Origin: Sarcocystis neurona
Lineage: Eukaryota; Apicomplexa; Conoidasida; Eucoccidiorida; Sarcocystidae
Length of the DNA: 64,000 bases
Assembly: GCA_000727475.1 (NCBI GenBank)
Contig: KL647312.1
Span: 124,001-188,000 of the forward strand
Reading direction: 5' to 3'
In this document: piece by piece, positions 1-64,000 of the stretch
How positions within the stretch are numbered: the first letter of the stretch is position 1
Layout: every line of letters starts with the position of its first letter
Position numbers and translations under genes: made by a program
The notes under the pieces: generated by a model
The model's input: only the letters and a program-made list of their open reading frames with translations
Databases searched by the model: none
Told to the model about the DNA's origin: nothing

Positions 1-2
1 GC

Positions 3-176
3 GGCAGCAGCAGCAGCCTCAAAGCGGCCGCAGCAGCAGAAATAAAAAAGTCAGCAGATGCTGCCGTAGGCTCAGCCAAGAAGTCTGCGCAGGGGAAACG
101 CTGCTCGTACGCCTCAGACTGCGGCGGCCCTCGAGCGCGAGGGGAAGCAGCAGTGCCAAGCGCTGCTACGACGTAG
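3..176 (+). CDS. Possible C-terminal coding fragment, Ala/Lys-rich (partial, 5' end outside window)
   Basis: One forward frame is open from the window edge to a TAG at 174-176. It reads a serine run, then an alanine run (KAAAAAE), then a Lys/Ala stretch (KKSADAAVGSAKKSAQG) and a short Cys-containing tail. Composition is like the end of a coccidian protein with CAG-encoded homopolymers. A second forward frame (Arg/Ser/Gln-rich, starting at base 2) also stays open to about base 345, so the frame choice is not secure. No domain is visible and no function is offered. A minus-strand origin for the same CAG tract cannot be excluded. Confidence 0.3.
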   Translation, partial: GSSSSLKAAAAAEIKKSADAAVGSAKKSAQGKRCSYASDCGGPRARGEAAVPSAATT

Positions 177-3100
177 GCAGGTCCTCCTTGGCAGGGCCAC
201 AGGAGCCCAACAGAAGAGCAGCAGGAGAGCGCTCGTGGAGCCGCAGTGACCCAGCAAGTCTCATTCACGGTTGTTTTCTCCTGCTGTCGTTTCAGACGTA
301 CTCTGGGAAAGTCCCTTTTGGTAGGGTTGCGTCTCATATATAAAAGGACCAAAGCCCCAAAGATAGAGAAAACAGCAAAGTCCTTTCTCTTCTTGCATGT
401 ATACATACGACATATACTGCGGTACAGAGAGAGAGACACACACACACATACATACACACGGAATATCGCTCTCGCACATATATATTTTATAGGAAGAAAT
501 ATAGGCGATAGACAAAGACACACACACACACACATATAAAGATACACAGCGGATCGCCCTCACATATATATATATATATATGATAGTAAGGAATATATTG
601 GATAGCTTCGAAGCGGCACACAGGGTATCCCCTCCTATTTGGGCGAGCACACTCTATAGGTAGCTTCTCGAAGAAAGGCAGAGAGCGGCTTTACCTACAC
701 GTGCTGGTATGTATAAAGAGAGAGATCTACACAGAAAGAGACGGCCAAGAAAAGAACAGATGCCTGTCCTAATATGTTTGCATATATATATATATGTATG
801 TGTACATGTATGCATGTCGCTAGAGCGTTTCGTAGATATTTTCTTGTGGACAACAGGGAGAGAAAGAGCAGGAAAAACAGCAGGCGTTTTCTTCAATCCC
901 ATCTGCGCTGCTTTGTCTACGGGGACGCATATATACATATATACATAGGTATATGTTCGTACGTCAAAGCGACGGGAAGATCAGGCGGAATGCAAATGTT
1001 GAGGGGACACCAGACGGAGAAAAGTTCTTTTCCTCCGGAATACATGCAGATTCATCTCTCTGCATACGACTGCCCCTGCATCTTGTTACGCTTCCCTTTC
1101 CTCGTCTTCTGCCCTTCTCGACAAATACATTCGTGTTTTGTTCTGCCACACACAGAGGAGGAGAAAGAAAGACGCAGAAGGACGGGACCAACAGGTAGAA
1201 CACAGACGCAAGCGCGCGCAAGTGGAAAAACCCACACATGTACACTGCCGCCTGTAGGAGGGGGGGTGCTGCTGCTCGCCAGAGATGTTCACAAGCACAT
1301 CGTTTCTGCCCTCTGTGGACAGAGAACGGCAGGCGGCCGCTCTAGTGATAAAAAAGAAGTACACAGGGAGGGACGAAGTGTTCACATAGAGATATATACG
1401 CAGGTTAACACAGCTGCCATGAGAAGACCGAAAAATTGTCTCAAAAGTTGTGAGTCTAGTAGTGCAAGAGGTGAGGTGGTTGGTATCTAAGAAGAAATAC
1501 GACTTTTCTGCGGTGCAGGAGGCGGAAATTTCGGCTTGTGCGTCAGGGGCAACGCCGGCAGTAGACGGAACGGACGCGTGCGTTTCCTACCTAGATCTAA
1601 GAGAAGACAGCCAGCCGCAGACTGGCAGTGTGACCCACACGTTGCACGGAGGTATACAGGCGAAGGAGTTTCAAGAACTAAAATATTTAAAAGGGAAGTC
1701 ACAGCTCCCAGGGAAAGAGGTAGCACACACACGCACAGAGAAAGAGAGAAGAAAAAGGGTAGCGCGTGACGCAGGAAATTCACGTCGTGGGGGTCCCGCT
1801 GGGGCTGCTGGACGGGAAATCAGAAGAGTTGCACTGCGCGGATGTGTGACGTGATGGGAAGAAAGGAGGCCGGCGTAGCAGGCGGCAGGTAGGCCGGAAG
1901 AACAAGGAAGGGGAAGCAGAGGAAGCAGACTTTTCTGTAACTTTCAAAAGAGAATTTTACGAGTTCTCGCAAAAAGAGGACAGAAATTTCCATAAATTTT
2001 CCCAGAAACCTGTACCGGCTTGGTCCCAAAGCTACCAAAGAGGGGGTTCTAGTTTGTTTTTTCTCTCTACATATATACACATAAGAAAAAAACGTCGTGC
2101 AAAGGAAGAAAAGTAAGAAGCTTGTCTTGCGTCCCTGTCTCTCTTCCTCTGGTGCACGTTCTAAATATATATGTATATATATTTAGTATCCAACTACACA
2201 TAGCCGTCTGCGGTCCTCTCTCGCTATCCACATGTCTTCGCTTGCACTGCGCAGAAAGGACATTGAACAACTTAGCACGAGATAGGCGGAGAGAACGTTC
2301 TGTCGAGCTGCCAGAGGGACGAAGATTCCACAGCGTAGTAAACTTTTGCGAGGACCTGCGAGACGCGAGACTACGGCCGCTGAAGCGCCGAAGAAGACAG
2401 GATATTCACGCAGGACGGAAACTAGGTGTTGCTGAGATGTGCGACGTATCGTCGGGGAAACCTTCACCGGCACGGAAAAAAACGCCGGAGCAGGGAGAAG
2501 CCAAAGAATTGCGTCCCTTTTCAAACAAGAAGAATCAGGTCTGCTGCTGGTGATGAGTTCTCCCCAGAGCGCCCTTTCTTTTCGTGGACGAGAAGTTTTC
2601 ACCACAGTATGAAAATACCAGGAGGAATGGAAGCGACAACACAAACCCGTCCACCCAGAAACAAAAACCAACAAAAGGTGCACCGTTAATCTACGTATAC
2701 GCTACCCACCGAGGACAGACCCCCCCATCACACCATATAGAGGTGGGTAATCATATATACAGTCGTAGAATACATGTGTACGGAGACAGCACAACCGTTA
2801 CAACAGCGGTCATGCAGATAACGAACACATGCCTACACGCCCAACCATACACTGAAGCACTCGTTCGGACGGCCACACATGCGATCGTAGAAAGGCGGAA
2901 GTACGCAATAGACAAATTAAAAGCAGGTCAGTATATGTGTGTTTCGAAGGAGTGGAGGAAGGCAGCTGCGACAGCCACAGAAAGGCGCGTGGCAGGAGGG
3001 AGTCGGGAAGTGGTGGAAATGAGATAAACGGGGAGGCAAAAGTTGTCTTCCTGCAAAAAGGGGACGGGCGCAGAGGCGAAAGATGTCTTTCCGTTTTTCG

Positions 3101-5272
3101 CGCGGAGAAGAACAAAAAATTCACTTTTTCCCGTCTGAGAATCCACGAGAACTGCACTTTCTCCATCATCCTTCGTGCGGATGTACTACTTCGCCTACCC
3201 GAGCTGCGCATGCGGAGCACGGCGCGTCGTCACGCTGACGATGACGCTTCCACGAGAGGAAAAAACTTCTAAAGACGATATTCTTTCCTTGTGGTCTGTG
3301 ATCTATTTCTTGATCTTTGCTCACAGCGACCTCTGTTTTGTCCAGCTTTCTAGGCTACTTGAGAACATGCTTCTCTTCCGACTTTCTGCCGCACAGTTTG
3401 CGGGTTCTGTCCGAGGACACGTGTCATCCTTTTTCGTCCCTCCGTCTCCCAATCCTCTTGACGTGTGTACGTAGTGTGCACGTACACACGTCCAGCTTCT
3501 CTTTCTTTTAACAGCTTCCAGTGAAGTTGCCATTTGCGAGTCGCTCTCCTGTTTCCCTACGCGGGCCACTCATCTTCACGTAAATTTTCACGTCGTTCCA
3601 CAAGGCGCACATCCGTCAAGTCACAGAGTCCTTTCACGAAAAGGCGGCCGCCCATTTTCCGTAGCCTCTATTCCCCTTCCCTCTCTCTATGTGCTCCTTT
3701 TTCCACTTTCTTGTCCTTATCGACCCCTGAGGACGCGCTCAAAGCCGCCAGGTCTGTTCCTTGGACCCGGGCTGCGAGATTCTACTCGGCTGCGAATTTT
3801 TTCCCTCGTCTACGCGATGTTTTTTAGAGCTGCACAAACGGCTGCAAAACCTGTCCTTCCGGCACGTCTCGCTCCTTGTCTTTGAACGGCTCCCAACAGA
3901 GCATTCTAAAAAGAGTTTGCTTGTCCTCCCGTGAAACTTCTGACTATTGCACCGACAGATGCCGGAAAATATCGCGGTTGAGCTCTCAGTCGGTTTAGTT
4001 TTTTTTCAGACAATACGTGTGGAGCCACATACGAAAAGCTGTGTGTGTGTGCGTAAGTCGGGCGAGCGTCCCCGTTATTCGTAGGCCTCCGAGACATACC
4101 AAGAAAGGTACGCGACAAATTTTTTAACGATCCTCGGAAAGCCACCGGAATTAAAGAAAATACGCAGTCCACGGGTTCACGAGATATCTCACACCTACAA
4201 CCCAATCATCGTAACTTCGTCAGTGTCTATATCTCTTGATGTTTCCTCTCTGTAGAGGACGTGTGTACACATATGTACAACTATATGTATATATATATAT
4301 AAATGCACGTATATGTGTATATATATATGCATACATGTAATTATAGATATGTGACAACACATAAATATGAAGTGAGCGCACGTTGATTTTAGAGAATTAA
4401 TAGGTTTCCATGTGCGCAGAAGGTCGTTAGTGACGGCTGCGGTCCAACCAGCGCTGTACGTACACTTGTTTTTGTCAACAGGCAAGTTTTAAGGGAGTCT
4501 TTCTCTCACCGTTTCTTCAGCAGAAGTATAAATAGAGCCCTGGAGAGATGTGTGTAGAGAACGTTTCGTCACTCGCGACGCACAGGCGCACTCGCACAGA
4601 TGGTAACGCCCATGCACTTCCCTTCCGCAAAGTCGAAAAAAGGATAAACTTCGTTTTTCTCGAGAAACAAACGCCGTTTCCCCCACGTGGGCGTTCCTCC
4701 CCCGCAACTCCCCTCTCCACAGACGTATACGCACGCCCCGCCCGTTTTTGTCTCTCTTCTTTGGGTAGCTGTGTTCCGCTTTTTCTACAAGTGAGAAGTG
4801 TGCGGCAGCGGGGAGGGGAGGATGGATGAAGAGAAATGTCTTCGTCGCGACGGAGTGCCGACGGTGTGGGCGGCGGTGATTCGTCGCTTGTTGCGCCGGT
4901 GCTGGGAGCGATTGCTGCCCCTGTTGACTGCAGCGTCTCTGCAGTTTGTTCGGTCTCTTTTGTGTCTGTTCTTCAGCCTTTTCTCGGTCGCTGCTCTTTT
5001 TCTCCCCAGCAAACAGGAGAAAGTTTCGTTTCTCTCTCTGTCTCGTCCGCTATTTCTGTCTCTCCCTTCGTATGTGTGTGTCTCTCTCTGGCCGTCTCTG
5101 TCTCTGGCTGTCTCTGTCTCTGGCCGTGTCTCTCTTTTTCTCCACGTAGCTCTCCCTCTCTCTGTGTCTCTGTGTCTGAATCTCCATATATGTGTCTCCG
5201 TCTATTGCTCTGTCTTCGGGTCTCTCTGCCTTCTATTTTTCTTGAATTCCAGATAAGGACCTGCGCAGGAAG
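177..5272. other. No confident gene; microsatellites and short coding-like frames
   Basis: The stretch holds CA/GA and TATA microsatellites (about 430-590 and 780-950) and G/A-rich or C/T-rich segments. One forward frame, about 1498-1651, looks protein-like (it includes SYLDLREDSQPQTG) and ends at a plausible GT donor at 1652. I could not connect it to other exons, so it is not called a gene. From about 5030 to 5240 a (TCTCTG)n-type pyrimidine array runs directly up to the first exon of the next gene. Nothing else was recognised. Confidence 0.35.
5030..5240 (+). repeat. TCTCTG/TCTCTC pyrimidine microsatellite upstream of a first exon
   Basis: About 200 bases of almost pure pyrimidine with repeated GTCTCTGTCTCTGG-like units lie on the + strand and end about 30 bases before the ATG at 5273. 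It could be a 5' UTR or promoter tract, or the 3' end of an upstream intron. The sequence alone does not decide. Confidence 0.6.
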
Positions 5273-8200
5273 ATGGCCGCGTCGACTGTTCCTCCCGCCG
5301 AGTGGCCTGCGCTGCTCTACCGCCCCTCTGCCACCGCCGCGCCCCCTGCAGTAGAAGAGCTGCCTCACATGCAACTCGACGACTTACATTACTCAAGACA
5401 GATGCTGCTCTGCACAGGAGCCGGTTACTCCTTTTCTCAGTGCGCGAGAATTCTCCAGGTACGCCGCTTTCCCTTTCTTCAATGACGTCAAGTGTTTTCT
5501 TGGGGACATTTTCAAGGGTAAATAATGGTTTATTCATTCTACACGTCGACTACATATACATATATATGTATATATATTTATCCTACACATATATCTACAT
5601 ACTACGCATACAAATATATATGCTACATATATATATATATATATACTGCCGTATAGGGATAGATTTAATCTGTACATTAACTTGCATATATATATGTAAT
5701 ATATGTATATATATGTCTATGTGTGTCTGTCTTTATTTTTCCGGCTCCCTGTTCTCTGTCTCTTTGTGCGTTTGTACGCGTGTCTCTCTCTACAGCAGAT
5801 GTGTCGTATTTTCTATCTTTGTGTCTCTGTAGCCATCTATTTGAATCGATTTCTCCGCTGCTTAGTTTCTCCCCCTCCTCCCTACTTGTGTCTTTAGCCA
5901 GACGTACATCCGCTCAGATAAGTTCTCCTTTCCCTCAATTTCTACACCACCATATCTCTAGACGTAACCCCACATATATATATGTATATATATATATATA
6001 TATGTCCGAACTTTTTCTCACTATATACATATATATATATATATATATATGAGTTCCTCTCTGTATGTATATGTACACCTGCGTATGGGTCGAGATCCAT
6101 GTATATACGTGTACACACAGGCGTAGGTAGGCAAACCGGCAGACGGAGAGACAGAGAGATTTAACATGCTTGTGAAGAACAAGGAAAAGAGTTGATTTCT
6201 GCAGAGAGATTAAAAGACATTTATGAAGGACAGAAAGAAAGGAGTTGACTTCTGGAGAGATTAAAACACGCTTATGAAGAACAGAAGGAAAGGAGTTGAC
6301 TTTTGCAGTGGTTATCTTTGTGCGAGGTGCTTTGTTGTGTCGAACAAGACTCCGTCTGTGTCTACGTCTTCGAAGAAAACTTCTACGTTGTGAGCAGGAA
6401 GAAGTTCTCTGCTAAATTGAGAAGTCGACTACTTTCAGTGACGCGCTTTTCCCCTTTTCCCCTCTTTTTTGCGAGGTCCATTTGCTGCGTCGCACACACA
6501 GCGATGCGATGCAGAAGAACTCTTGCTGCTGCGACGCCGAGACTGGTGCTGGTTCTTCTTCGAGAGCAGCAGCAAAAGGGGGAAAACAGAAATCTCTTAA
6601 AAGAGGGAAATCTTCTGGTCGTAGTAGAAGAAAGTGAATGTGGAGTCACGTGCGAGTTCTCATTTTCAAGCATCTTCGTCATTTTCTTCTCAGTCGAAAA
6701 ATAGAAGCACTAGAGTTCCACTTCCCGCCAAGTGAACAACGACAGGAAGCGCCAAACTCGGGGTGTTCTCTCGTAAATGTCCTCGATTTCTTCTTGCCAA
6801 TCTTCTTTTAGAAAAAATACCCCAGCATACATCCCCTTACAATTACACATATACATATATACGTATGTGGATATGGCTACATGTACATATATATATACAC
6901 ATTTAGGTAGATATACGCAGTTGTTTGTTGTCAACAACTACACTATACATATATACGTATATTTACATAATTATAAGTGATTGTATGTTGTCATAGATGC
7001 ACATATATATATATATATACGTATATACATCTCCGTGTACACATATATATATATATATATTTACGTAAATATACGTGACTGTTTGTTGTCAAACTGTCGT
7101 TTCAAACGAAAAACACCTGTGCATACATGCCACTACAATTATACATACGTATATACATATATCTGTATGAAGAGATGTATGTATATATATATATCTCTAT
7201 ATATATATATAAATATCCACGTATATTTACTTCTGGGTGATTACAAGGCGGGGACTCTGTATAGATACCAGTACGAATATACATATGTATATACATATCC
7301 ATAAGCAAGTATGGATATATATATATATATATAATGACGTCTGAGTGATTACGAGACCGGGGCTCTACCTACATACCGAATCGACGCACATCCATATACG
7401 CATATACATATTATATTTCTACACATGCGTATATATATATATATACAGATACACGTATATACGTATATTTCCGTTTGGGATGCATATGTATATATATGCA
7501 TATATTTACATCCGGGTGATTACGAGGAGGGGGGCTCTAGACCAGTACGATTATATATATATATATATATACTTACATTGATATATATGCATGTGTATAT
7601 ATATATATATTCATACGTAGTATTTACGTGTGGCTAAAAGTATTATGAGAAGGCTCTCTACAAGCGTGTGCGAGTATGTTCCTTTTTCGTCTTTTTCCAT
7701 GTACTTCTTACTTTTGTAAGGGAGGTCGATATCTTTCCGTTCGTTTTTGATATCCTTTCTTGCACGGCGACGATTACCATTGGGTGATTCCTTTTTTTCT
7801 TTTGAGACCATCATTTCGATAAAAGTTCTACTTCTCTCGAAAGCCTCTGTGAGAGAGACACAAGCAGTGACTTCCTTTTCTTCTCTAGTCCTTTCTTTCG
7901 TTTCTTCCTTTCGTTTTCTTCAATGGACTCGTCTGTGAGAAAGACCCGCTGTGGCTTCTTTTGCTTCCCTTTTCTCTTTTCTTCGTTTTCCTCTTCCTCT
8001 GCTGCCGCCTCGTTTCCTTCTTCTTCGTCTAATTTTCTCTTCGCCAAATAATTACCGCAACTCACAGAACCGCTTTGTGACTCTCTTCGTTCTGCACGCG
8101 TCGTCCCCTTAACGGATGGTGCGTCTCTCTGTCTGGTGCTGCTTCTTGTGTGTGTTCTTCGTTATCTCCACCTTCGTCGTCGTTTTCCTTTCCTCTGAAT

Positions 8201-9208
8201 CTTCTCCATCGCTTCTGGTCGTTCTTTTTATTTCTCGTCTTTCTCTGTCTTTCTTCGCAGCATGTTGAAAACATTTGGGAAATCTCGCGAGACAGGCCCC
8301 GCGCACGCTCACGTTATGCTGCTGCTGTTGCCGCTGCTAGGCCATGCGGCTGCTGCTGCCATGCGGCTGCTGCTGCCATGCGGCTGCTGGGATCCTCCTG
8401 CTGCTGCTAGGCTGCTGTGCCGCTGCTGTTGCTATGCTCCTTCGTTGTGGACGTAGGCGCCCTTGGGGGCCTGCACACGTAATGGGAGGAAGTGCGACCG
8501 AATGAGATGCTTTTCTTGCGAGTTCCTGCTTTTTTTCCCCTTCTCTGTCTGGTCGTCCTGTTGTTGTTGGTCTTCTTTTGTTGCACTTTCCTGTGCGTAA
8601 CTCTCCCGTGCGCTGCGCCGGTTTCTTTGCTGGTTGCAGTTGCTAACCTGCTGTCCGCGTTTGTCTTCTGCCAGAGCCGTGAAAAATCCTCTCAGAAATC
8701 TTCACATGTCCACTACATGTACTTTTTCTTCGACAAACTTTCTCTTCGAGCAGCTAAATCCATTTTTTCTTCTCTCGTGCGTTTCTTCTGTTCTTCTCTT
8801 CGAGTATCTGTCGTTCACTCCACGCGGTCCTCTTTTTGCTTTCTTCTTCCCAACGGGACCTTTGTCTTCTGTTGTGCTGCTGCCCTTGATCTTGCTCAGC
8901 CGGATACGCGGACGACCCCAGCGAATCCGGCGGAAGAGCTGTACAGAAAGGAAGCGCTCGCGACAGTGACGTGTCTAGCAGAGAACGGAGGCAGCAGAGA
9001 GAGATGTCGCTATTTTATCGAAAGCTGGCATAAAATGCTGAACCCCGAGAAACCGGCAGAGCCGGGGATGCTGCAGAAAGCGCTTCGTTTTTCCTGCAAA
9101 GTTCTGGGAGTCCGAAGTACCGGCGCAGCCGCGGAAGAAGCCTCTGCAGCGAGAGAGTCAAAACACCAAAAAACTACAGATGCAGCTACTCGCACGCCTG
9201 CGGCCTAA
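5273..9208 (+). CDS. Small cysteine-pair protein, two exons (join 5273-5458, 8900-9208), possibly CHCH-like
   Basis: Exon 1 starts at an ATG in good context (AAGATGGCC) and ends ATTCTCCAG|GTACGC. Exon 2 begins after a pyrimidine-rich CTTGCTCAG acceptor and ends at TAA 9206-9208. Both junctions are phase 0, giving about 164 residues. Visible features are a Cys47-X9-Cys57 pair in exon 1 (LLCTGAGYSFSQC) and a Cys87-X10-Cys98 pair in exon 2 (TCLAENGGSRERC) followed by RYFIESW; Cys128 stands alone. The second motif resembles one helix of CHCH proteins such as COX23/CHCHD7, but the partner cysteines of a twin CX9C are missing, so a mitochondrial intermembrane-space role is only a guess. The C-terminus is Ala/Ser/Lys-rich and probably disordered. 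The 3.4 kb intron is unusually repeat-rich and could hide another exon. The longer frame running back to 8492 is intron read-through. Confidence 0.5.
5551..6060. repeat. TATA-type microsatellites inside the intron
   Basis: Interrupted (TA)n runs with CATATA/GTATAT interruptions occur at about 5551-5710 and 5970-6055, separated by a CTCT-rich block. They produce long spurious Tyr/Ile/Cys-rich frames on both strands. Confidence 0.8.
6153..6308 (+). repeat. Three tandem copies of a ~52-bp minisatellite
   Basis: Units start near 6153, 6204 and 6256. Each carries AGAGATT-AA, then CTTATGAAGAACAG, then AAAGGAGTTGACTTCTG with a few substitutions. The array lies within the 3.4 kb intron of the 5273-9208 gene and has no coding potential that I can see. 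Confidence 0.75.
6800..7625. repeat. Diverged repeat cassettes between TATA arrays
   Basis: Two families alternate with TATA microsatellites. One has the core TTGTTTGTTGTCAA or a variant near 6915, 6978 and 7075. The other has the core GGGTGATTACGAGG(C/G)GGGGCTCT near 7235, 7343 and 7513, followed by CCAGTACGA or a relative. The copies are diverged and unevenly spaced (63-170 bp), so this is an old, expanded intronic satellite. Confidence 0.6.
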
Positions 9209-12200
9209 ATTAGTTCGCTGAAATGAATTACTGGGCAACATTTTGGAAATGTTGACGCCAAGTAAATGAGTGACATACGTCAAATTATTCCGTCGAGGTG
9301 AAAATTGCTGAATTTCTTTCGTCCTTCACAAATCAGCGGGAAAAAGAGAGACCGGAGGGGAAGGGCACGCGGCTCCCTCCTCAGGCAAATAGATCCTGCT
9401 GCTCACGCTTCCTGACCAGCACCTCGGTTGGAGAAAAGAAGACAAAGCAGCGGGAGACACGCGCCCCGGTGCACGTCCTCTGGTGTCTGTACACCTCGGT
9501 GTGATGTGCGAGACACACACGGGCGTATTACACGGACTGCCTGGATATGTACGTGGACGTCTATCTCTGTATTATATGTACTGTATATGATTTTCGCTAC
9601 ATATTCACATAAGAAGATGCGTCAGAAGCCATATCATATACGTCTTCTTTAAGGAGCAGACATGTATATATGTATTCATTTTTATGGGTGCGTGTATATA
9701 TATATATATATGGGTTGACGTCAATACAAAAACCTTTTCGGGCGTATGAGAATAGATGTCTGTAAAGGCATCTACAATTCAGTGTGAGACCACGTCTGCC
9801 AGAGGATTGTCACATGAAGAGGAAGATGTGGCGACGGACAGACATTTTCGCGTCTTCTTTTGCAACAAATCAGAGAAAGAGAAAGAGAAAGAAAAGAGAG
9901 AGAGTCGTACTGTATAAGTGATAATATTGGTTTCGCCGACATATGTGAACACAGTGTACCAACACCGACGTTTCTGTTGTTCAGTCGCTCAAGCGCAGAT
10001 GGGCGAAATTCTTACACATATTTGACAATGGGACAGGGTGTTCGCGAGTCTACGTGTATATGTATATATATATATACCTTGTATAGACGCGGGTCTATCC
10101 ATCTATGTATTTGTGTGTGTGTGGGTGTGCGCGTGTGTACGTATTTGCATAGAGGGAAGTGGCTCAAAGAACGTTCGCGTCTTCGTGTTGCACACGCATG
10201 TACGTAAACATTTCTTGGTGTACGTACGCGCGTGTGTTGTATGTACAGGAGGATACATACTCTTGTGTCTATGAACATACGTCTAACGGGCGTGTATAAA
10301 TGGTATTCTACGTGTGTACCTGCATATACTTTTGCGCACAAGGATATGTTGGTGGATGGCAAGATGCACGGAAGTACAACAAGAAACGCACAAGAAACGC
10401 AGGTGAGAGAAGAGAGACAAACAAAGCATCACGCGCAGCTCTTTGGAAGGTAGGAGCTGGCGCGTGTGCGCCTCCGCGCACTGGCAACAGGTGTCTGAAA
10501 AGGAGTTATATACATACGTTTGCATGTCCCTTTGCAGCTAGGTATATGTGAATATTTATATGTATATGTATATGTGTAGATGCGTACAGAGGAAGATATG
10601 CGTGTGTGAGCGTATGTATCGATACACGTGCGTGTATACAGTTCTGTGCACCTATCCATATACATATACATAGATAGATACGTATGTATATATATGGGTA
10701 TGTACACACAAGTATGTGCGTATGTGTTTGTGTGATGCAGATTGTATGCGGACGTGTAGGAATATGTAGACACAAATCCGTCTAGCTATAGAGGGAGACC
10801 GTTGTGCGTATACATATGCATGTGTGCACGTACGTGCGTATGTATGTATGTATACGTGTATGTATGTATGTATATATATATATATATATATACATACATA
10901 CACGTATGCTTACACGTGTGGAATACAATTACACAATGTATGTATATATATATATATATATTTACGTATGCTTACACGTGTGGAATACAAGTACACTATG
11001 AAGACGTGATCAGTCTACACGTCGATCCATACGTGAACATGTATATATACGACATTTGGTATGGCTGCGTAACGTTGTCAGACTTTTGTGGCAGAGATCC
11101 TTCATATGTATATATATACGTATCTGTTCCATCCTTCTTAACACATATTCAAAAATTAATGCATGAATAAGCATATGCTAGCGAAAACGTGTCTGTATAC
11201 GGACACTGCGAAAGTATAGAGGAGTCTATGCAAATCATCAGAGATATCGACATATATATATATATATGTAAAACACATACAAACGCTTCTACGGAATTGT
11301 GTGTACATATTTAGATTCACACGTCTTTTCATGGAAAAGCAGCGCTGCTAGCTTGGACTACTCAATCAGTATTCTCAAGCGAATACGCAAATTCTGGCGT
11401 AAGCTTGTACCGCACTGTTGGTCTGCAACATGCGGCAACTAACCGAAAATAAGTGAAAATACAGTCGCTGAACAACGACGAAATGTGTAAGAGAATAGTG
11501 GTGAAAAGTGCGTAAGCGCGATACTCAACAGTCCACAAAGCGCCACCGATGTGAAGAAACGGAGGCAAGGATGGATTTTAGCGACTTTCGTTCGTTCGAC
11601 AGCTAGAGTGGAAGACAGCTTAGAGACTTATTGAGCTGTACCACGTCTCACCGAGTACTTGGTGATCTTCTTACACTTTATGTACACGTATGTATGTGTG
11701 ATTTATACGAATGCATGTGTCTGTAGGTGCAAGTATGTTTACGGAAATTTAGCAGTACGAGCAGACACTGGTATCGCGGTTACAAAGTATGGTTGACTAC
11801 AAGACGCCCTGACCTGTGCGCTGTAGAGGGACGTACGCAGATGTGTGTGCGTGTATGTGCACGAAGAGTACTGGCAATATTCGAGACTACTCTGCTCCTC
11901 GATATAAATTCTGTACGTGTCAGACACTGCTGCTGCACTTGCTGGTGTCGGATTTGCCCCGTTCAAAAAGATCTGCTCCGTAGAGTGTACGCTTGTACAC
12001 CACACGTGGCCGGTGCTTCTCATCAGCAACTACACCTCTTGTGTGCTTTCCAAAAGCGACTGGCACGTCACAGTAGTCGTTGTGAAGGTGTGTGCCTTCG
12101 AATTGAGAACACTAGGTGCAGACAAACGTCTTTAAGGCAAGGACGGGTGACCTTCGTCTGCAGCTCAATGAGCTTTTTATTTCGACAAAGGCATGCAGTA

Positions 12201-14564
12201 AGCACGCCGCCCGTGTTTGATATTTCGCCCGTTCTGCTTTTCAACAGCGGAAAGGACGTCATGAGCCACAGCTCGTGATTCAGGCGTTTGTAAACTTTGT
12301 ACGAAGTTGCTACAGTAGTGATTACAATGAATGCTGCGCGCGCTGCATACGATGGAAATGCCAGTTACGGTGGAGCCACCACATGTGTTGCTGCGCACGT
12401 GTCCGTATCAGCACATGTACATACGAAGATACACATGTTCATAAGACGCCGGTGCGTACTGAACATCCTTAACACGTCTCCGAAGATATCAAGCACCTCC
12501 TTTTCAGCGTTATTCTTTAAAAAAGAGAGGCCGCAGTTGTGCCGTTCCCCGCTTCAGCCGATCTAACCAACTTCATCCACGGAAGCAACTTTTCTTTCCT
12601 GGACAGGACATGGCGTGCAGGCAAGGACAAATATTTACCGGCATGTGTGGTGGTGACAGTCCGCAGATAAGGAGAACTGATTAGAGTAGAGATGGTATTC
12701 TACAATCGCAGAGTTGCAGCGCATAGGATGCAGCGAAGGACACACGTAAACTGCATTGAAGAATCACTCGAGGAGACCCTTTTTGCAACACAGTGCTTGA
12801 CGGCTCTATAGAAGTAGTTTCTTGTTACCTTCTGAGAGAGCATATCTCGATACGATATTAGAGAAATATTTTCTCAGTGTCTGGATCGGACGCATAGCAA
12901 TCAGAAGCGTCATAACAGACTAGTAGAAAATGTTCAGTAAATCGATGCTTCGAGTGGCGTCGGTAGGTCTTCTCCCGGCAATCATGCTAGACAAGGGCGC
13001 GAAACTGAGAAGCCTTACACTTTTATTTGGGACTCGGAGAATCTACCGTGGGGTCAAACCTTGAAGCCGACTATCTACAGCAGATACCCAGTTGCGCACA
13101 CGACGACGCGGGCTGCGGTCAACTCTAAAGCAGAAACCATTATCAGGTTGCGAAGTTCGCGAAGATCAAGGTGCAGTTTACGTGGCACACGCTTTACTAG
13201 CTCTTCTGAAGTGTGCTTAGAATATTTACCCTCCGGCACATCGCCATGTGGGGATGGCGTCTATTTCTTTATACGTGCGTTCGCAGTTTGTGTCAACACG
13301 CTCTGCGTGCCTTCCTCCTGCGCTCCTCCTTTTACTCGCGCGCGAAAATCTGCTTGATATTTACCCGAAAGTATTGCAGGCTAGGGCGCTCGAAGCAAGG
13401 ACCCCCTCCACCTTAAAAGCTATAGGCACACTATGTGTACCAATGTCATTTTCGAAACGAGCAGCGGCTGCTTCATCTTCTCTTTAACGCCTCGTCAGTG
13501 GTGGTCCCCTCCATTGCCTTGCAGTCCTTGCCTCTGCGCTACGTTCCGAAACGTGGTTTTGCAAACAGGCTGTGCAGTCACGCGTACAAATGGTCTACAC
13601 TTATTTCTCTGACCCGCGTCTGCCTATGCGGATTTTGCCCAGACAGGGGACAAAGTCACGCGTACGCATAGATGTAGAGTTCTTCCTTTGAACCACGGTG
13701 GCCCATGGTGATAGAGACCTCACGTATTACGAGGCGGAAGCAGAAGGGAACGAAGATAGCAGATGCGAAGCTGCTGTCCCTATGAGACAAACAGGTATCG
13801 TTCCACAGATGAATACCGTATTTGTGCTTGCTTCCTGACTAGAGGGAGCGCACTCCTCAAGGTTTTTCACTTTGTCAAGATTCAGAAAGAAGACGAGGTT
13901 GAACAATACGAACAACAAAAAAATTATTTGTGTACTCTGCTACCGAATAAGGCGGCGGTAATGGTTAAAATCTTGTTCGTTGGCATACGCGTAGTAGCTT
14001 ACTTTATCCCTTGTATCCCGCTAGACCAATTCAGCCTGCTTGCCCACAGCCTTCGCTCTGTACGTTGTCCCTATAACAGGCGCGCGTATACATTTGTAGA
14101 TCTTCTCTTTACACGTATGTACAAAAGTGTGCTCCTGAGTCTCTGCATGGTGCTCCGTGTCTCTGCTTCTCCAAGTAGTAACTCGCTTGTACACCCTACT
14201 GCTCTAAATCCAGAAAATTTCCCGCCTTGACTCTGCGTACGCGCAGCCTCTAAAAGTGTCTGCCTGTAGCACGACCCTTTTTAGCCGCGCTCTCTGCTCA
14301 TATTCAGATGCGACAACTGGTAGACGAGTTAACCTCAAACGTGCAAGCGATGCAGTAGCAGTGTGTACCGACTATCCTCCGCATTCGTATATGTACGTGC
14401 TCCTGTCATGTCCCTCAAGGTCAGTCCTTCAAACATGTTTTCTTGCCCCCCTTTTTCCTTCCCTCCATGTACATTCGTTGTTCTCACGCACATGTTTCCT
14501 CCCTCGTTACGTACCCTCTCTTTCTGCTCCTCCCCTTTATTCTTTCTTACAAATTTGCGCCTAC
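9209..14564. other. Gene-poor interval with TATA/CATA microsatellites
   Basis: From about 10040 to 11290 there are dense TATA, CATA and GTGTGT tracts, including a ~62-bp tandem duplication with core TACGTATGCTTACACGTGTGGAATACAA (near 10903 and 10965). Outside this the sequence is non-repetitive. The longest open frame (11727-12278, +) has a Cys/Arg-rich, non-protein-like composition and no flanking splice logic. I call no gene here. Confidence 0.4.
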
Positions 14565-16145
14565 CTACCGCCTCCTTTTCTTCTTCATCTTTCTGAAAAT
14601 GCATCCCCCTATCAAACACATCAACACCAACCCCAGAATTATGCCTACAGTGATAGGGAGAACGTTGTGTCCGCTCGACTCCTGCGGCGCACCCATCGCA
14701 GCGATCTGACTCATGTCTGCGCCAGGTACTGCAGCGGGCATAGCTGCAGCAACTGCGGCTGGTGCCACTCCAGCAGGAGCGACAGCAGGTGCGACAGCAG
14801 GAACCACACCAGGAGTTACAGCGGGTGCCCCCAGTGCTGGAACAGCACTTCCAGGGGGCCCCGCTGCTAGTGGTCCTTGCTGGTATTGACTAAGGCCGCC
14901 TAACAGCGTGCTTAAGCCTGCGCCCGCTAGAATTGTACCAATGCCTCTACTTTTCCCCCGCGTTTCTAAAAGAATTTCACCCTCTCCTCCCTTTCCCAAA
15001 GCCCGGGCTCCGTCCTGCGCTGCTGGGAGCGCAGTTTCACCATTAGTGCCCATGAGTGTAGGGTGATACCCCGGTGCAAGTAATGCTCTTTTACTAAGCT
15101 CAACTCCTTCGTTGTAAGTGCCCTGTGTTTCCAGTAAGGCGCCTCTACTTCTCATTTGTTTGCTCTCAACAGCGCCGTCATCCGGCCCTTCACCCGAGTG
15201 AGAAACAGGTCTGATGTCCGCTCTAGACTGACGACTCTCAACCTCTCTGTGTCTTCGGGTACTGTTGTGTAGGGTTGCAAGGAAGGACTCACTGTGATAC
15301 GTCGCAGGACGCTCTTTGGCCCGCTGCAGCAATCTCTCTCGCTGCTGCCCTTGATGGTGCTGCTGCTCCTGTTGTGTCGCTGCTCTTTCCACTGACTGAA
15401 TATACGCTGCACTGCCAGAGGTCTGAGGTTCTTGTTCATCTCTGAAAGTGGGGAGCAGCTTCTGAAAATAGGTCTTCTCCTTCTGCTGCAGCGGCGGCCT
15501 CTCCTGCTGCTGGAAGGAGGGAGCGGGATGCCTTCCTTCGTGCTGTGGGTGCTGCTGCTGTAGTAAGCCCCCGCGCCTTTGCCATGAACTCGTGTTTTGC
15601 TGCAGCTGTCCGTGTTGCTGTGGGTGCTGCTTTTGATTTCGGCTATGTCCGCTATCGTCGTGAAAGATGTCCAACTGCTGCAGCGATGTTGGAGTAAAGG
15701 CCGCTAGCCAATGCTTTTTTTCTCCACCTCTTCCTCTTCTTCGATCTTTCGCTCTTCTCCCATTCTTCTCGTCGTCTTCATGCTCCTTGTGGGTGGGCAC
15801 TTCTCCCTCTACTTGTCGCAGTTGCTGTAGCGACGCCGCGGGATACCTGTCTACTGAAAACGTAGTTAGCTGCGTAGCAGCCCAGGAGCCGAGAGGTGCA
15901 TCACTCTCTCCCGAGACAGAGAGAAGTGCAACTTTACCAATGCTCGCACCTGGCACAGGCGGTTCGAAGAGACGGGCGTCAAGGCACACCAATCTAGAAA
16001 AAATGTCGCACACTGCACAGAATAGTAACCACAACCCTAGCAGCAGCAGGGGAGACAACTTAGGACATCGAGGCTGCAGCACGAGTCGACTAGCCGAAGA
16101 AAAGCAGGAGCAACGGCTTCCCCTGGCGAAGATGGTAGACGACAT
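14565..16145 (-). CDS. Secreted or type I membrane protein, Gln-rich, with C-terminal TM and basic tail
   Basis: One uninterrupted 526-codon exon. Residues 32-47 (PLLLLGLWLLFCAVC and neighbours) form a hydrophobic segment after a Cys/Ser/Arg-rich start and could be a signal peptide or anchor. Residues about 110-310 are charged and Gln/His/Arg-rich, with CAG-encoded glutamine runs. Residues about 420-490 are Ala/Pro/Val-rich repeats (PAVAPAVAPAGVAPA). A second hydrophobic segment (about 494-517, VLPITVGIILGLVLMCLIGG) is followed by the tail RKMKKKRRR. This layout (signal, low-complexity ectodomain, TM, short basic tail) fits a surface or secretory-organelle protein of coccidia, but there is no recognisable adhesive domain, so no family is named. 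The only cysteines outside the hydrophobic ends are N-terminal, which argues against a SAG-type surface antigen. No introns are needed. Confidence 0.65.
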   Translation of the reverse strand: MSSTIFARGSRCSCFSSASRLVLQPRCPKLSPLLLLGLWLLFCAVCDIFSRLVCLDARLFEPPVPGASIGKVALLSVSGESDAPLGSWAATQLTTFSVDRYPAASLQQLRQVEGEVPTHKEHEDDEKNGRRAKDRRRGRGGEKKHWLAAFTPTSLQQLDIFHDDSGHSRNQKQHPQQHGQLQQNTSSWQRRGGLLQQQHPQHEGRHPAPSFQQQERPPLQQKEKTYFQKLLPTFRDEQEPQTSGSAAYIQSVERAATQQEQQHHQGQQRERLLQRAKERPATYHSESFLATLHNSTRRHREVESRQSRADIRPVSHSGEGPDDGAVESKQMRSRGALLETQGTYNEGVELSKRALLAPGYHPTLMGTNGETALPAAQDGARALGKGGEGEILLETRGKSRGIGTILAGAGLSTLLGGLSQYQQGPLAAGPPGSAVPALGAPAVTPGVVPAVAPAVAPAGVAPAAVAAAMPAAVPGADMSQIAAMGAPQESSGHNVLPITVGIILGLVLMCLIGGCIFRKMKKKRRR

Positions 16146-18626
16146 GGTGAAGAAGATAGGGCCGTCAGGCGCGGTTTACCAAAAACCACACACCCCTGCT
16201 ACCCTGAAGAATAAGTGGACAGCAGGTGGCAGGAAACAAACATATCTTAATTGCCGGTGTGGTCGGTTTTCTTGACAATATCAAACAAATAGACACACGT
16301 CTATTTGTACCTTCTTACGTCTGTATTAACGCACACAAGCACCCAAGAGTACGTACGCTCATACACAGACCCAAACACACCTGTACGCATGCACATCTTC
16401 ACACATACGTTCGTACATACGTGCGTTCGTATGGAGATACACATACGCCGACGCGCGTACATTTTAACATAAATATATTCGTACAAAGGTACATACAGGC
16501 CCATCCTTGAAGTACACAGGGGCCCACTATTATAAATATGTAGAGCTGCCTCCGCAGAATGTTTCCATAAAACAGAAACCAGCCGAGAGTGCAAAATGGA
16601 CTCACGGGTCAAGCGTGTGCACACAAACGCATGCACGCACACACACGCACAATATATACTCATACTTGTATTCGTACCTACACTACGCGTATGTGACAAT
16701 ACATTCGTGCGTTGGGACACCAGGTACGTCCAGCTATTCAGGTACACAGCAATGTAGAAATAAATGTATTTGCAAGCATGTACGAGATGTACGCAGCGCA
16801 TAAGCAAACGTGCTTGTGCTGTCGTTTGATAAACACCATTTTAGATGCCGGCCCAGCCTCATTATCTTGGCCACATTCGTGTCCACCATCTTCTACATAC
16901 TACCTGAAGCAAATGGGTACTATATATGTATATATAGTCAGACTTGTACAGATATGTATGTATATATAAATATGCATAAATATACTGACTTTCTTGGTCT
17001 TTTGGAAAAAGTCATTGAGTGGACGCAAGTGAGGCAACAGCGCTCAGGGTCACCAGCAGGTTCAGCGTACATACGCTGTTCTGATCAATTAGAATATACA
17101 CACAAATATCTACGCGCTTTGAACCTGTTTCTCTCTTTCCAGCTTTCCCTTTCTCTCTACAGAAATATATGTGTATGTTGCGCACAGACGCACGCATACT
17201 ATCGATGCCATATTTATCACTGCGTACACGGGTAGGCATGCCGAAATATTGTCCTGCAATGTTGCTGCACCGCTCCGCGTGTGGAGCCTTTCGACGGTAA
17301 GTATGCAAGTACAACAACGATGCTGTATTTCTGCAGTAATGTCGCAGCAGTTTCAACTTTTAAGCGTTTTGAACATTCGCTGAGGTGAGAAGCTCTGCAG
17401 CACTGAATTCTCACGGACGGTCTTCGGTTCTCTGCGAAAGTTGTTTGTATAGAACGTGTACATACATATATATATATATATGTATGTATACGCACGAACA
17501 AGTGAATGGTGTGTGTGGAACCACAATGTAGTAGAAGATGTGCCGAGGTACACGACAGCGACTAAGAGTATATATCTTTCCAGTTACACCTGCCAACACA
17601 GCATAAATTTAAGTGCGCATATCGTAAATTTTCGCTTGATATAGAGACGGATTACACTGAGTTGTCACTTTCTCTGCGCGGTAAACTTTGGAGTGATAGG
17701 CAGCTGGAAAGATTCTGTTGAAGACTTGAGCTCATTCTATACCGGTGCCCGTGAACACGGAGACATCTTGGACGCCAGCACGGTTTGATAAGCAACTAGA
17801 GCTAGAGAGTGTGCAATTAAACATGCTTAGGAATAATTGCGGTACACTGCAAAAGACTCAAGGAATCACGCCACCCGATCGCAGGGTAGAGGAGATTGTA
17901 GGGCAGTTGATAAGGTGGCATTTATAGCAGGTGCGACGACGGTCTGAGGCAGAAGGGGTCAGAGGACTACGTCACTAGGTCTAATGGTGAAGATCTTACC
18001 GAATATCATCGAGGTGACAATGGAAATCATGGAGCGTCTGCGAATGGTAGAGTCTGAAAAAACCTGAAACGCCTGAGACCGACACTCATTGCCAGTGCAC
18101 CACTGCAGAGAAGTAAAAACTGACCTGCATCATATAATTAACAAAGAGACAATACTGGAGATGCTGCAGTAGGTTGAACGCTTTTTTTTTCCTTGATGCT
18201 TCAAAACGATACACGAGCGAAGCGCGTGCAACACTTGCTGCGAGCAAACACTATCTATTTTCACGTAATCATCTGTCTGCACATGTGGGTTATTCATCCA
18301 GATTTGGGGACCAGAAATTCGTGCACACATACTACATAGTAAAAGGCACACAATCTTTGGCTGGAGTAGAGATCCAGGAGTGTGATACTGGCCTGCGAAA
18401 GACGAGACACAGTTGTGTAATGATACCTCTGCATCCTAAGTACTATGCCACGCCACAGACATCTTCCATGCTATACGGTGTGGCTGAGGCGGCCAAATAT
18501 TTCGCTCAAGTTGTACAAGTAGATACACCCGTGGATTAAGAAATATACAGATAAATAAGAAAGCGCGAGTGTTTTCAGGGGCTGATGGCCGGCCCGCAGG
18601 AGGGCGCCATGACAAGGCGACTACAA

Positions 18627-18683
18627 ATGGCCACACGCTTTACCATGCGTGTTTCGAGACCCCAAGGTAAAGCGTGTGGCCAT
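18627..18683. repeat. Perfect 18-bp inverted repeat (hairpin, 21-nt loop)
   Basis: ATGGCCACACGCTTTACC at 18627-18644 is followed after 21 bases by its exact reverse complement at 18666-18683. The stem has 10 G/C pairs and no mismatch. No terminal duplication or transposase frame is apparent around it. Confidence 0.9.
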
Positions 18684-21507
18684 GTGTCTCTCTTTTGATT
18701 TTGTCGTGCCCTCCTTTTGTGGGCACGTACACACGCTCTAGTACAGACGATTCTGCATGCTTCGAGGGTGTAGACCACGTCACACGCATTGGCTGCGTAA
18801 AGAAGATGGATGCAGGCTTCGCGAAACTGATAGGAAAAGCGAAGCGCAAATAACCGATTAAGTGCAAAAGTCAGAGGTAGGGAGGTGACGAACGTGGAGA
18901 ACACGCGCTGTGCACCGGAAAAACGCGGAAACTGTAAGCAGAAGCATTTGGCAAGAAGCAAGAGCCCGGTGGACATTCCCTCGAACTTCAGAAGCCTACG
19001 CTCTGAAACACCAAGTGTACCGGTAATCTTCTGCCTGAAAAAGGCACATGCTGGATTAGTCACTGGAAACGTGTACACTTGTGTATGAGGAGAGATATAG
19101 GGGATGAGTATGTATACACACAGATGCAGAGTCACACACGATGACTAATAAGCAGGCTACAATTGGTACCGTCGACTCTGCTGCTTATTACATCTCCTCT
19201 TTTAACTCATGAACTTGGCCGGGCTGGAGTTGCCCCCTCATGTTGTCGGAAAGGTGCCATATATGTACGGTCCGTGGTTGTAACTAAACCACACGTATGT
19301 CTACATATGCTTACGCGTTCATACAAATGCAGAAACGGATGACTCCTCGGCGATAAATTGTTGTGCGGTGGCTGTTGCACACCACCACGGTAGTCAGCAG
19401 TCTCTCCCGGGCGACTACATGCTTGGCGAGTGAAACAGTTTCCCTCGCAACTCAGAGAGGAGATGCATATGGTCAATATTGGAAGCGGCATGTCCTTCGA
19501 CTATAGCTCAATAAGTGGAGGACATGTATGTCAATCGACGTACTGAACTGATCAAGTGCAACAGGTACTCAACAGATAAGCGGGTGTACCGAAGGCGCTA
19601 ACGTACTGTTCCACTGGATGTGTCACGCTTCAATGCATCACAAGCGAACACAGTACATAACTGGATCACGTGTTCACGGTCAAAACACATGTTCAGTTCA
19701 AGAGCTCTGCTCTTGTAGCTCACCACATATTCATCAGCAATTTTGTTTAATGCACTTGACATAACGCATGTGACATTCGGGCATGAAACGTTTCGCGTCC
19801 TGCTCCGCTTTCACAAAAAAAGACGCAAGCAACCGACGGACTGTTTCTTACCCCTCTCTGTCGCACACATGAGTCTTATGGCAATCTGTGCCTCCATCGC
19901 CTGTTCTTGTGCGGGGCCATTATGGTGGAGTCCACACTTGGCACCTTCGAGCTCTTCCGGTGGGACGCAAAATCTCCTCAAAATGCATGTAGGCGTATAT
20001 AACTCCGTTCCGTCTCTCGATATTACCGGTGTGTTGCAGTCACGGTTATCGGTACGCCTCAATTCAGACAGTAAACGCTATCATGTACGGGAGGTAGACA
20101 CCTGCGTGCTTAGCGTGTGGGTGTGTGTCAGGTACTGCGGACAAACCTCTCACGGCCGTGTCCCTTGACTCCATTCCGGCTTCACTTGACAGTTCGCTAT
20201 ACGTGCTCGTCTAGAGGTGTTTGCAACTCGTGCACGTATGCTAGAGTTAGCTGTAAATACAATCCCGTGCTCTTGCGTGCCGTGCTACGTCTTCTCCAGT
20301 CCAATCATCACCGTTGTAGTGGCTGTCTTTCTAGTAGAAGTCGAAAGAAGGAAAACAGAAGCGAAATTGTTCCTCAGATCTGTTGCAACCTGGCGTCCTG
20401 CGCCTCTGCCTTCACATTTTCTGGGGACAACGTTTTTTCCCCGTTGAGTTGTGCCCTGCCGTACCCCATGCACGAGGCTTGGTGCACCCGAGATTGAGTG
20501 GCTAGCCGACGGGGCAGATTCGGTGTACGTCTTCAGCATGTCGTCGGGTTCCAGTTTTTGGTCTGCATACTCTAGAACAACAGTGGACAACGGAAAGATG
20601 TCACTTTGGGAACACACACTAGTACGATCGTCCATGTGCAGCATTCTCGTAGCGTCTCTCTTCTGTAGACACACATCCAGTAGGATCGCTGACGCTGCCG
20701 TCCGTATGTCTTGTTGCGTCCTGCCTGAGAGAGTCCATGAACAGAATACCAGCCTTTATTTGTATCCGATGTCTTGTCTTCCACGGTGAGAACGTTATGC
20801 TAACTAAATGCGCCATGCTGCTGCAGGCGCTAGTAGATGTGGAAAGTCGTTTCATAAACAGCTGACAACGCCGTGTATGTCGACACTCCTGGTAGAGAAA
20901 TTATGGCGTGCGTGCAGCGGACACGATATCCCAATATATGTTGGAAAAAAAGTCTTCGTTTTGAATCGCATGCCCAAAGGTGACCTCGAAGTTGACAAGC
21001 GGACATGCTGCTGAGCAGAGCAATATTGTACACGAAGAGCAGAGAGCAGAGTATATCATCGTTGAGTGACAATCGACGGCCGGAAATGTTCAGCTACGAC
21101 TGTTTCCATGTACGTACAGCTTTTGAACCGTAATAAAGTGTTTTTTATAGATTTCAGGAGACGGCATTTACTGGAACTACTTATCGCTTCATAGTCGTTA
21201 CCAAACAACTAGCACACTTCATAGACAAACACTTCATTTTGCTCCCTCGTCACACATCATAATCATGGCCACCTCCCTCTGCAGATCCTGCGGTCTTCTC
21301 GTAGAGTCACTTGTAAATAATAAAGTCGAGGACACCAGTCCAGGACATGCCGGCTCGTAACGCTCGTTCGATGATGAGCGATCCACGTCGATGTTGGAAG
21401 ATGAAAACGATGCGAACCTTGATGACTGAAGTGGATCCAAAACGACACAATTACTAGGTATACGCGCATAACTATCTGTAAGTGCCGGGTGGGACTGGAC
21501 CGGCTTC

Positions 21508-21532
21508 TCATCGGTTAGATTTCAACCGATGA
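21508..21532. repeat. Perfect 9-bp stem with 7-nt loop
   Basis: TCATCGGTT, loop AGATTTC, AACCGATGA. It is a short isolated hairpin in a gene-poor stretch. It does not match the replication-dependent histone 3' stem-loop consensus. Confidence 0.7.
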
Positions 21533-24500
21533 ATAAGTATTTAAATGTGTGTAGACATATTTCTTATTGATGGTGAAGCGGGCACGCTCGTCAGTTTAAT
21601 GTCACGCATACATGCGGGGGGTACACAGGTAGGTTTCTGTTAGCATATGCGTAAGTCCACCTGAGAAGGCAAGCTTACATATATCCATATATATAGCTCG
21701 GACGCCTCCACCGACTCTACGTGGAGACGTGTGTGGAATTGCCAGCGTTCGTTCTTAAATGTGATAGAGATTCACCTTCAGGTAAATGCAGACATCTATG
21801 CACATATGTGTACATGTAGTGTAGAGCGCAGAGGAGCTGTCGCCGTACACTTTTACATATTTGTGGGGGTGCACCATCTTCACTGACCAGTACACGCGTA
21901 AGTACGAACATGTCCGCTGTTGCACTCAAGTATTCGGAAGGCGGTTTCGGAATTGTTAGAAAAGTACGTAATCTGCATTTACAAATGCTAAGGTACGTTC
22001 TGAGAAACAGTTGATAGAACGGTCGTCCACCAGAAAGTCGAGCCCCAGTAAAGTCCTCTACAAAATCTCGTATATGTTGTTGCGGAAGAGACGCAAAGCT
22101 AAGTGTCCTTCGCTTAAAACTGCATACCAGTGGAATTCTCAGTGAACAGTCCGTAAGAGCCCTGAGGTCGCTGTAACAGAAGCAGCGGTGAAAGCGGTCC
22201 TGCAGCACTCTCTCCGCAAATGCGTCAGGTTTTCTAAATCATTCGGCGAGTGATCATTTTGTGCCGAAATTCATATCCAGGGCAGAAGATTTAGCGTCTA
22301 CGTTGGTGTAAATCTAAGTGACAAGAAGGCTACTAAGTGGCAGTACCAAGATGTGTCCCAGCCGCAACAAATGTACTCAGGCAGTTGGTCTACAGGCGAG
22401 CACGTTACCCCGCAGGAGAGTGGTGTTTCGTCTTCCCAGCATCTTCACTTCGGATACACTCGATTTTTACACGCAGACTTTGCAGCGCACGGTCGACTGC
22501 TTATCAATTAAAAGACCTTTTTGCTGCAGTCTCAGTGTTGCCTGCTCATTATTCAATTGCTGCTGTGTCCTTGGTGGAGGGTGGGTGACAGTCGTTTAAC
22601 CAGTGGCTGGTGTCGCATCAAGGATTCCTCACAAACACTTGATATATTTCCAACTGAATAAATTGCCGCTCACGTGCAGGAAAGCGGGCTTTAAAAGAGA
22701 GCTGATGTTTTCATCTTACAGCGCTAATTTTTTATGACCCGTGACTTGAACGTTCCCCTGCTGTGTACGTAGAAAGTCATCAACGAGCGAATCAGTGTCG
22801 GCTTTTCCCGTCTGTCTGTGTAAATACAACATCAAAGCTCCTTCACGTGACGTCTCGCACAGAATCCTGCTTCGCGGTCAAGTTACTCATTTTCCCTCCC
22901 ATCTATTGTCCTCTCTCAAGTCCACCCGCTCACTCTACGCAACTCAGTCGTGACATCTGTCCTATCCTCCTTCCAAATATCAAAAGAACCCCCAAAAGAG
23001 GAGAGCTTCTGCAAATAGTCAAAAAGATTACTAGAAGCTACCTACAATACAGCTTCAGTCTCTGCTCAGACAGGCTACCGCACGGGGAAGCGATTCTCGT
23101 TTCTTCGTCGCTGCCTGACACGCACGCACTCTTTTAACAGACCTTACGTGTCCTTTGTATTGTTAGCAGTCTTTCGCTGCTGTTTCTGCCTCTTCAGCCA
23201 CCAGTTTGTGTCTGCTGCGAGGCCCCCTCCTCTGCTGCTATTCCTTCTTGTATTGCTGCTGCCGAACCTCCTGCTGCTACACGCTTGCCTATTTCTATTC
23301 CTTCTGGTGTTGGTGTTGGTAGCTCTTCTTCGTGATACTCCGGTTTCAAAAGTCTTCTACGTAAACTTTGGAACATCCGGAAATATATCGATGCACCTTC
23401 ATATGATACGGATGCACACATCCTTGAGTCCATCAGAAAGAATGTGCACCAAGTCAGTCGTCATTTTGAGCTGTTCTAGATCTATTCGTTGCTACGTCAG
23501 ACAAGGTGCGTAAGCAGCACACAAAAATGGTTATACGCTGGTTCAGTGGTACTCCGAAGTACCTCTTTCACGCCTTCAGTGTGTTCGAGGTTTCTTGCCT
23601 GAACTCAAACGTAAAAAGCTATATACCGCTAGCGCAAGTATCTTGGAGAATTGTGTATAAGCGTGTGTACCACTTCATGTACCACTAGACGTACACTTAC
23701 GTAAGTAAAACACACAAAAGCCCAAATTTATACGCATCTGCATACACACATGTTTCTATGCAAGTTTTCCTGTAGAGGGACGAGGCGCCTCAGCTATTGT
23801 AAATTAGTAAAACCAAAAAATGTCACTGCCTGTTCTTGTTCTAGTGCTTTCTCGACCAATTTCCCGAAAATTCAATCTTTCGGCGTTTCGTGACAACCTA
23901 TTTCACCCAAGTTGTGCACGAAAAATAAATGCTTTGCTTACGTCGCGTACACTTCAAAACGTTCCGTTTCGCTCCTATTCAGCTCCACAAGCGTTTCACT
24001 TTTTCCCTTGCCCATTGTCATCCCTGGACTACGTTTCTCGTATACAGAAATTCTGGATAGCCTCTAAGCACGTAATTTGCTGCACGGATACCCATATCTC
24101 TATCTCTCTCACTCGCTCTCTTTCTCCATATATGTGTATGTACACATATATATATGCGTGTGTGCATGAAACCTTCCTCAATCTTCGCACGGGCTGCTAG
24201 TATGACCAGCTAAAGAAAAGTCGGGATCGAACTCTCTAGTTCCCAACCACGTATGTGGCAGGCACCCATTGGGCTCCACCAGCGCAGCTCGCTTTTCCGA
24301 TGAGAACGGATGTCTACAAGCGAATTCTGTACTTTGCGGTAAATTCACATATGAGTATGACTGAAGCTCGATTTTAATGCAGATTTGTACGGTGTCTATG
24401 AATTTAGGTGTATCGTGTTATTTACCATTATTAGACGTGTGTCTATAAAAACATTTTCTCGGTTGTTCAGATAAAGCTTGACGTCGTCTTCACATTACGT

Positions 24501-24769
24501 AGGATGCCAGAGCTTTCCGGTTATTTTCCTTTTTTACCACCTTAAATGTTACCCTCCCTCTCAGACCGGCTTTTTTCATCGTGCACGTAGGTGCACTTCC
24601 GCGACAGCCTTTAAATATAAAATACGCATACGTACACATATACGCATGTTCCCTTCTTTTTGCATCTACCAAATGCGCACTTTCCTCCGGCGTCAGCTGG
24701 TCGTTTCCATTTTTCTCTACAATATGCAGTTTTTGCCATGCACAATATCTTCCCTTCATTGTCACCACT

Positions 24770-27622
24770 TTACCAGTCACAGTCTTCATCGTCGTCATCG
24801 TCTGCTGCGGCCTCCGCGAGAGACAGATGAAGCAGTTGCAGCGCTCCTTTCCCCTGCTCTGCTCGTCTGCCAGCAGCCCTCTGCAGCACGGCACCGTGTA
24901 CTTGTATGTGCAGCAAGTCGCAGCAGCTGCTACTTCTGTCGCTGACGTTTGCTGCTGCAGCAGCAGGAGGGGAGACACGCCCAGTGAAAACGTCACTTTC
25001 TGTACTCGGTGTTGGTGCTTGTTCCGCTGCATGCAGCGGTGGCTCGCTGCGAGAGTGTGCACACGTGTTTTCGTAGCAGCAGGTGGTCAGTGCTCCTGTG
25101 GAATGCCGGAAACAGCCAGCTTCCTCAGCCCTTACAGGTCGGCCTTGATGGGCGCGCGAGTAGCTATTTGGCTCCTGTTCACGCTGCCCACCGAGAGACC
25201 TAGTAATTCTTGCTGAAGTCGCTGGTTTAACCTCTGTAGATGCTTCTACATGTGCTGCTGTGTCTGCCAGCGTCAGATCCCTTCCCTCTTGCCCCCCGCC
25301 TTTGACGTCGGCATCTTCGTGCAGTGGATTGGCCTGTGGTGCTGGAATTTTGGCGTCTGTTAGACGTGTTCCTCGTGGTTTTGTCCCTACGGCACCATCA
25401 CCCGTTGTTACGTTCTGGCGTTCACTTTCTCCTGCTGGCGGTGCGGTGTGTTCGCCACCTGCAGGTGTGGTAGCCTCTTCTTCACTTCTTGGGACACCTG
25501 TTGCTTCGAGAAGTGTGGGCCCGACAGCAACTGCCGCTCCAGTTTTTCTCGTTGGTGCATCGCTTGCCACACTCGTTCTTCTAACAGGGGGACACGCAAT
25601 GGGGAAGTGCGGATTTTTTGCTGTTGCGGACGTTGCTGCTACGCTATCGTCAACGGCAGCTAGAGATCCGTTACAATTGCGTGTTTCTTGGGCCTGTGCT
25701 GCAGTTGATCCCGGTGGTGCTTGACACATCTCTACTTCTGCGTGGTCAACGACACTTACAGCATCTGCTACTCTTTCTCTTCCTTTTTGACTCTCTTCTG
25801 TCGCGGCCGTATCGTTCGTTCCTACTTCGCTTTCTGTCCCTCTCTCGTTCTTTCCTGGTGCTGCGCCAGCAGTCTCTTCTCCTGTAATCCTGCCTGCTGT
25901 GACTTCTGCATTTTCTCCTTCTTCCTTGCCGTAGCCTCTTCCGGCCAACGCACCAGATACACCTGCCCCAATTTGAGAAGTTGTATTTTTCCCGCTAGTC
26001 TCGCCAGAGTCGTGAACTGATGCCGCACCGGCGGAGTTCGTTTGGTCTCCATGCACGCCAGACGAAAGATCATCGGTTTTCCTTCGCAGCACCGGGCTGC
26101 TGGCCTCTGTGGCCCCTTCTTGGTGGTAGCATCTTATCGAGCTGGTGCAGCTGCTGCTCACGACGCAGGTGCGGTTAGTTACTGTGCTCCTGCTGCTGTT
26201 AGCTAGACTGTGGCTACTGCTTCCTGCGTCACCGCCACTGCTGCTCGTGTTACTGTTGCTGGTATCGCTATTGCTGCAGCTAGCGACGTTGCCCTGGATT
26301 GCCTTTGCGTTGGTCTTGCGCAGTCGAGGTGTACTACTTGTACTGTCGCAGCTGTTCCTGCCGCAGCTGCAGTGGGTGTGAGCGCTAGTGATGTTGCTGA
26401 TGAGGCAATTGTTGATGCCCGGAGTACGACCGAGTCTGCCGCAACAGCTGCAGCATGGCAAGCACGTCAGCAGTTTTGCCGTGGCGCATTTGCTACAGCA
26501 AGACGTGCAGCTGAGAGCGCTACGGTCTCTGCTAAGCCCACAGTCGCTGTAAGCACAGCTCTTGTTGCACGTGAGTGGCATCGCCGTGTTTTCAGGATTG
26601 TTGTTCAAAACCGAGATTGTCACCACTTGATCGTTAAGAATCTTTCTGTGGCTGCAGCTGTCGCCGCAGCAGGAATGCAACGCCTGCGCGTTTGAGCCCT
26701 TGCAGCTGGTCCTGCCACTGCTGCGGGTCGCGTTCCTGCTGCTGTTGTTTGCGTTACTGTTGTCGTGAAGTGGGGTGTGCCTGCTGCTATTCATGAGGGT
26801 GCTGCAGGGGCTGCTGCTGCTGGTGGTGATCGTGTAGGCGCTGCTGTCCGTGCGGCTGCTGTTAACGTCGGTAATATTGTTGTTGCTGCTGTCCACATTC
26901 CTGCTGCTGTTGCTGCAGCTGCTCGTAGTGTTACTGCTATTCCTATTCGTAATGCTGCTGTTGGTGCTGCTGTTGTTCGTGTTGCTGCTGCAATTGTGTG
27001 CATCGCTAATCCTGCTGCTCGCAACGTTGTTGCAGTTGTTCATGTAGCTGCTGCGTCTCTTCGTGTTGTTGCTAGTGATGGTGGTGTTAAGGCGACGTCT
27101 CTTCGCATCAGTAGTCGCACGGGGAGAGCAGGCAATCGCCGTCAGCGGGGGCGCGGCAGGCAGAGCACGCGTTGCAGCGCCAGAGGGGGCAGCAGTAGCA
27201 GTAGCAGGGAAAGAAGAATGGTCGGCAGCAAGGAGAGAAGGACACCGAGAAGACAGACCGGCTGCTGCAGAAGCAGGAACAGGAAAGGAGGACGCAGCTA
27301 CCGCAGCAACGTCCGAGTCCGCCGAAGAGGCAGCACTAGCAGCAGCACCCGCAGGACAAGACAGCGCAGAAAGAGACGCAGCGGCAGGAGAAGAAGGAGG
27401 AGGAGGAAGAGAAGCTGCTGCAGCTGTCCACACAGCCTCTAGGAGCTGCAGCATCTTTGCAGCGACGGTTCCTCCGCTCAGAGAGTTTGCAAACTGACGC
27501 GCTGCAGCACACATGTGGAGCGCAGGGGATGACGTGGTGACACACAAGCGAGTACACGCTACGAAGTCACACGCACGTTTGCGAATAGCACGAACGAACC
27601 TATGTGCTTCCGAAGTATACAC
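24770..27622 (-). CDS. Large low-complexity protein, Ser/Asn- then Thr/Ala/Glu-rich, unknown function
   Basis: A 950-codon frame without interruption, by far the longest in the window. The N-terminus from about residue 37 (MCAAARQFANSLSGG) through LLEAVWTA looks like ordinary protein, so the true start may be an internal Met. An Ala/Ser/Pro-rich stretch (to about 160) is followed by a basic KRRRLN that could be a nuclear signal. Residues about 185-330 are a Ser/Asn/Thr tract encoded by CAG-derived AGC/AAC codons, and about 350-470 are Cys/Ser-rich. Residues about 500-800 are Glu/Thr/Gly/Ala-rich with normal composition. The C-terminus ends in an acidic run (DDDDDED). No catalytic or binding motif is visible. 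CAG repeats inflate frame length, so the first half deserves caution; the second half is not repetitive and stays open in this frame only. Smaller + strand frames across it are complements of the CAG repeats. Confidence 0.5.
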   Translation of the reverse strand: MYTSEAHRFVRAIRKRACDFVACTRLCVTTSSPALHMCAAARQFANSLSGGTVAAKMLQLLEAVWTAAAASLPPPPSSPAAASLSALSCPAGAAASAASSADSDVAAVAASSFPVPASAAAGLSSRCPSLLAADHSSFPATATAAPSGAATRALPAAPPLTAIACSPRATTDAKRRRLNTTITSNNTKRRSSYMNNCNNVASSRISDAHNCSSNTNNSSTNSSITNRNSSNTTSSCSNSSRNVDSSNNNITDVNSSRTDSSAYTITTSSSSPCSTLMNSSRHTPLHDNSNANNSSRNATRSSGRTSCKGSNAQALHSCCGDSCSHRKILNDQVVTISVLNNNPENTAMPLTCNKSCAYSDCGLSRDRSALSCTSCCSKCATAKLLTCLPCCSCCGRLGRTPGINNCLISNITSAHTHCSCGRNSCDSTSSTPRLRKTNAKAIQGNVASCSNSDTSNSNTSSSGGDAGSSSHSLANSSRSTVTNRTCVVSSSCTSSIRCYHQEGATEASSPVLRRKTDDLSSGVHGDQTNSAGAASVHDSGETSGKNTTSQIGAGVSGALAGRGYGKEEGENAEVTAGRITGEETAGAAPGKNERGTESEVGTNDTAATEESQKGRERVADAVSVVDHAEVEMCQAPPGSTAAQAQETRNCNGSLAAVDDSVAATSATAKNPHFPIACPPVRRTSVASDAPTRKTGAAVAVGPTLLEATGVPRSEEEATTPAGGEHTAPPAGESERQNVTTGDGAVGTKPRGTRLTDAKIPAPQANPLHEDADVKGGGQEGRDLTLADTAAHVEASTEVKPATSARITRSLGGQREQEPNSYSRAHQGRPVRAEEAGCFRHSTGALTTCCYENTCAHSRSEPPLHAAEQAPTPSTESDVFTGRVSPPAAAAANVSDRSSSCCDLLHIQVHGAVLQRAAGRRAEQGKGALQLLHLSLAEAAADDDDDEDCDW

Positions 27623-28664
27623 GTCGGGGGATGTCTACGCGAAATTCCCGATTTTCTGTAAGTATACGAATAAATACAAATATATGTATATAACAATTTG
27701 TAGGGACACGTACGTGTTTATACATATGCGTTTTGGCACATGTGCACCTGTGCGTAGATTTAGCCCCACCTTTACTTGTGTGGACAGCCACATGCATGCG
27801 TCCACATATATATACTCACCAACCACCATAGAACAGATATCTACTCCTTACATCAAGAAGAAAAGAGAGGGAGATTTGAAGATGTACAGACACGTTCACG
27901 AAGCTGGACAGACCCAGGTACGTAGATACGTATATACGCACATAATATATACACATGTACATACGTATGTAGTTGTGGATTTTCGCACGCCTATGAACAA
28001 CTGCGTAATTTCTCATATACACACATGTCACTCCTTGTTGGCAGCTTCACAGACATTCCTCCACTTTTACACATATGCTGTGCATGAATCCTCCTCTTCG
28101 CACACTTGTAGAAATGTAAATCTCCGTCTATATGTGAGTGCACCGGGAAGCCCCGTCTACTTTGTCTAAGCAGAAAACAGAAAATAGGCGATATCTCAGC
28201 TCGTAGTGACGCGGCTGAAGGACGTCAAAATATCAGAGGTTGTACGAAGACGTCATACCAACGAAAGTGGGGAAGCAGCGTTACGAGGGAAGGTAAAGAA
28301 GAAGGGAAAATCTGGGTTGCAGCGAGTGCTGTGTCGCCCTGCTGTGTCTTCTGCCTAACTTCATAGGCATATACGTCTATCGTTATACACACATATGTAC
28401 GAACTGGCCCTTTATCTCTCTACACATGACGATCCTCTCAAAAGACACTTTGCCCGAGAGACACAGAGAATTAGGTAGAAAAATGTAAACAAAGACGCAT
28501 ATATATATACATACATATATTTAGAGAGACAGCGAAAGAGAGAGAGATATAAACATAGGTAGATAGGCATATGTATAGACGGGCATGTATTCGATCTGCA
28601 ACAATAGCGTCGACAGTCGTCTAGGTGACACAGCGTGAAGAGAACTTCCTCTTTGAAGAGCCGT

Positions 28665-31600
28665 TTACTCGCGCGAAGCCAGAGCGTCTTCAAATATTAA
28701 AAAAAAGTTCATACGTGGATAAGAGACAGCTGGAAAGAGAAAAGTGGGAAGAGGAAGAACAACGGCCGCCCAGTACGAATGTATTTGTGCATATGTACAC
28801 TTCTTTATTCAGGATACACATGGACGCCTGTGTATACATATATACCTGTTAATCCATGAAAAAGTGTGTCTATGCCCATACGTCTGCTATATATACGAAT
28901 ACATATATATACATATGTATGTGTGTATGTGTTTGTATGTATATGTACACGTGTATCTGCCTGTATATATTGGCAGTAGAAATGCGTCCCATCCGCACAG
29001 CTACGCACACACGTTCTAGACACGCGTGTACAAGCATAGAGAAGAGTCCCTCATATGTGAATATATATATACATGCATATATATATATATATGCAGTTCA
29101 TGTGTAGACTTTTCTGCAATTTTGTTGATAGATCTCTATATTAATTCACGTTTTGGCGTGTGTTCTCACGTACACACATATAGAGGGCATGACCAGCAGC
29201 GAATCAACGTACCGGCTTTGATGAGAGGCTTGCAGGAGATGCGGCTTGCGCAAAGGAGAACGGAAGAAAAGTTTTTCGTGGACAACTGAGAAATAACTTC
29301 TTCAACGCAGCGATCGTACGCGCTCTAACGAAACAGACAAATGCACCAAGAGAAAGGGGAGGAAAGCCAAGTTCAACCGACGAGAAAAGAGAGGGAAGGG
29401 GGAAAAAAGAGAAGCAGGTCTTCGCGGCAGTCAAAGAGCATTTGCGGCAACGTGTCATTCGTCGGCGCTTTCACGCCGCGAAGAAAACGAAGGACGAAGA
29501 AGAAGAAGAAGAGGGGAAGGGCAAAGAGCCGCAGAGGGAAGAAGAAAGGAGCTTTGCCACACGTCAACCACGCATGGCTGAGGTTGAAAGGAAAAGAAGA
29601 GAAGAGACGAATTTGGTGAAGAAGAAGAAGATGAAAAGAGGAAGGGAAGAAGAGGAGGGGAGGAAACCACGGAACGCCGCAGTCGAACGGCTCTTCTCAA
29701 GACACTCATCACAGACACGCAAAGAGCACGGAGCGGAAAATTAAGTAGAGGAGTCGGAAGATGAAAAAGGAGGAGAAATTGAACAAGGGGAAGAAGTGAG
29801 AACGTTTCCCTCTACAGCAGGAGGAGCATAGTAGGACGTCCCAAGCCCAGACGACGCACGTTCGAGGCCCCGTCGTGAGTGGCAGAATGGAAAGCGAAAA
29901 GAAGAGAGCGAAAGGTCGGACCGAAATTCGTTAATTTGAAGAAGAGGAGCGGAGACACAAGACGAACAACCAGAGGAAAACACCGTGAAGTGGCAGAGAG
30001 AAGCTCTTTGAAGCAGATCAGATAGTTGAAACGGTGAAGATTTATTTACCTGCGCCATAAGTCACGTAGACATATGGATACGCAGATATATATATATATA
30101 TATTTATATGCTTCTACACAGATATGTATACATGCATATTATTAGATAAGTGTACAGATGTACGCACTGATATATAGATATATGTATACCTTTTTATACG
30201 TATGTGTACAGATATATGTATATCTCTGAACGTTATACTGGTCGCCACACATAGGGTCATGTAGAAATATGTATATACAGAAAGATGGAGAGACACACAA
30301 GTAGGAAAACCAACTTTAGACTTACTTGTACGTCGTAGAGGTCAGCAGCGATGAGAAGCTCGAGCAAGTTCTTTACTTTCGCTTCTTCTCCTTCTTTCTC
30401 TTTTGGCGGGGCTCCTGCTTCTTCCTCTCGCCCGGCTGCCTCTTGAAAAGCAGAGAAGGAAGACGAGGCCGAAGAGGTAGAGAACGAGGAGGAACACGGA
30501 GAAGAGCAAAAGGAAGAAGACGGAAAGGGAGAGGAAGCGGAGGACGCGGAGGCAGCGGCAGCCGAAGTGGCTGAAAAGAGCGCGCAGCTACAGAGACAAA
30601 ACGACCACAGCAGCACACCAACGTACGGCAAATTCTCGTAATTCCAGTTCTCCACATCAAAAGATCCGCTCGCTTCTTTTTGTGGAAGGTCATCACACGT
30701 CTCTTCTGCAAAATGGGCCGGTGTAACTGCACTTCTGTGTATATATATGTACCTGCATGTGTGGGCGTATCTTTCTCTCTCTCTGTGTGTGTTTCTCTGT
30801 ATACACACATATACCATATATATACGTATATGTCTATATTTGTGCAAGGAGTCCTGGCAGTCATAGTACACCCACCCCTACATCTACCTCATATGAGTTT
30901 ATATTTCTATACATTTCTCTTTCGCGGAGTACAGGGAGGAGTGTATTCACATACGTGTGTGTGTGTGTGTGTGGACTTGCTCCTAGCACATATACATAAA
31001 TATCCATGCATGTGAAAATGCACGTGTGCGCATTAGTTTAGGAAAAGCAGCGCACCTACAGGCCTACAACAGTCTTCTTCACGTGCTGATTGAAGCCAAC
31101 TTCTCTATGTGGATATACGCATCTTTGTAGATGAGAGTGACCTCCCTACATACACGTGGGTAGAGATGTTTGTATGTACGTGTGTCTGCATAGGTATGTA
31201 AATGTCTTGTAGATATGAAGAAGTGAATAATGACACACAAGACTGCGGAGGAAGAAACGCAGATGTATGTCGGGCAGACGAGCGGTTCAAATAAACGTGT
31301 GTATCTGCACTTCACCATTTCGTAAAATAGAAGTAGCTTTGTTCCAATATAGAGGCCAAGAAGTTGCAAGAGTACACACTTGCTTATTCGGCTACGTGTC
31401 TTCATCCTCCACAAGTTGAAAAGTACCACGAGGCAGCTATATATGTAAGTGGCTAACTGTACGGTTGGAACCACCCATGTATATCTCAATATATATATAT
31501 ATATACACGTACTTGCATATTTTGTATATACATATATATATAATGTGTGTATATATATATATAAACACACATATACATGTGTGCATACACATATGTACTC

Positions 31601-33531
31601 CATATCAATGTACAAACGTATATCTTTTTATTTTATGTGTGTATATATATAACGTGTATGTATATATGCAAATATATATGTATATATATACATGTGTATT
31701 ACGTATAAATACACACGTGCGTACTCGAGAGTGTGCAATATATATGGAGATAGAGATACACGTCTGTCTGCAGATGTATACTTCTGTGGGCACTTCCCTA
31801 CATATATATATATATATATATATGCGTATCCGTGGATTTACACCTGTATACAAATATGGCGCTGTGAGTGTTGATGTATACATATGTGTCCGTAGAGAGA
31901 GAGATACGCGTATACATTTGTATACATGTCAATATTGCAGGAGGTGAATATATTTATCTATATAATATATGTATATATATGGATTTGCCCAGTAACAGAC
32001 ATCGTCCTTCCCTCGTTCTACATGAGTATCACTAATGTTCCTAGCAGATACGTACAGAAATACATTTGTATACAAATATACATATCTATAAAACGCTCTT
32101 TAGGTCTATACGTGCTAAGGGACACGTTAGTGCTTATGGAGCGCCAAGAGAATATACAACACTACATCCACGTACACACGCAGGTATATATATGTACTTT
32201 TCAAAATCCGCATCGACGCATACCTATATATATATACATATGAGTGTGTCCCTACCTTTCTACGTACTTCCATACATCTCGATAAATTGACAGCCACACC
32301 ACACCATATATATACAGATACGTATACACCTATCTATCCATATATATATATATATATGTATCTTTAAATATCTACGTAAGATATGTCCTTACGCAGCCAC
32401 ATCTTTTCATATATATACATATACGTATCCACATATATATATATATATATACATGTATACTTACGCGCATATGTTTGTGTGCGTATATAGACACATCTAG
32501 TCAGAGATCCTTATGAATCTAATAGTGTCCACATGCGTCGTTACGCCTTTCTCTCTCTCTCTATATATATGTATATATATACTAATACGCATTTTGTTAC
32601 GTATATACACATATACATCTACATCTTTGTGCAGATTCCTACGCGTGTCTACCTATTTGTCTGTCTACCCATATATATATAATTGTGTTGCTCTGTGTGT
32701 TTAGAGATGTACGTAAAGCCATATATCTGTGAGATATTGGTAGAGATAGCGTTTTATATACATACATGTCAACTGTACTTCGAAGTACATATATTTATAT
32801 GTGTATATATTTATAAGTACGTATCCACGTATACGTACAATAGGACGGCTGCAGATATTTGTATATCTGCATCTACCTATATATATATATATATGTAGCA
32901 GTATTCATATATACGCGTAGTGGTCGTCCTGCATACCCACACATAGATCTATATGTATTGACAGGCGTACACATCTGTATATTTCTACGCATTTATATAT
33001 ACATATGCAGAGAGAGAGATAGGTTTCCACGGACGACATTCGGGGAGATGAAAAGTAGTGCAGACGCATAGACACATACACACATAGATAATAGATATAT
33101 ATATATATATGTATACATATATGTCTATATATGTATATGGACGTACACGTGTCGGTGTGCGTATCCGTCTCTATGGGGAGGTATATATGCACCTGTACTG
33201 GCGCAGGCACTGCGAATTTCTCAGTCCATCTGCTGGTCGATATTATCCTCGAAGCATCAAAGTTGTGGACATTTCTTTTATACAAAGAATTCATTTATTG
33301 CTGAAGAAAATGTCCAACTACATCCATAGACTCATATTTCTGTGGCCGCAGATCCCGTATCACGCTATACGTGTACACATATGTAAGTACGTACACGTGT
33401 TGTCCATATATGTGTAGTTTTATACGCACGTGTACATATACGCAGATATGTAAAAAGAGGAATAGAGAAAGATCTATATATTTTTGTATAAATATAGAGG
33501 TTCTGTCAACTAGGTGAGTACCTCTTTATAC

Positions 33532-33564
<33 letters not shown>

Positions 33565-36500
33565 CCGACGAACACGAGTCAGCGTACGACTTGTTATTCT
33601 CTTTCTGTGTGCGTACTCGTCTGTGTGAATGAATTGAAGTAGGTTTTCTAGAGCTCCCTTCGTAACGCCAGAAGCATCTGATAATTGCAGCACTATCCGC
33701 CTCCTCTTCCTCTGCGGCTCTTGCTGCGGCTCCTGCTGGTGCTGCTGTTGCTGCCGCCGTAGCACGCCGCTGCTGTTTTCTCGTTGCTGCGGGAAACGCA
33801 GCTCTTCTTCAGGACTTTGCTGTTGTTGTCCTTCTTGAAAGTAGCCTTTCAACATTGCAGCAAAGACCTGCAAATTTCGTTGCACCCACACGCAGGGCTC
33901 CAAAAGCAGCTGCAGCAGCAGTAGCAACATCGGCACGGCAAACGAAGAAGGCAAAGAGGGAGCAGGGGCAGTCACGTCAGCAGCAGGGGTAGTCACGCCA
34001 GCACCAGGGGCAGTCACATCAGCAGCGGGGGCAGTCATACCAACAACAGAAGGAGTCACATCAGCAGCACGGACAGGCCTAGCAGCAGCATGCAACAGCA
34101 GCAATACAACGCCGCAGCAATGGCAGCAGTGGAAGAAGCAGTGCGTGTCTGAGGCTGGAGCAGCGGCCGAAGAGGAATAAGCAGCAGCAACGGAAGCTGC
34201 AGGAAATGAGATTGCAGCAGCCAAGCAAGAAGAAGAAGCGACAATAGTAGCGGCAGGAGGCTCTGAGGCTGCAGCAGCCGAGGAAGAAGCAGCAACAACA
34301 GCAGCAGACATTGAGGCCGCAGTAGTCAAGGAAGATGAGGAAGCGGCAGCAACAACGGCAGCAGAGGCTGAGGCTGCAGCAGCCGAAAAAGAAGAAGAAG
34401 CAGCAACAGCAGCAGGCGTTTGAGAGAAAGGGAAAAAGTGCTAAGAGCAGGGGAACCAGTTCACAAAATAGAAGTTGGGAAGAAAAGAAGCGCAAGAAGT
34501 GGCGCGCACTCCTCGTAACGTTCACAGACGATAGAAGGAAATATATAAATTCCTGCTAAGGCAGCAGAGCCGACCATTTGGTCTCATTCCTGACCCAGAC
34601 CTGAAGAGGTGAACTGCGTAGGTGAGAAGTAGAAAGACACACACGCGTCGATACCTTTTCGTCCCTACACAAACAGGCGATGTACACAGGCATGTGGGGA
34701 AGGAGAGAGACGGACAAAGAAAAAAGAAAAGAGAAACGCGTATGCATACATACATATATTCACGTGGCCGTGCGCATACATATATATATATGCATGGATG
34801 TAGAAAGACAGAGAGAGAGATGAAGAGAGAGAGAAAGAAGGAGAGAATACAGAGAGACAGAGCTACACACACGTATGCGTAAGCAATATATAGAGAGAGA
34901 TACATATACATATGTAGCAATACAGATGCGTATGCATCCACGTTTCTCGAGCATATCCGCAGTAATATATTTATATGGACAAGTAGAACACACACACACA
35001 TATCAGTAGATATTTATACATCCAAGCATGCATATATGCAAAGGTGTCGTAGAAGCAGCACAAAAACGCAGAGAGGCGTACATAGATTTTTGTGGGCATA
35101 TGGACTAAGGAAGAGGAGGGAAGACTGCCGGCGGCAGCAAGACAGGTGTACAGCAGAGTACGCAGATAATGTTTAATCTTCCTCCATATAAACCGACCGG
35201 CCGTTTTTCTTCGTTTCACGAAGTGTCGTGCGTCTCCCTTAAGTGAACGAGACAGGGACGAACCCTTTTTGGCCGCTTCTCAGTCATTTTCACTTTCCTC
35301 GTTCTGTCTGCTGTATCTCTGTCTCTCTCCCAGTCCTTCCTGTCTCCCCACCGCAGCAGAACTTCGCCGCAGGAAGGTGGCCCTTCCTCACCAGGTTTCT
35401 CTTTTTCTGCGTCTCTCTGTGCCCCTCGCGTTCTTCCCCATCTGCTTCCTCTGCAGCAGCTGCAAGACTCCAGATACCACCTCGCTGCTGGGGCCTCTCT
35501 GTCTCTTTCTCTTGCACGCCTGCTCTTTTCCCTTCTCCTGGGAAACCAAGGTCGTCCACAGTCTTCTTCTTGAAGGACTCGTGGTAGACCCATGCACCAG
35601 CCGACAACGTCTCGCAGAGGAAAATTCTATTCTATCTGTCTGAGACGGAAGGTATCTTCCCCAGTGTCTGCTTGGTGGCTTCTTCTCTCTCTTTCGCTCC
35701 AAGATGGAGAAAGAAGGAAGCGCAACGCCATAACAAAGAGAAAAAGCGAAGGAAAAGAACAAACTTCTACGAGCTAGAATCTACAAGTGTTGCAAATGGG
35801 GACCGAAGAAGACGCAGAAAGCTCCTCTGTCTGTCGCGTTTCCTCCCAAATTGCTGTCTCTTCTCTCCCGCTTCCTGTTTTCTCTTTTTCTGTCTTGCGC
35901 TCTGTGCTAGAAGAACAACTGCCACCATTTCTTCTGTCTCTACTCTCCCCCACCGTTGCTTCCTCCCTTTATGTTTCTGTCTCCGTCCTCTCATGTGCTT
36001 CTGGGCCTTTCAAAGAAGGAAAACAGGAGAGGGGCTCATTTTCACAGCGATCCTCCTTGTCTACTCTGCCCTCACAACGTCTGAGTCGTTCTGCTCTGCT
36101 TTCTTCTTCCCTTCTCTGGGTCAGTACTCTCCCAGTTTCTGCTTCTTCTTTTTCTGCTTCTTTTGCTGCTTCTTCTTCTGCTTTTTCTTCCTCTAGCGCA
36201 TTGAGCCATTCCCCGTCCTCTTGCTTCTTCTTTCTTTCTGTTTTGAGAGTACTTTTCTAGGCTTCTCGCACGTACGTCCGTCTCCTCCCTCGTACCTTGG
36301 ATCTGGAGACTAGAAGCAAACGATTTGCCCGATACGTCTCTCCTTCGAAAAGAATATCGCAGTCATCCCCCTGCAGCCGGACGAATGCTGCCACTTCTTC
36401 GACCAGAGAAGTTCCTCGACCGCCTTCGTATTTGCTGCTGCTGCTGTCGTCGACGTAACAGCTGCCGTAGCTGTAGCTGCTGCTGTTGGTGTAGCTGCTG

Positions 36501-39500
36501 CTGGTGCTGTACGAGCTGCCGCTGTCGCAAGTGTAGGACTCGGGAGCTGTCGCTGCTGCTGCGGCTTGTGCTGCTCCTGCTCCTGCTGCTGCAGGGGAGC
36601 GAGCCGTCGAAATCAAAGAGGAGGAGGCAGAGGAAGAGGAGGAGGAAGACGTGGAGAAAGAGAAAGAGGCAGCCGAGTTGTCGATGGCGTTTCTCCTGCC
36701 TCGTGCAGCTGCCGCTGCTTCTGCCGCTGCCGCGTGTAATCCGGCTTCAGCAGAGGCTCGACGCGCGGCGACAGAGATCACAGCAGCAGTGGCACCACCC
36801 GCGGCAACAGCAGAAGAGAAAGACGAAGACGGAGTTGAAGTTTTTGCAACGATAGAACGGTTAAACAAAGGACTTTGCAGCAGCTGAGACTGATTTCTTC
36901 CTGCTGCAGGACCCGCAGCGGCAGCAAGCAACGGGCAGTCCATCAGCACTCGTATCCGCAGACATCCGTCGGGCCACAGCAATGCCTTCACCTTCTTCCG
37001 AGTGCTGACTGAAAAACAAGCAGGAAAATCAGGGAAGAAAGCAAAGGGCGGACCCGCGCGTAGGGAGAAGAGAAGGGAGAAAAAGGGATACAGAAGGAGC
37101 AGAGAAAAAGAAGAGAACGCGGAAAACGAAGGAGCAGAGAAGGAGGAAGTAGGAGACGAAGGTCAGTTCCACAGGGGGAGAGGGGAAAAGTTGTAGCAGT
37201 AAAGAGAGTAAGACCTCGCGAAAAGGAAGAAGAAGAAACAGCGGCGTGAAGTAGCGACGAATTTACTATCAGCAGACGATGGAGACTCAGCAGGAGAACG
37301 AGCAGCAGAAGCAGAGAAGTAAGAGAAGCACAGGCAGAGCCAACGGAAGCAGAAGCAGGAGCAGCAGGAGAGGCAGCAGCAGCGGCAGAAGTCGCAGAAG
37401 CAGCAGCAGCGGAAGCATCGACAGCAGCTATACGAGAGAGGCGACACGCGGACGACGACTCTGCTGTTTGCTTTTCTCGCCGTGGTCTGCTGCTTCCTGT
37501 TTGACGTTGCCGCTCGCAGCAGAAGGAGAAGCAGCACCCGCTGCAGAAGCACCAGCAGTAGCAGCAGGCGGGGTAGTGGCTGCAACAGCGGTGCCAGCAG
37601 CGACGCCGCACGCAGAGGCTTCTTAGGCGTCTACAGATATATTCAAGCGTGTGACACGAATTCTTCAATTCTCCGCGTGATGGGAAGGCCCAGACTGAGC
37701 AGAACGTAAGCGTGAAAGAAGTATGAAGACAACAGTCTCTTGTCAGTTCTCTACCGGCTCTCATCACTGGGGCATATCTGGTGTGGTTTCTTGTCCATCT
37801 GCTGCAGAAGCATATATGCGTCTCTGCTGGTTAGGTGGGAGAGAGAGGCAGGCAGAAGTGCGACGTCTGTATTCTACAGGTTAATCTGCCTGCGTTGCTG
37901 CGCTCTCTGTGGAGCTGCGTTGCGGTCAACTTGCCGGCTAATTTTCGAAGAAACGCAGCAGGCCTGTGTCTCTCTTCGTGCACACACATATGGCGCAGGG
38001 AGGTTCACTTCCTTTTCTGCTGCTCCTTCGCTCTTACATACTTCCAGATGTCTACGCACACGTGCGACAAAACATGCGTCTCTCTACTGCGGCAACGGCT
38101 GCTGAACGAAGAAGAGGGAAAAGAGAAAGAAGAAGGCAGAAGGAGCCGCACATGTATCTCAAAAAAAGAGAAGAAACAAGGGTTCCGTTCGAAAGATCAA
38201 CGCAGATATGTACGTAAGCAAATACCTGAACTTGCGCTCTCGGAAGAATATATATATATATATATATATATGCGCAGCCCGGCTAGCGTAGCTGAGTAAG
38301 ACGCAGTTGAATTCAACCGAATGTAGACGCATCCCCCACGGCACCCAGGCGAGCACTCCTCCTGTATCTCTCCTTTTCTCTCCTTTTGCTTCATCACCCA
38401 GACACATTCACAGCCACTTGTGTCTCTCTTTCTGTCTATACATATGACCCAAGGAAATTCACGTTTACCTGCGTCTACCTCTGTAAACGTGTATCACGCA
38501 AATACACTTACAATTACGTCTATCTGTGTGTCTGTCTAGCTCTCCCTCTCTCTTAATATAGACACATATATATAGAATGCAAGTACATTCGAAACTACCT
38601 GTGTCTGTGTGTGTGTGTGTCCCTCTCTCCAATATATATGTATTTCAAGGTACCTTCACAACTATCTGTAGTTAATCTGAGTAGATATGGCCACAAATAA
38701 ACAGGCGCAAATAGCTACGACGTACATCTAGGGAGTCAGCAGCTTCATGCGTATATACGCGTCCACAAATATTTCTTCGTGGTGAGGGGAATAGTGTTTC
38801 TCTGTCCCTTTTCTGCGCCGACGCATGCACTGATGCCTACTACCTGTCTACTTCCCACCTCCGCCTCTCTGTCCCTCTTTCTCTCTCTGTATGCATATGA
38901 ATCTCCCACAAGCAGCCAAAAGACACCTACGCTTGCGGACAGCAAAAGTATATATATATGTGTGTTCATATAGATATATATATATATAGGTTAACAGAGA
39001 ACAGCTCCAGCCTACGTACATATATATACGTATATCTATTTGTATACGTACGCAGACGTATTTACCACCACTCAGAAGTGGGGCACACATATGATGCGCT
39101 ACATAACTTATTCGCGTAGATGAACATATAAATATGTATGTGCACACAGTATGCAAGTATCTAGACATATGTATATATATACATAAATGAATTTATATAT
39201 GTGTGCACACAGTACTCACGTCTACATATATATATATGTACATCTGTGTATATGTTTGCACAGAGTATCAATTCCCTTGCTGTTTGTTTCGCCCTCTATG
39301 TGCGGCTCTGGTATTGTTTCTCCATGTGTGTATATACGGAGAAGACAGAGACAACAGACCGTCTTCAGTTGGCCACCAGGCAGCGATAAATCTTCAGTAC
39401 AAGTCGCACCTGCACAGATGAAGATTCGTAGATATTCTGAAAGTCCATGCAACTTTGAAGCAGGTATGTATCGCTTTTCCTCAAGGAAACTAATGCAGTA

Positions 39501-42500
39501 AAGAAAAGTGGGAGAAAATACTATTACCTTCACAGAGATGCGTAGGCCCATACCCTACACCCGGTTCATTTTTCGCGTAGAGGTCGCTATCTTCGTATTG
39601 AATAATATTGTTTCTCTTGACGGAAAAGCGCGTGTTTCCTCCACCAGCCGCAGCAGCAGCATCTGCGTCTACGACAGACCAGCGGCGCACACGGCGATCA
39701 CCGCGCAGCACACGCAAGCAGCAACACCAGCCACACATCACAGCACATCAGCCACGCAAGGAGCAGCAGCAGCAACAAAAGAGAGAAAGAAGCAGCGGCT
39801 GTACCAGCAGAAGCGGCGGCTGCAGCAGGACTGCGTCGGCAGCGGCAACAGGGCTGGCATCGCTGGGAGACGCAGCGGCTGCAGGAGAGAACTAACAGCA
39901 GCCACACAAACAAAAGAACAACACCCACACACGCGCAGAGGCAGCAGAACCAGCGGCTGCAAGGCAGTGGCAGCTTGAGCAAAATTTTGTTCTCTTTGCA
40001 CACTTCTAAGGAATGCCCCACCAACGCGAGTAACAGCAGCTGAAAGGCGCGGGAATGCCTTCGGCGTCAGCAGCAACGTCTTGGCGTCAACTTCAATAGC
40101 AGGAAGTGCGCAGCAATGGGAGGGACCGTGTTATGTGAAGAGGCAGCCGGTGCAGCAGACGCCGTGGAAAATCAACAGCTGCGCTTCCACAGCAGCAGCA
40201 GCACAGTAGCAGAACGAAGAAGAAGAGAAAGGGGCAGCAGCAGAGCGAAGAAGAAGAAGAGAGAAGGGCACCAGCAGCGGAAAAAAGGGAAGAAGAACGG
40301 GAAAAGCAAGGGAGAGAATGGCCGCTGTGGAGCACGAGGAGGAGGGGAAGAAGAAGAGAAGGAAGAAAGGACAGGAAACGTAAAGGCAAAGCAGCACCCG
40401 AACAACGAAGGCGCCCATATTGGTGCGCGAACACTGCAACAGCGTGCCGCCGTGTTCCACGCAGCGAGAGCAGCATTACGGCCGCAGGAGGCAGTAGCAT
40501 GAGCGATGACTGAACAGGGCAGGAGTCGTCTGCTCTGCAGCAGCGGCAGCAGCGGTTGTAGAGGCTAAAGCAGCAGCAGCAGCGGTTGCGTGAGGTACAG
40601 CAGCAGCAGCAGAGGTGGTTTGGCCTGCAGGTCCAGTGGCCCGGCTAGTTGTGGGGCAGCAGCAGCAGCACTTCCCGCAGCCGAAAACTCCTCTTCTTTT
40701 TTCCATACAAAAGGTAGCAGCAGCAGCAACTGCGTCGTATTACGAGCAGCACACCGTCGCTTCACTGAAGTTGCAGCAGGAGGGGCAGAACTGCAAAGGC
40801 AGACAAGGATACAAAAGAGCCGCGCAGGAAAGTGCGGCTTCTCGTCAGTTACTCAGAAGCAGCAGCAGAAACCCACCGGTGTTTGCCGCAGCAGCAGCGG
40901 CAGGGGACAGGGCAGCAGGGTGTCTCTTGAGAATTTGCAACTTGTAGTGAACGACCAGATCTTCTTTTAACTGGCAATCCACCATCAGATATAGTTCTAA
41001 GGCTCCGGCATTTTTTGCATCGCCGTAGGGATATAAACGCAAAAACCAAATGCCGACTTTTTCGTCTCCGAAGACGGGACTGTCGATGTACTGGTCTTCC
41101 TCTGGTGGCCGCAGAACTTCAAAGTAGGCAGCAACAGCAGGCAGCAGCATTGCAGGAGCAGTGGGATGCAAAGGGGCACCGAAGAAGAGACGGATGGAAC
41201 ACAGCAGCGGAGAAAAAAGGACACAAAGGAAGAAGAGGAAGAGAAAGGAGCAGCAACAGCGGAAAAAAGGAGGGAGAACGGGAAAAGGAAGGGAGAGAGC
41301 GGCAGCAGTAGAGCAGGAGAAGCAGGAGAAGAGAAAGGACAGGAGAAGTAAAGGCAGCAGCACGAGGGGAAGCCGAAGAGGCAAGACGTTCTTCAACCAG
41401 ACGCAGAAGGAGGAGAAAAAAGGGGAAGATACAGTAGTACCGGAAGAACACATTCACAACGCGGAAACGAGCAGCAGCAGTACGACGTCTGAAGGGCAGC
41501 AGCAGCCCAGTAAACGGGGCTGAGACAGCAGGAGAGCACCAGCACTTGCAGCAGCACAAGCTTTGAAGCCCAGCTGCGGGAGATCAGCACCGCGATAAGA
41601 AAGACACGCAACAGCAGGGCCCGCAGCAGGTTACAAGAGCAGCAAAGAAACAACAGAACAGGCGCGACCAGCAGTCGCAGAAAGGCAGCCGTCGTAAAGG
41701 AACAGCAACAGCAGCCGCAGGACAGACAACAGCAGCAGCGCAGTGTGTGTGTGTGTGTGTGTGTGTGAAATCCTTGTGAGCAGTGCTGAAGTTTTCTTTC
41801 TTCTTCCTTGAAAAAAGGGCGAGGCTACATCATCGGTCTGCATGAAAAAGCAAAGAAAGACGAGACCTCTGTACACCAAGGTAATATTCGTAAGTGGGCG
41901 GGGCGGACCTTACTTAATATACACATATATATATATATATATATATATTTTAGTGTCTGCACATGTACTCTGCTATATATATGTATATATATACACACTT
42001 GTGTGGACTATTTTCCCCACATATCGTATAAAAATATTTATGTATAAGAGTACCAACTAACCTGTGTGGACATGCAGCAGATTCGGAGAGACAAATATAT
42101 ATACACGTATAACCATCTATATTTATACGGACAGAATGGCCTGTGTGTGCGCGTCAGATGTGTGGACAGGAAACAGACGGCCCCCCGAGGAAATATAGAA
42201 GAGAGGGACAGCAGGACAAGAACGTAGGTGCGCGTAAGGAAAGACAGACAGAGGGAAGGCCAGACCGAAGTTGGGGAAGACTACCTCCTCTGCGCAGAGG
42301 CAGAAATACGACACGGGCGAAGTGCACACATATCTACAGAGGCAGAGTGATACTGCTACAAGCGAACAAAAATATACAGAGGTATGTAGAGCCCGAGAGA
42401 AAGAGAGAGAGAGAAGAAAAAAAAAAACCTTTACACACATATAAGACAGTTTCGTCAATCCGCAGGTGAGTCTACGTTTGAATCGGAAGGGCTTGTCTGT

Positions 42501-43861
42501 AGGAAGGTCATATATACATATATCTATGCATCCATGAAAAGTCAGAGGTAAACGAGTACCCACACACACATACACACATGCGTGCATACGTCCATATACG
42601 CGTACGTACATGCATACATACATACGTATATACGTACATACGTACCTGCACACACACATATATATACATACGCACACATGTAAGTACATATACGCATACA
42701 TGTATGCAGACACGCGTGCATATATACACACGTGGGCACATACACACATACGTACAAACATACATACATACATGTGAACGAACATACATACACACGTACA
42801 TACGTACACATACATACATACGTACATACGTACATATAAGCATATACATATATGCATACATGTATACAAACATACATACGTCCGTACGTACATACTACGT
42901 ACATACGTACACCCATGCAGACATATATACATATGCACATACATAAGTGCGTATATGCATACGTCTATACATACGTGCGTCCATATATGCGCACGTGAAC
43001 ACATACACACGTAGATAAGTACGTACATACGTACACACACACATACATATACACGTACATGCATACATATATACATACGTGGGGAGACACACATACGCGG
43101 ATACATTCGTACAGACACATATAGATACATATGGACGAGCGCCTGTGTGGGGAAAAGTGACTCTGGTTATATGGCTACTTTACGCAGCTGCAGATGCGCA
43201 AGAAATCTTGAAAGTTTTTTTGTTGATCACGTCACTCAGCAGCTCCCCTTCTTTCGCTGTAGACTCTCCCTAGATCTATACGGGGGAAGTATAGACGTTG
43301 CCAGCAAGAGACGGGGCAAAGCAAGAAATCGAGGTAGATAAACGTACACCTAAGAAAGCAGCACCATCACATAGGTACGTATATCGATCGAAATATATGC
43401 AGACATATATATGCATGTATGTATAGCCGGTAGTCTATCTGTGGACGCGAAGGGAGAGAAAAGACGGAGAGAGAAAGACGAGAGCGTCGCCTATCATCTT
43501 TCTTGACAGCAGGGAAGACCACCTTTTTCGGGGAAATGTTCGTTGTGGGGAACTCGATTTCCGTCTCCATAGCAGATGACGGAACCAAAAAAATTGCGCC
43601 ACGTTCCTCATGCACACGGATACAGAGAAGAAGTGAGACGCAGAAAGATCCAGAGGAGAGACAGAGAGGAGAAGAAGGGACGAGGACGGGGAGACAAAGA
43701 GGCAAAGAGCGATCTACCCAGAAAAAGAAGAGAACTCTTTGATACAGCTCTTCGAATATTAGACTATCATACATACGAATAGCTACTGCCTTAAAGCTGC
43801 GGTCACGTATATGCCGGGGACATCGATGAGTCTTCTCTCCGTACTTTCCTCGTTGGCGCAC
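28665..43861 (-). CDS. MATH-BTB (SPOP/BPM-like) protein, ten or more exons over 15 kb; 5' end unresolved
   Basis: Exons read on the minus strand, high to low: 43861-43718, 43606-43523, 43269-43184, 41116-40877, 40090-~39929, ~39668-39528, 37008-36296, 33867-~33588, 30441-30326, 29324-29213, 28729-28665 (TAA 28665-28667). Phases agree at every junction except between 43184 and 41116, where a short exon must be missing. The MATH domain is seen as NKKTFKISCAS, then YIDSPVFGDEKVGIWFLRLYPYG (the W...RLYPYG signature), then LELYLMVD...VVHYKLQILKR, and closing LLWPDGCLRIRVLMD. A Ser/Tyr/Ala-rich linker follows. BTB is seen as DDCDILFEGETYRANRLLLVSRSK joined to VFAAMLKGYFQEG, then GALENLLQFIHTDEY, then VKNLLELLIAADLYDVQ joined to SAYDRCVEEVISQL. 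A BACK-like tail ends SYPRMNFFLIFEDALASRE. By analogy with SPOP/BPM proteins it may present substrates to a cullin-3 ubiquitin ligase; that role is inferred from architecture only. Domain identity is strong; several exon edges (~) are provisional. Confidence 0.7.
31440..33570. repeat. Two-kilobase block of TATA/CATA microsatellites in the BTB intron
   Basis: Nearly continuous TATATA, CATATA and TACACA tracts with short unique islands fill most of the 3.1 kb intron between the exons at 33588 and 30441. The open frames here (Tyr/Ile/Cys-rich on both strands) are artefacts of the repeats. Confidence 0.85.
33588..33867 (-). other. Exon: middle of BTB with Gln-rich insertion
   Basis: The acceptor AAATTTGCAG leads in phase 0 directly into VFAAMLKGYFQEG, continuing the BTB fold without a gap. 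A Gln/Glu/Arg-rich insertion (about 45 residues) precedes RRRIVLQLSDASGV and GALENLLQFIHTDEY. The donor is provisional (AGTC|GTACGC), chosen because it gives phase 1 to match the next acceptor. Confidence 0.7.
36296..37008 (-). other. Exon: end of MATH, Ser/Ala linker, first half of BTB
   Basis: Largest exon of the MATH-BTB gene (713 nt, enters in phase 1, leaves in phase 0). The acceptor is CTTGTTTTTCAG and the donor AAG|GTACGA. It opens with STRKKVKALLWPDGCLRIRVLMD, the last MATH strand. It continues through Ala- and Ser-rich low complexity and a Ser/Tyr repeat (SSYSTSSSYTNSSSYSYGS), and ends with the conserved BTB start CDILFEGETYRANRLLLVSRSK. Confidence 0.75.
40190..41370. repeat. Duplicated purine-rich (+) intron-end segment, two copies
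   Basis: About 200 bases at 40190-40390 and about 200 at 41165-41365 share the same order of GAAGAAGAGAAAGG, CAGCGGAAAAAAGG, GGAGAACGGGAAAAG-AAGGGAGAGA and AAAGGACAGGA elements. On the minus strand these are the pyrimidine-rich 3' ends of two successive introns, each finishing in TTGAAG|TT. Confidence 0.65.
40877..41116 (-). other. Exon: core of the MATH domain
   Basis: The acceptor ACTTTGAAG|TT is preceded by roughly 200 bases without any AG, a strong AG-exclusion zone. The exon encodes LRPPEEDQYIDSPVFG, then IWFLRLYPYGDAKNAG, then LELYLMVDCQLKEDLVVHYKLQ, and ends ACCG|GTGGGT in an Ala run. The order of motifs matches TRAF/MATH strands. Confidence 0.75.
42549..43135. repeat. TACA/TACG tetranucleotide array
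   Basis: About 590 bases of (ACATACAT/ACGTACAT)n with GCATATA and CACACA interruptions. It creates a spurious 335-codon minus-strand frame rich in Tyr, Met, Cys and Val. It lies in the intron between MATH-BTB exons at 43184 and 41116. Confidence 0.9.
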
Positions 43862-44162
43862 CTCAAGAGAGAGAGCGAGGGAGACACACGCAGAGGTACA
43901 CGGATACAAAAGTCCACACCAAGTCAAAAAGTACCCCAGCAGTGTAGAGCTGAATAAGCGACCAGTCTATTTCCTTCCATATATGTGTGTGTGAGCTTGT
44001 GATCTTACATATGTATATACTGATAGGCAGATAGACGAGCATATACACAGACACAGACACATGGAAGGGGAGGCCGGCAGACGAGAGGGGACGACTCAAC
44101 AGAAACAGAGAGAGAGAAGAGAACAGAGAGCAGAGAAGTGTCTGCGTTATCTGGCAGTGGCC

Positions 44163-45383
44163 TCAGGACTTTGCCGTGTGCAAGAGAATGTTTTTACATT
44201 TTTTCTTGGCGAGGAGCCAAATATCGAGAAACTGAGTCAGCTTCCAGTGAGCACACACACGGCGCTTGTTGACAAAACTTGAGAGGTCAAAATGGCGGTA
44301 GGCAGGAGAGAGCAGATGGCTGCGATGTGGGGCTTTGAAGTACGTCTCTCCTCTTTTTTCTTCCTCCTGCTCTCCCTCTCCCACTCTTCCACTTCTATTG
44401 CTGTTGCTGTTACGACTGCTGCTGTGTGTGGTCCCGGTGTCGTTGACGGCGCTGTTGCCGTTGCTGCTCGTGTTGTTCCCCCTGCAGCTCGTGCTGCTGC
44501 TGCCGCTGGCGACGCGATTGCCTCCGTCTGGACTGCTCCCGTTGACGACGCCTCGGCTGCTGGAGCTGTTGTTGTTACTCGCGCTGCTGCCACTGCCTGT
44601 ACTTCGACTGCTTCTGTTATTTCTGCTGCCTCGGCTGTTGGTTCCGCTGCTCGTCCCAGCCGAAGCACGCACGCTGCCCTCAACAGACTGCTGCTGCGGC
44701 TGCCGAGGCACTCCTCTTCCTTCTCTGCTGCTGCTGCAGCCTCTTCTTCCTCCTCCTCCTCCGTTTCCTCTTCCAGCCGCTCCAGCAGCAGTACTGCCTG
44801 CTGCTCCTGCTGCCGTCTCTCGCAAAGTTCCCCCAAAGGGGACTGGCAGGCAAGCAAAGTCCATACTGCAGTCAAAACAGCAACGAGGGTCCCTGCCACC
44901 GCTCCTGGCTCTTGCCGCGTTGCCTTTTCTACTGCTGCTGCCGTTCGTCTTCTTTTTTTTGATGCCGAGTTGTATCCTGCCAGCTGCCTCTTCTACCGCT
45001 GCTCCCACGTCTCCTCCTCTCCACCGCTTCTTCTTGCTGCTCCCGCCGAGTCTTCTTCGTGCTGCTCCTGCTTCTTCTTTCTCGCGCGGCGGGTCGCTGC
45101 AGGGCAGTTCTACGCGTATTCCTCTTCGTACACTCGCTGCCGCTCCCCCCGTAGCTGCTGCTTTTCCTGTGCCGCTGTCACTCCTTCATCTGTTGCGACT
45201 GCTCTCCTCCTGCTTTATTGCCTTATTCCAGCTGCTGCCGGGCTAATGCTGGTGCTTCGTCTTCTCTCCCAACCTGAAGCTTCCTGCTACACTTTTTCTG
45301 CGCTGTTACCCCCCCCAAAAAGACACATGATACGGTACATGCCACTATTCGTACTACTGCAACGTACGTGCAGAGGTGTTTAA
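44163..45383. other. CAG/CTG-rich block open in several frames on both strands; possible 5' exon of the MATH-BTB gene
   Basis: On the minus strand one frame (45008-44163) is Ser/Asn/Gly-rich and ends with HFDLSSFVNKRRVCAHWKLT. Another (44899-44237) is Ala/Glu-rich with ERRQQEQQAVLLLERLEEE. On the + strand an Ala/Ser-rich frame runs 44292-45383 and another 44335-45246. Because the repeats keep many frames open, none can be chosen by length. The minus Ala/Glu frame has the most natural composition and sits just upstream of the first MATH-BTB exon I can place (43861), so a 5' exon is plausible but unproven. Confidence 0.35.
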
Positions 45384-48300
45384 GTTGATCTATTATTACT
45401 TTCCCGGACTCTCGGGCCGCGAAAGGACGCACACGTGTACACATAAATGTAGGTATACATGGGAGCGTCTCACTATCTTTACTGCCCTTGTCCGAGATCT
45501 TTCTCCGCATATATATATATATATATACATACATACAAGACGTACGTGTGGCTAGGTAAACGCAGTCACATATCTTTAATAACACTAGTGCACACCTTCT
45601 TCCTATGTACCACAAACATATGCATAGAATCCTGTGTAAAGCACTTTGCGCCTCGCTGAGTTATAGCCTTTGTCCTTCATGGAGACGCAGATACAGACAC
45701 ACGTGTGTCTGCCCTATTTTCATATTTCACAATAGGCACCTTGTTGCTATCAATTCTCAATCCCCCACGGACACAGGTGGAACATCACATAGTTTTTTCT
45801 AAATACCTACGTTGACGTGTGTCCTAGAAACCGCTCTCGCAAGGAATGTTGCTGCTGCTGGGCTGCTTCTCCTTTTTAACACTCCGCGCCTCGGTCACGA
45901 CTGCTCCCCAGCCAGAGCTTACGCGTGAGTGTGGAAAGGTTGGTGGTTCTAGACAGATGAAGAGGCTATAACGAATATGTTTTATTTTGAAGTTTCTCCC
46001 CCTCAACACTGTCATCCCTACAAGACTTCTCTGCTTGACGCCGTATGCGTGTAGATACTAAAAAAAGTGTACACACGTATTAACATGGACTCGCGCACGC
46101 ATGTGTTGATAACGTGTATGTACTCATGGATCAGACGTCCATACTACATATATATATATACATACATATAAGGATATATATGTATATGCATATATATGTA
46201 CTGTCTTTACAGGTGTAGAGTTGGAATTATTTATTCATGAACGTACACACGTACACAGGCGTAGACATCAATGTAACCTTGTGGATACGCGTGTCTACGT
46301 GTAGAGGGATCAACACACATCTGCTTCTTCGTAGTAGGAAGACGTATATATGTCTGCACGTGTGCGCCTACGTACGTATACGTACATATATATATATATA
46401 TGTATAGATGGGCAGACATATACGTATATTCGGGTTCATCAAGGTGCAACAAAAGGAGTCCGATACAAACGTGAAAGGTCCTTCCAGTTGTAGGGTGTAT
46501 GTACACGCCGTACAGCACCGCCAGAAACAGGAAGACCACGCAGGATCAGCTGTTGAAGTCTGCTCTTTGGAGGAATACACAGAGAGGCATCATCGGCGTC
46601 CACACCGGAATAGACATTGATACGCGGGGAACTGGGCTTATAACTCTTCTCTTTTTCACCGCTTACCAACAGTATGTATAGACTACTATCTTCTTGGGGG
46701 ACACAGAAAGTTACGTCATTGAAGAGACCAAGGCACGCTCACGGGCTGCAGTAGTTTATTCTCTTGCAGTATATACACGTGTGCCCACCACGTGAGTGAC
46801 CCCGTCCATTTTGGCTTATTCAGCTTCTAGGCTGTCCCTTATCGCTGGTGTGTATCTATGGCTCTAGACGGAAATCTACGCAGGAGACAGCTATAGACTG
46901 TTCAAGCTAGTAAACACTAGTCTCTAATTATATGCATACAGTAGGGAGGACCAAGCAGTCCACTTAAGTTACTTGTGGAGTTCTTACTAGTTATTGTACT
47001 CCTCTGCTATTCTACACCTGCATATATATATGCAGATATATATATGTATATATATACATACTTGCGTGCTTAAGGGAGACACAGATAGGTATAGATGGAG
47101 ATGTATACGTGTACACACTTACATGCATCTGTGTACACGTATTCATGTCTATACATACGTATATAGATATGGGTGTATATAGAGAGAGACGAACACAGAG
47201 AGAGAAATTCTTTGTAAGGGAGAATCAGAAGTAAAAATGTGTCTTTCATAGATCCCTGACGCAGAAAGCGGAAAAGAAAGGGGAAAAGTGGGTGATGTGG
47301 GCACTTCTGTAAAGTCCACGTGCACGTGTCTGTCGCTTCTACCAACAGCGGAGTTTGCCAACGGCTGCGTAGGAAAGACAAACCTTCGTGCCTTCATTTA
47401 TGTCTTCGTACTGCGCAGGCTAAAAGGTACAGCATCTCTAGTAGTTTTGTTTTTCTCAAGAGGCTACTAGAATGACAGATACATTCCTGTGTATGGGTCC
47501 CATTGCACAAATCAGGCTGCGTCTTCTCCAACGCTTTGCTTTCCATGACGCGCTGCAGGTGCAAGGCTGACGCACGCAAATCTATGTACGAGGTGTGCAC
47601 GAATATACGTGTACAGGTATACATAGCAAACAAAGTTCTCGGATTAAATTCTTCAATCACAGAGGCACGTGTACGACTCCACAGAAAACACGTAGAACCA
47701 CATGGTGACGCACATGTTTGAAGAGGTCCATGTCTTTGAAGGAGTGCATATGATGGGTAGTCCACGTAGGCACGAACAGTGTACCACTGTAAATGGGAAG
47801 TGTCGAGCGTTTATTGCTGAGTTGCTGCCACTTAAGTATACGTGTGCATTTATATATATATATATGTATATTCTGAGATAAAAAAGGAAAGAGATACTTG
47901 TAAGCGCGTTTATGTCGTGACAAGAGAAGAATTCATGCGACCGCCAAAAGACAGAACCCGTGCAGCAAATTTCCTGGTTGATTGCTGGCGTCCCTTCTGT
48001 TGCGACGCACTCCCTGAAAAACAGTCCTTTTTAGGAGGAATAAGTACTCTGTATATGTGAGCAGCACGTGTCACAAGGCACACAGCTACCTAGGCTTCTC
48101 TGTGCATGTGGGTGTAGTTAGAGCTGACGGAGAACTCTGGGGAGACAAGAGCGTATTCTCGAATGCTTCCTCTCTGCCACGTTCATTCGTTCGTGTTGTC
48201 CGTTTTAGTCAATTGCAATCTTCCGCAGGGGGTTGAAAATGATCCTGAAAACACTTTCTTTGGTACAGTTCCCTTCACTGATCAGCCTTTCTAACATATG

Positions 48301-51300
48301 GTTTGTCCATTCACTGTAGGAGTCCTGCCGTAAAACACTTTTCTACCAGACATGCTTTGAACTGGAATTTACTTGACTATTTCTGCACCTAACACCACCC
48401 TATCATACGTACTTCCCGCGTCACATTGCTCCGCTAGTTTTTCGTATGGAATTCACGTAAGTGGGTTGTGTTTTCCTGAAAAAGGCCACAGTCCGAAGCC
48501 GAAAAATCAGTCGAGCTGCTGACCGTCTTTTCTGCGATTTTCACGGTGCTAGCGTGGTCAAGCCTCAGCTATGTTCTGTGTGTCTTAACCACGTAGCTTC
48601 TAGAAGTGTAGGCCGCTGTCACGATTAAATCAATATCGTGGAACACAACTGTGGTGTGACGCTTAAAGCAGACACCCGGCAACGAAGAAAATTTCTGTTA
48701 TACGCGTACGATGATGCAAAAGAGAAGAGGGTTAGCACAATGCTCGCGACATTCTTGAGAAGAGAAGCACTCTCCAGATAACGGTTGTTTCCCAAAAAAG
48801 TCATGAACACAGAAGGGCCTCCATGCGCAATTTCTTCCTGGTCGAAAGGCAGAGCTAGCAAAGAGAAAGATCTAATTCACTACAAACAATTGAAGATATG
48901 GCGGATACGGTTGAAAAGGCAACCTGGGGAACCTGTCAGGTAGGAAAGGGAAGACTTGGGTGTGAACGGCAAAAATTCAACGGAAAAGGCCCTCTCTATC
49001 CGTACACATAAGGAACCTAAAAGAACGTCTCATCTGTCTTGCACGCTAGTGATCTGGTATAAAGGCCACATCTTCACCATTTCCGAAAAAGTGCAAAAAT
49101 TGGGGAAGACGTCGGACTGGATAGAAAAACCTCGCAGTGGCTTTGTTCGGCGTATACGATGAAGGAGTACTACTGAAAGAAATACAACAGATAGTGCTGA
49201 AAGGAATTGTATGTTTGCCAGCAAGCGCAAGTGGAGATGAGTTTTAATTGTGGAAAAATGACCATCCGGACCAGCTAAATGAGCTTGGTGGTCTTAGCAG
49301 CAGAACTGCTCTAGATTGGACGCGGCCGGTTGAGACGTAAGGCGACGAAAACAAGACTTATAATGCACCGATTATCCACAACGCCTGCATTTTCTACACG
49401 AAATTGCGTTCCGAATCCTGATCGATATTCGACGAGGTGATACCCCACGAAAAAAGTCGTGTGTGTCCGTGTTTAATGAAAGGAAGCCGTACAAAATCGC
49501 GCCGTTCCCTCGTGGTGTAAGAAGAAAAACCGTGTTAAGGCTGGTCCCTTGCACATGGTAGTCCAACCACAGACCCCCAGGAGCGGTTCTGCACATACAC
49601 ACGCACGGAAAGTTATTGGCATAGACTTTGCTAATGGCGCGGATTATCTCTACCAGCGCAACGCACTGAAAAACACCCAGCCTACAAGCAGAAGAACCTT
49701 CTGAGGTCGAGCTGGTGCCGTAAGACGCAGTACGCGGCTCCCAAAAAAAACGGGCGTAATCGTTCTAGCAAACAGCGGTTCTCTTGTTCGGACACGCGCA
49801 AAAGACAGGGAAAAACCCAATCTCTTTTCCCTTCTGATCCTTTCGGATGCATGTCCTCAGGTTGAAAAAAAATGAGTGTACATGTTTGCAGAAGCAGAGG
49901 ACCTCTTTTGGGCAATTTTCTCCCCACTTCGCACGTTCACCAAATACAGCTTCATTTGTTCAACACTATTCTATCATCAACGCATCTCTGTATCTGAGCC
50001 ACTGGGTTGTGTGGTGCTGAATTGTGCCGTTGCATATGGCGAGTTTTCTGTCACAGTAAAAGAGAAAGAAGTGCCTCCATCCCAGATGCACAAATACATA
50101 TGAAAGGACTGACCGTATGTAGTCAGATAGATGTACACGTAAGGTCACACACATGAATACATGTGTGTGTGCACAGCACCGTGTACACACGCACGTAAAT
50201 GTGCAGAGACTCTTAACACATGTAAATCCAGACATACGCAAATATCTGTGTGCGTATCAAGGGAATTTTTTCTCACGTCCAGTAAAACACGACATAAACG
50301 TTGTGAGAAAAGGCGCTTTTACCAGTTTATTTTGTGAAGGGCTGGCCTGGTGAACGGAAGTGCTAGAGTGCGTCGTCCGACGCTGGCGCCGTGCGCTCCG
50401 CCGCTACAGACCGCCGCAGGTGCGGTCCTTCCGAAAGTACGGGAGCAACCCGTGCACTGATTCAACTGTGCATCTCTCAAAAGGGAAAATTAACCCTCTT
50501 CACAAAGGTGCACAATATATTCAATGTCAGGGATGCATACAAGCTGGCACCAGACACACCACATGTTGATACTATTGCTGCGGTGGGCATGGATAATCCT
50601 AAGCGAAAACGCACACTGCGCTCCCGAATGCAGCGCTGAAAATTGAGATTGGTGCCACACATATCACATTAGCAGGTGTGTGTAAACCCAAAGAAACAGT
50701 TGTCAAGCCACAAACACCACAGTCTTGAAATCGCCAGAAGGTCTCGGAGTACCCGTCCAACAAGTAGCTCGCTCTATACAGAATGGATGCGTACTTCTCC
50801 AATGTACGTTCGTACACCGAAAAATCTATCGACTAGCCAACCACAGCAGCTGAAACCTGTTCTCTCAATCCACACCTTGTAGCCGCGTGACGTTGTGCGA
50901 GAGAAAGGTAGAAGAGACATATGAGGTAGCTTTAATATACTACCTCATACGCGTCTGGCGTGAATACGATGTTGCGTGAAGTTCCCAGAACTTCTCCACC
51001 AGAACACCATGTAGCATAGAACCGAAGGAAGGCGTTCATGTGCGCACGCATCGGAAAAGCTAGACTGCGAAGTAGAGTACATACGAACACGGATACGGGT
51101 TACGCCCTTAGAGACACGAGAATACTTGTGGATGGTGGGAATGGTGTGCATTTCACCAGTCACTTAATGACACTCACAGAACTGTCACACACAGTGAAAA
51201 TGTCACTGGACACAGCTCTTAGATTCCTTGCGAGAGTGAAATGGGTAAGTTGGAGTGCCTGTGTTCCAAGCAAGTATCCTTTTTCGTGGATTGCTACTGC

Positions 51301-54300
51301 CGACCTTAGTACACTGCGGCGAACTGTCGCTAGAGATACAAAGCAGCGCACGACACAGCACTCCACACTCGGCAAACGCCACACAAGACGTTTCGAAAAC
51401 GAAGCACGTCACTTGGTATACTGAAGTGATGCTACTCAACTAGGATGTGGCAAAACTGCCACTGTACAGCGCTTCAGAAGTACGAGAGATTAATAGAATG
51501 TAAAGATTATGATTATGTATCAGTATACAGGAGTCGAACAAAACTCTCCACAATGATTCGATTTTCTGAAGGACTTACCGTGAGGCTGAGGTTGCATGGC
51601 CTAGCATCTCTGTTTTCTTCTGAAATTCCGGAGACAAAGTGCCTGAATTCGGGATCCAGGATCTACAAGACCACAGAATCTTACAGCTACGCGGCCATTC
51701 AATTTCCACGAAACGTGAGAGTGCATCACAAAAGAGGCACATAATTCTCACTTCGTAGCTACGCGGAAAAAACGCAACCAAGGGGCAGGTGGAAATTCAG
51801 CTTTCCGCACTAAAAACAAGTACGTAGGAAACTTCTGCTTCTTCTCTTAACGTCCGTTGATTGTAGACAGCGTGGATGGTGACACAGTAGTTTTCTTGCG
51901 TGACAACCTTGATGAGATGTCTAGGTCGTCAAACAACACGTCTGACCACTTCTAACGATCGAACGTTGGGTGCGACACAGACATCAACGCATAGCTGGCT
52001 GTCGCCTAAGAAGTGAAGCCTTCTGGCTCCCCGCGTGCAGTGCCCGTAGGCTGCAGCGGGACAGCCCAGCAACTTTCACAACTCACTGTCTACCAACGGA
52101 GACGCGCGCCAAGCACCAGTTTTACTGTTAAAACTCTTCCGCAAAGATTCAGAAAGTGAGAGACTGCTTTAAACTCGTTTATAGTCGTGTGCACCTCTAC
52201 CTATATGTGTATAGATTCGTGTACGTTCAACTGTGCCCCAACGCACATGTCACGTACGTGTACGCAGGGGGTACGGAAACGTAAGGCAGGCCAGATGATA
52301 TTTTCCTTCAACACGCCTACGGACTAAAGCACCGGAGATGAAGGCAGAGATCTTAATGGATGTGCGTAGGGCATCGTGTGCTGCGACCACGCGCGTGACG
52401 TGATGGCCACTATCTCCCAAGAAGCGCTATTTTGAGGAATAGCCCTACAAATAGACTGGCGTATCAATATATGTGGCGCCCTCGCGACTTGCACCACGGG
52501 TTGCTAAGAAATAACAGCACAAGCCAGACTGTGAACGTTCGTGTCAGGTTGAGGATCTGTCTGTCATATTTCACGGCATTGTTCACTGTCAAGCAGCAGG
52601 AAACCAGGTAAATACTATTTATCGAACTGAATTGATTTCTTTAATGTCGCATTGAGTAAGTAATTCTGTCCCCTGCTCCGAAATACACGGGTGACGCTTA
52701 TATTAAGTGTACATACTATCTTTTTACCTCCGCCGAATATTCTCGTGGTTGTTATGTTGAGCGTGACTTCCGTTAATTAAATGGTTTTGTGCACCACCGC
52801 GCTTCTCGCACGCATGGCGCTGGTGCTTCGTAATTTCTTTTGCCGCTGCTCAGAATTCGGAATCATATATTTAGTCATGCGCACCCAACACAGCAGTGAC
52901 ACTGCGACCACGCCGAACTAGGCCCGCGTTCTGCATTACTCGTGAAAACCGGAGTACTAGGGACAGCAATGCTTAAAACTTAACAACTACACTTTGTCGC
53001 ATCCATTGTGGTTCTCAAAGTCACGCGAGCAGCAGACGCCGCGGAGTCAACTGAGGATCCATCTGTATCACGTATCGGCTAGCATGGACCGTACTCGTCA
53101 TTGTCTGCGTGAAAAGACTGTATGGTCACCGATTTCCCAGGTAGGGCTCACACACGTACCATAAGTGAACACATATTCACGCGCATGTGAAGACTGGAAC
53201 ACATATTCACGCGCATGTGAAGACTGGAAGTGCTTCTTCCTTTACCACTGGTGAAGAGAAACTGCACTGCGTCAGAGAGTGAACTCAATGGGGCAGCTAC
53301 GCTTTGAAATACGCCTAAACGCGCACAGGGTGTATTTTAGTATCAGGCGACCTACAGCATACGTACCGCCCTCATAGTTGTCTGCTCGTGAAAGCAGAAT
53401 TCGCCATACGTATCCTGAGACCTATGCTTTCACGCGCCCATATGAAAAGATAAACAGAGGTGTAGAGAGGTGGTGTACACCGAAGACCAGTCCTGAAAGC
53501 CGACTACATGCGAGTATGTTTGCTTAAACGTTGTCAGACTCCAACAAAAAGTACTAATGCGTCTCCTGACGGCCTGACGTGCTTTACACGCCGGCTGTGC
53601 TGACACAAGCACCTACCACGACATAATTGTTATACATCAATTGCTTGAGGAGTAACACCTGAGACAAGAAAGCAAGGTGGCCGGAGTTTGTCTCTCTCAT
53701 TCCTCCTCGCATCTTTTGATACGAAAGAAAATTCACCAGTTCGCCGCAAGAGATGACAAAGCCTTAGATGTGATTATACTTTGGTTGAAGGCACCCAATG
53801 ATCAATTATCATTCGCTCTGAGCTATGCACTGCAGTTAATATGTGACGGGGCACGTGCAGGCACGTGTATGCGCCAGCACAGAAACGAAGGCAGCTGGCC
53901 ACTACAGGAGCGTATCTGCACCTATGTGTATCTGTACACGTGTAGACGTACCTACTGTGAGCGCAGAGAACGTGACTCGGAGACGCGTCGCACGCTCTGT
54001 ATGACGACGATATGCGTGCGACAGTGCCTCGTCTTCACACACGGATGTGTGCGTAAACGTAAGTCCACCCTCGTAAGCAGACTTAAGGGTCCTCACGCCA
54101 AAGTGCACTACTCTTACGGCTCGCCAAAACAGACCACCAGGTATTCTCGACACAACTACACACAATACGAAAAAATTTTGCAGATATGTATATGTATCTA
54201 TATACATATCTGTTTATACACATTTATATACCCACGCACGTATACATATACATATATATATACATATATGAATATACCCGCGATGCCAACACTACCCATT

Positions 54301-54802
54301 TGCAAGATACGAGCGAGAGTCCCGCGCACGTAACATTGCACCAGCAACGTATACGGTGCTGAAATGCCGATGCAGCAACGGTAGCGCCTCTGACGCGAAG
54401 CGTCGGTAACATCGCAGCAGCAGACACATCAACACTCTCTTCCGTTTACAAAGTGTGTTGTCATTCCATCAGCCGTACGTCCTTTGCCTTGGAGCAGCAT
54501 ACTCCCTATCCTTCGCCGGATCAAGACGAAGAACGGCAGCAGCACCACTTGCAGCAACCGCAATAGCAGCGGCAACAGGAACAGCATCTGTAGTGCCCAG
54601 CAGGAGACAACAGCGACAGTAGTAGCTATACTACCAAGACCAGCAGGCAAAGCAGGAAGAGTAGCGGCAGCAAGAGAAGCCGTCTACAGGCAGAGGAGTA
54701 GCGTGGACAGCAGGACCGGCAGTACCAGTAGTGGAGGAGCACGCGGAGCAGGAGCAACCCACGAGAAGGGGAGCAAGAGCTTAAGCGAAGTGGCGTGTTT
54801 GT
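45384..54802. other. Gene-poor interval
   Basis: There are TATA microsatellites at about 45510, 46145-46200 and 46380-46410, and little other repeat content. Frames of protein-like composition but without recognised domains or splice context are 51038-51424 (+, includes RILVDGGNGVHFTSHLM) and 53677 to about 53930 (+, includes KALDVIILWLKAPNDQLSFALSYALQL). They may be remnants or unrecognised exons. The last few hundred bases (54.4-54.8 kb) are CAG-rich and probably belong to the 3' UTR of the kinase gene. Confidence 0.35.
53167..53228 (+). repeat. Exact 30-bp tandem duplication
   Basis: The 30-base unit starting GAACACATATTCACGCGCAT is present twice in a row without mismatch, plus two bases of a third. 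Confidence 0.9.
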
Positions 54803-57800
54803 CTAGGCCTTCCCAAGAAGCTGCAGAGGTAATTCGCTTGGAAGACAAGCCTTGGGGTTTTGTGTGAACCAGCGGTGCTGCAGCGCAGCTGCTGCCGAAA
54901 TCCGCTGTTGTGGATCGAGCTGCAGGAGCTGTTCCAGCAGGTCTACCGTGTCGTTACAGCAAAAGGGGAGAACAGTTCGAAGAGACTTGGGAGATGTGTG
55001 AGTAAACGGAAAAAACGAAGGAAGATTTTCTGCACCCCCCCAACCATTCCGTGAGATAGCATCGGACGAAGATGAAAGGGAAGAAGAGGAAGACGTCTGG
55101 CGTGTGCTGTTGGACTGCGAGGAGACAGACGAAGAAGAGGACGGGGTGCCACGAAGAGAAAAGATGCGGCTCAGCTGGTCTACTTCATTTGTTCCAGGGA
55201 AAAGAGGACTACCTACGAAAAACAATCCAGGACCACACGACAGACTGCTGCGGACCATCACGTAAATAGATCGATAAAAAACACCGAGAAGAAAAAGCTG
55301 ACACGTACAGCCTTGTTGCTGCGTGTGTGTATAGTTAATGAATCTGCGTTTATAGCTGTAGTTACACATGCTCTTTCGTACATAAAGAACCCCACCACGG
55401 CACGACTAAAAAAGAAACTTCACAACTCCATGTATGGGGTACAGTTGTCTCTTCGCCTGTACATACATATGTATATATAGAGAGAGACGACACAGAAAGG
55501 TGATCCGACATATACTGTCTTGGAGCGCCGCGCACGCCCGTTTCTGCTGGAGGCTGTGCTGCCGAGACGCAAGACAAAAAGACGCACTGGGTCATACAGT
55601 GCGTCACCATACGACAACTACCCACGCCCACGTATACACACACATACGGGTATGTACATATAATATACATTTATATATATACACACATATACATATACAT
55701 ATCTTTTTGCATATATACATATATACATATATATATATATACGTATTTGTACACATACACATACTTACTGTATTCCCGCATATACATACACATACATTTA
55801 GTACGTACGTGTATACGTACGTACACTCAGGCATATCAAACAAATGTATGTATTCCCGTGAAGGCCTCTTTCCATAAATGTACGTACAGAGGCATAATCG
55901 TACGACCACACACATATGCCAAATCCTAACAGGCCTGTGTACACACTCGCCCAAGACAACGTCCCCAGAGATCTCCGCAGAGGTCATTATGAGCGCCCGC
56001 ACACACATGTAGACATGTATTTATATTTCCACATGTATGACACACAGGATACGCACACACGTGTAGACAAGTATTTACATTTGAAAATGTATGACTCCAC
56101 GTATGTATACTTTTACGTGCAGACTCGTATACTTGTACGCATACACATATATAAATGCAAGGATGAACAGGTACACAGCGAACCTACGCAGTCACACGGA
56201 TGGGTGCTCGTGAGCCGCTACAGGGATATTCCAAACGAAAGTCATTTTCAGGTGCGCCACGAATACGAGTAGCCAGAACAGTCCGCAAATGCTGACGTGT
56301 GTAAACGCCACGGGGGGTGTTCAAGTAGCATCACCACAAGCATATGATAGAAAGTTATGAATACCATTATGCGTGTATATGGAGATACTCTGTCGTGCCC
56401 ACAGCACACGTGCATCCGTCGGTACTACAGAGCTGGACATACACACATATCTAGCCTGTAGATCACCACGCATATACACACCCGTTATGGGGTTGACCCC
56501 ACATATGCGTATATATGGAACGTGTCTTGCGTAGAGGCTGTCGAGCAGACAAAGAGAGACGAGGAGACAGAGAGAGACGCAAGGAGAGACAGGGAGAGCG
56601 AAGATGAAGTTTCCTAGCAGCAGAATCTGTGAGACATACAGAGAGAGACGAAGAGAGGAACAGAGATACAGAGAGAAAGAGAGAAGATGAAGTGTTCTAC
56701 CAGTAGAGTCTGTGAGACACAGAGAGAGAGAGGAGGGAAGAGAAATACAAAGAGAGACGGAGACGGAATATGAAGTTTCCTAGCAGTAGAACCTGTGAGA
56801 CAGAGAGAAACAACGAGAGAGTGAGACAGAGAGAGAGATGATGTTTTCTCGCAGTAAAGTCTGTGAAACAGAGGGAGAGAGACAAAGAGGGAAAGAGAGG
56901 TGCAAAGAGAGACAGAGAACGAAAAGACGAAGTTTCACCTGTGAGTAACTCCGCCATGATGCAGCCGACACTCCATATGTCAACAGCAGGACCGTAGCGA
57001 TCGGCGCCGTATAGCAGCTCTGGTGGTCTATACCAGAGTGTCACTACTTTCGCTGTCATAAGATCTTTCCTGCTCACTGCCACAGGCGCTGCCTTGACTC
57101 CTGCTGCTCCCGAGTTTTCTGCTGTTGCTGCTCCTGCGCCGGCGGTTCCTCCTCCTTCTCCTGTTGCGCCTACGTGCCCTGCTGCTGCTCCTGCTTCCTC
57201 TCTTGCTGACGGCGCTGCTGCTTCTCCTCCGCCTCCTCCTCCACTGGGTGTCGTCCGTACCCGTCCCTCTCCTGCTAACGCAGCTTTCCCCTCTTCTCCT
57301 CTTCTCTGATGATGAACTGCCGGTGTCCCTTCCCCACGTGCAGCTGAAACAGACACAACCGCAGTCTTGCTTGCGGAGTTCTCCGCTGCAGCACGTCGAG
57401 CTTCTGCAGTATCTAGACCTGCTGCTGCTGCTGTTCTCTTCCTGTCTGCTGCTGTTGCATCTCTCTCTGACAAGGACTCGCCACCTTCTGCTGCTGGAAG
57501 CTTCGCCTCTGCTGTTGGTGTCGCTAAGGGTGACGGAGTAGGCGAAAACGTCTGCCCGACATTTCCTCCTCTTCCCCCTGTCATTCTTCCCTCGCCCCCT
57601 TCCCGAGTCGCTGCTGCAGCCGGTACTGCTCCACCCGAGTGAGGTCCTGCTGTGGCGGCTTCTCTTGCCTCATCCTTCTTTTTCCCTTCTCCCCTTTCTC
57701 GTTGTCCTCCGCTGCTGCCGCCAACTCCTCGTTCTCTCTTCGCTGCTGCCACAGCAGCTGCTGCTGCATCCGGTGGAGCCGACAAAGCGGAATGCGCAGC

Positions 57801-58823
57801 AGCAAGTCCAGCAGCAGGGGCAGACGCTGATGAGAGGGGAGTCGCAAAGCCGCGAGAAAGGCCAAAGTCCGCAACTTTACAAATGCCTTTCCCGTTGATG
57901 AAAACATTGGCAGGAGAAAGGTCTCTGTGAATAATATATCGTTCGTGAAGCGCATGCACGCCTTTCAAGATTTGTTGCATGATGCACTTCACGTGCTGCA
58001 CCGAGAGGCGCGTTTTGCTATCAATAAGTTTCTTCAAGTCGCCTTCCATCAGTTCCATCACCAGACATATAAACTCTTTCTCGACATATAAATCCACGAC
58101 GCCCATCACATTCTGTTGCTGCACCTCACGCATTACCTTCAGCTCGCGTATAGTCGTAAAATGCAGCCCGACAGTCCCGGCATTCTGACGCAGGAGCGCC
58201 CGAGATGAAGCTGTTGTCGTTGCTCCTCCTTCTGCGCCGCTGCCTGCTCCTCCTCCTTGACGCTGCTGCTGCAGAAAACTGCTACTGCTGCTCGCCTTCA
58301 CTTTCTTCACTGCTACGACTGCTGCTGTCTGAACGTCGACAGCCTTCTCCACTCGTCCGTACGTCCCCTCTCCCAAAAAAGAATCACACGGGCGGTAGCG
58401 CTGGCTCCCGCGCAGCGCCGTTGCTGCTGAAGAAGAGTAGGAGGAAGAAAAAGAAGAGGAAGCGGGAAGGGGAGACGAGGAGGAGGAGGAAGACGAGGAA
58501 GAGACAGAGGATGAGAAAGAGGAGGCAGCCGCGATGACAGAGGGACGCTGGGGATGGCGAGGAGGCCGCACCTCTGCAGGAGAAAACGACTGCTGCTGCT
58601 CCAGCTGCGGCGCTTCACCACCACACGGCTGCTGGTGACGCTCAGTCGGGCGCTGTCCTCCGTTCAGCGTCTCCTGCGGGGACTCCTGCACCTGCAGCGA
58701 CCCCGAGGGCTGTTGGCGCCGCTCCCTTCCTTCTCCCGCAGCAGCTGCTGGGGGCGTGGAACAGGGCAACGGCTGCGGCCTTCGGAAGTGGGCTTCATCT
58801 TTTACCGCGGAGAAAGAAGACAT
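54803..58823 (-). CDS. MRK: CDK7-related protein kinase, MRK/Crk7 type (exons 58823-56939 and 55212-54803)
   Basis: Two exons join in phase 1, ACAG|GTGAAA to TTCGTAG|GT, rebuilding [18 protein letters not shown] without a gap; total about 764 residues. Subdomains are G-loop GEGTYGRV (151-158), Lys173 in VAVKK, Glu227 in the FTTIREL helix, HRDLSPAN (299-306), DFG (319-321), [12 protein letters not shown] (593-604) and DIWSVGC (615-621). Exon 2 adds [10 protein letters not shown] and [29 protein letters not shown], the IREL helix and the C-lobe end resemble apicomplexan MO15-related kinase (Plasmodium MRK, Toxoplasma Crk7), which by family pairs with cyclin H and acts in transcription and the cell cycle. 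Oddities are Ser303 where the catalytic loop normally has Lys, and about 255 Ala/Gly/Arg-rich residues (329-583) between DFG and the end of the activation segment. A Ser-rich insert also lies between Lys173 and the C helix. An in-frame TGA lies upstream of the chosen ATG. Confidence 0.85.
55640..55830. repeat. TATA/CATA microsatellite in the kinase 3' flank of exon 2's intron
   Basis: Interrupted CATATACA and TATATATA runs lie inside the intron between the two kinase exons. They are non-coding. Confidence 0.8.
56585..56938 (-). repeat. Tandem cassettes at the 5' end of the kinase intron, resembling splice acceptors
   Basis: On the minus strand, units of about 70-95 bases repeat. Each has a CT-rich run ending TCTCACAG or TTTCACAG, then a variant of (A/G)TTCTACTGCTAGGAAACTTCAT. 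Anchors on the + strand are near 56603, 56686, 56770 and 56837, and a shortened version includes the true exon 1 donor (56939/56938). The read-through frame stays open for about 80 codons beyond the donor. Confidence 0.7.
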
Positions 58824-59716
58824 CGAGGAATCACAGTCTCTCTGCGCAGAATTTCTTCACTGGCCAGGTGCACTCGTCAGCGTAGTTATGAGAACATATA
58901 CATATAGGTAGGACGGCATATGTACTTACCGCTATCCAGGATATGTTATACACATATACGTATACTTCTTTTGTAATGCGTAAGGGTGGGAGCTTATATT
59001 TGCATATATATCACTACACCTACATATTTATTAGTAGAAGCACGCGCCAAACATATTTTTAAGGCATATTCATACTCATGCGTAGAGCCCGACCGCAAAA
59101 ATCGATAAACGCCAGCAGGGGCGCATGTTGTCACACAGGTCACCGCATGCGCCAAGTACGTGGATACGTGTGTGCAGTTGAAGAACCCATGTGCGCGGGG
59201 CGTACCCAGTCAGATGAGATGTATCCACAAATACATGTACAGGTGGATGCACATATAAGAAAAGAGTATTAAGGCAGAACGCGGGACGGTGAGGAAGCCT
59301 CGCGTGACGCGGCGTACGCACTTAAAGAATGAGATCTCTCCTCCGTCTGCAGCAACCACAGCAGCACTAGTACTAGTGCACCAGCGACAGCAGACACAAA
59401 GCCGGAGCGGCCGCTGCAATAGAAGCAGCATCAGTAGCAGCAGCGGCAACCGCAGGAGAACCAGCACCAGCAATGCACAACGGACAATCCCTTGCCAACA
59501 AATCTGGAAACCTCAGGAAAACAACAGCAGAAATATTTTTTCGTTACGCCAGAACATGTCTGGCGGGAGCGGCACCAGCGGCACGTGCAAAAGATATGCA
59601 GCAGTGCCGCACCAGCGGACCTCTGAGGCAGTGAAACTGCAACAAAAGTTTGCTGGGATTGATGGGAAACCACAGCGTTGTGGTAGAGGGGGAGACGGAG
59701 AAGCTACTTGGCATCT

Positions 59717-60860
59717 CTATTCGCACAAGTCGGAAATTTTGTGTAGAAAAAAAACCGCCACTTCGAGGCCATGAACTTGGGGCGGCGGTGCTCGAGACAC
59801 TGAAGAGACACTGCAGGAAAGTCAGAATTTCATGTGAACGGACCGGAGCGTAATTGGACGAAGGAGGAAAACACGAAGTAAGCGGGATATGCTGCGAAAG
59901 TCGAGACGGAAGGGAGAAGGAAGGATTGGTCAAACTCTACACACAGGTACCGAGACGGGGAACATTCCGAGAATCTTGGAATTCGAAGAGGGGAAAACAG
60001 GAGTTCCGCTTTAAATAGACGAAGGCCCGAGCTGACGGCGTATGAGAACATCTGAGAGTTCACGTCTTCGCACCGCCGCAACAAGCTAACCATTCTCAAT
60101 ACTTCGCGCTGCAACTCCTGCCTTTGGGTGCGTATTCCATCCAGCAAAAATAGAATCTTTTGTCAACGGTGAAATCGTTTGTCAACGGTGAAATGTAAAG
60201 GTGTGGGCGCATTACAATGGATGCCGAAAACATCACCACAATAGGGAGCCGGGCGTGTGCGCGGAAAGAAAAGCGCTGCCAAAGTGTGTTAACGCAGAAC
60301 AACATACGACGCAGACCTTTGCACGCACAAGAGAAAGTGACACAGGTCAAAGAGATCTAGTATGCTTCTATCATCTGAGGTGGTTCGCACGAAGTGTAAG
60401 GGAGAAACCCTACAAAATGAGCGGTTACAACGCAGGTGATCACTGCCGGAGAGAGAGAGTCTCAATTCTTCTACCTCAGGTTCGACGAGAAAGCCGCATC
60501 TAGCGTAAGAGGAGCAAAAATAGAATCGGAAATATGTGGAGAAGCACGCGAAGATACTCCACAGGAACATAGCGCGAGCCGCCGGTAGTTGTCCACTCTT
60601 CTACAAGGATTTCTGCACTTGCCGGTAGAGTACAGAGAATGTTTTCTACCGTTCTAGCTAGGGGGATTGCACGTACTGGACTACGCAACCCGTGTTGACC
60701 GTGTTGACCATCCCGCTTCTCTGGTGTGCTACTCGCGTAGAACCGGAGCCGAAGAAGGCGTCGGTAGCTGGACGGCTGCTCCTGCGGCAGCTTCTAGTGC
60801 TTGTTTGCTTGTGCTATTACTGCTCGTCGTCCTCTTCCTGTTGCTCGCGCTGTTGTTCAT
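59717..60860 (-). CDS. Four-exon conserved-looking protein of ~177 residues, unknown function
   Basis: Exons are 60860-60733, 60653-60548, 60156-59951 and 59810-59717 (TAG 59717-59719). Junction phases are 2, 0 and 2, and all fit. Signals are CGCGA|GTAGCA to CTAGCTAG, CTTCGC|GTGCTT to GACAAAAG, and TCTCG|GTACCT to TTTCCTGCAG. The first ~40 residues are Ser/Asn/Ala-rich low complexity. The rest is ordinary and mostly helical: TVENILCTLPASAEILVEEW, then RYVPVEYLRILFLLDGIRTQ, then LQREVLRMVSLLRRCEDV, ending VHGLEVAVFFLHKISDLCE. There is no signal peptide or clear TM. I do not recognise the family; the Leu/Arg-rich helices suggest a protein-interaction role, which is inference. The start is uncertain: an Ala/Arg-rich frame at 61161-60985 (with TMGEAYLSTRRFSP) could be an upstream exon. 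Confidence 0.55.
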
Positions 60861-63800
60861 GCTCCGTCCACAGCTGCTGCTTTCACTTCCACAGCTGGTG
60901 CTGCCTCAACCTTCAGTTGCTCACCGCACGCGGTTGCTATGGCTGCCACGCGTCTACTTCCGCTGCTGCTGCTGCCACCGCGGGAGAAAATCGTCGAGTG
61001 GACAGATAGGCTTCTCCCATGGTCCTTCTCCGCCTACTGGTACTCGCTGCCAGCGGTGCTTCTGCCGCTGCTGGCTGCGGTGCTGCTGCTACTTTAACGA
61101 CTCTGCTGCCTCCTATCGCGATGCGATTGCTTCTACTCGTGGTAGATACGTCTGCACGCACAAAGGACAGGTGCAGAACTAGTTAGTGTATGTCTCTGCT
61201 TGTCCACGTGCACGTAGTTATACATCTTTGCATAGGTACTCATCTAGATCCACGCAGGTATTCCGCTCTTTCTGGAAAGAGCATGCTTGCATGCAAGGCC
61301 ACTGTCGAGCAGCGGCATATCGATGAACAACTGTATAATTTGTTGTACCCGATGGATGCTGTGTGCACGGAGCTCCGTATTGCCTCAAGCTGCGCCTAGA
61401 GGTACGAACAAGGAGTCTTTTCCCGCAAATGTGGGTGTGCACATTGTTGGAAGAATACAAATGTAGTCGCGTGTAAGGTTTTTTGAAGCTGATGTACTCA
61501 CGTTATCCTGCTCTTTCTGCGTACACATACTCCGTTCTGCATGGTGAATGAAGCGCATGTGTGCCTCCGTAGATGCATAAGTGTAAATTGCTATTCAGTA
61601 GTGATATCGCGTGCAAGCAGGCGCCTACCATTTCACGCACTGTACAGCCGTCTAACAGCATGGTATACGCTCATGTGTCAAGTTGTCGATCCCGAGGCCC
61701 CGGTTCCTGCGAATGCTGTAAGGATCACATCTTCCTGTGCTGTCCTCATATAAGGAATCAACTTCTCGTATTCTTGGTCAAGACAGCATGGAGGTCGGAC
61801 ACCACGGGACCGCGTTTACAATAGACGCCTACTTATTCGTAATTTATTGCTCGGACGGCTGCTTCCGCTGTAGGCGCCCGCTTCACGTCGTCTACTGCTA
61901 CCCCAGCATGAACAGGACAGAGGCAGAATAAAGGTGAGGGAGTCGACGTTTGCTATTTCTAAGATAAAGGTAGATCGGGGTACGTCGAAGGACTCCGTGT
62001 TCGTGAGCTGTCTGCCACCAAAATAGGTGACAAGTTCGTTGCCCCTGTTCTGAAGTACCGCCTGTGGAACGCGAGCCGGTGGTTACGGCTTGTGCACTGC
62101 ATACAGCTGACGGTACGTCATAGGTACACGTTATGCATGTGTGCTTACACTTTCGTGTGCATTCCTTGTACAGATGTGTATGTGTTCTGTACAGGTGCGA
62201 ATGCACTTGTCTAGGCGTGCATACGTAAGTGTGTGTAGTCCAGCCTAGCTTATTACTCGTTTAGTCGGGTACAGGCCTGCATATATATACATGTATACAC
62301 ACGACAAGAACACCGAAGTACAGACGTATATCCGTGTGTGTCGAAGAGCACATCGTGATGCGGCATGTGCACTATGAAAGACAACGAACACTGCTGTGGA
62401 ATGCAGGACTTTTGAAATTCGAATGCGTAGGAAACATTCTTCAGACAGGATTACGATATATTTTTCAGGTCACACATATTTATACGCATCAACAAGACCA
62501 CCGTGTCTGGCTCAGATATGATTGTGTGCCTATGTGTCATTCGTAGAGAGTACATACTTTAAATGCGTGCCTCTCAATGTGGGTATAGATTGCAACCTGT
62601 GAATGCGTGTACGGCGTATTAGGCGCGTATACACGCAAGGGTGTGTCTCGCGATGCGAAATGATCTGAAGCGCTACCAATTCCGACCTCTCTGACTGCCC
62701 AACCACGTACATAGAAGTTGACACGAACATACTTTTTGCGGACGCATACGGATCGCTCATCGACGTCACATTCGCATACAAAACACTCGTATGCTTGAGT
62801 TTGTCACGATTTTGCGTGGACAGTTGACTGCTGTTACGCTGTTACTTTGTGATGCAGCTTTTGTGTGGCGTTCTTCGTCCGTATACGACAGCAAGGCAAA
62901 TGAGACGACGTGCATAAAGAACTTTCTCTCTTATGTATATTTAGGCGGATAAAGAAAGAGGGGGCAAGGAACGGTATCTATGTGTACAAATGTATATCCA
63001 CTGGTATGCAGACGTGCTTGCGCTGCCGCATCGATGACATGACGTGACACCAGAACTGAGTGATCAGCGCAGCGAACGTACACACGTAACACCACGTCGC
63101 TTCTGATCCCTTTTAGTTTGTTGTAGGATGTGTGCACGGGAGGTTACGCAGTGGACAGAAGATCCACCTTGCAGTTCATAAAAGCTCTTCATGGGGCCTT
63201 ATCCTCATGTTAAAAGTCACACCAGCTCCTTTTAATTCATCGTCACGCGTTCGAGTAGTTTGTTGTAGAATGTGTACACGGGAGGTTACGCAGTGGACAG
63301 AAGATCCACCTTGCAGTTCGTAGAAGCTCTTCATGGGGCGTTATCCTCATGTTAAAAGTCACACCAGCTCCTTTTTAATTCATCGTCATGCGTTCGACAG
63401 GAAGGGAGATATGTGAGGCGTGTGAGTAGGCAGGCGTACCGTAGCCAGTATTCTGAAAATCGTGTTTTCGATGCTGCTCAAACGGCCGGGGACCGTGTGC
63501 ATTTGATGACTTCAGTGACGACAACGACAGTTGCAACACTAGGGAATCCCATACTGTGAAGTGCGTCAGCTGTCCCTGCAGTGTGCACCGGCACACCTAT
63601 TCGGTCTAACAAGCCATGATTCCTCAGAAGTGGTCACGTGCTGGTGCGACTCTTGATTTCAAGAGCTGCCTGAATGCCATACACAGGTGTAGAACGCCTG
63701 TATACCGGACAGCAGGTATGAATGACAGCGCATAACCTTCTTAAACCCGCGCTCGTGTAGTTGCCCTTATGCATGCATCTGTAGAGGAGCACTTCTCTTT

Positions 63801-64000
63801 TTAGATGTTGGTGCCTCCGCCTCAGTGTACACAGTTCGTACTCTGCATCAAGGTACACATGAACAACGTGCAAATTCAAACCCTCGTAAATAGGGGCCTG
63901 CGCAAGGTATCCAGCATATATGCGTGCGCAGAAAGTATAAGGAATGAAGCACGGGAGAAGGTCTGATCCCTCTGTATATGAATGATTCTATTATTGCGGC
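60861..64000. other. No confident gene; a possible upstream exon and a tandem duplication
   Basis: The segment 60930-61165 is CAG-rich on the minus strand and may hold a 5' exon of the preceding gene. From 61.2 kb to the window end there is non-repetitive sequence with only short frames, apart from the duplication listed at 63115-63397. Confidence 0.35.
63115..63397 (+). repeat. 142-bp tandem duplication, ~95% identical
   Basis: Two copies (63115-63256 and 63257 to about 63397) share TTTGTTGTAG-ATGTGT-CACGGGAGG, the internal GCAGTGGACAGAAGATCC and the ending CATCGTCA-GCGTTCGA. There are only a handful of substitutions and one 1-base indel. Neither copy has a convincing frame across the junction. 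Confidence 0.85.

What the first reader, a model, noticed from the sequence alone, without database searches (positions are those of the whole stretch)
28665..43861. A MATH-BTB (SPOP/BPM-like) gene split into ten or more tiny exons across 15 kb of microsatellites
Individual exons (65-713 nt) are short enough to be missed or merged wrongly by gene finders, yet phases match and MATH, BTB and BACK motifs appear in the right order. Coccidian MATH-BTB adaptors for cullin-3 ligases are little described as far as I know.
Basis: partly seen in the sequence, partly recalled or inferred. Interest (0 to 1): 0.8.

Follow-up and report, generated by a model that had tools for sequence, protein, structure and literature searches.

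The report
Coccidian SPOP-like MATH-BTB ligase adaptor gene

The parts
44198..44864 (-). coding exon 1: low-complexity N-terminus and first MATH strand (..KRRVCAHWKLTQFLDIWLLAKKK); donor T|gtaaaa; the ATG at 44864 is the only ATG in this open frame
Evidence: Start codon inferred.
40877..41116 (-). coding exon 2: MATH core (LRPPEEDQYIDSPVFGDEKVGIWFLRLYPYGD..LELYLMVD..VHYKLQIL)
   Evidence: 75% identity to P0002 and P0004; Pfam MATH_2 E 0.048, below cut-off
39528..39668 (-). coding exon 3: conserved block QYEDSDLYAKNEPGVGYGPTHLCE of MATH; its 5' boundary is my choice
   Evidence: 69-79% identity to P0001, P0002, P0003 and P0004
36296..37008 (-). coding exon 4: last MATH strand (VSTRKKVKALLWPDGCLRIRVLMDCP), about 170-aa A/S-rich linker, first half of BTB
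   Evidence: P0002 327-351 at 64% and 400-439 at 59%; P0004 at 72% and 44%; Pfam BTB over cut-off in the joined protein
33591..33867 (-). coding exon 5: BTB with phi-x-E motif (VFAAMLKGYFQE), Q-rich insert, ..LENLLQFIHTD; 3' boundary uncertain
   Evidence: tblastn of P0001, P0002, P0003, P0004, P0005, 32-35% over the whole exon and 50-75% at its end; motif
30326..30441 (-). coding exon 6: end of BTB (KNLLELLIAADLYDVQ, donor gtaagt); 5' boundary uncertain
   Evidence: tblastn of P0001 and P0002, P0005 and, with the filter off only, P0004
29213..29324 (-). coding exon 7: 3-box helices (SAYDRCVEEVISQLSTKNFSSVLLCASRISCKPLIKA)
   Evidence: 68% identity to P0004, 44% to P0005, 50% to P0001
24770..27501 (-). 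coding exon 8: BACK-like end (ARQFANSLSGGTVAAKMLQLLEAVW) and 885-aa low-complexity tail with basic patches (KRRR), stop TAA
42564..43078 (.). ACAT-type repeat inside intron 1 (44197-41117)
   Evidence: Tandem Repeats Finder, period 4, 130 copies, 60% matches

Best explanation
The locus is one gene of a coccidian parasite, of 8 coding exons, encoding a SPOP-like MATH-BTB substrate adaptor of a CUL3-RING ubiquitin ligase. Shown by sequence: the exon chain, conservation across coccidia, the order MATH, BTB, 3-box, and a CUL3-like gene in the same genome. Shown by prediction on relatives only: MATH and BTB/3-box folds. Inferred: BTB dimerises, its phi-x-E loop and the 3-box dock the N-terminal domain of CUL3, the MATH groove binds a short peptide of a substrate, and the A/S/Q-rich linker and tail are flexible. 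Basic patches suggest, weakly, a nuclear place of work. Substrates are unknown.
Against: No transcript data, so no junction is proved. Pfam MATH stays below cut-off in the window protein and the five relatives (best E 2e-5, trimmed P0002); BACK is not detected. Genome-wide family searches miss this split gene: BTB rang at five other places, MATH_2 at one other. The models are of relatives, on 5 sequences, mean pLDDT 45 and 47; MATH is confident in the P0002 model, BTB/3-box in the P0005 model. PMC10927090 (passages) declines to assign apicomplexan cullins to particular human ones and places the third cullin in Sarcocystidae plus one Cryptosporidium protein, without naming Eimeria; yet this gene is also in Cyclospora, an eimeriid, so the CUL3 partnership may not be universal.
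Confidence: 0.85

Rival explanations
1. A MATH-BTB protein that does not work with CUL3: a BTB dimer used as a scaffold or in transcription, with MATH as a plain peptide-binding part.
For: Many BTB proteins are not ligase adaptors (established knowledge); low-complexity tail and basic patches; third cullin reported for Sarcocystidae while the gene is also in the eimeriid Cyclospora.
Against: phi-x-E kept in 6 of 6 proteins with the A-M spacing described for KLHL3, 3-box present, CUL3-like cullin with an alignable BTB-binding helix in the same genome.
Confidence: 0.12
2. One reading: ten or more exons between 43861 and 28665.
For: The interval contains exons 2-7, and its largest exon size fits exon 4.
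Against: Relatives match exon 1 at 44273-44199 and exon 8 at 27505-27428, and nothing in 41117-44197 or at 28687-28665.
Confidence: 0.03
3. A decayed gene or chance exon-like pieces.
For: Long introns with microsatellites; weak single-exon profile hits; low identity over exon 5 (32-35%).
Against: No stop or frame break across 8 exons and a 909-aa open last exon; 62-75% identity to P0004 in exons 1, 2, 3, 6, 7 and the start of 8; controls.
Confidence: 0.02

Closest known systems
Human SPOP (MATH-BTB-3-box-BACK, CUL3 adaptor)
   Same: Domain order, MATH and BTB folds, phi-x-E motif, 3-box
   Different: About 170-aa A/S-rich linker between MATH and BTB, Q-rich insert in BTB, short BACK-like end, 885-aa tail; by my own alignment SPOP W131 corresponds to V in a conserved GVGYGPT block (inference; SPOP pocket residues named in a passage of PMC12802387)
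Plant BPM proteins (MATH-BTB)
   Same: Same domain order (recalled, not tested)
   Different: Not compared here
Apicomplexan K13 (BTB-Kelch)
   Same: BTB domain expected to bind a cullin (passages of PMC6650413)
   Different: Kelch propeller in place of MATH
T. gondii P0002 'BTB/POZ domain-containing protein', C. suis P0004 'btb poz domain-containing protein', C. cayetanensis P0001 'hypothetical protein cyc_06472'
   Same: Apparent orthologues of this gene
   Different: Names mention BTB at most; P0002 appears cut after BTB and P0001 lacks the last MATH strand, probably gene-model errors

Membership tests
MATH-BTB (SPOP/BPM) family | MATH domain on the N-terminal side | tested here: met
MATH-BTB (SPOP/BPM) family | BTB domain after MATH | tested here: met
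   Pfam BTB 3.6e-7, 30.8 bits, in the earlier 762-aa joined reading and 1.5e-9, 38.4 bits, in the BTB-to-exon-8 piece; cut-off 20.5
MATH-BTB (SPOP/BPM) family | 3-box/BACK after BTB | tested here: inconclusive
   3-box by sequence (weak block) and fold of P0005; no Pfam BACK hit; BACK-like part short
CUL3-RING ligase adaptor | phi-x-E motif in the alpha3-beta4 loop | tested here: met
   F-x-E in 6 of 6 proteins; motif from passages of PMC3616122
CUL3-RING ligase adaptor | CUL3 present in the same organism | tested here: met
   17 cullin matches at three loci; the one on contig C9 is closest to Cullin-3
CUL3-RING ligase adaptor | physical binding to CUL3 and ubiquitination of a substrate | not testable with these tools
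   needs bench work
SPOP orthologue sensu stricto | SPOP-type substrate pocket (Y87, F102, W131, F133) | tested here: inconclusive
   By eye Y87 = Y, F102 to Y, W131 to V, F133 to Y; numbering recalled; the first two rest on the alignment, the last two on my own alignment
BTB-Kelch (K13-like) | Kelch propeller after BTB | tested here: not met
   No Kelch hit in the BTB-to-exon-8 piece or in exon 8, nor in P0004 or P0005

The most novel reading that the evidence does not exclude
This gene encodes a dedicated substrate adaptor of the third, CUL3-like cullin of coccidia; its large low-complexity linker and tail let it cluster substrates in the nucleus, and it acts at a developmental switch. A lead only: T. 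gondii TGME49_266860, a BTB/POZ protein not shown to be P0002, stands in a table of oocyst-specific transcripts (PMC3278417, passage; see also PMC5376300, passage).
Probability: 0.12. Interest if true: 0.65.

Novelty: new member of a known kind. Interest (0 to 1): 0.42.

Why it matters
Sarcocystid coccidia such as Toxoplasma have a third cullin whose use is not described in the passages I saw (PMC10927090). A conserved SPOP-like adaptor gives that cullin a concrete, testable substrate receptor. It was easy to overlook because MATH falls below profile cut-offs and deposited gene models look incomplete. Ubiquitin ligase adaptors decide which proteins are destroyed, so this opens a route into how these parasites control their proteome.

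Tried and rejected
Pfam on ten single minus-strand frames: MATH at E 0.048, other matches judged chance. Genome-wide families: PF00917 found nothing, but no control rang; PF22486 found one place, on another contig; PF00651 found five places, none of them this gene. They miss our own exon-split gene, so they cannot show that it is the only MATH-BTB. Rfam at gathering threshold and tRNA scans: nothing. Second copy in the genome: 4 of 18 matches are this gene's own exons, the other 14 are weak (best E 4e-4). First model with a 23-nt last exon at 28687-28665: dropped after P0004 and P0005 showed exon 8. Exon 3 in another frame as the last MATH strand: dropped, since relatives match the present frame. 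Alignment A3 with exon fragments: not used. Register of the first MATH strand: the profile alignment sets SPOP's W against the second W of our strand region, while the range implies the first W; I prefer the fold, unresolved. A weak P0004 match on the plus strand at 8870-8974 (E 0.27) was set aside as chance. Literature: six searches listed no paper whose title or shown start of abstract describes a MATH-BTB protein of coccidia; only held open-access papers are covered, one search listed 30 of 36 papers and one search listed 15 of 233.

Full report
What was checked. The window lies in a 123-Mb genome of 74 contigs. Single open frames in the stated interval give only weak profile hits. I joined candidate exons by eye, before any relative was known, and searched 5.8 billion proteins: 1 match among 990 candidates, a hypothetical protein of Cyclospora cayetanensis, E 3.5e-65, 45% identity. 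Searches from it and from an alignment brought four more relatives: T. gondii P0002 and Cystoisospora suis P0004, both named as BTB/POZ proteins, and two unnamed ones, P0003 and P0005 (in one search only the 7,989 candidates sharing most words were scored).

Gene structure. tblastn of the relatives against the window places exons colinearly on the minus strand: P0004 8 of 8 with the low-complexity filter off and 7 of 8 with it on, P0001 7 of 8, P0005 7 of 8 off and 6 of 8 on, P0002 6 of 8, P0003 4 of 8. The script itself printed one less for P0004 and, with the filter off, for P0003, because a match overhangs the exon edge by a few bases; I count those as matches. Controls (5 of 5 queries): filter on, reversed window no hit at E <= 0.1, 30 shuffled windows at best E 1.2; filter off, two reversed-window hits (E 0.023 and 0.054), shuffles at best 0.26. 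The joined model has 8 coding exons, GT/AG at all 7 introns, consistent phases, no internal stop, 1,665 aa. The first MATH strand is in exon 1, upstream of 43861; its splice to exon 2 gives KKFLRP, matching NRFLR in P0002 and RRFLR in P0001. The 3' end is a 2.7-kb exon at 27501-24770 whose start matches P0004 and P0005 and whose remainder is a low-complexity tail of 885 residues that matches no Pfam family. Uncertain: the start codon, the 5' edge of exon 3, and the exon 5/6 junction.

Mechanism. In CUL3 complexes a phi-x-E motif of BTB fits a pocket of CUL3, and the 3-box adds contacts (passages of PMC3616122). The motif is present in 6 of 6 proteins as F-x-E with the A-M spacing given for KLHL3. 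The genome has cullin matches at three loci. The one on contig C9 is closest to Cullin-3, and its first 94 residues, which hold the BTB-binding helix, match Cullin-3 at 2.7e-17 against 6.7e-5 for Cullin-4A. C19 is closest to Cullin-4 by a small margin (4B 3.5e-32, Cullin-1 1.1e-28). C43 gave Cullin-3 4e-26, Cullin-1 and Cullin-4B about 1e-21, on 4 of its 6 fragments, and remains unassigned. A published survey reports 2-3 cullins in apicomplexans, the third in Sarcocystidae and a Cryptosporidium protein, and declines to equate them with particular human cullins (passages of PMC10927090). The gene is also in Cyclospora, an eimeriid, so either eimeriids have an unreported CUL3 or the partnership is not universal. 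Substrate choice is open: SPOP's pocket positions look aromatic here too, but W131 seems replaced by V (my alignment).

Novelty. MATH-BTB adaptors of CUL3 are well known; this is a new member in a group where deposited names mention BTB at most. Six literature searches listed no description of one in coccidia, within the limits told in Tried and rejected. Interest is moderate: a specialist would value the corrected gene and the pairing with a CUL3-like cullin, but the kind of system is familiar.

Noticed in passing
window 56700-58856 (-): Open frame with a protein kinase domain (Pfam Pkinase 4.8e-45), closest solved structure CDK7 (1.5e-39): a CDK7-like kinase gene upstream of the MATH-BTB gene.
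   Followed up: partly
P0002 (T. gondii): The deposited protein ends in ..LYDVQVRDEQRRSFRHLCYD, beyond the point where other relatives enter the 3-box: probably a gene model that runs into an intron.
   Followed up: partly
P0001 (C. cayetanensis): The deposited protein lacks the last MATH strand found in P0002, P0003, P0004, P0005 and the window, and stops near the exon 7/8 junction: probably an incomplete gene model.
   Followed up: partly
window 63114-63397: Two tandem copies of a 142-bp unit at 95% match.
   Followed up: no
G000 contig C27:527780-528142 (L006): Only place in the genome that rang for MATH_2, inside a 2,775-aa open frame; perhaps a USP7-like protease (guess, not tested).
   Followed up: no
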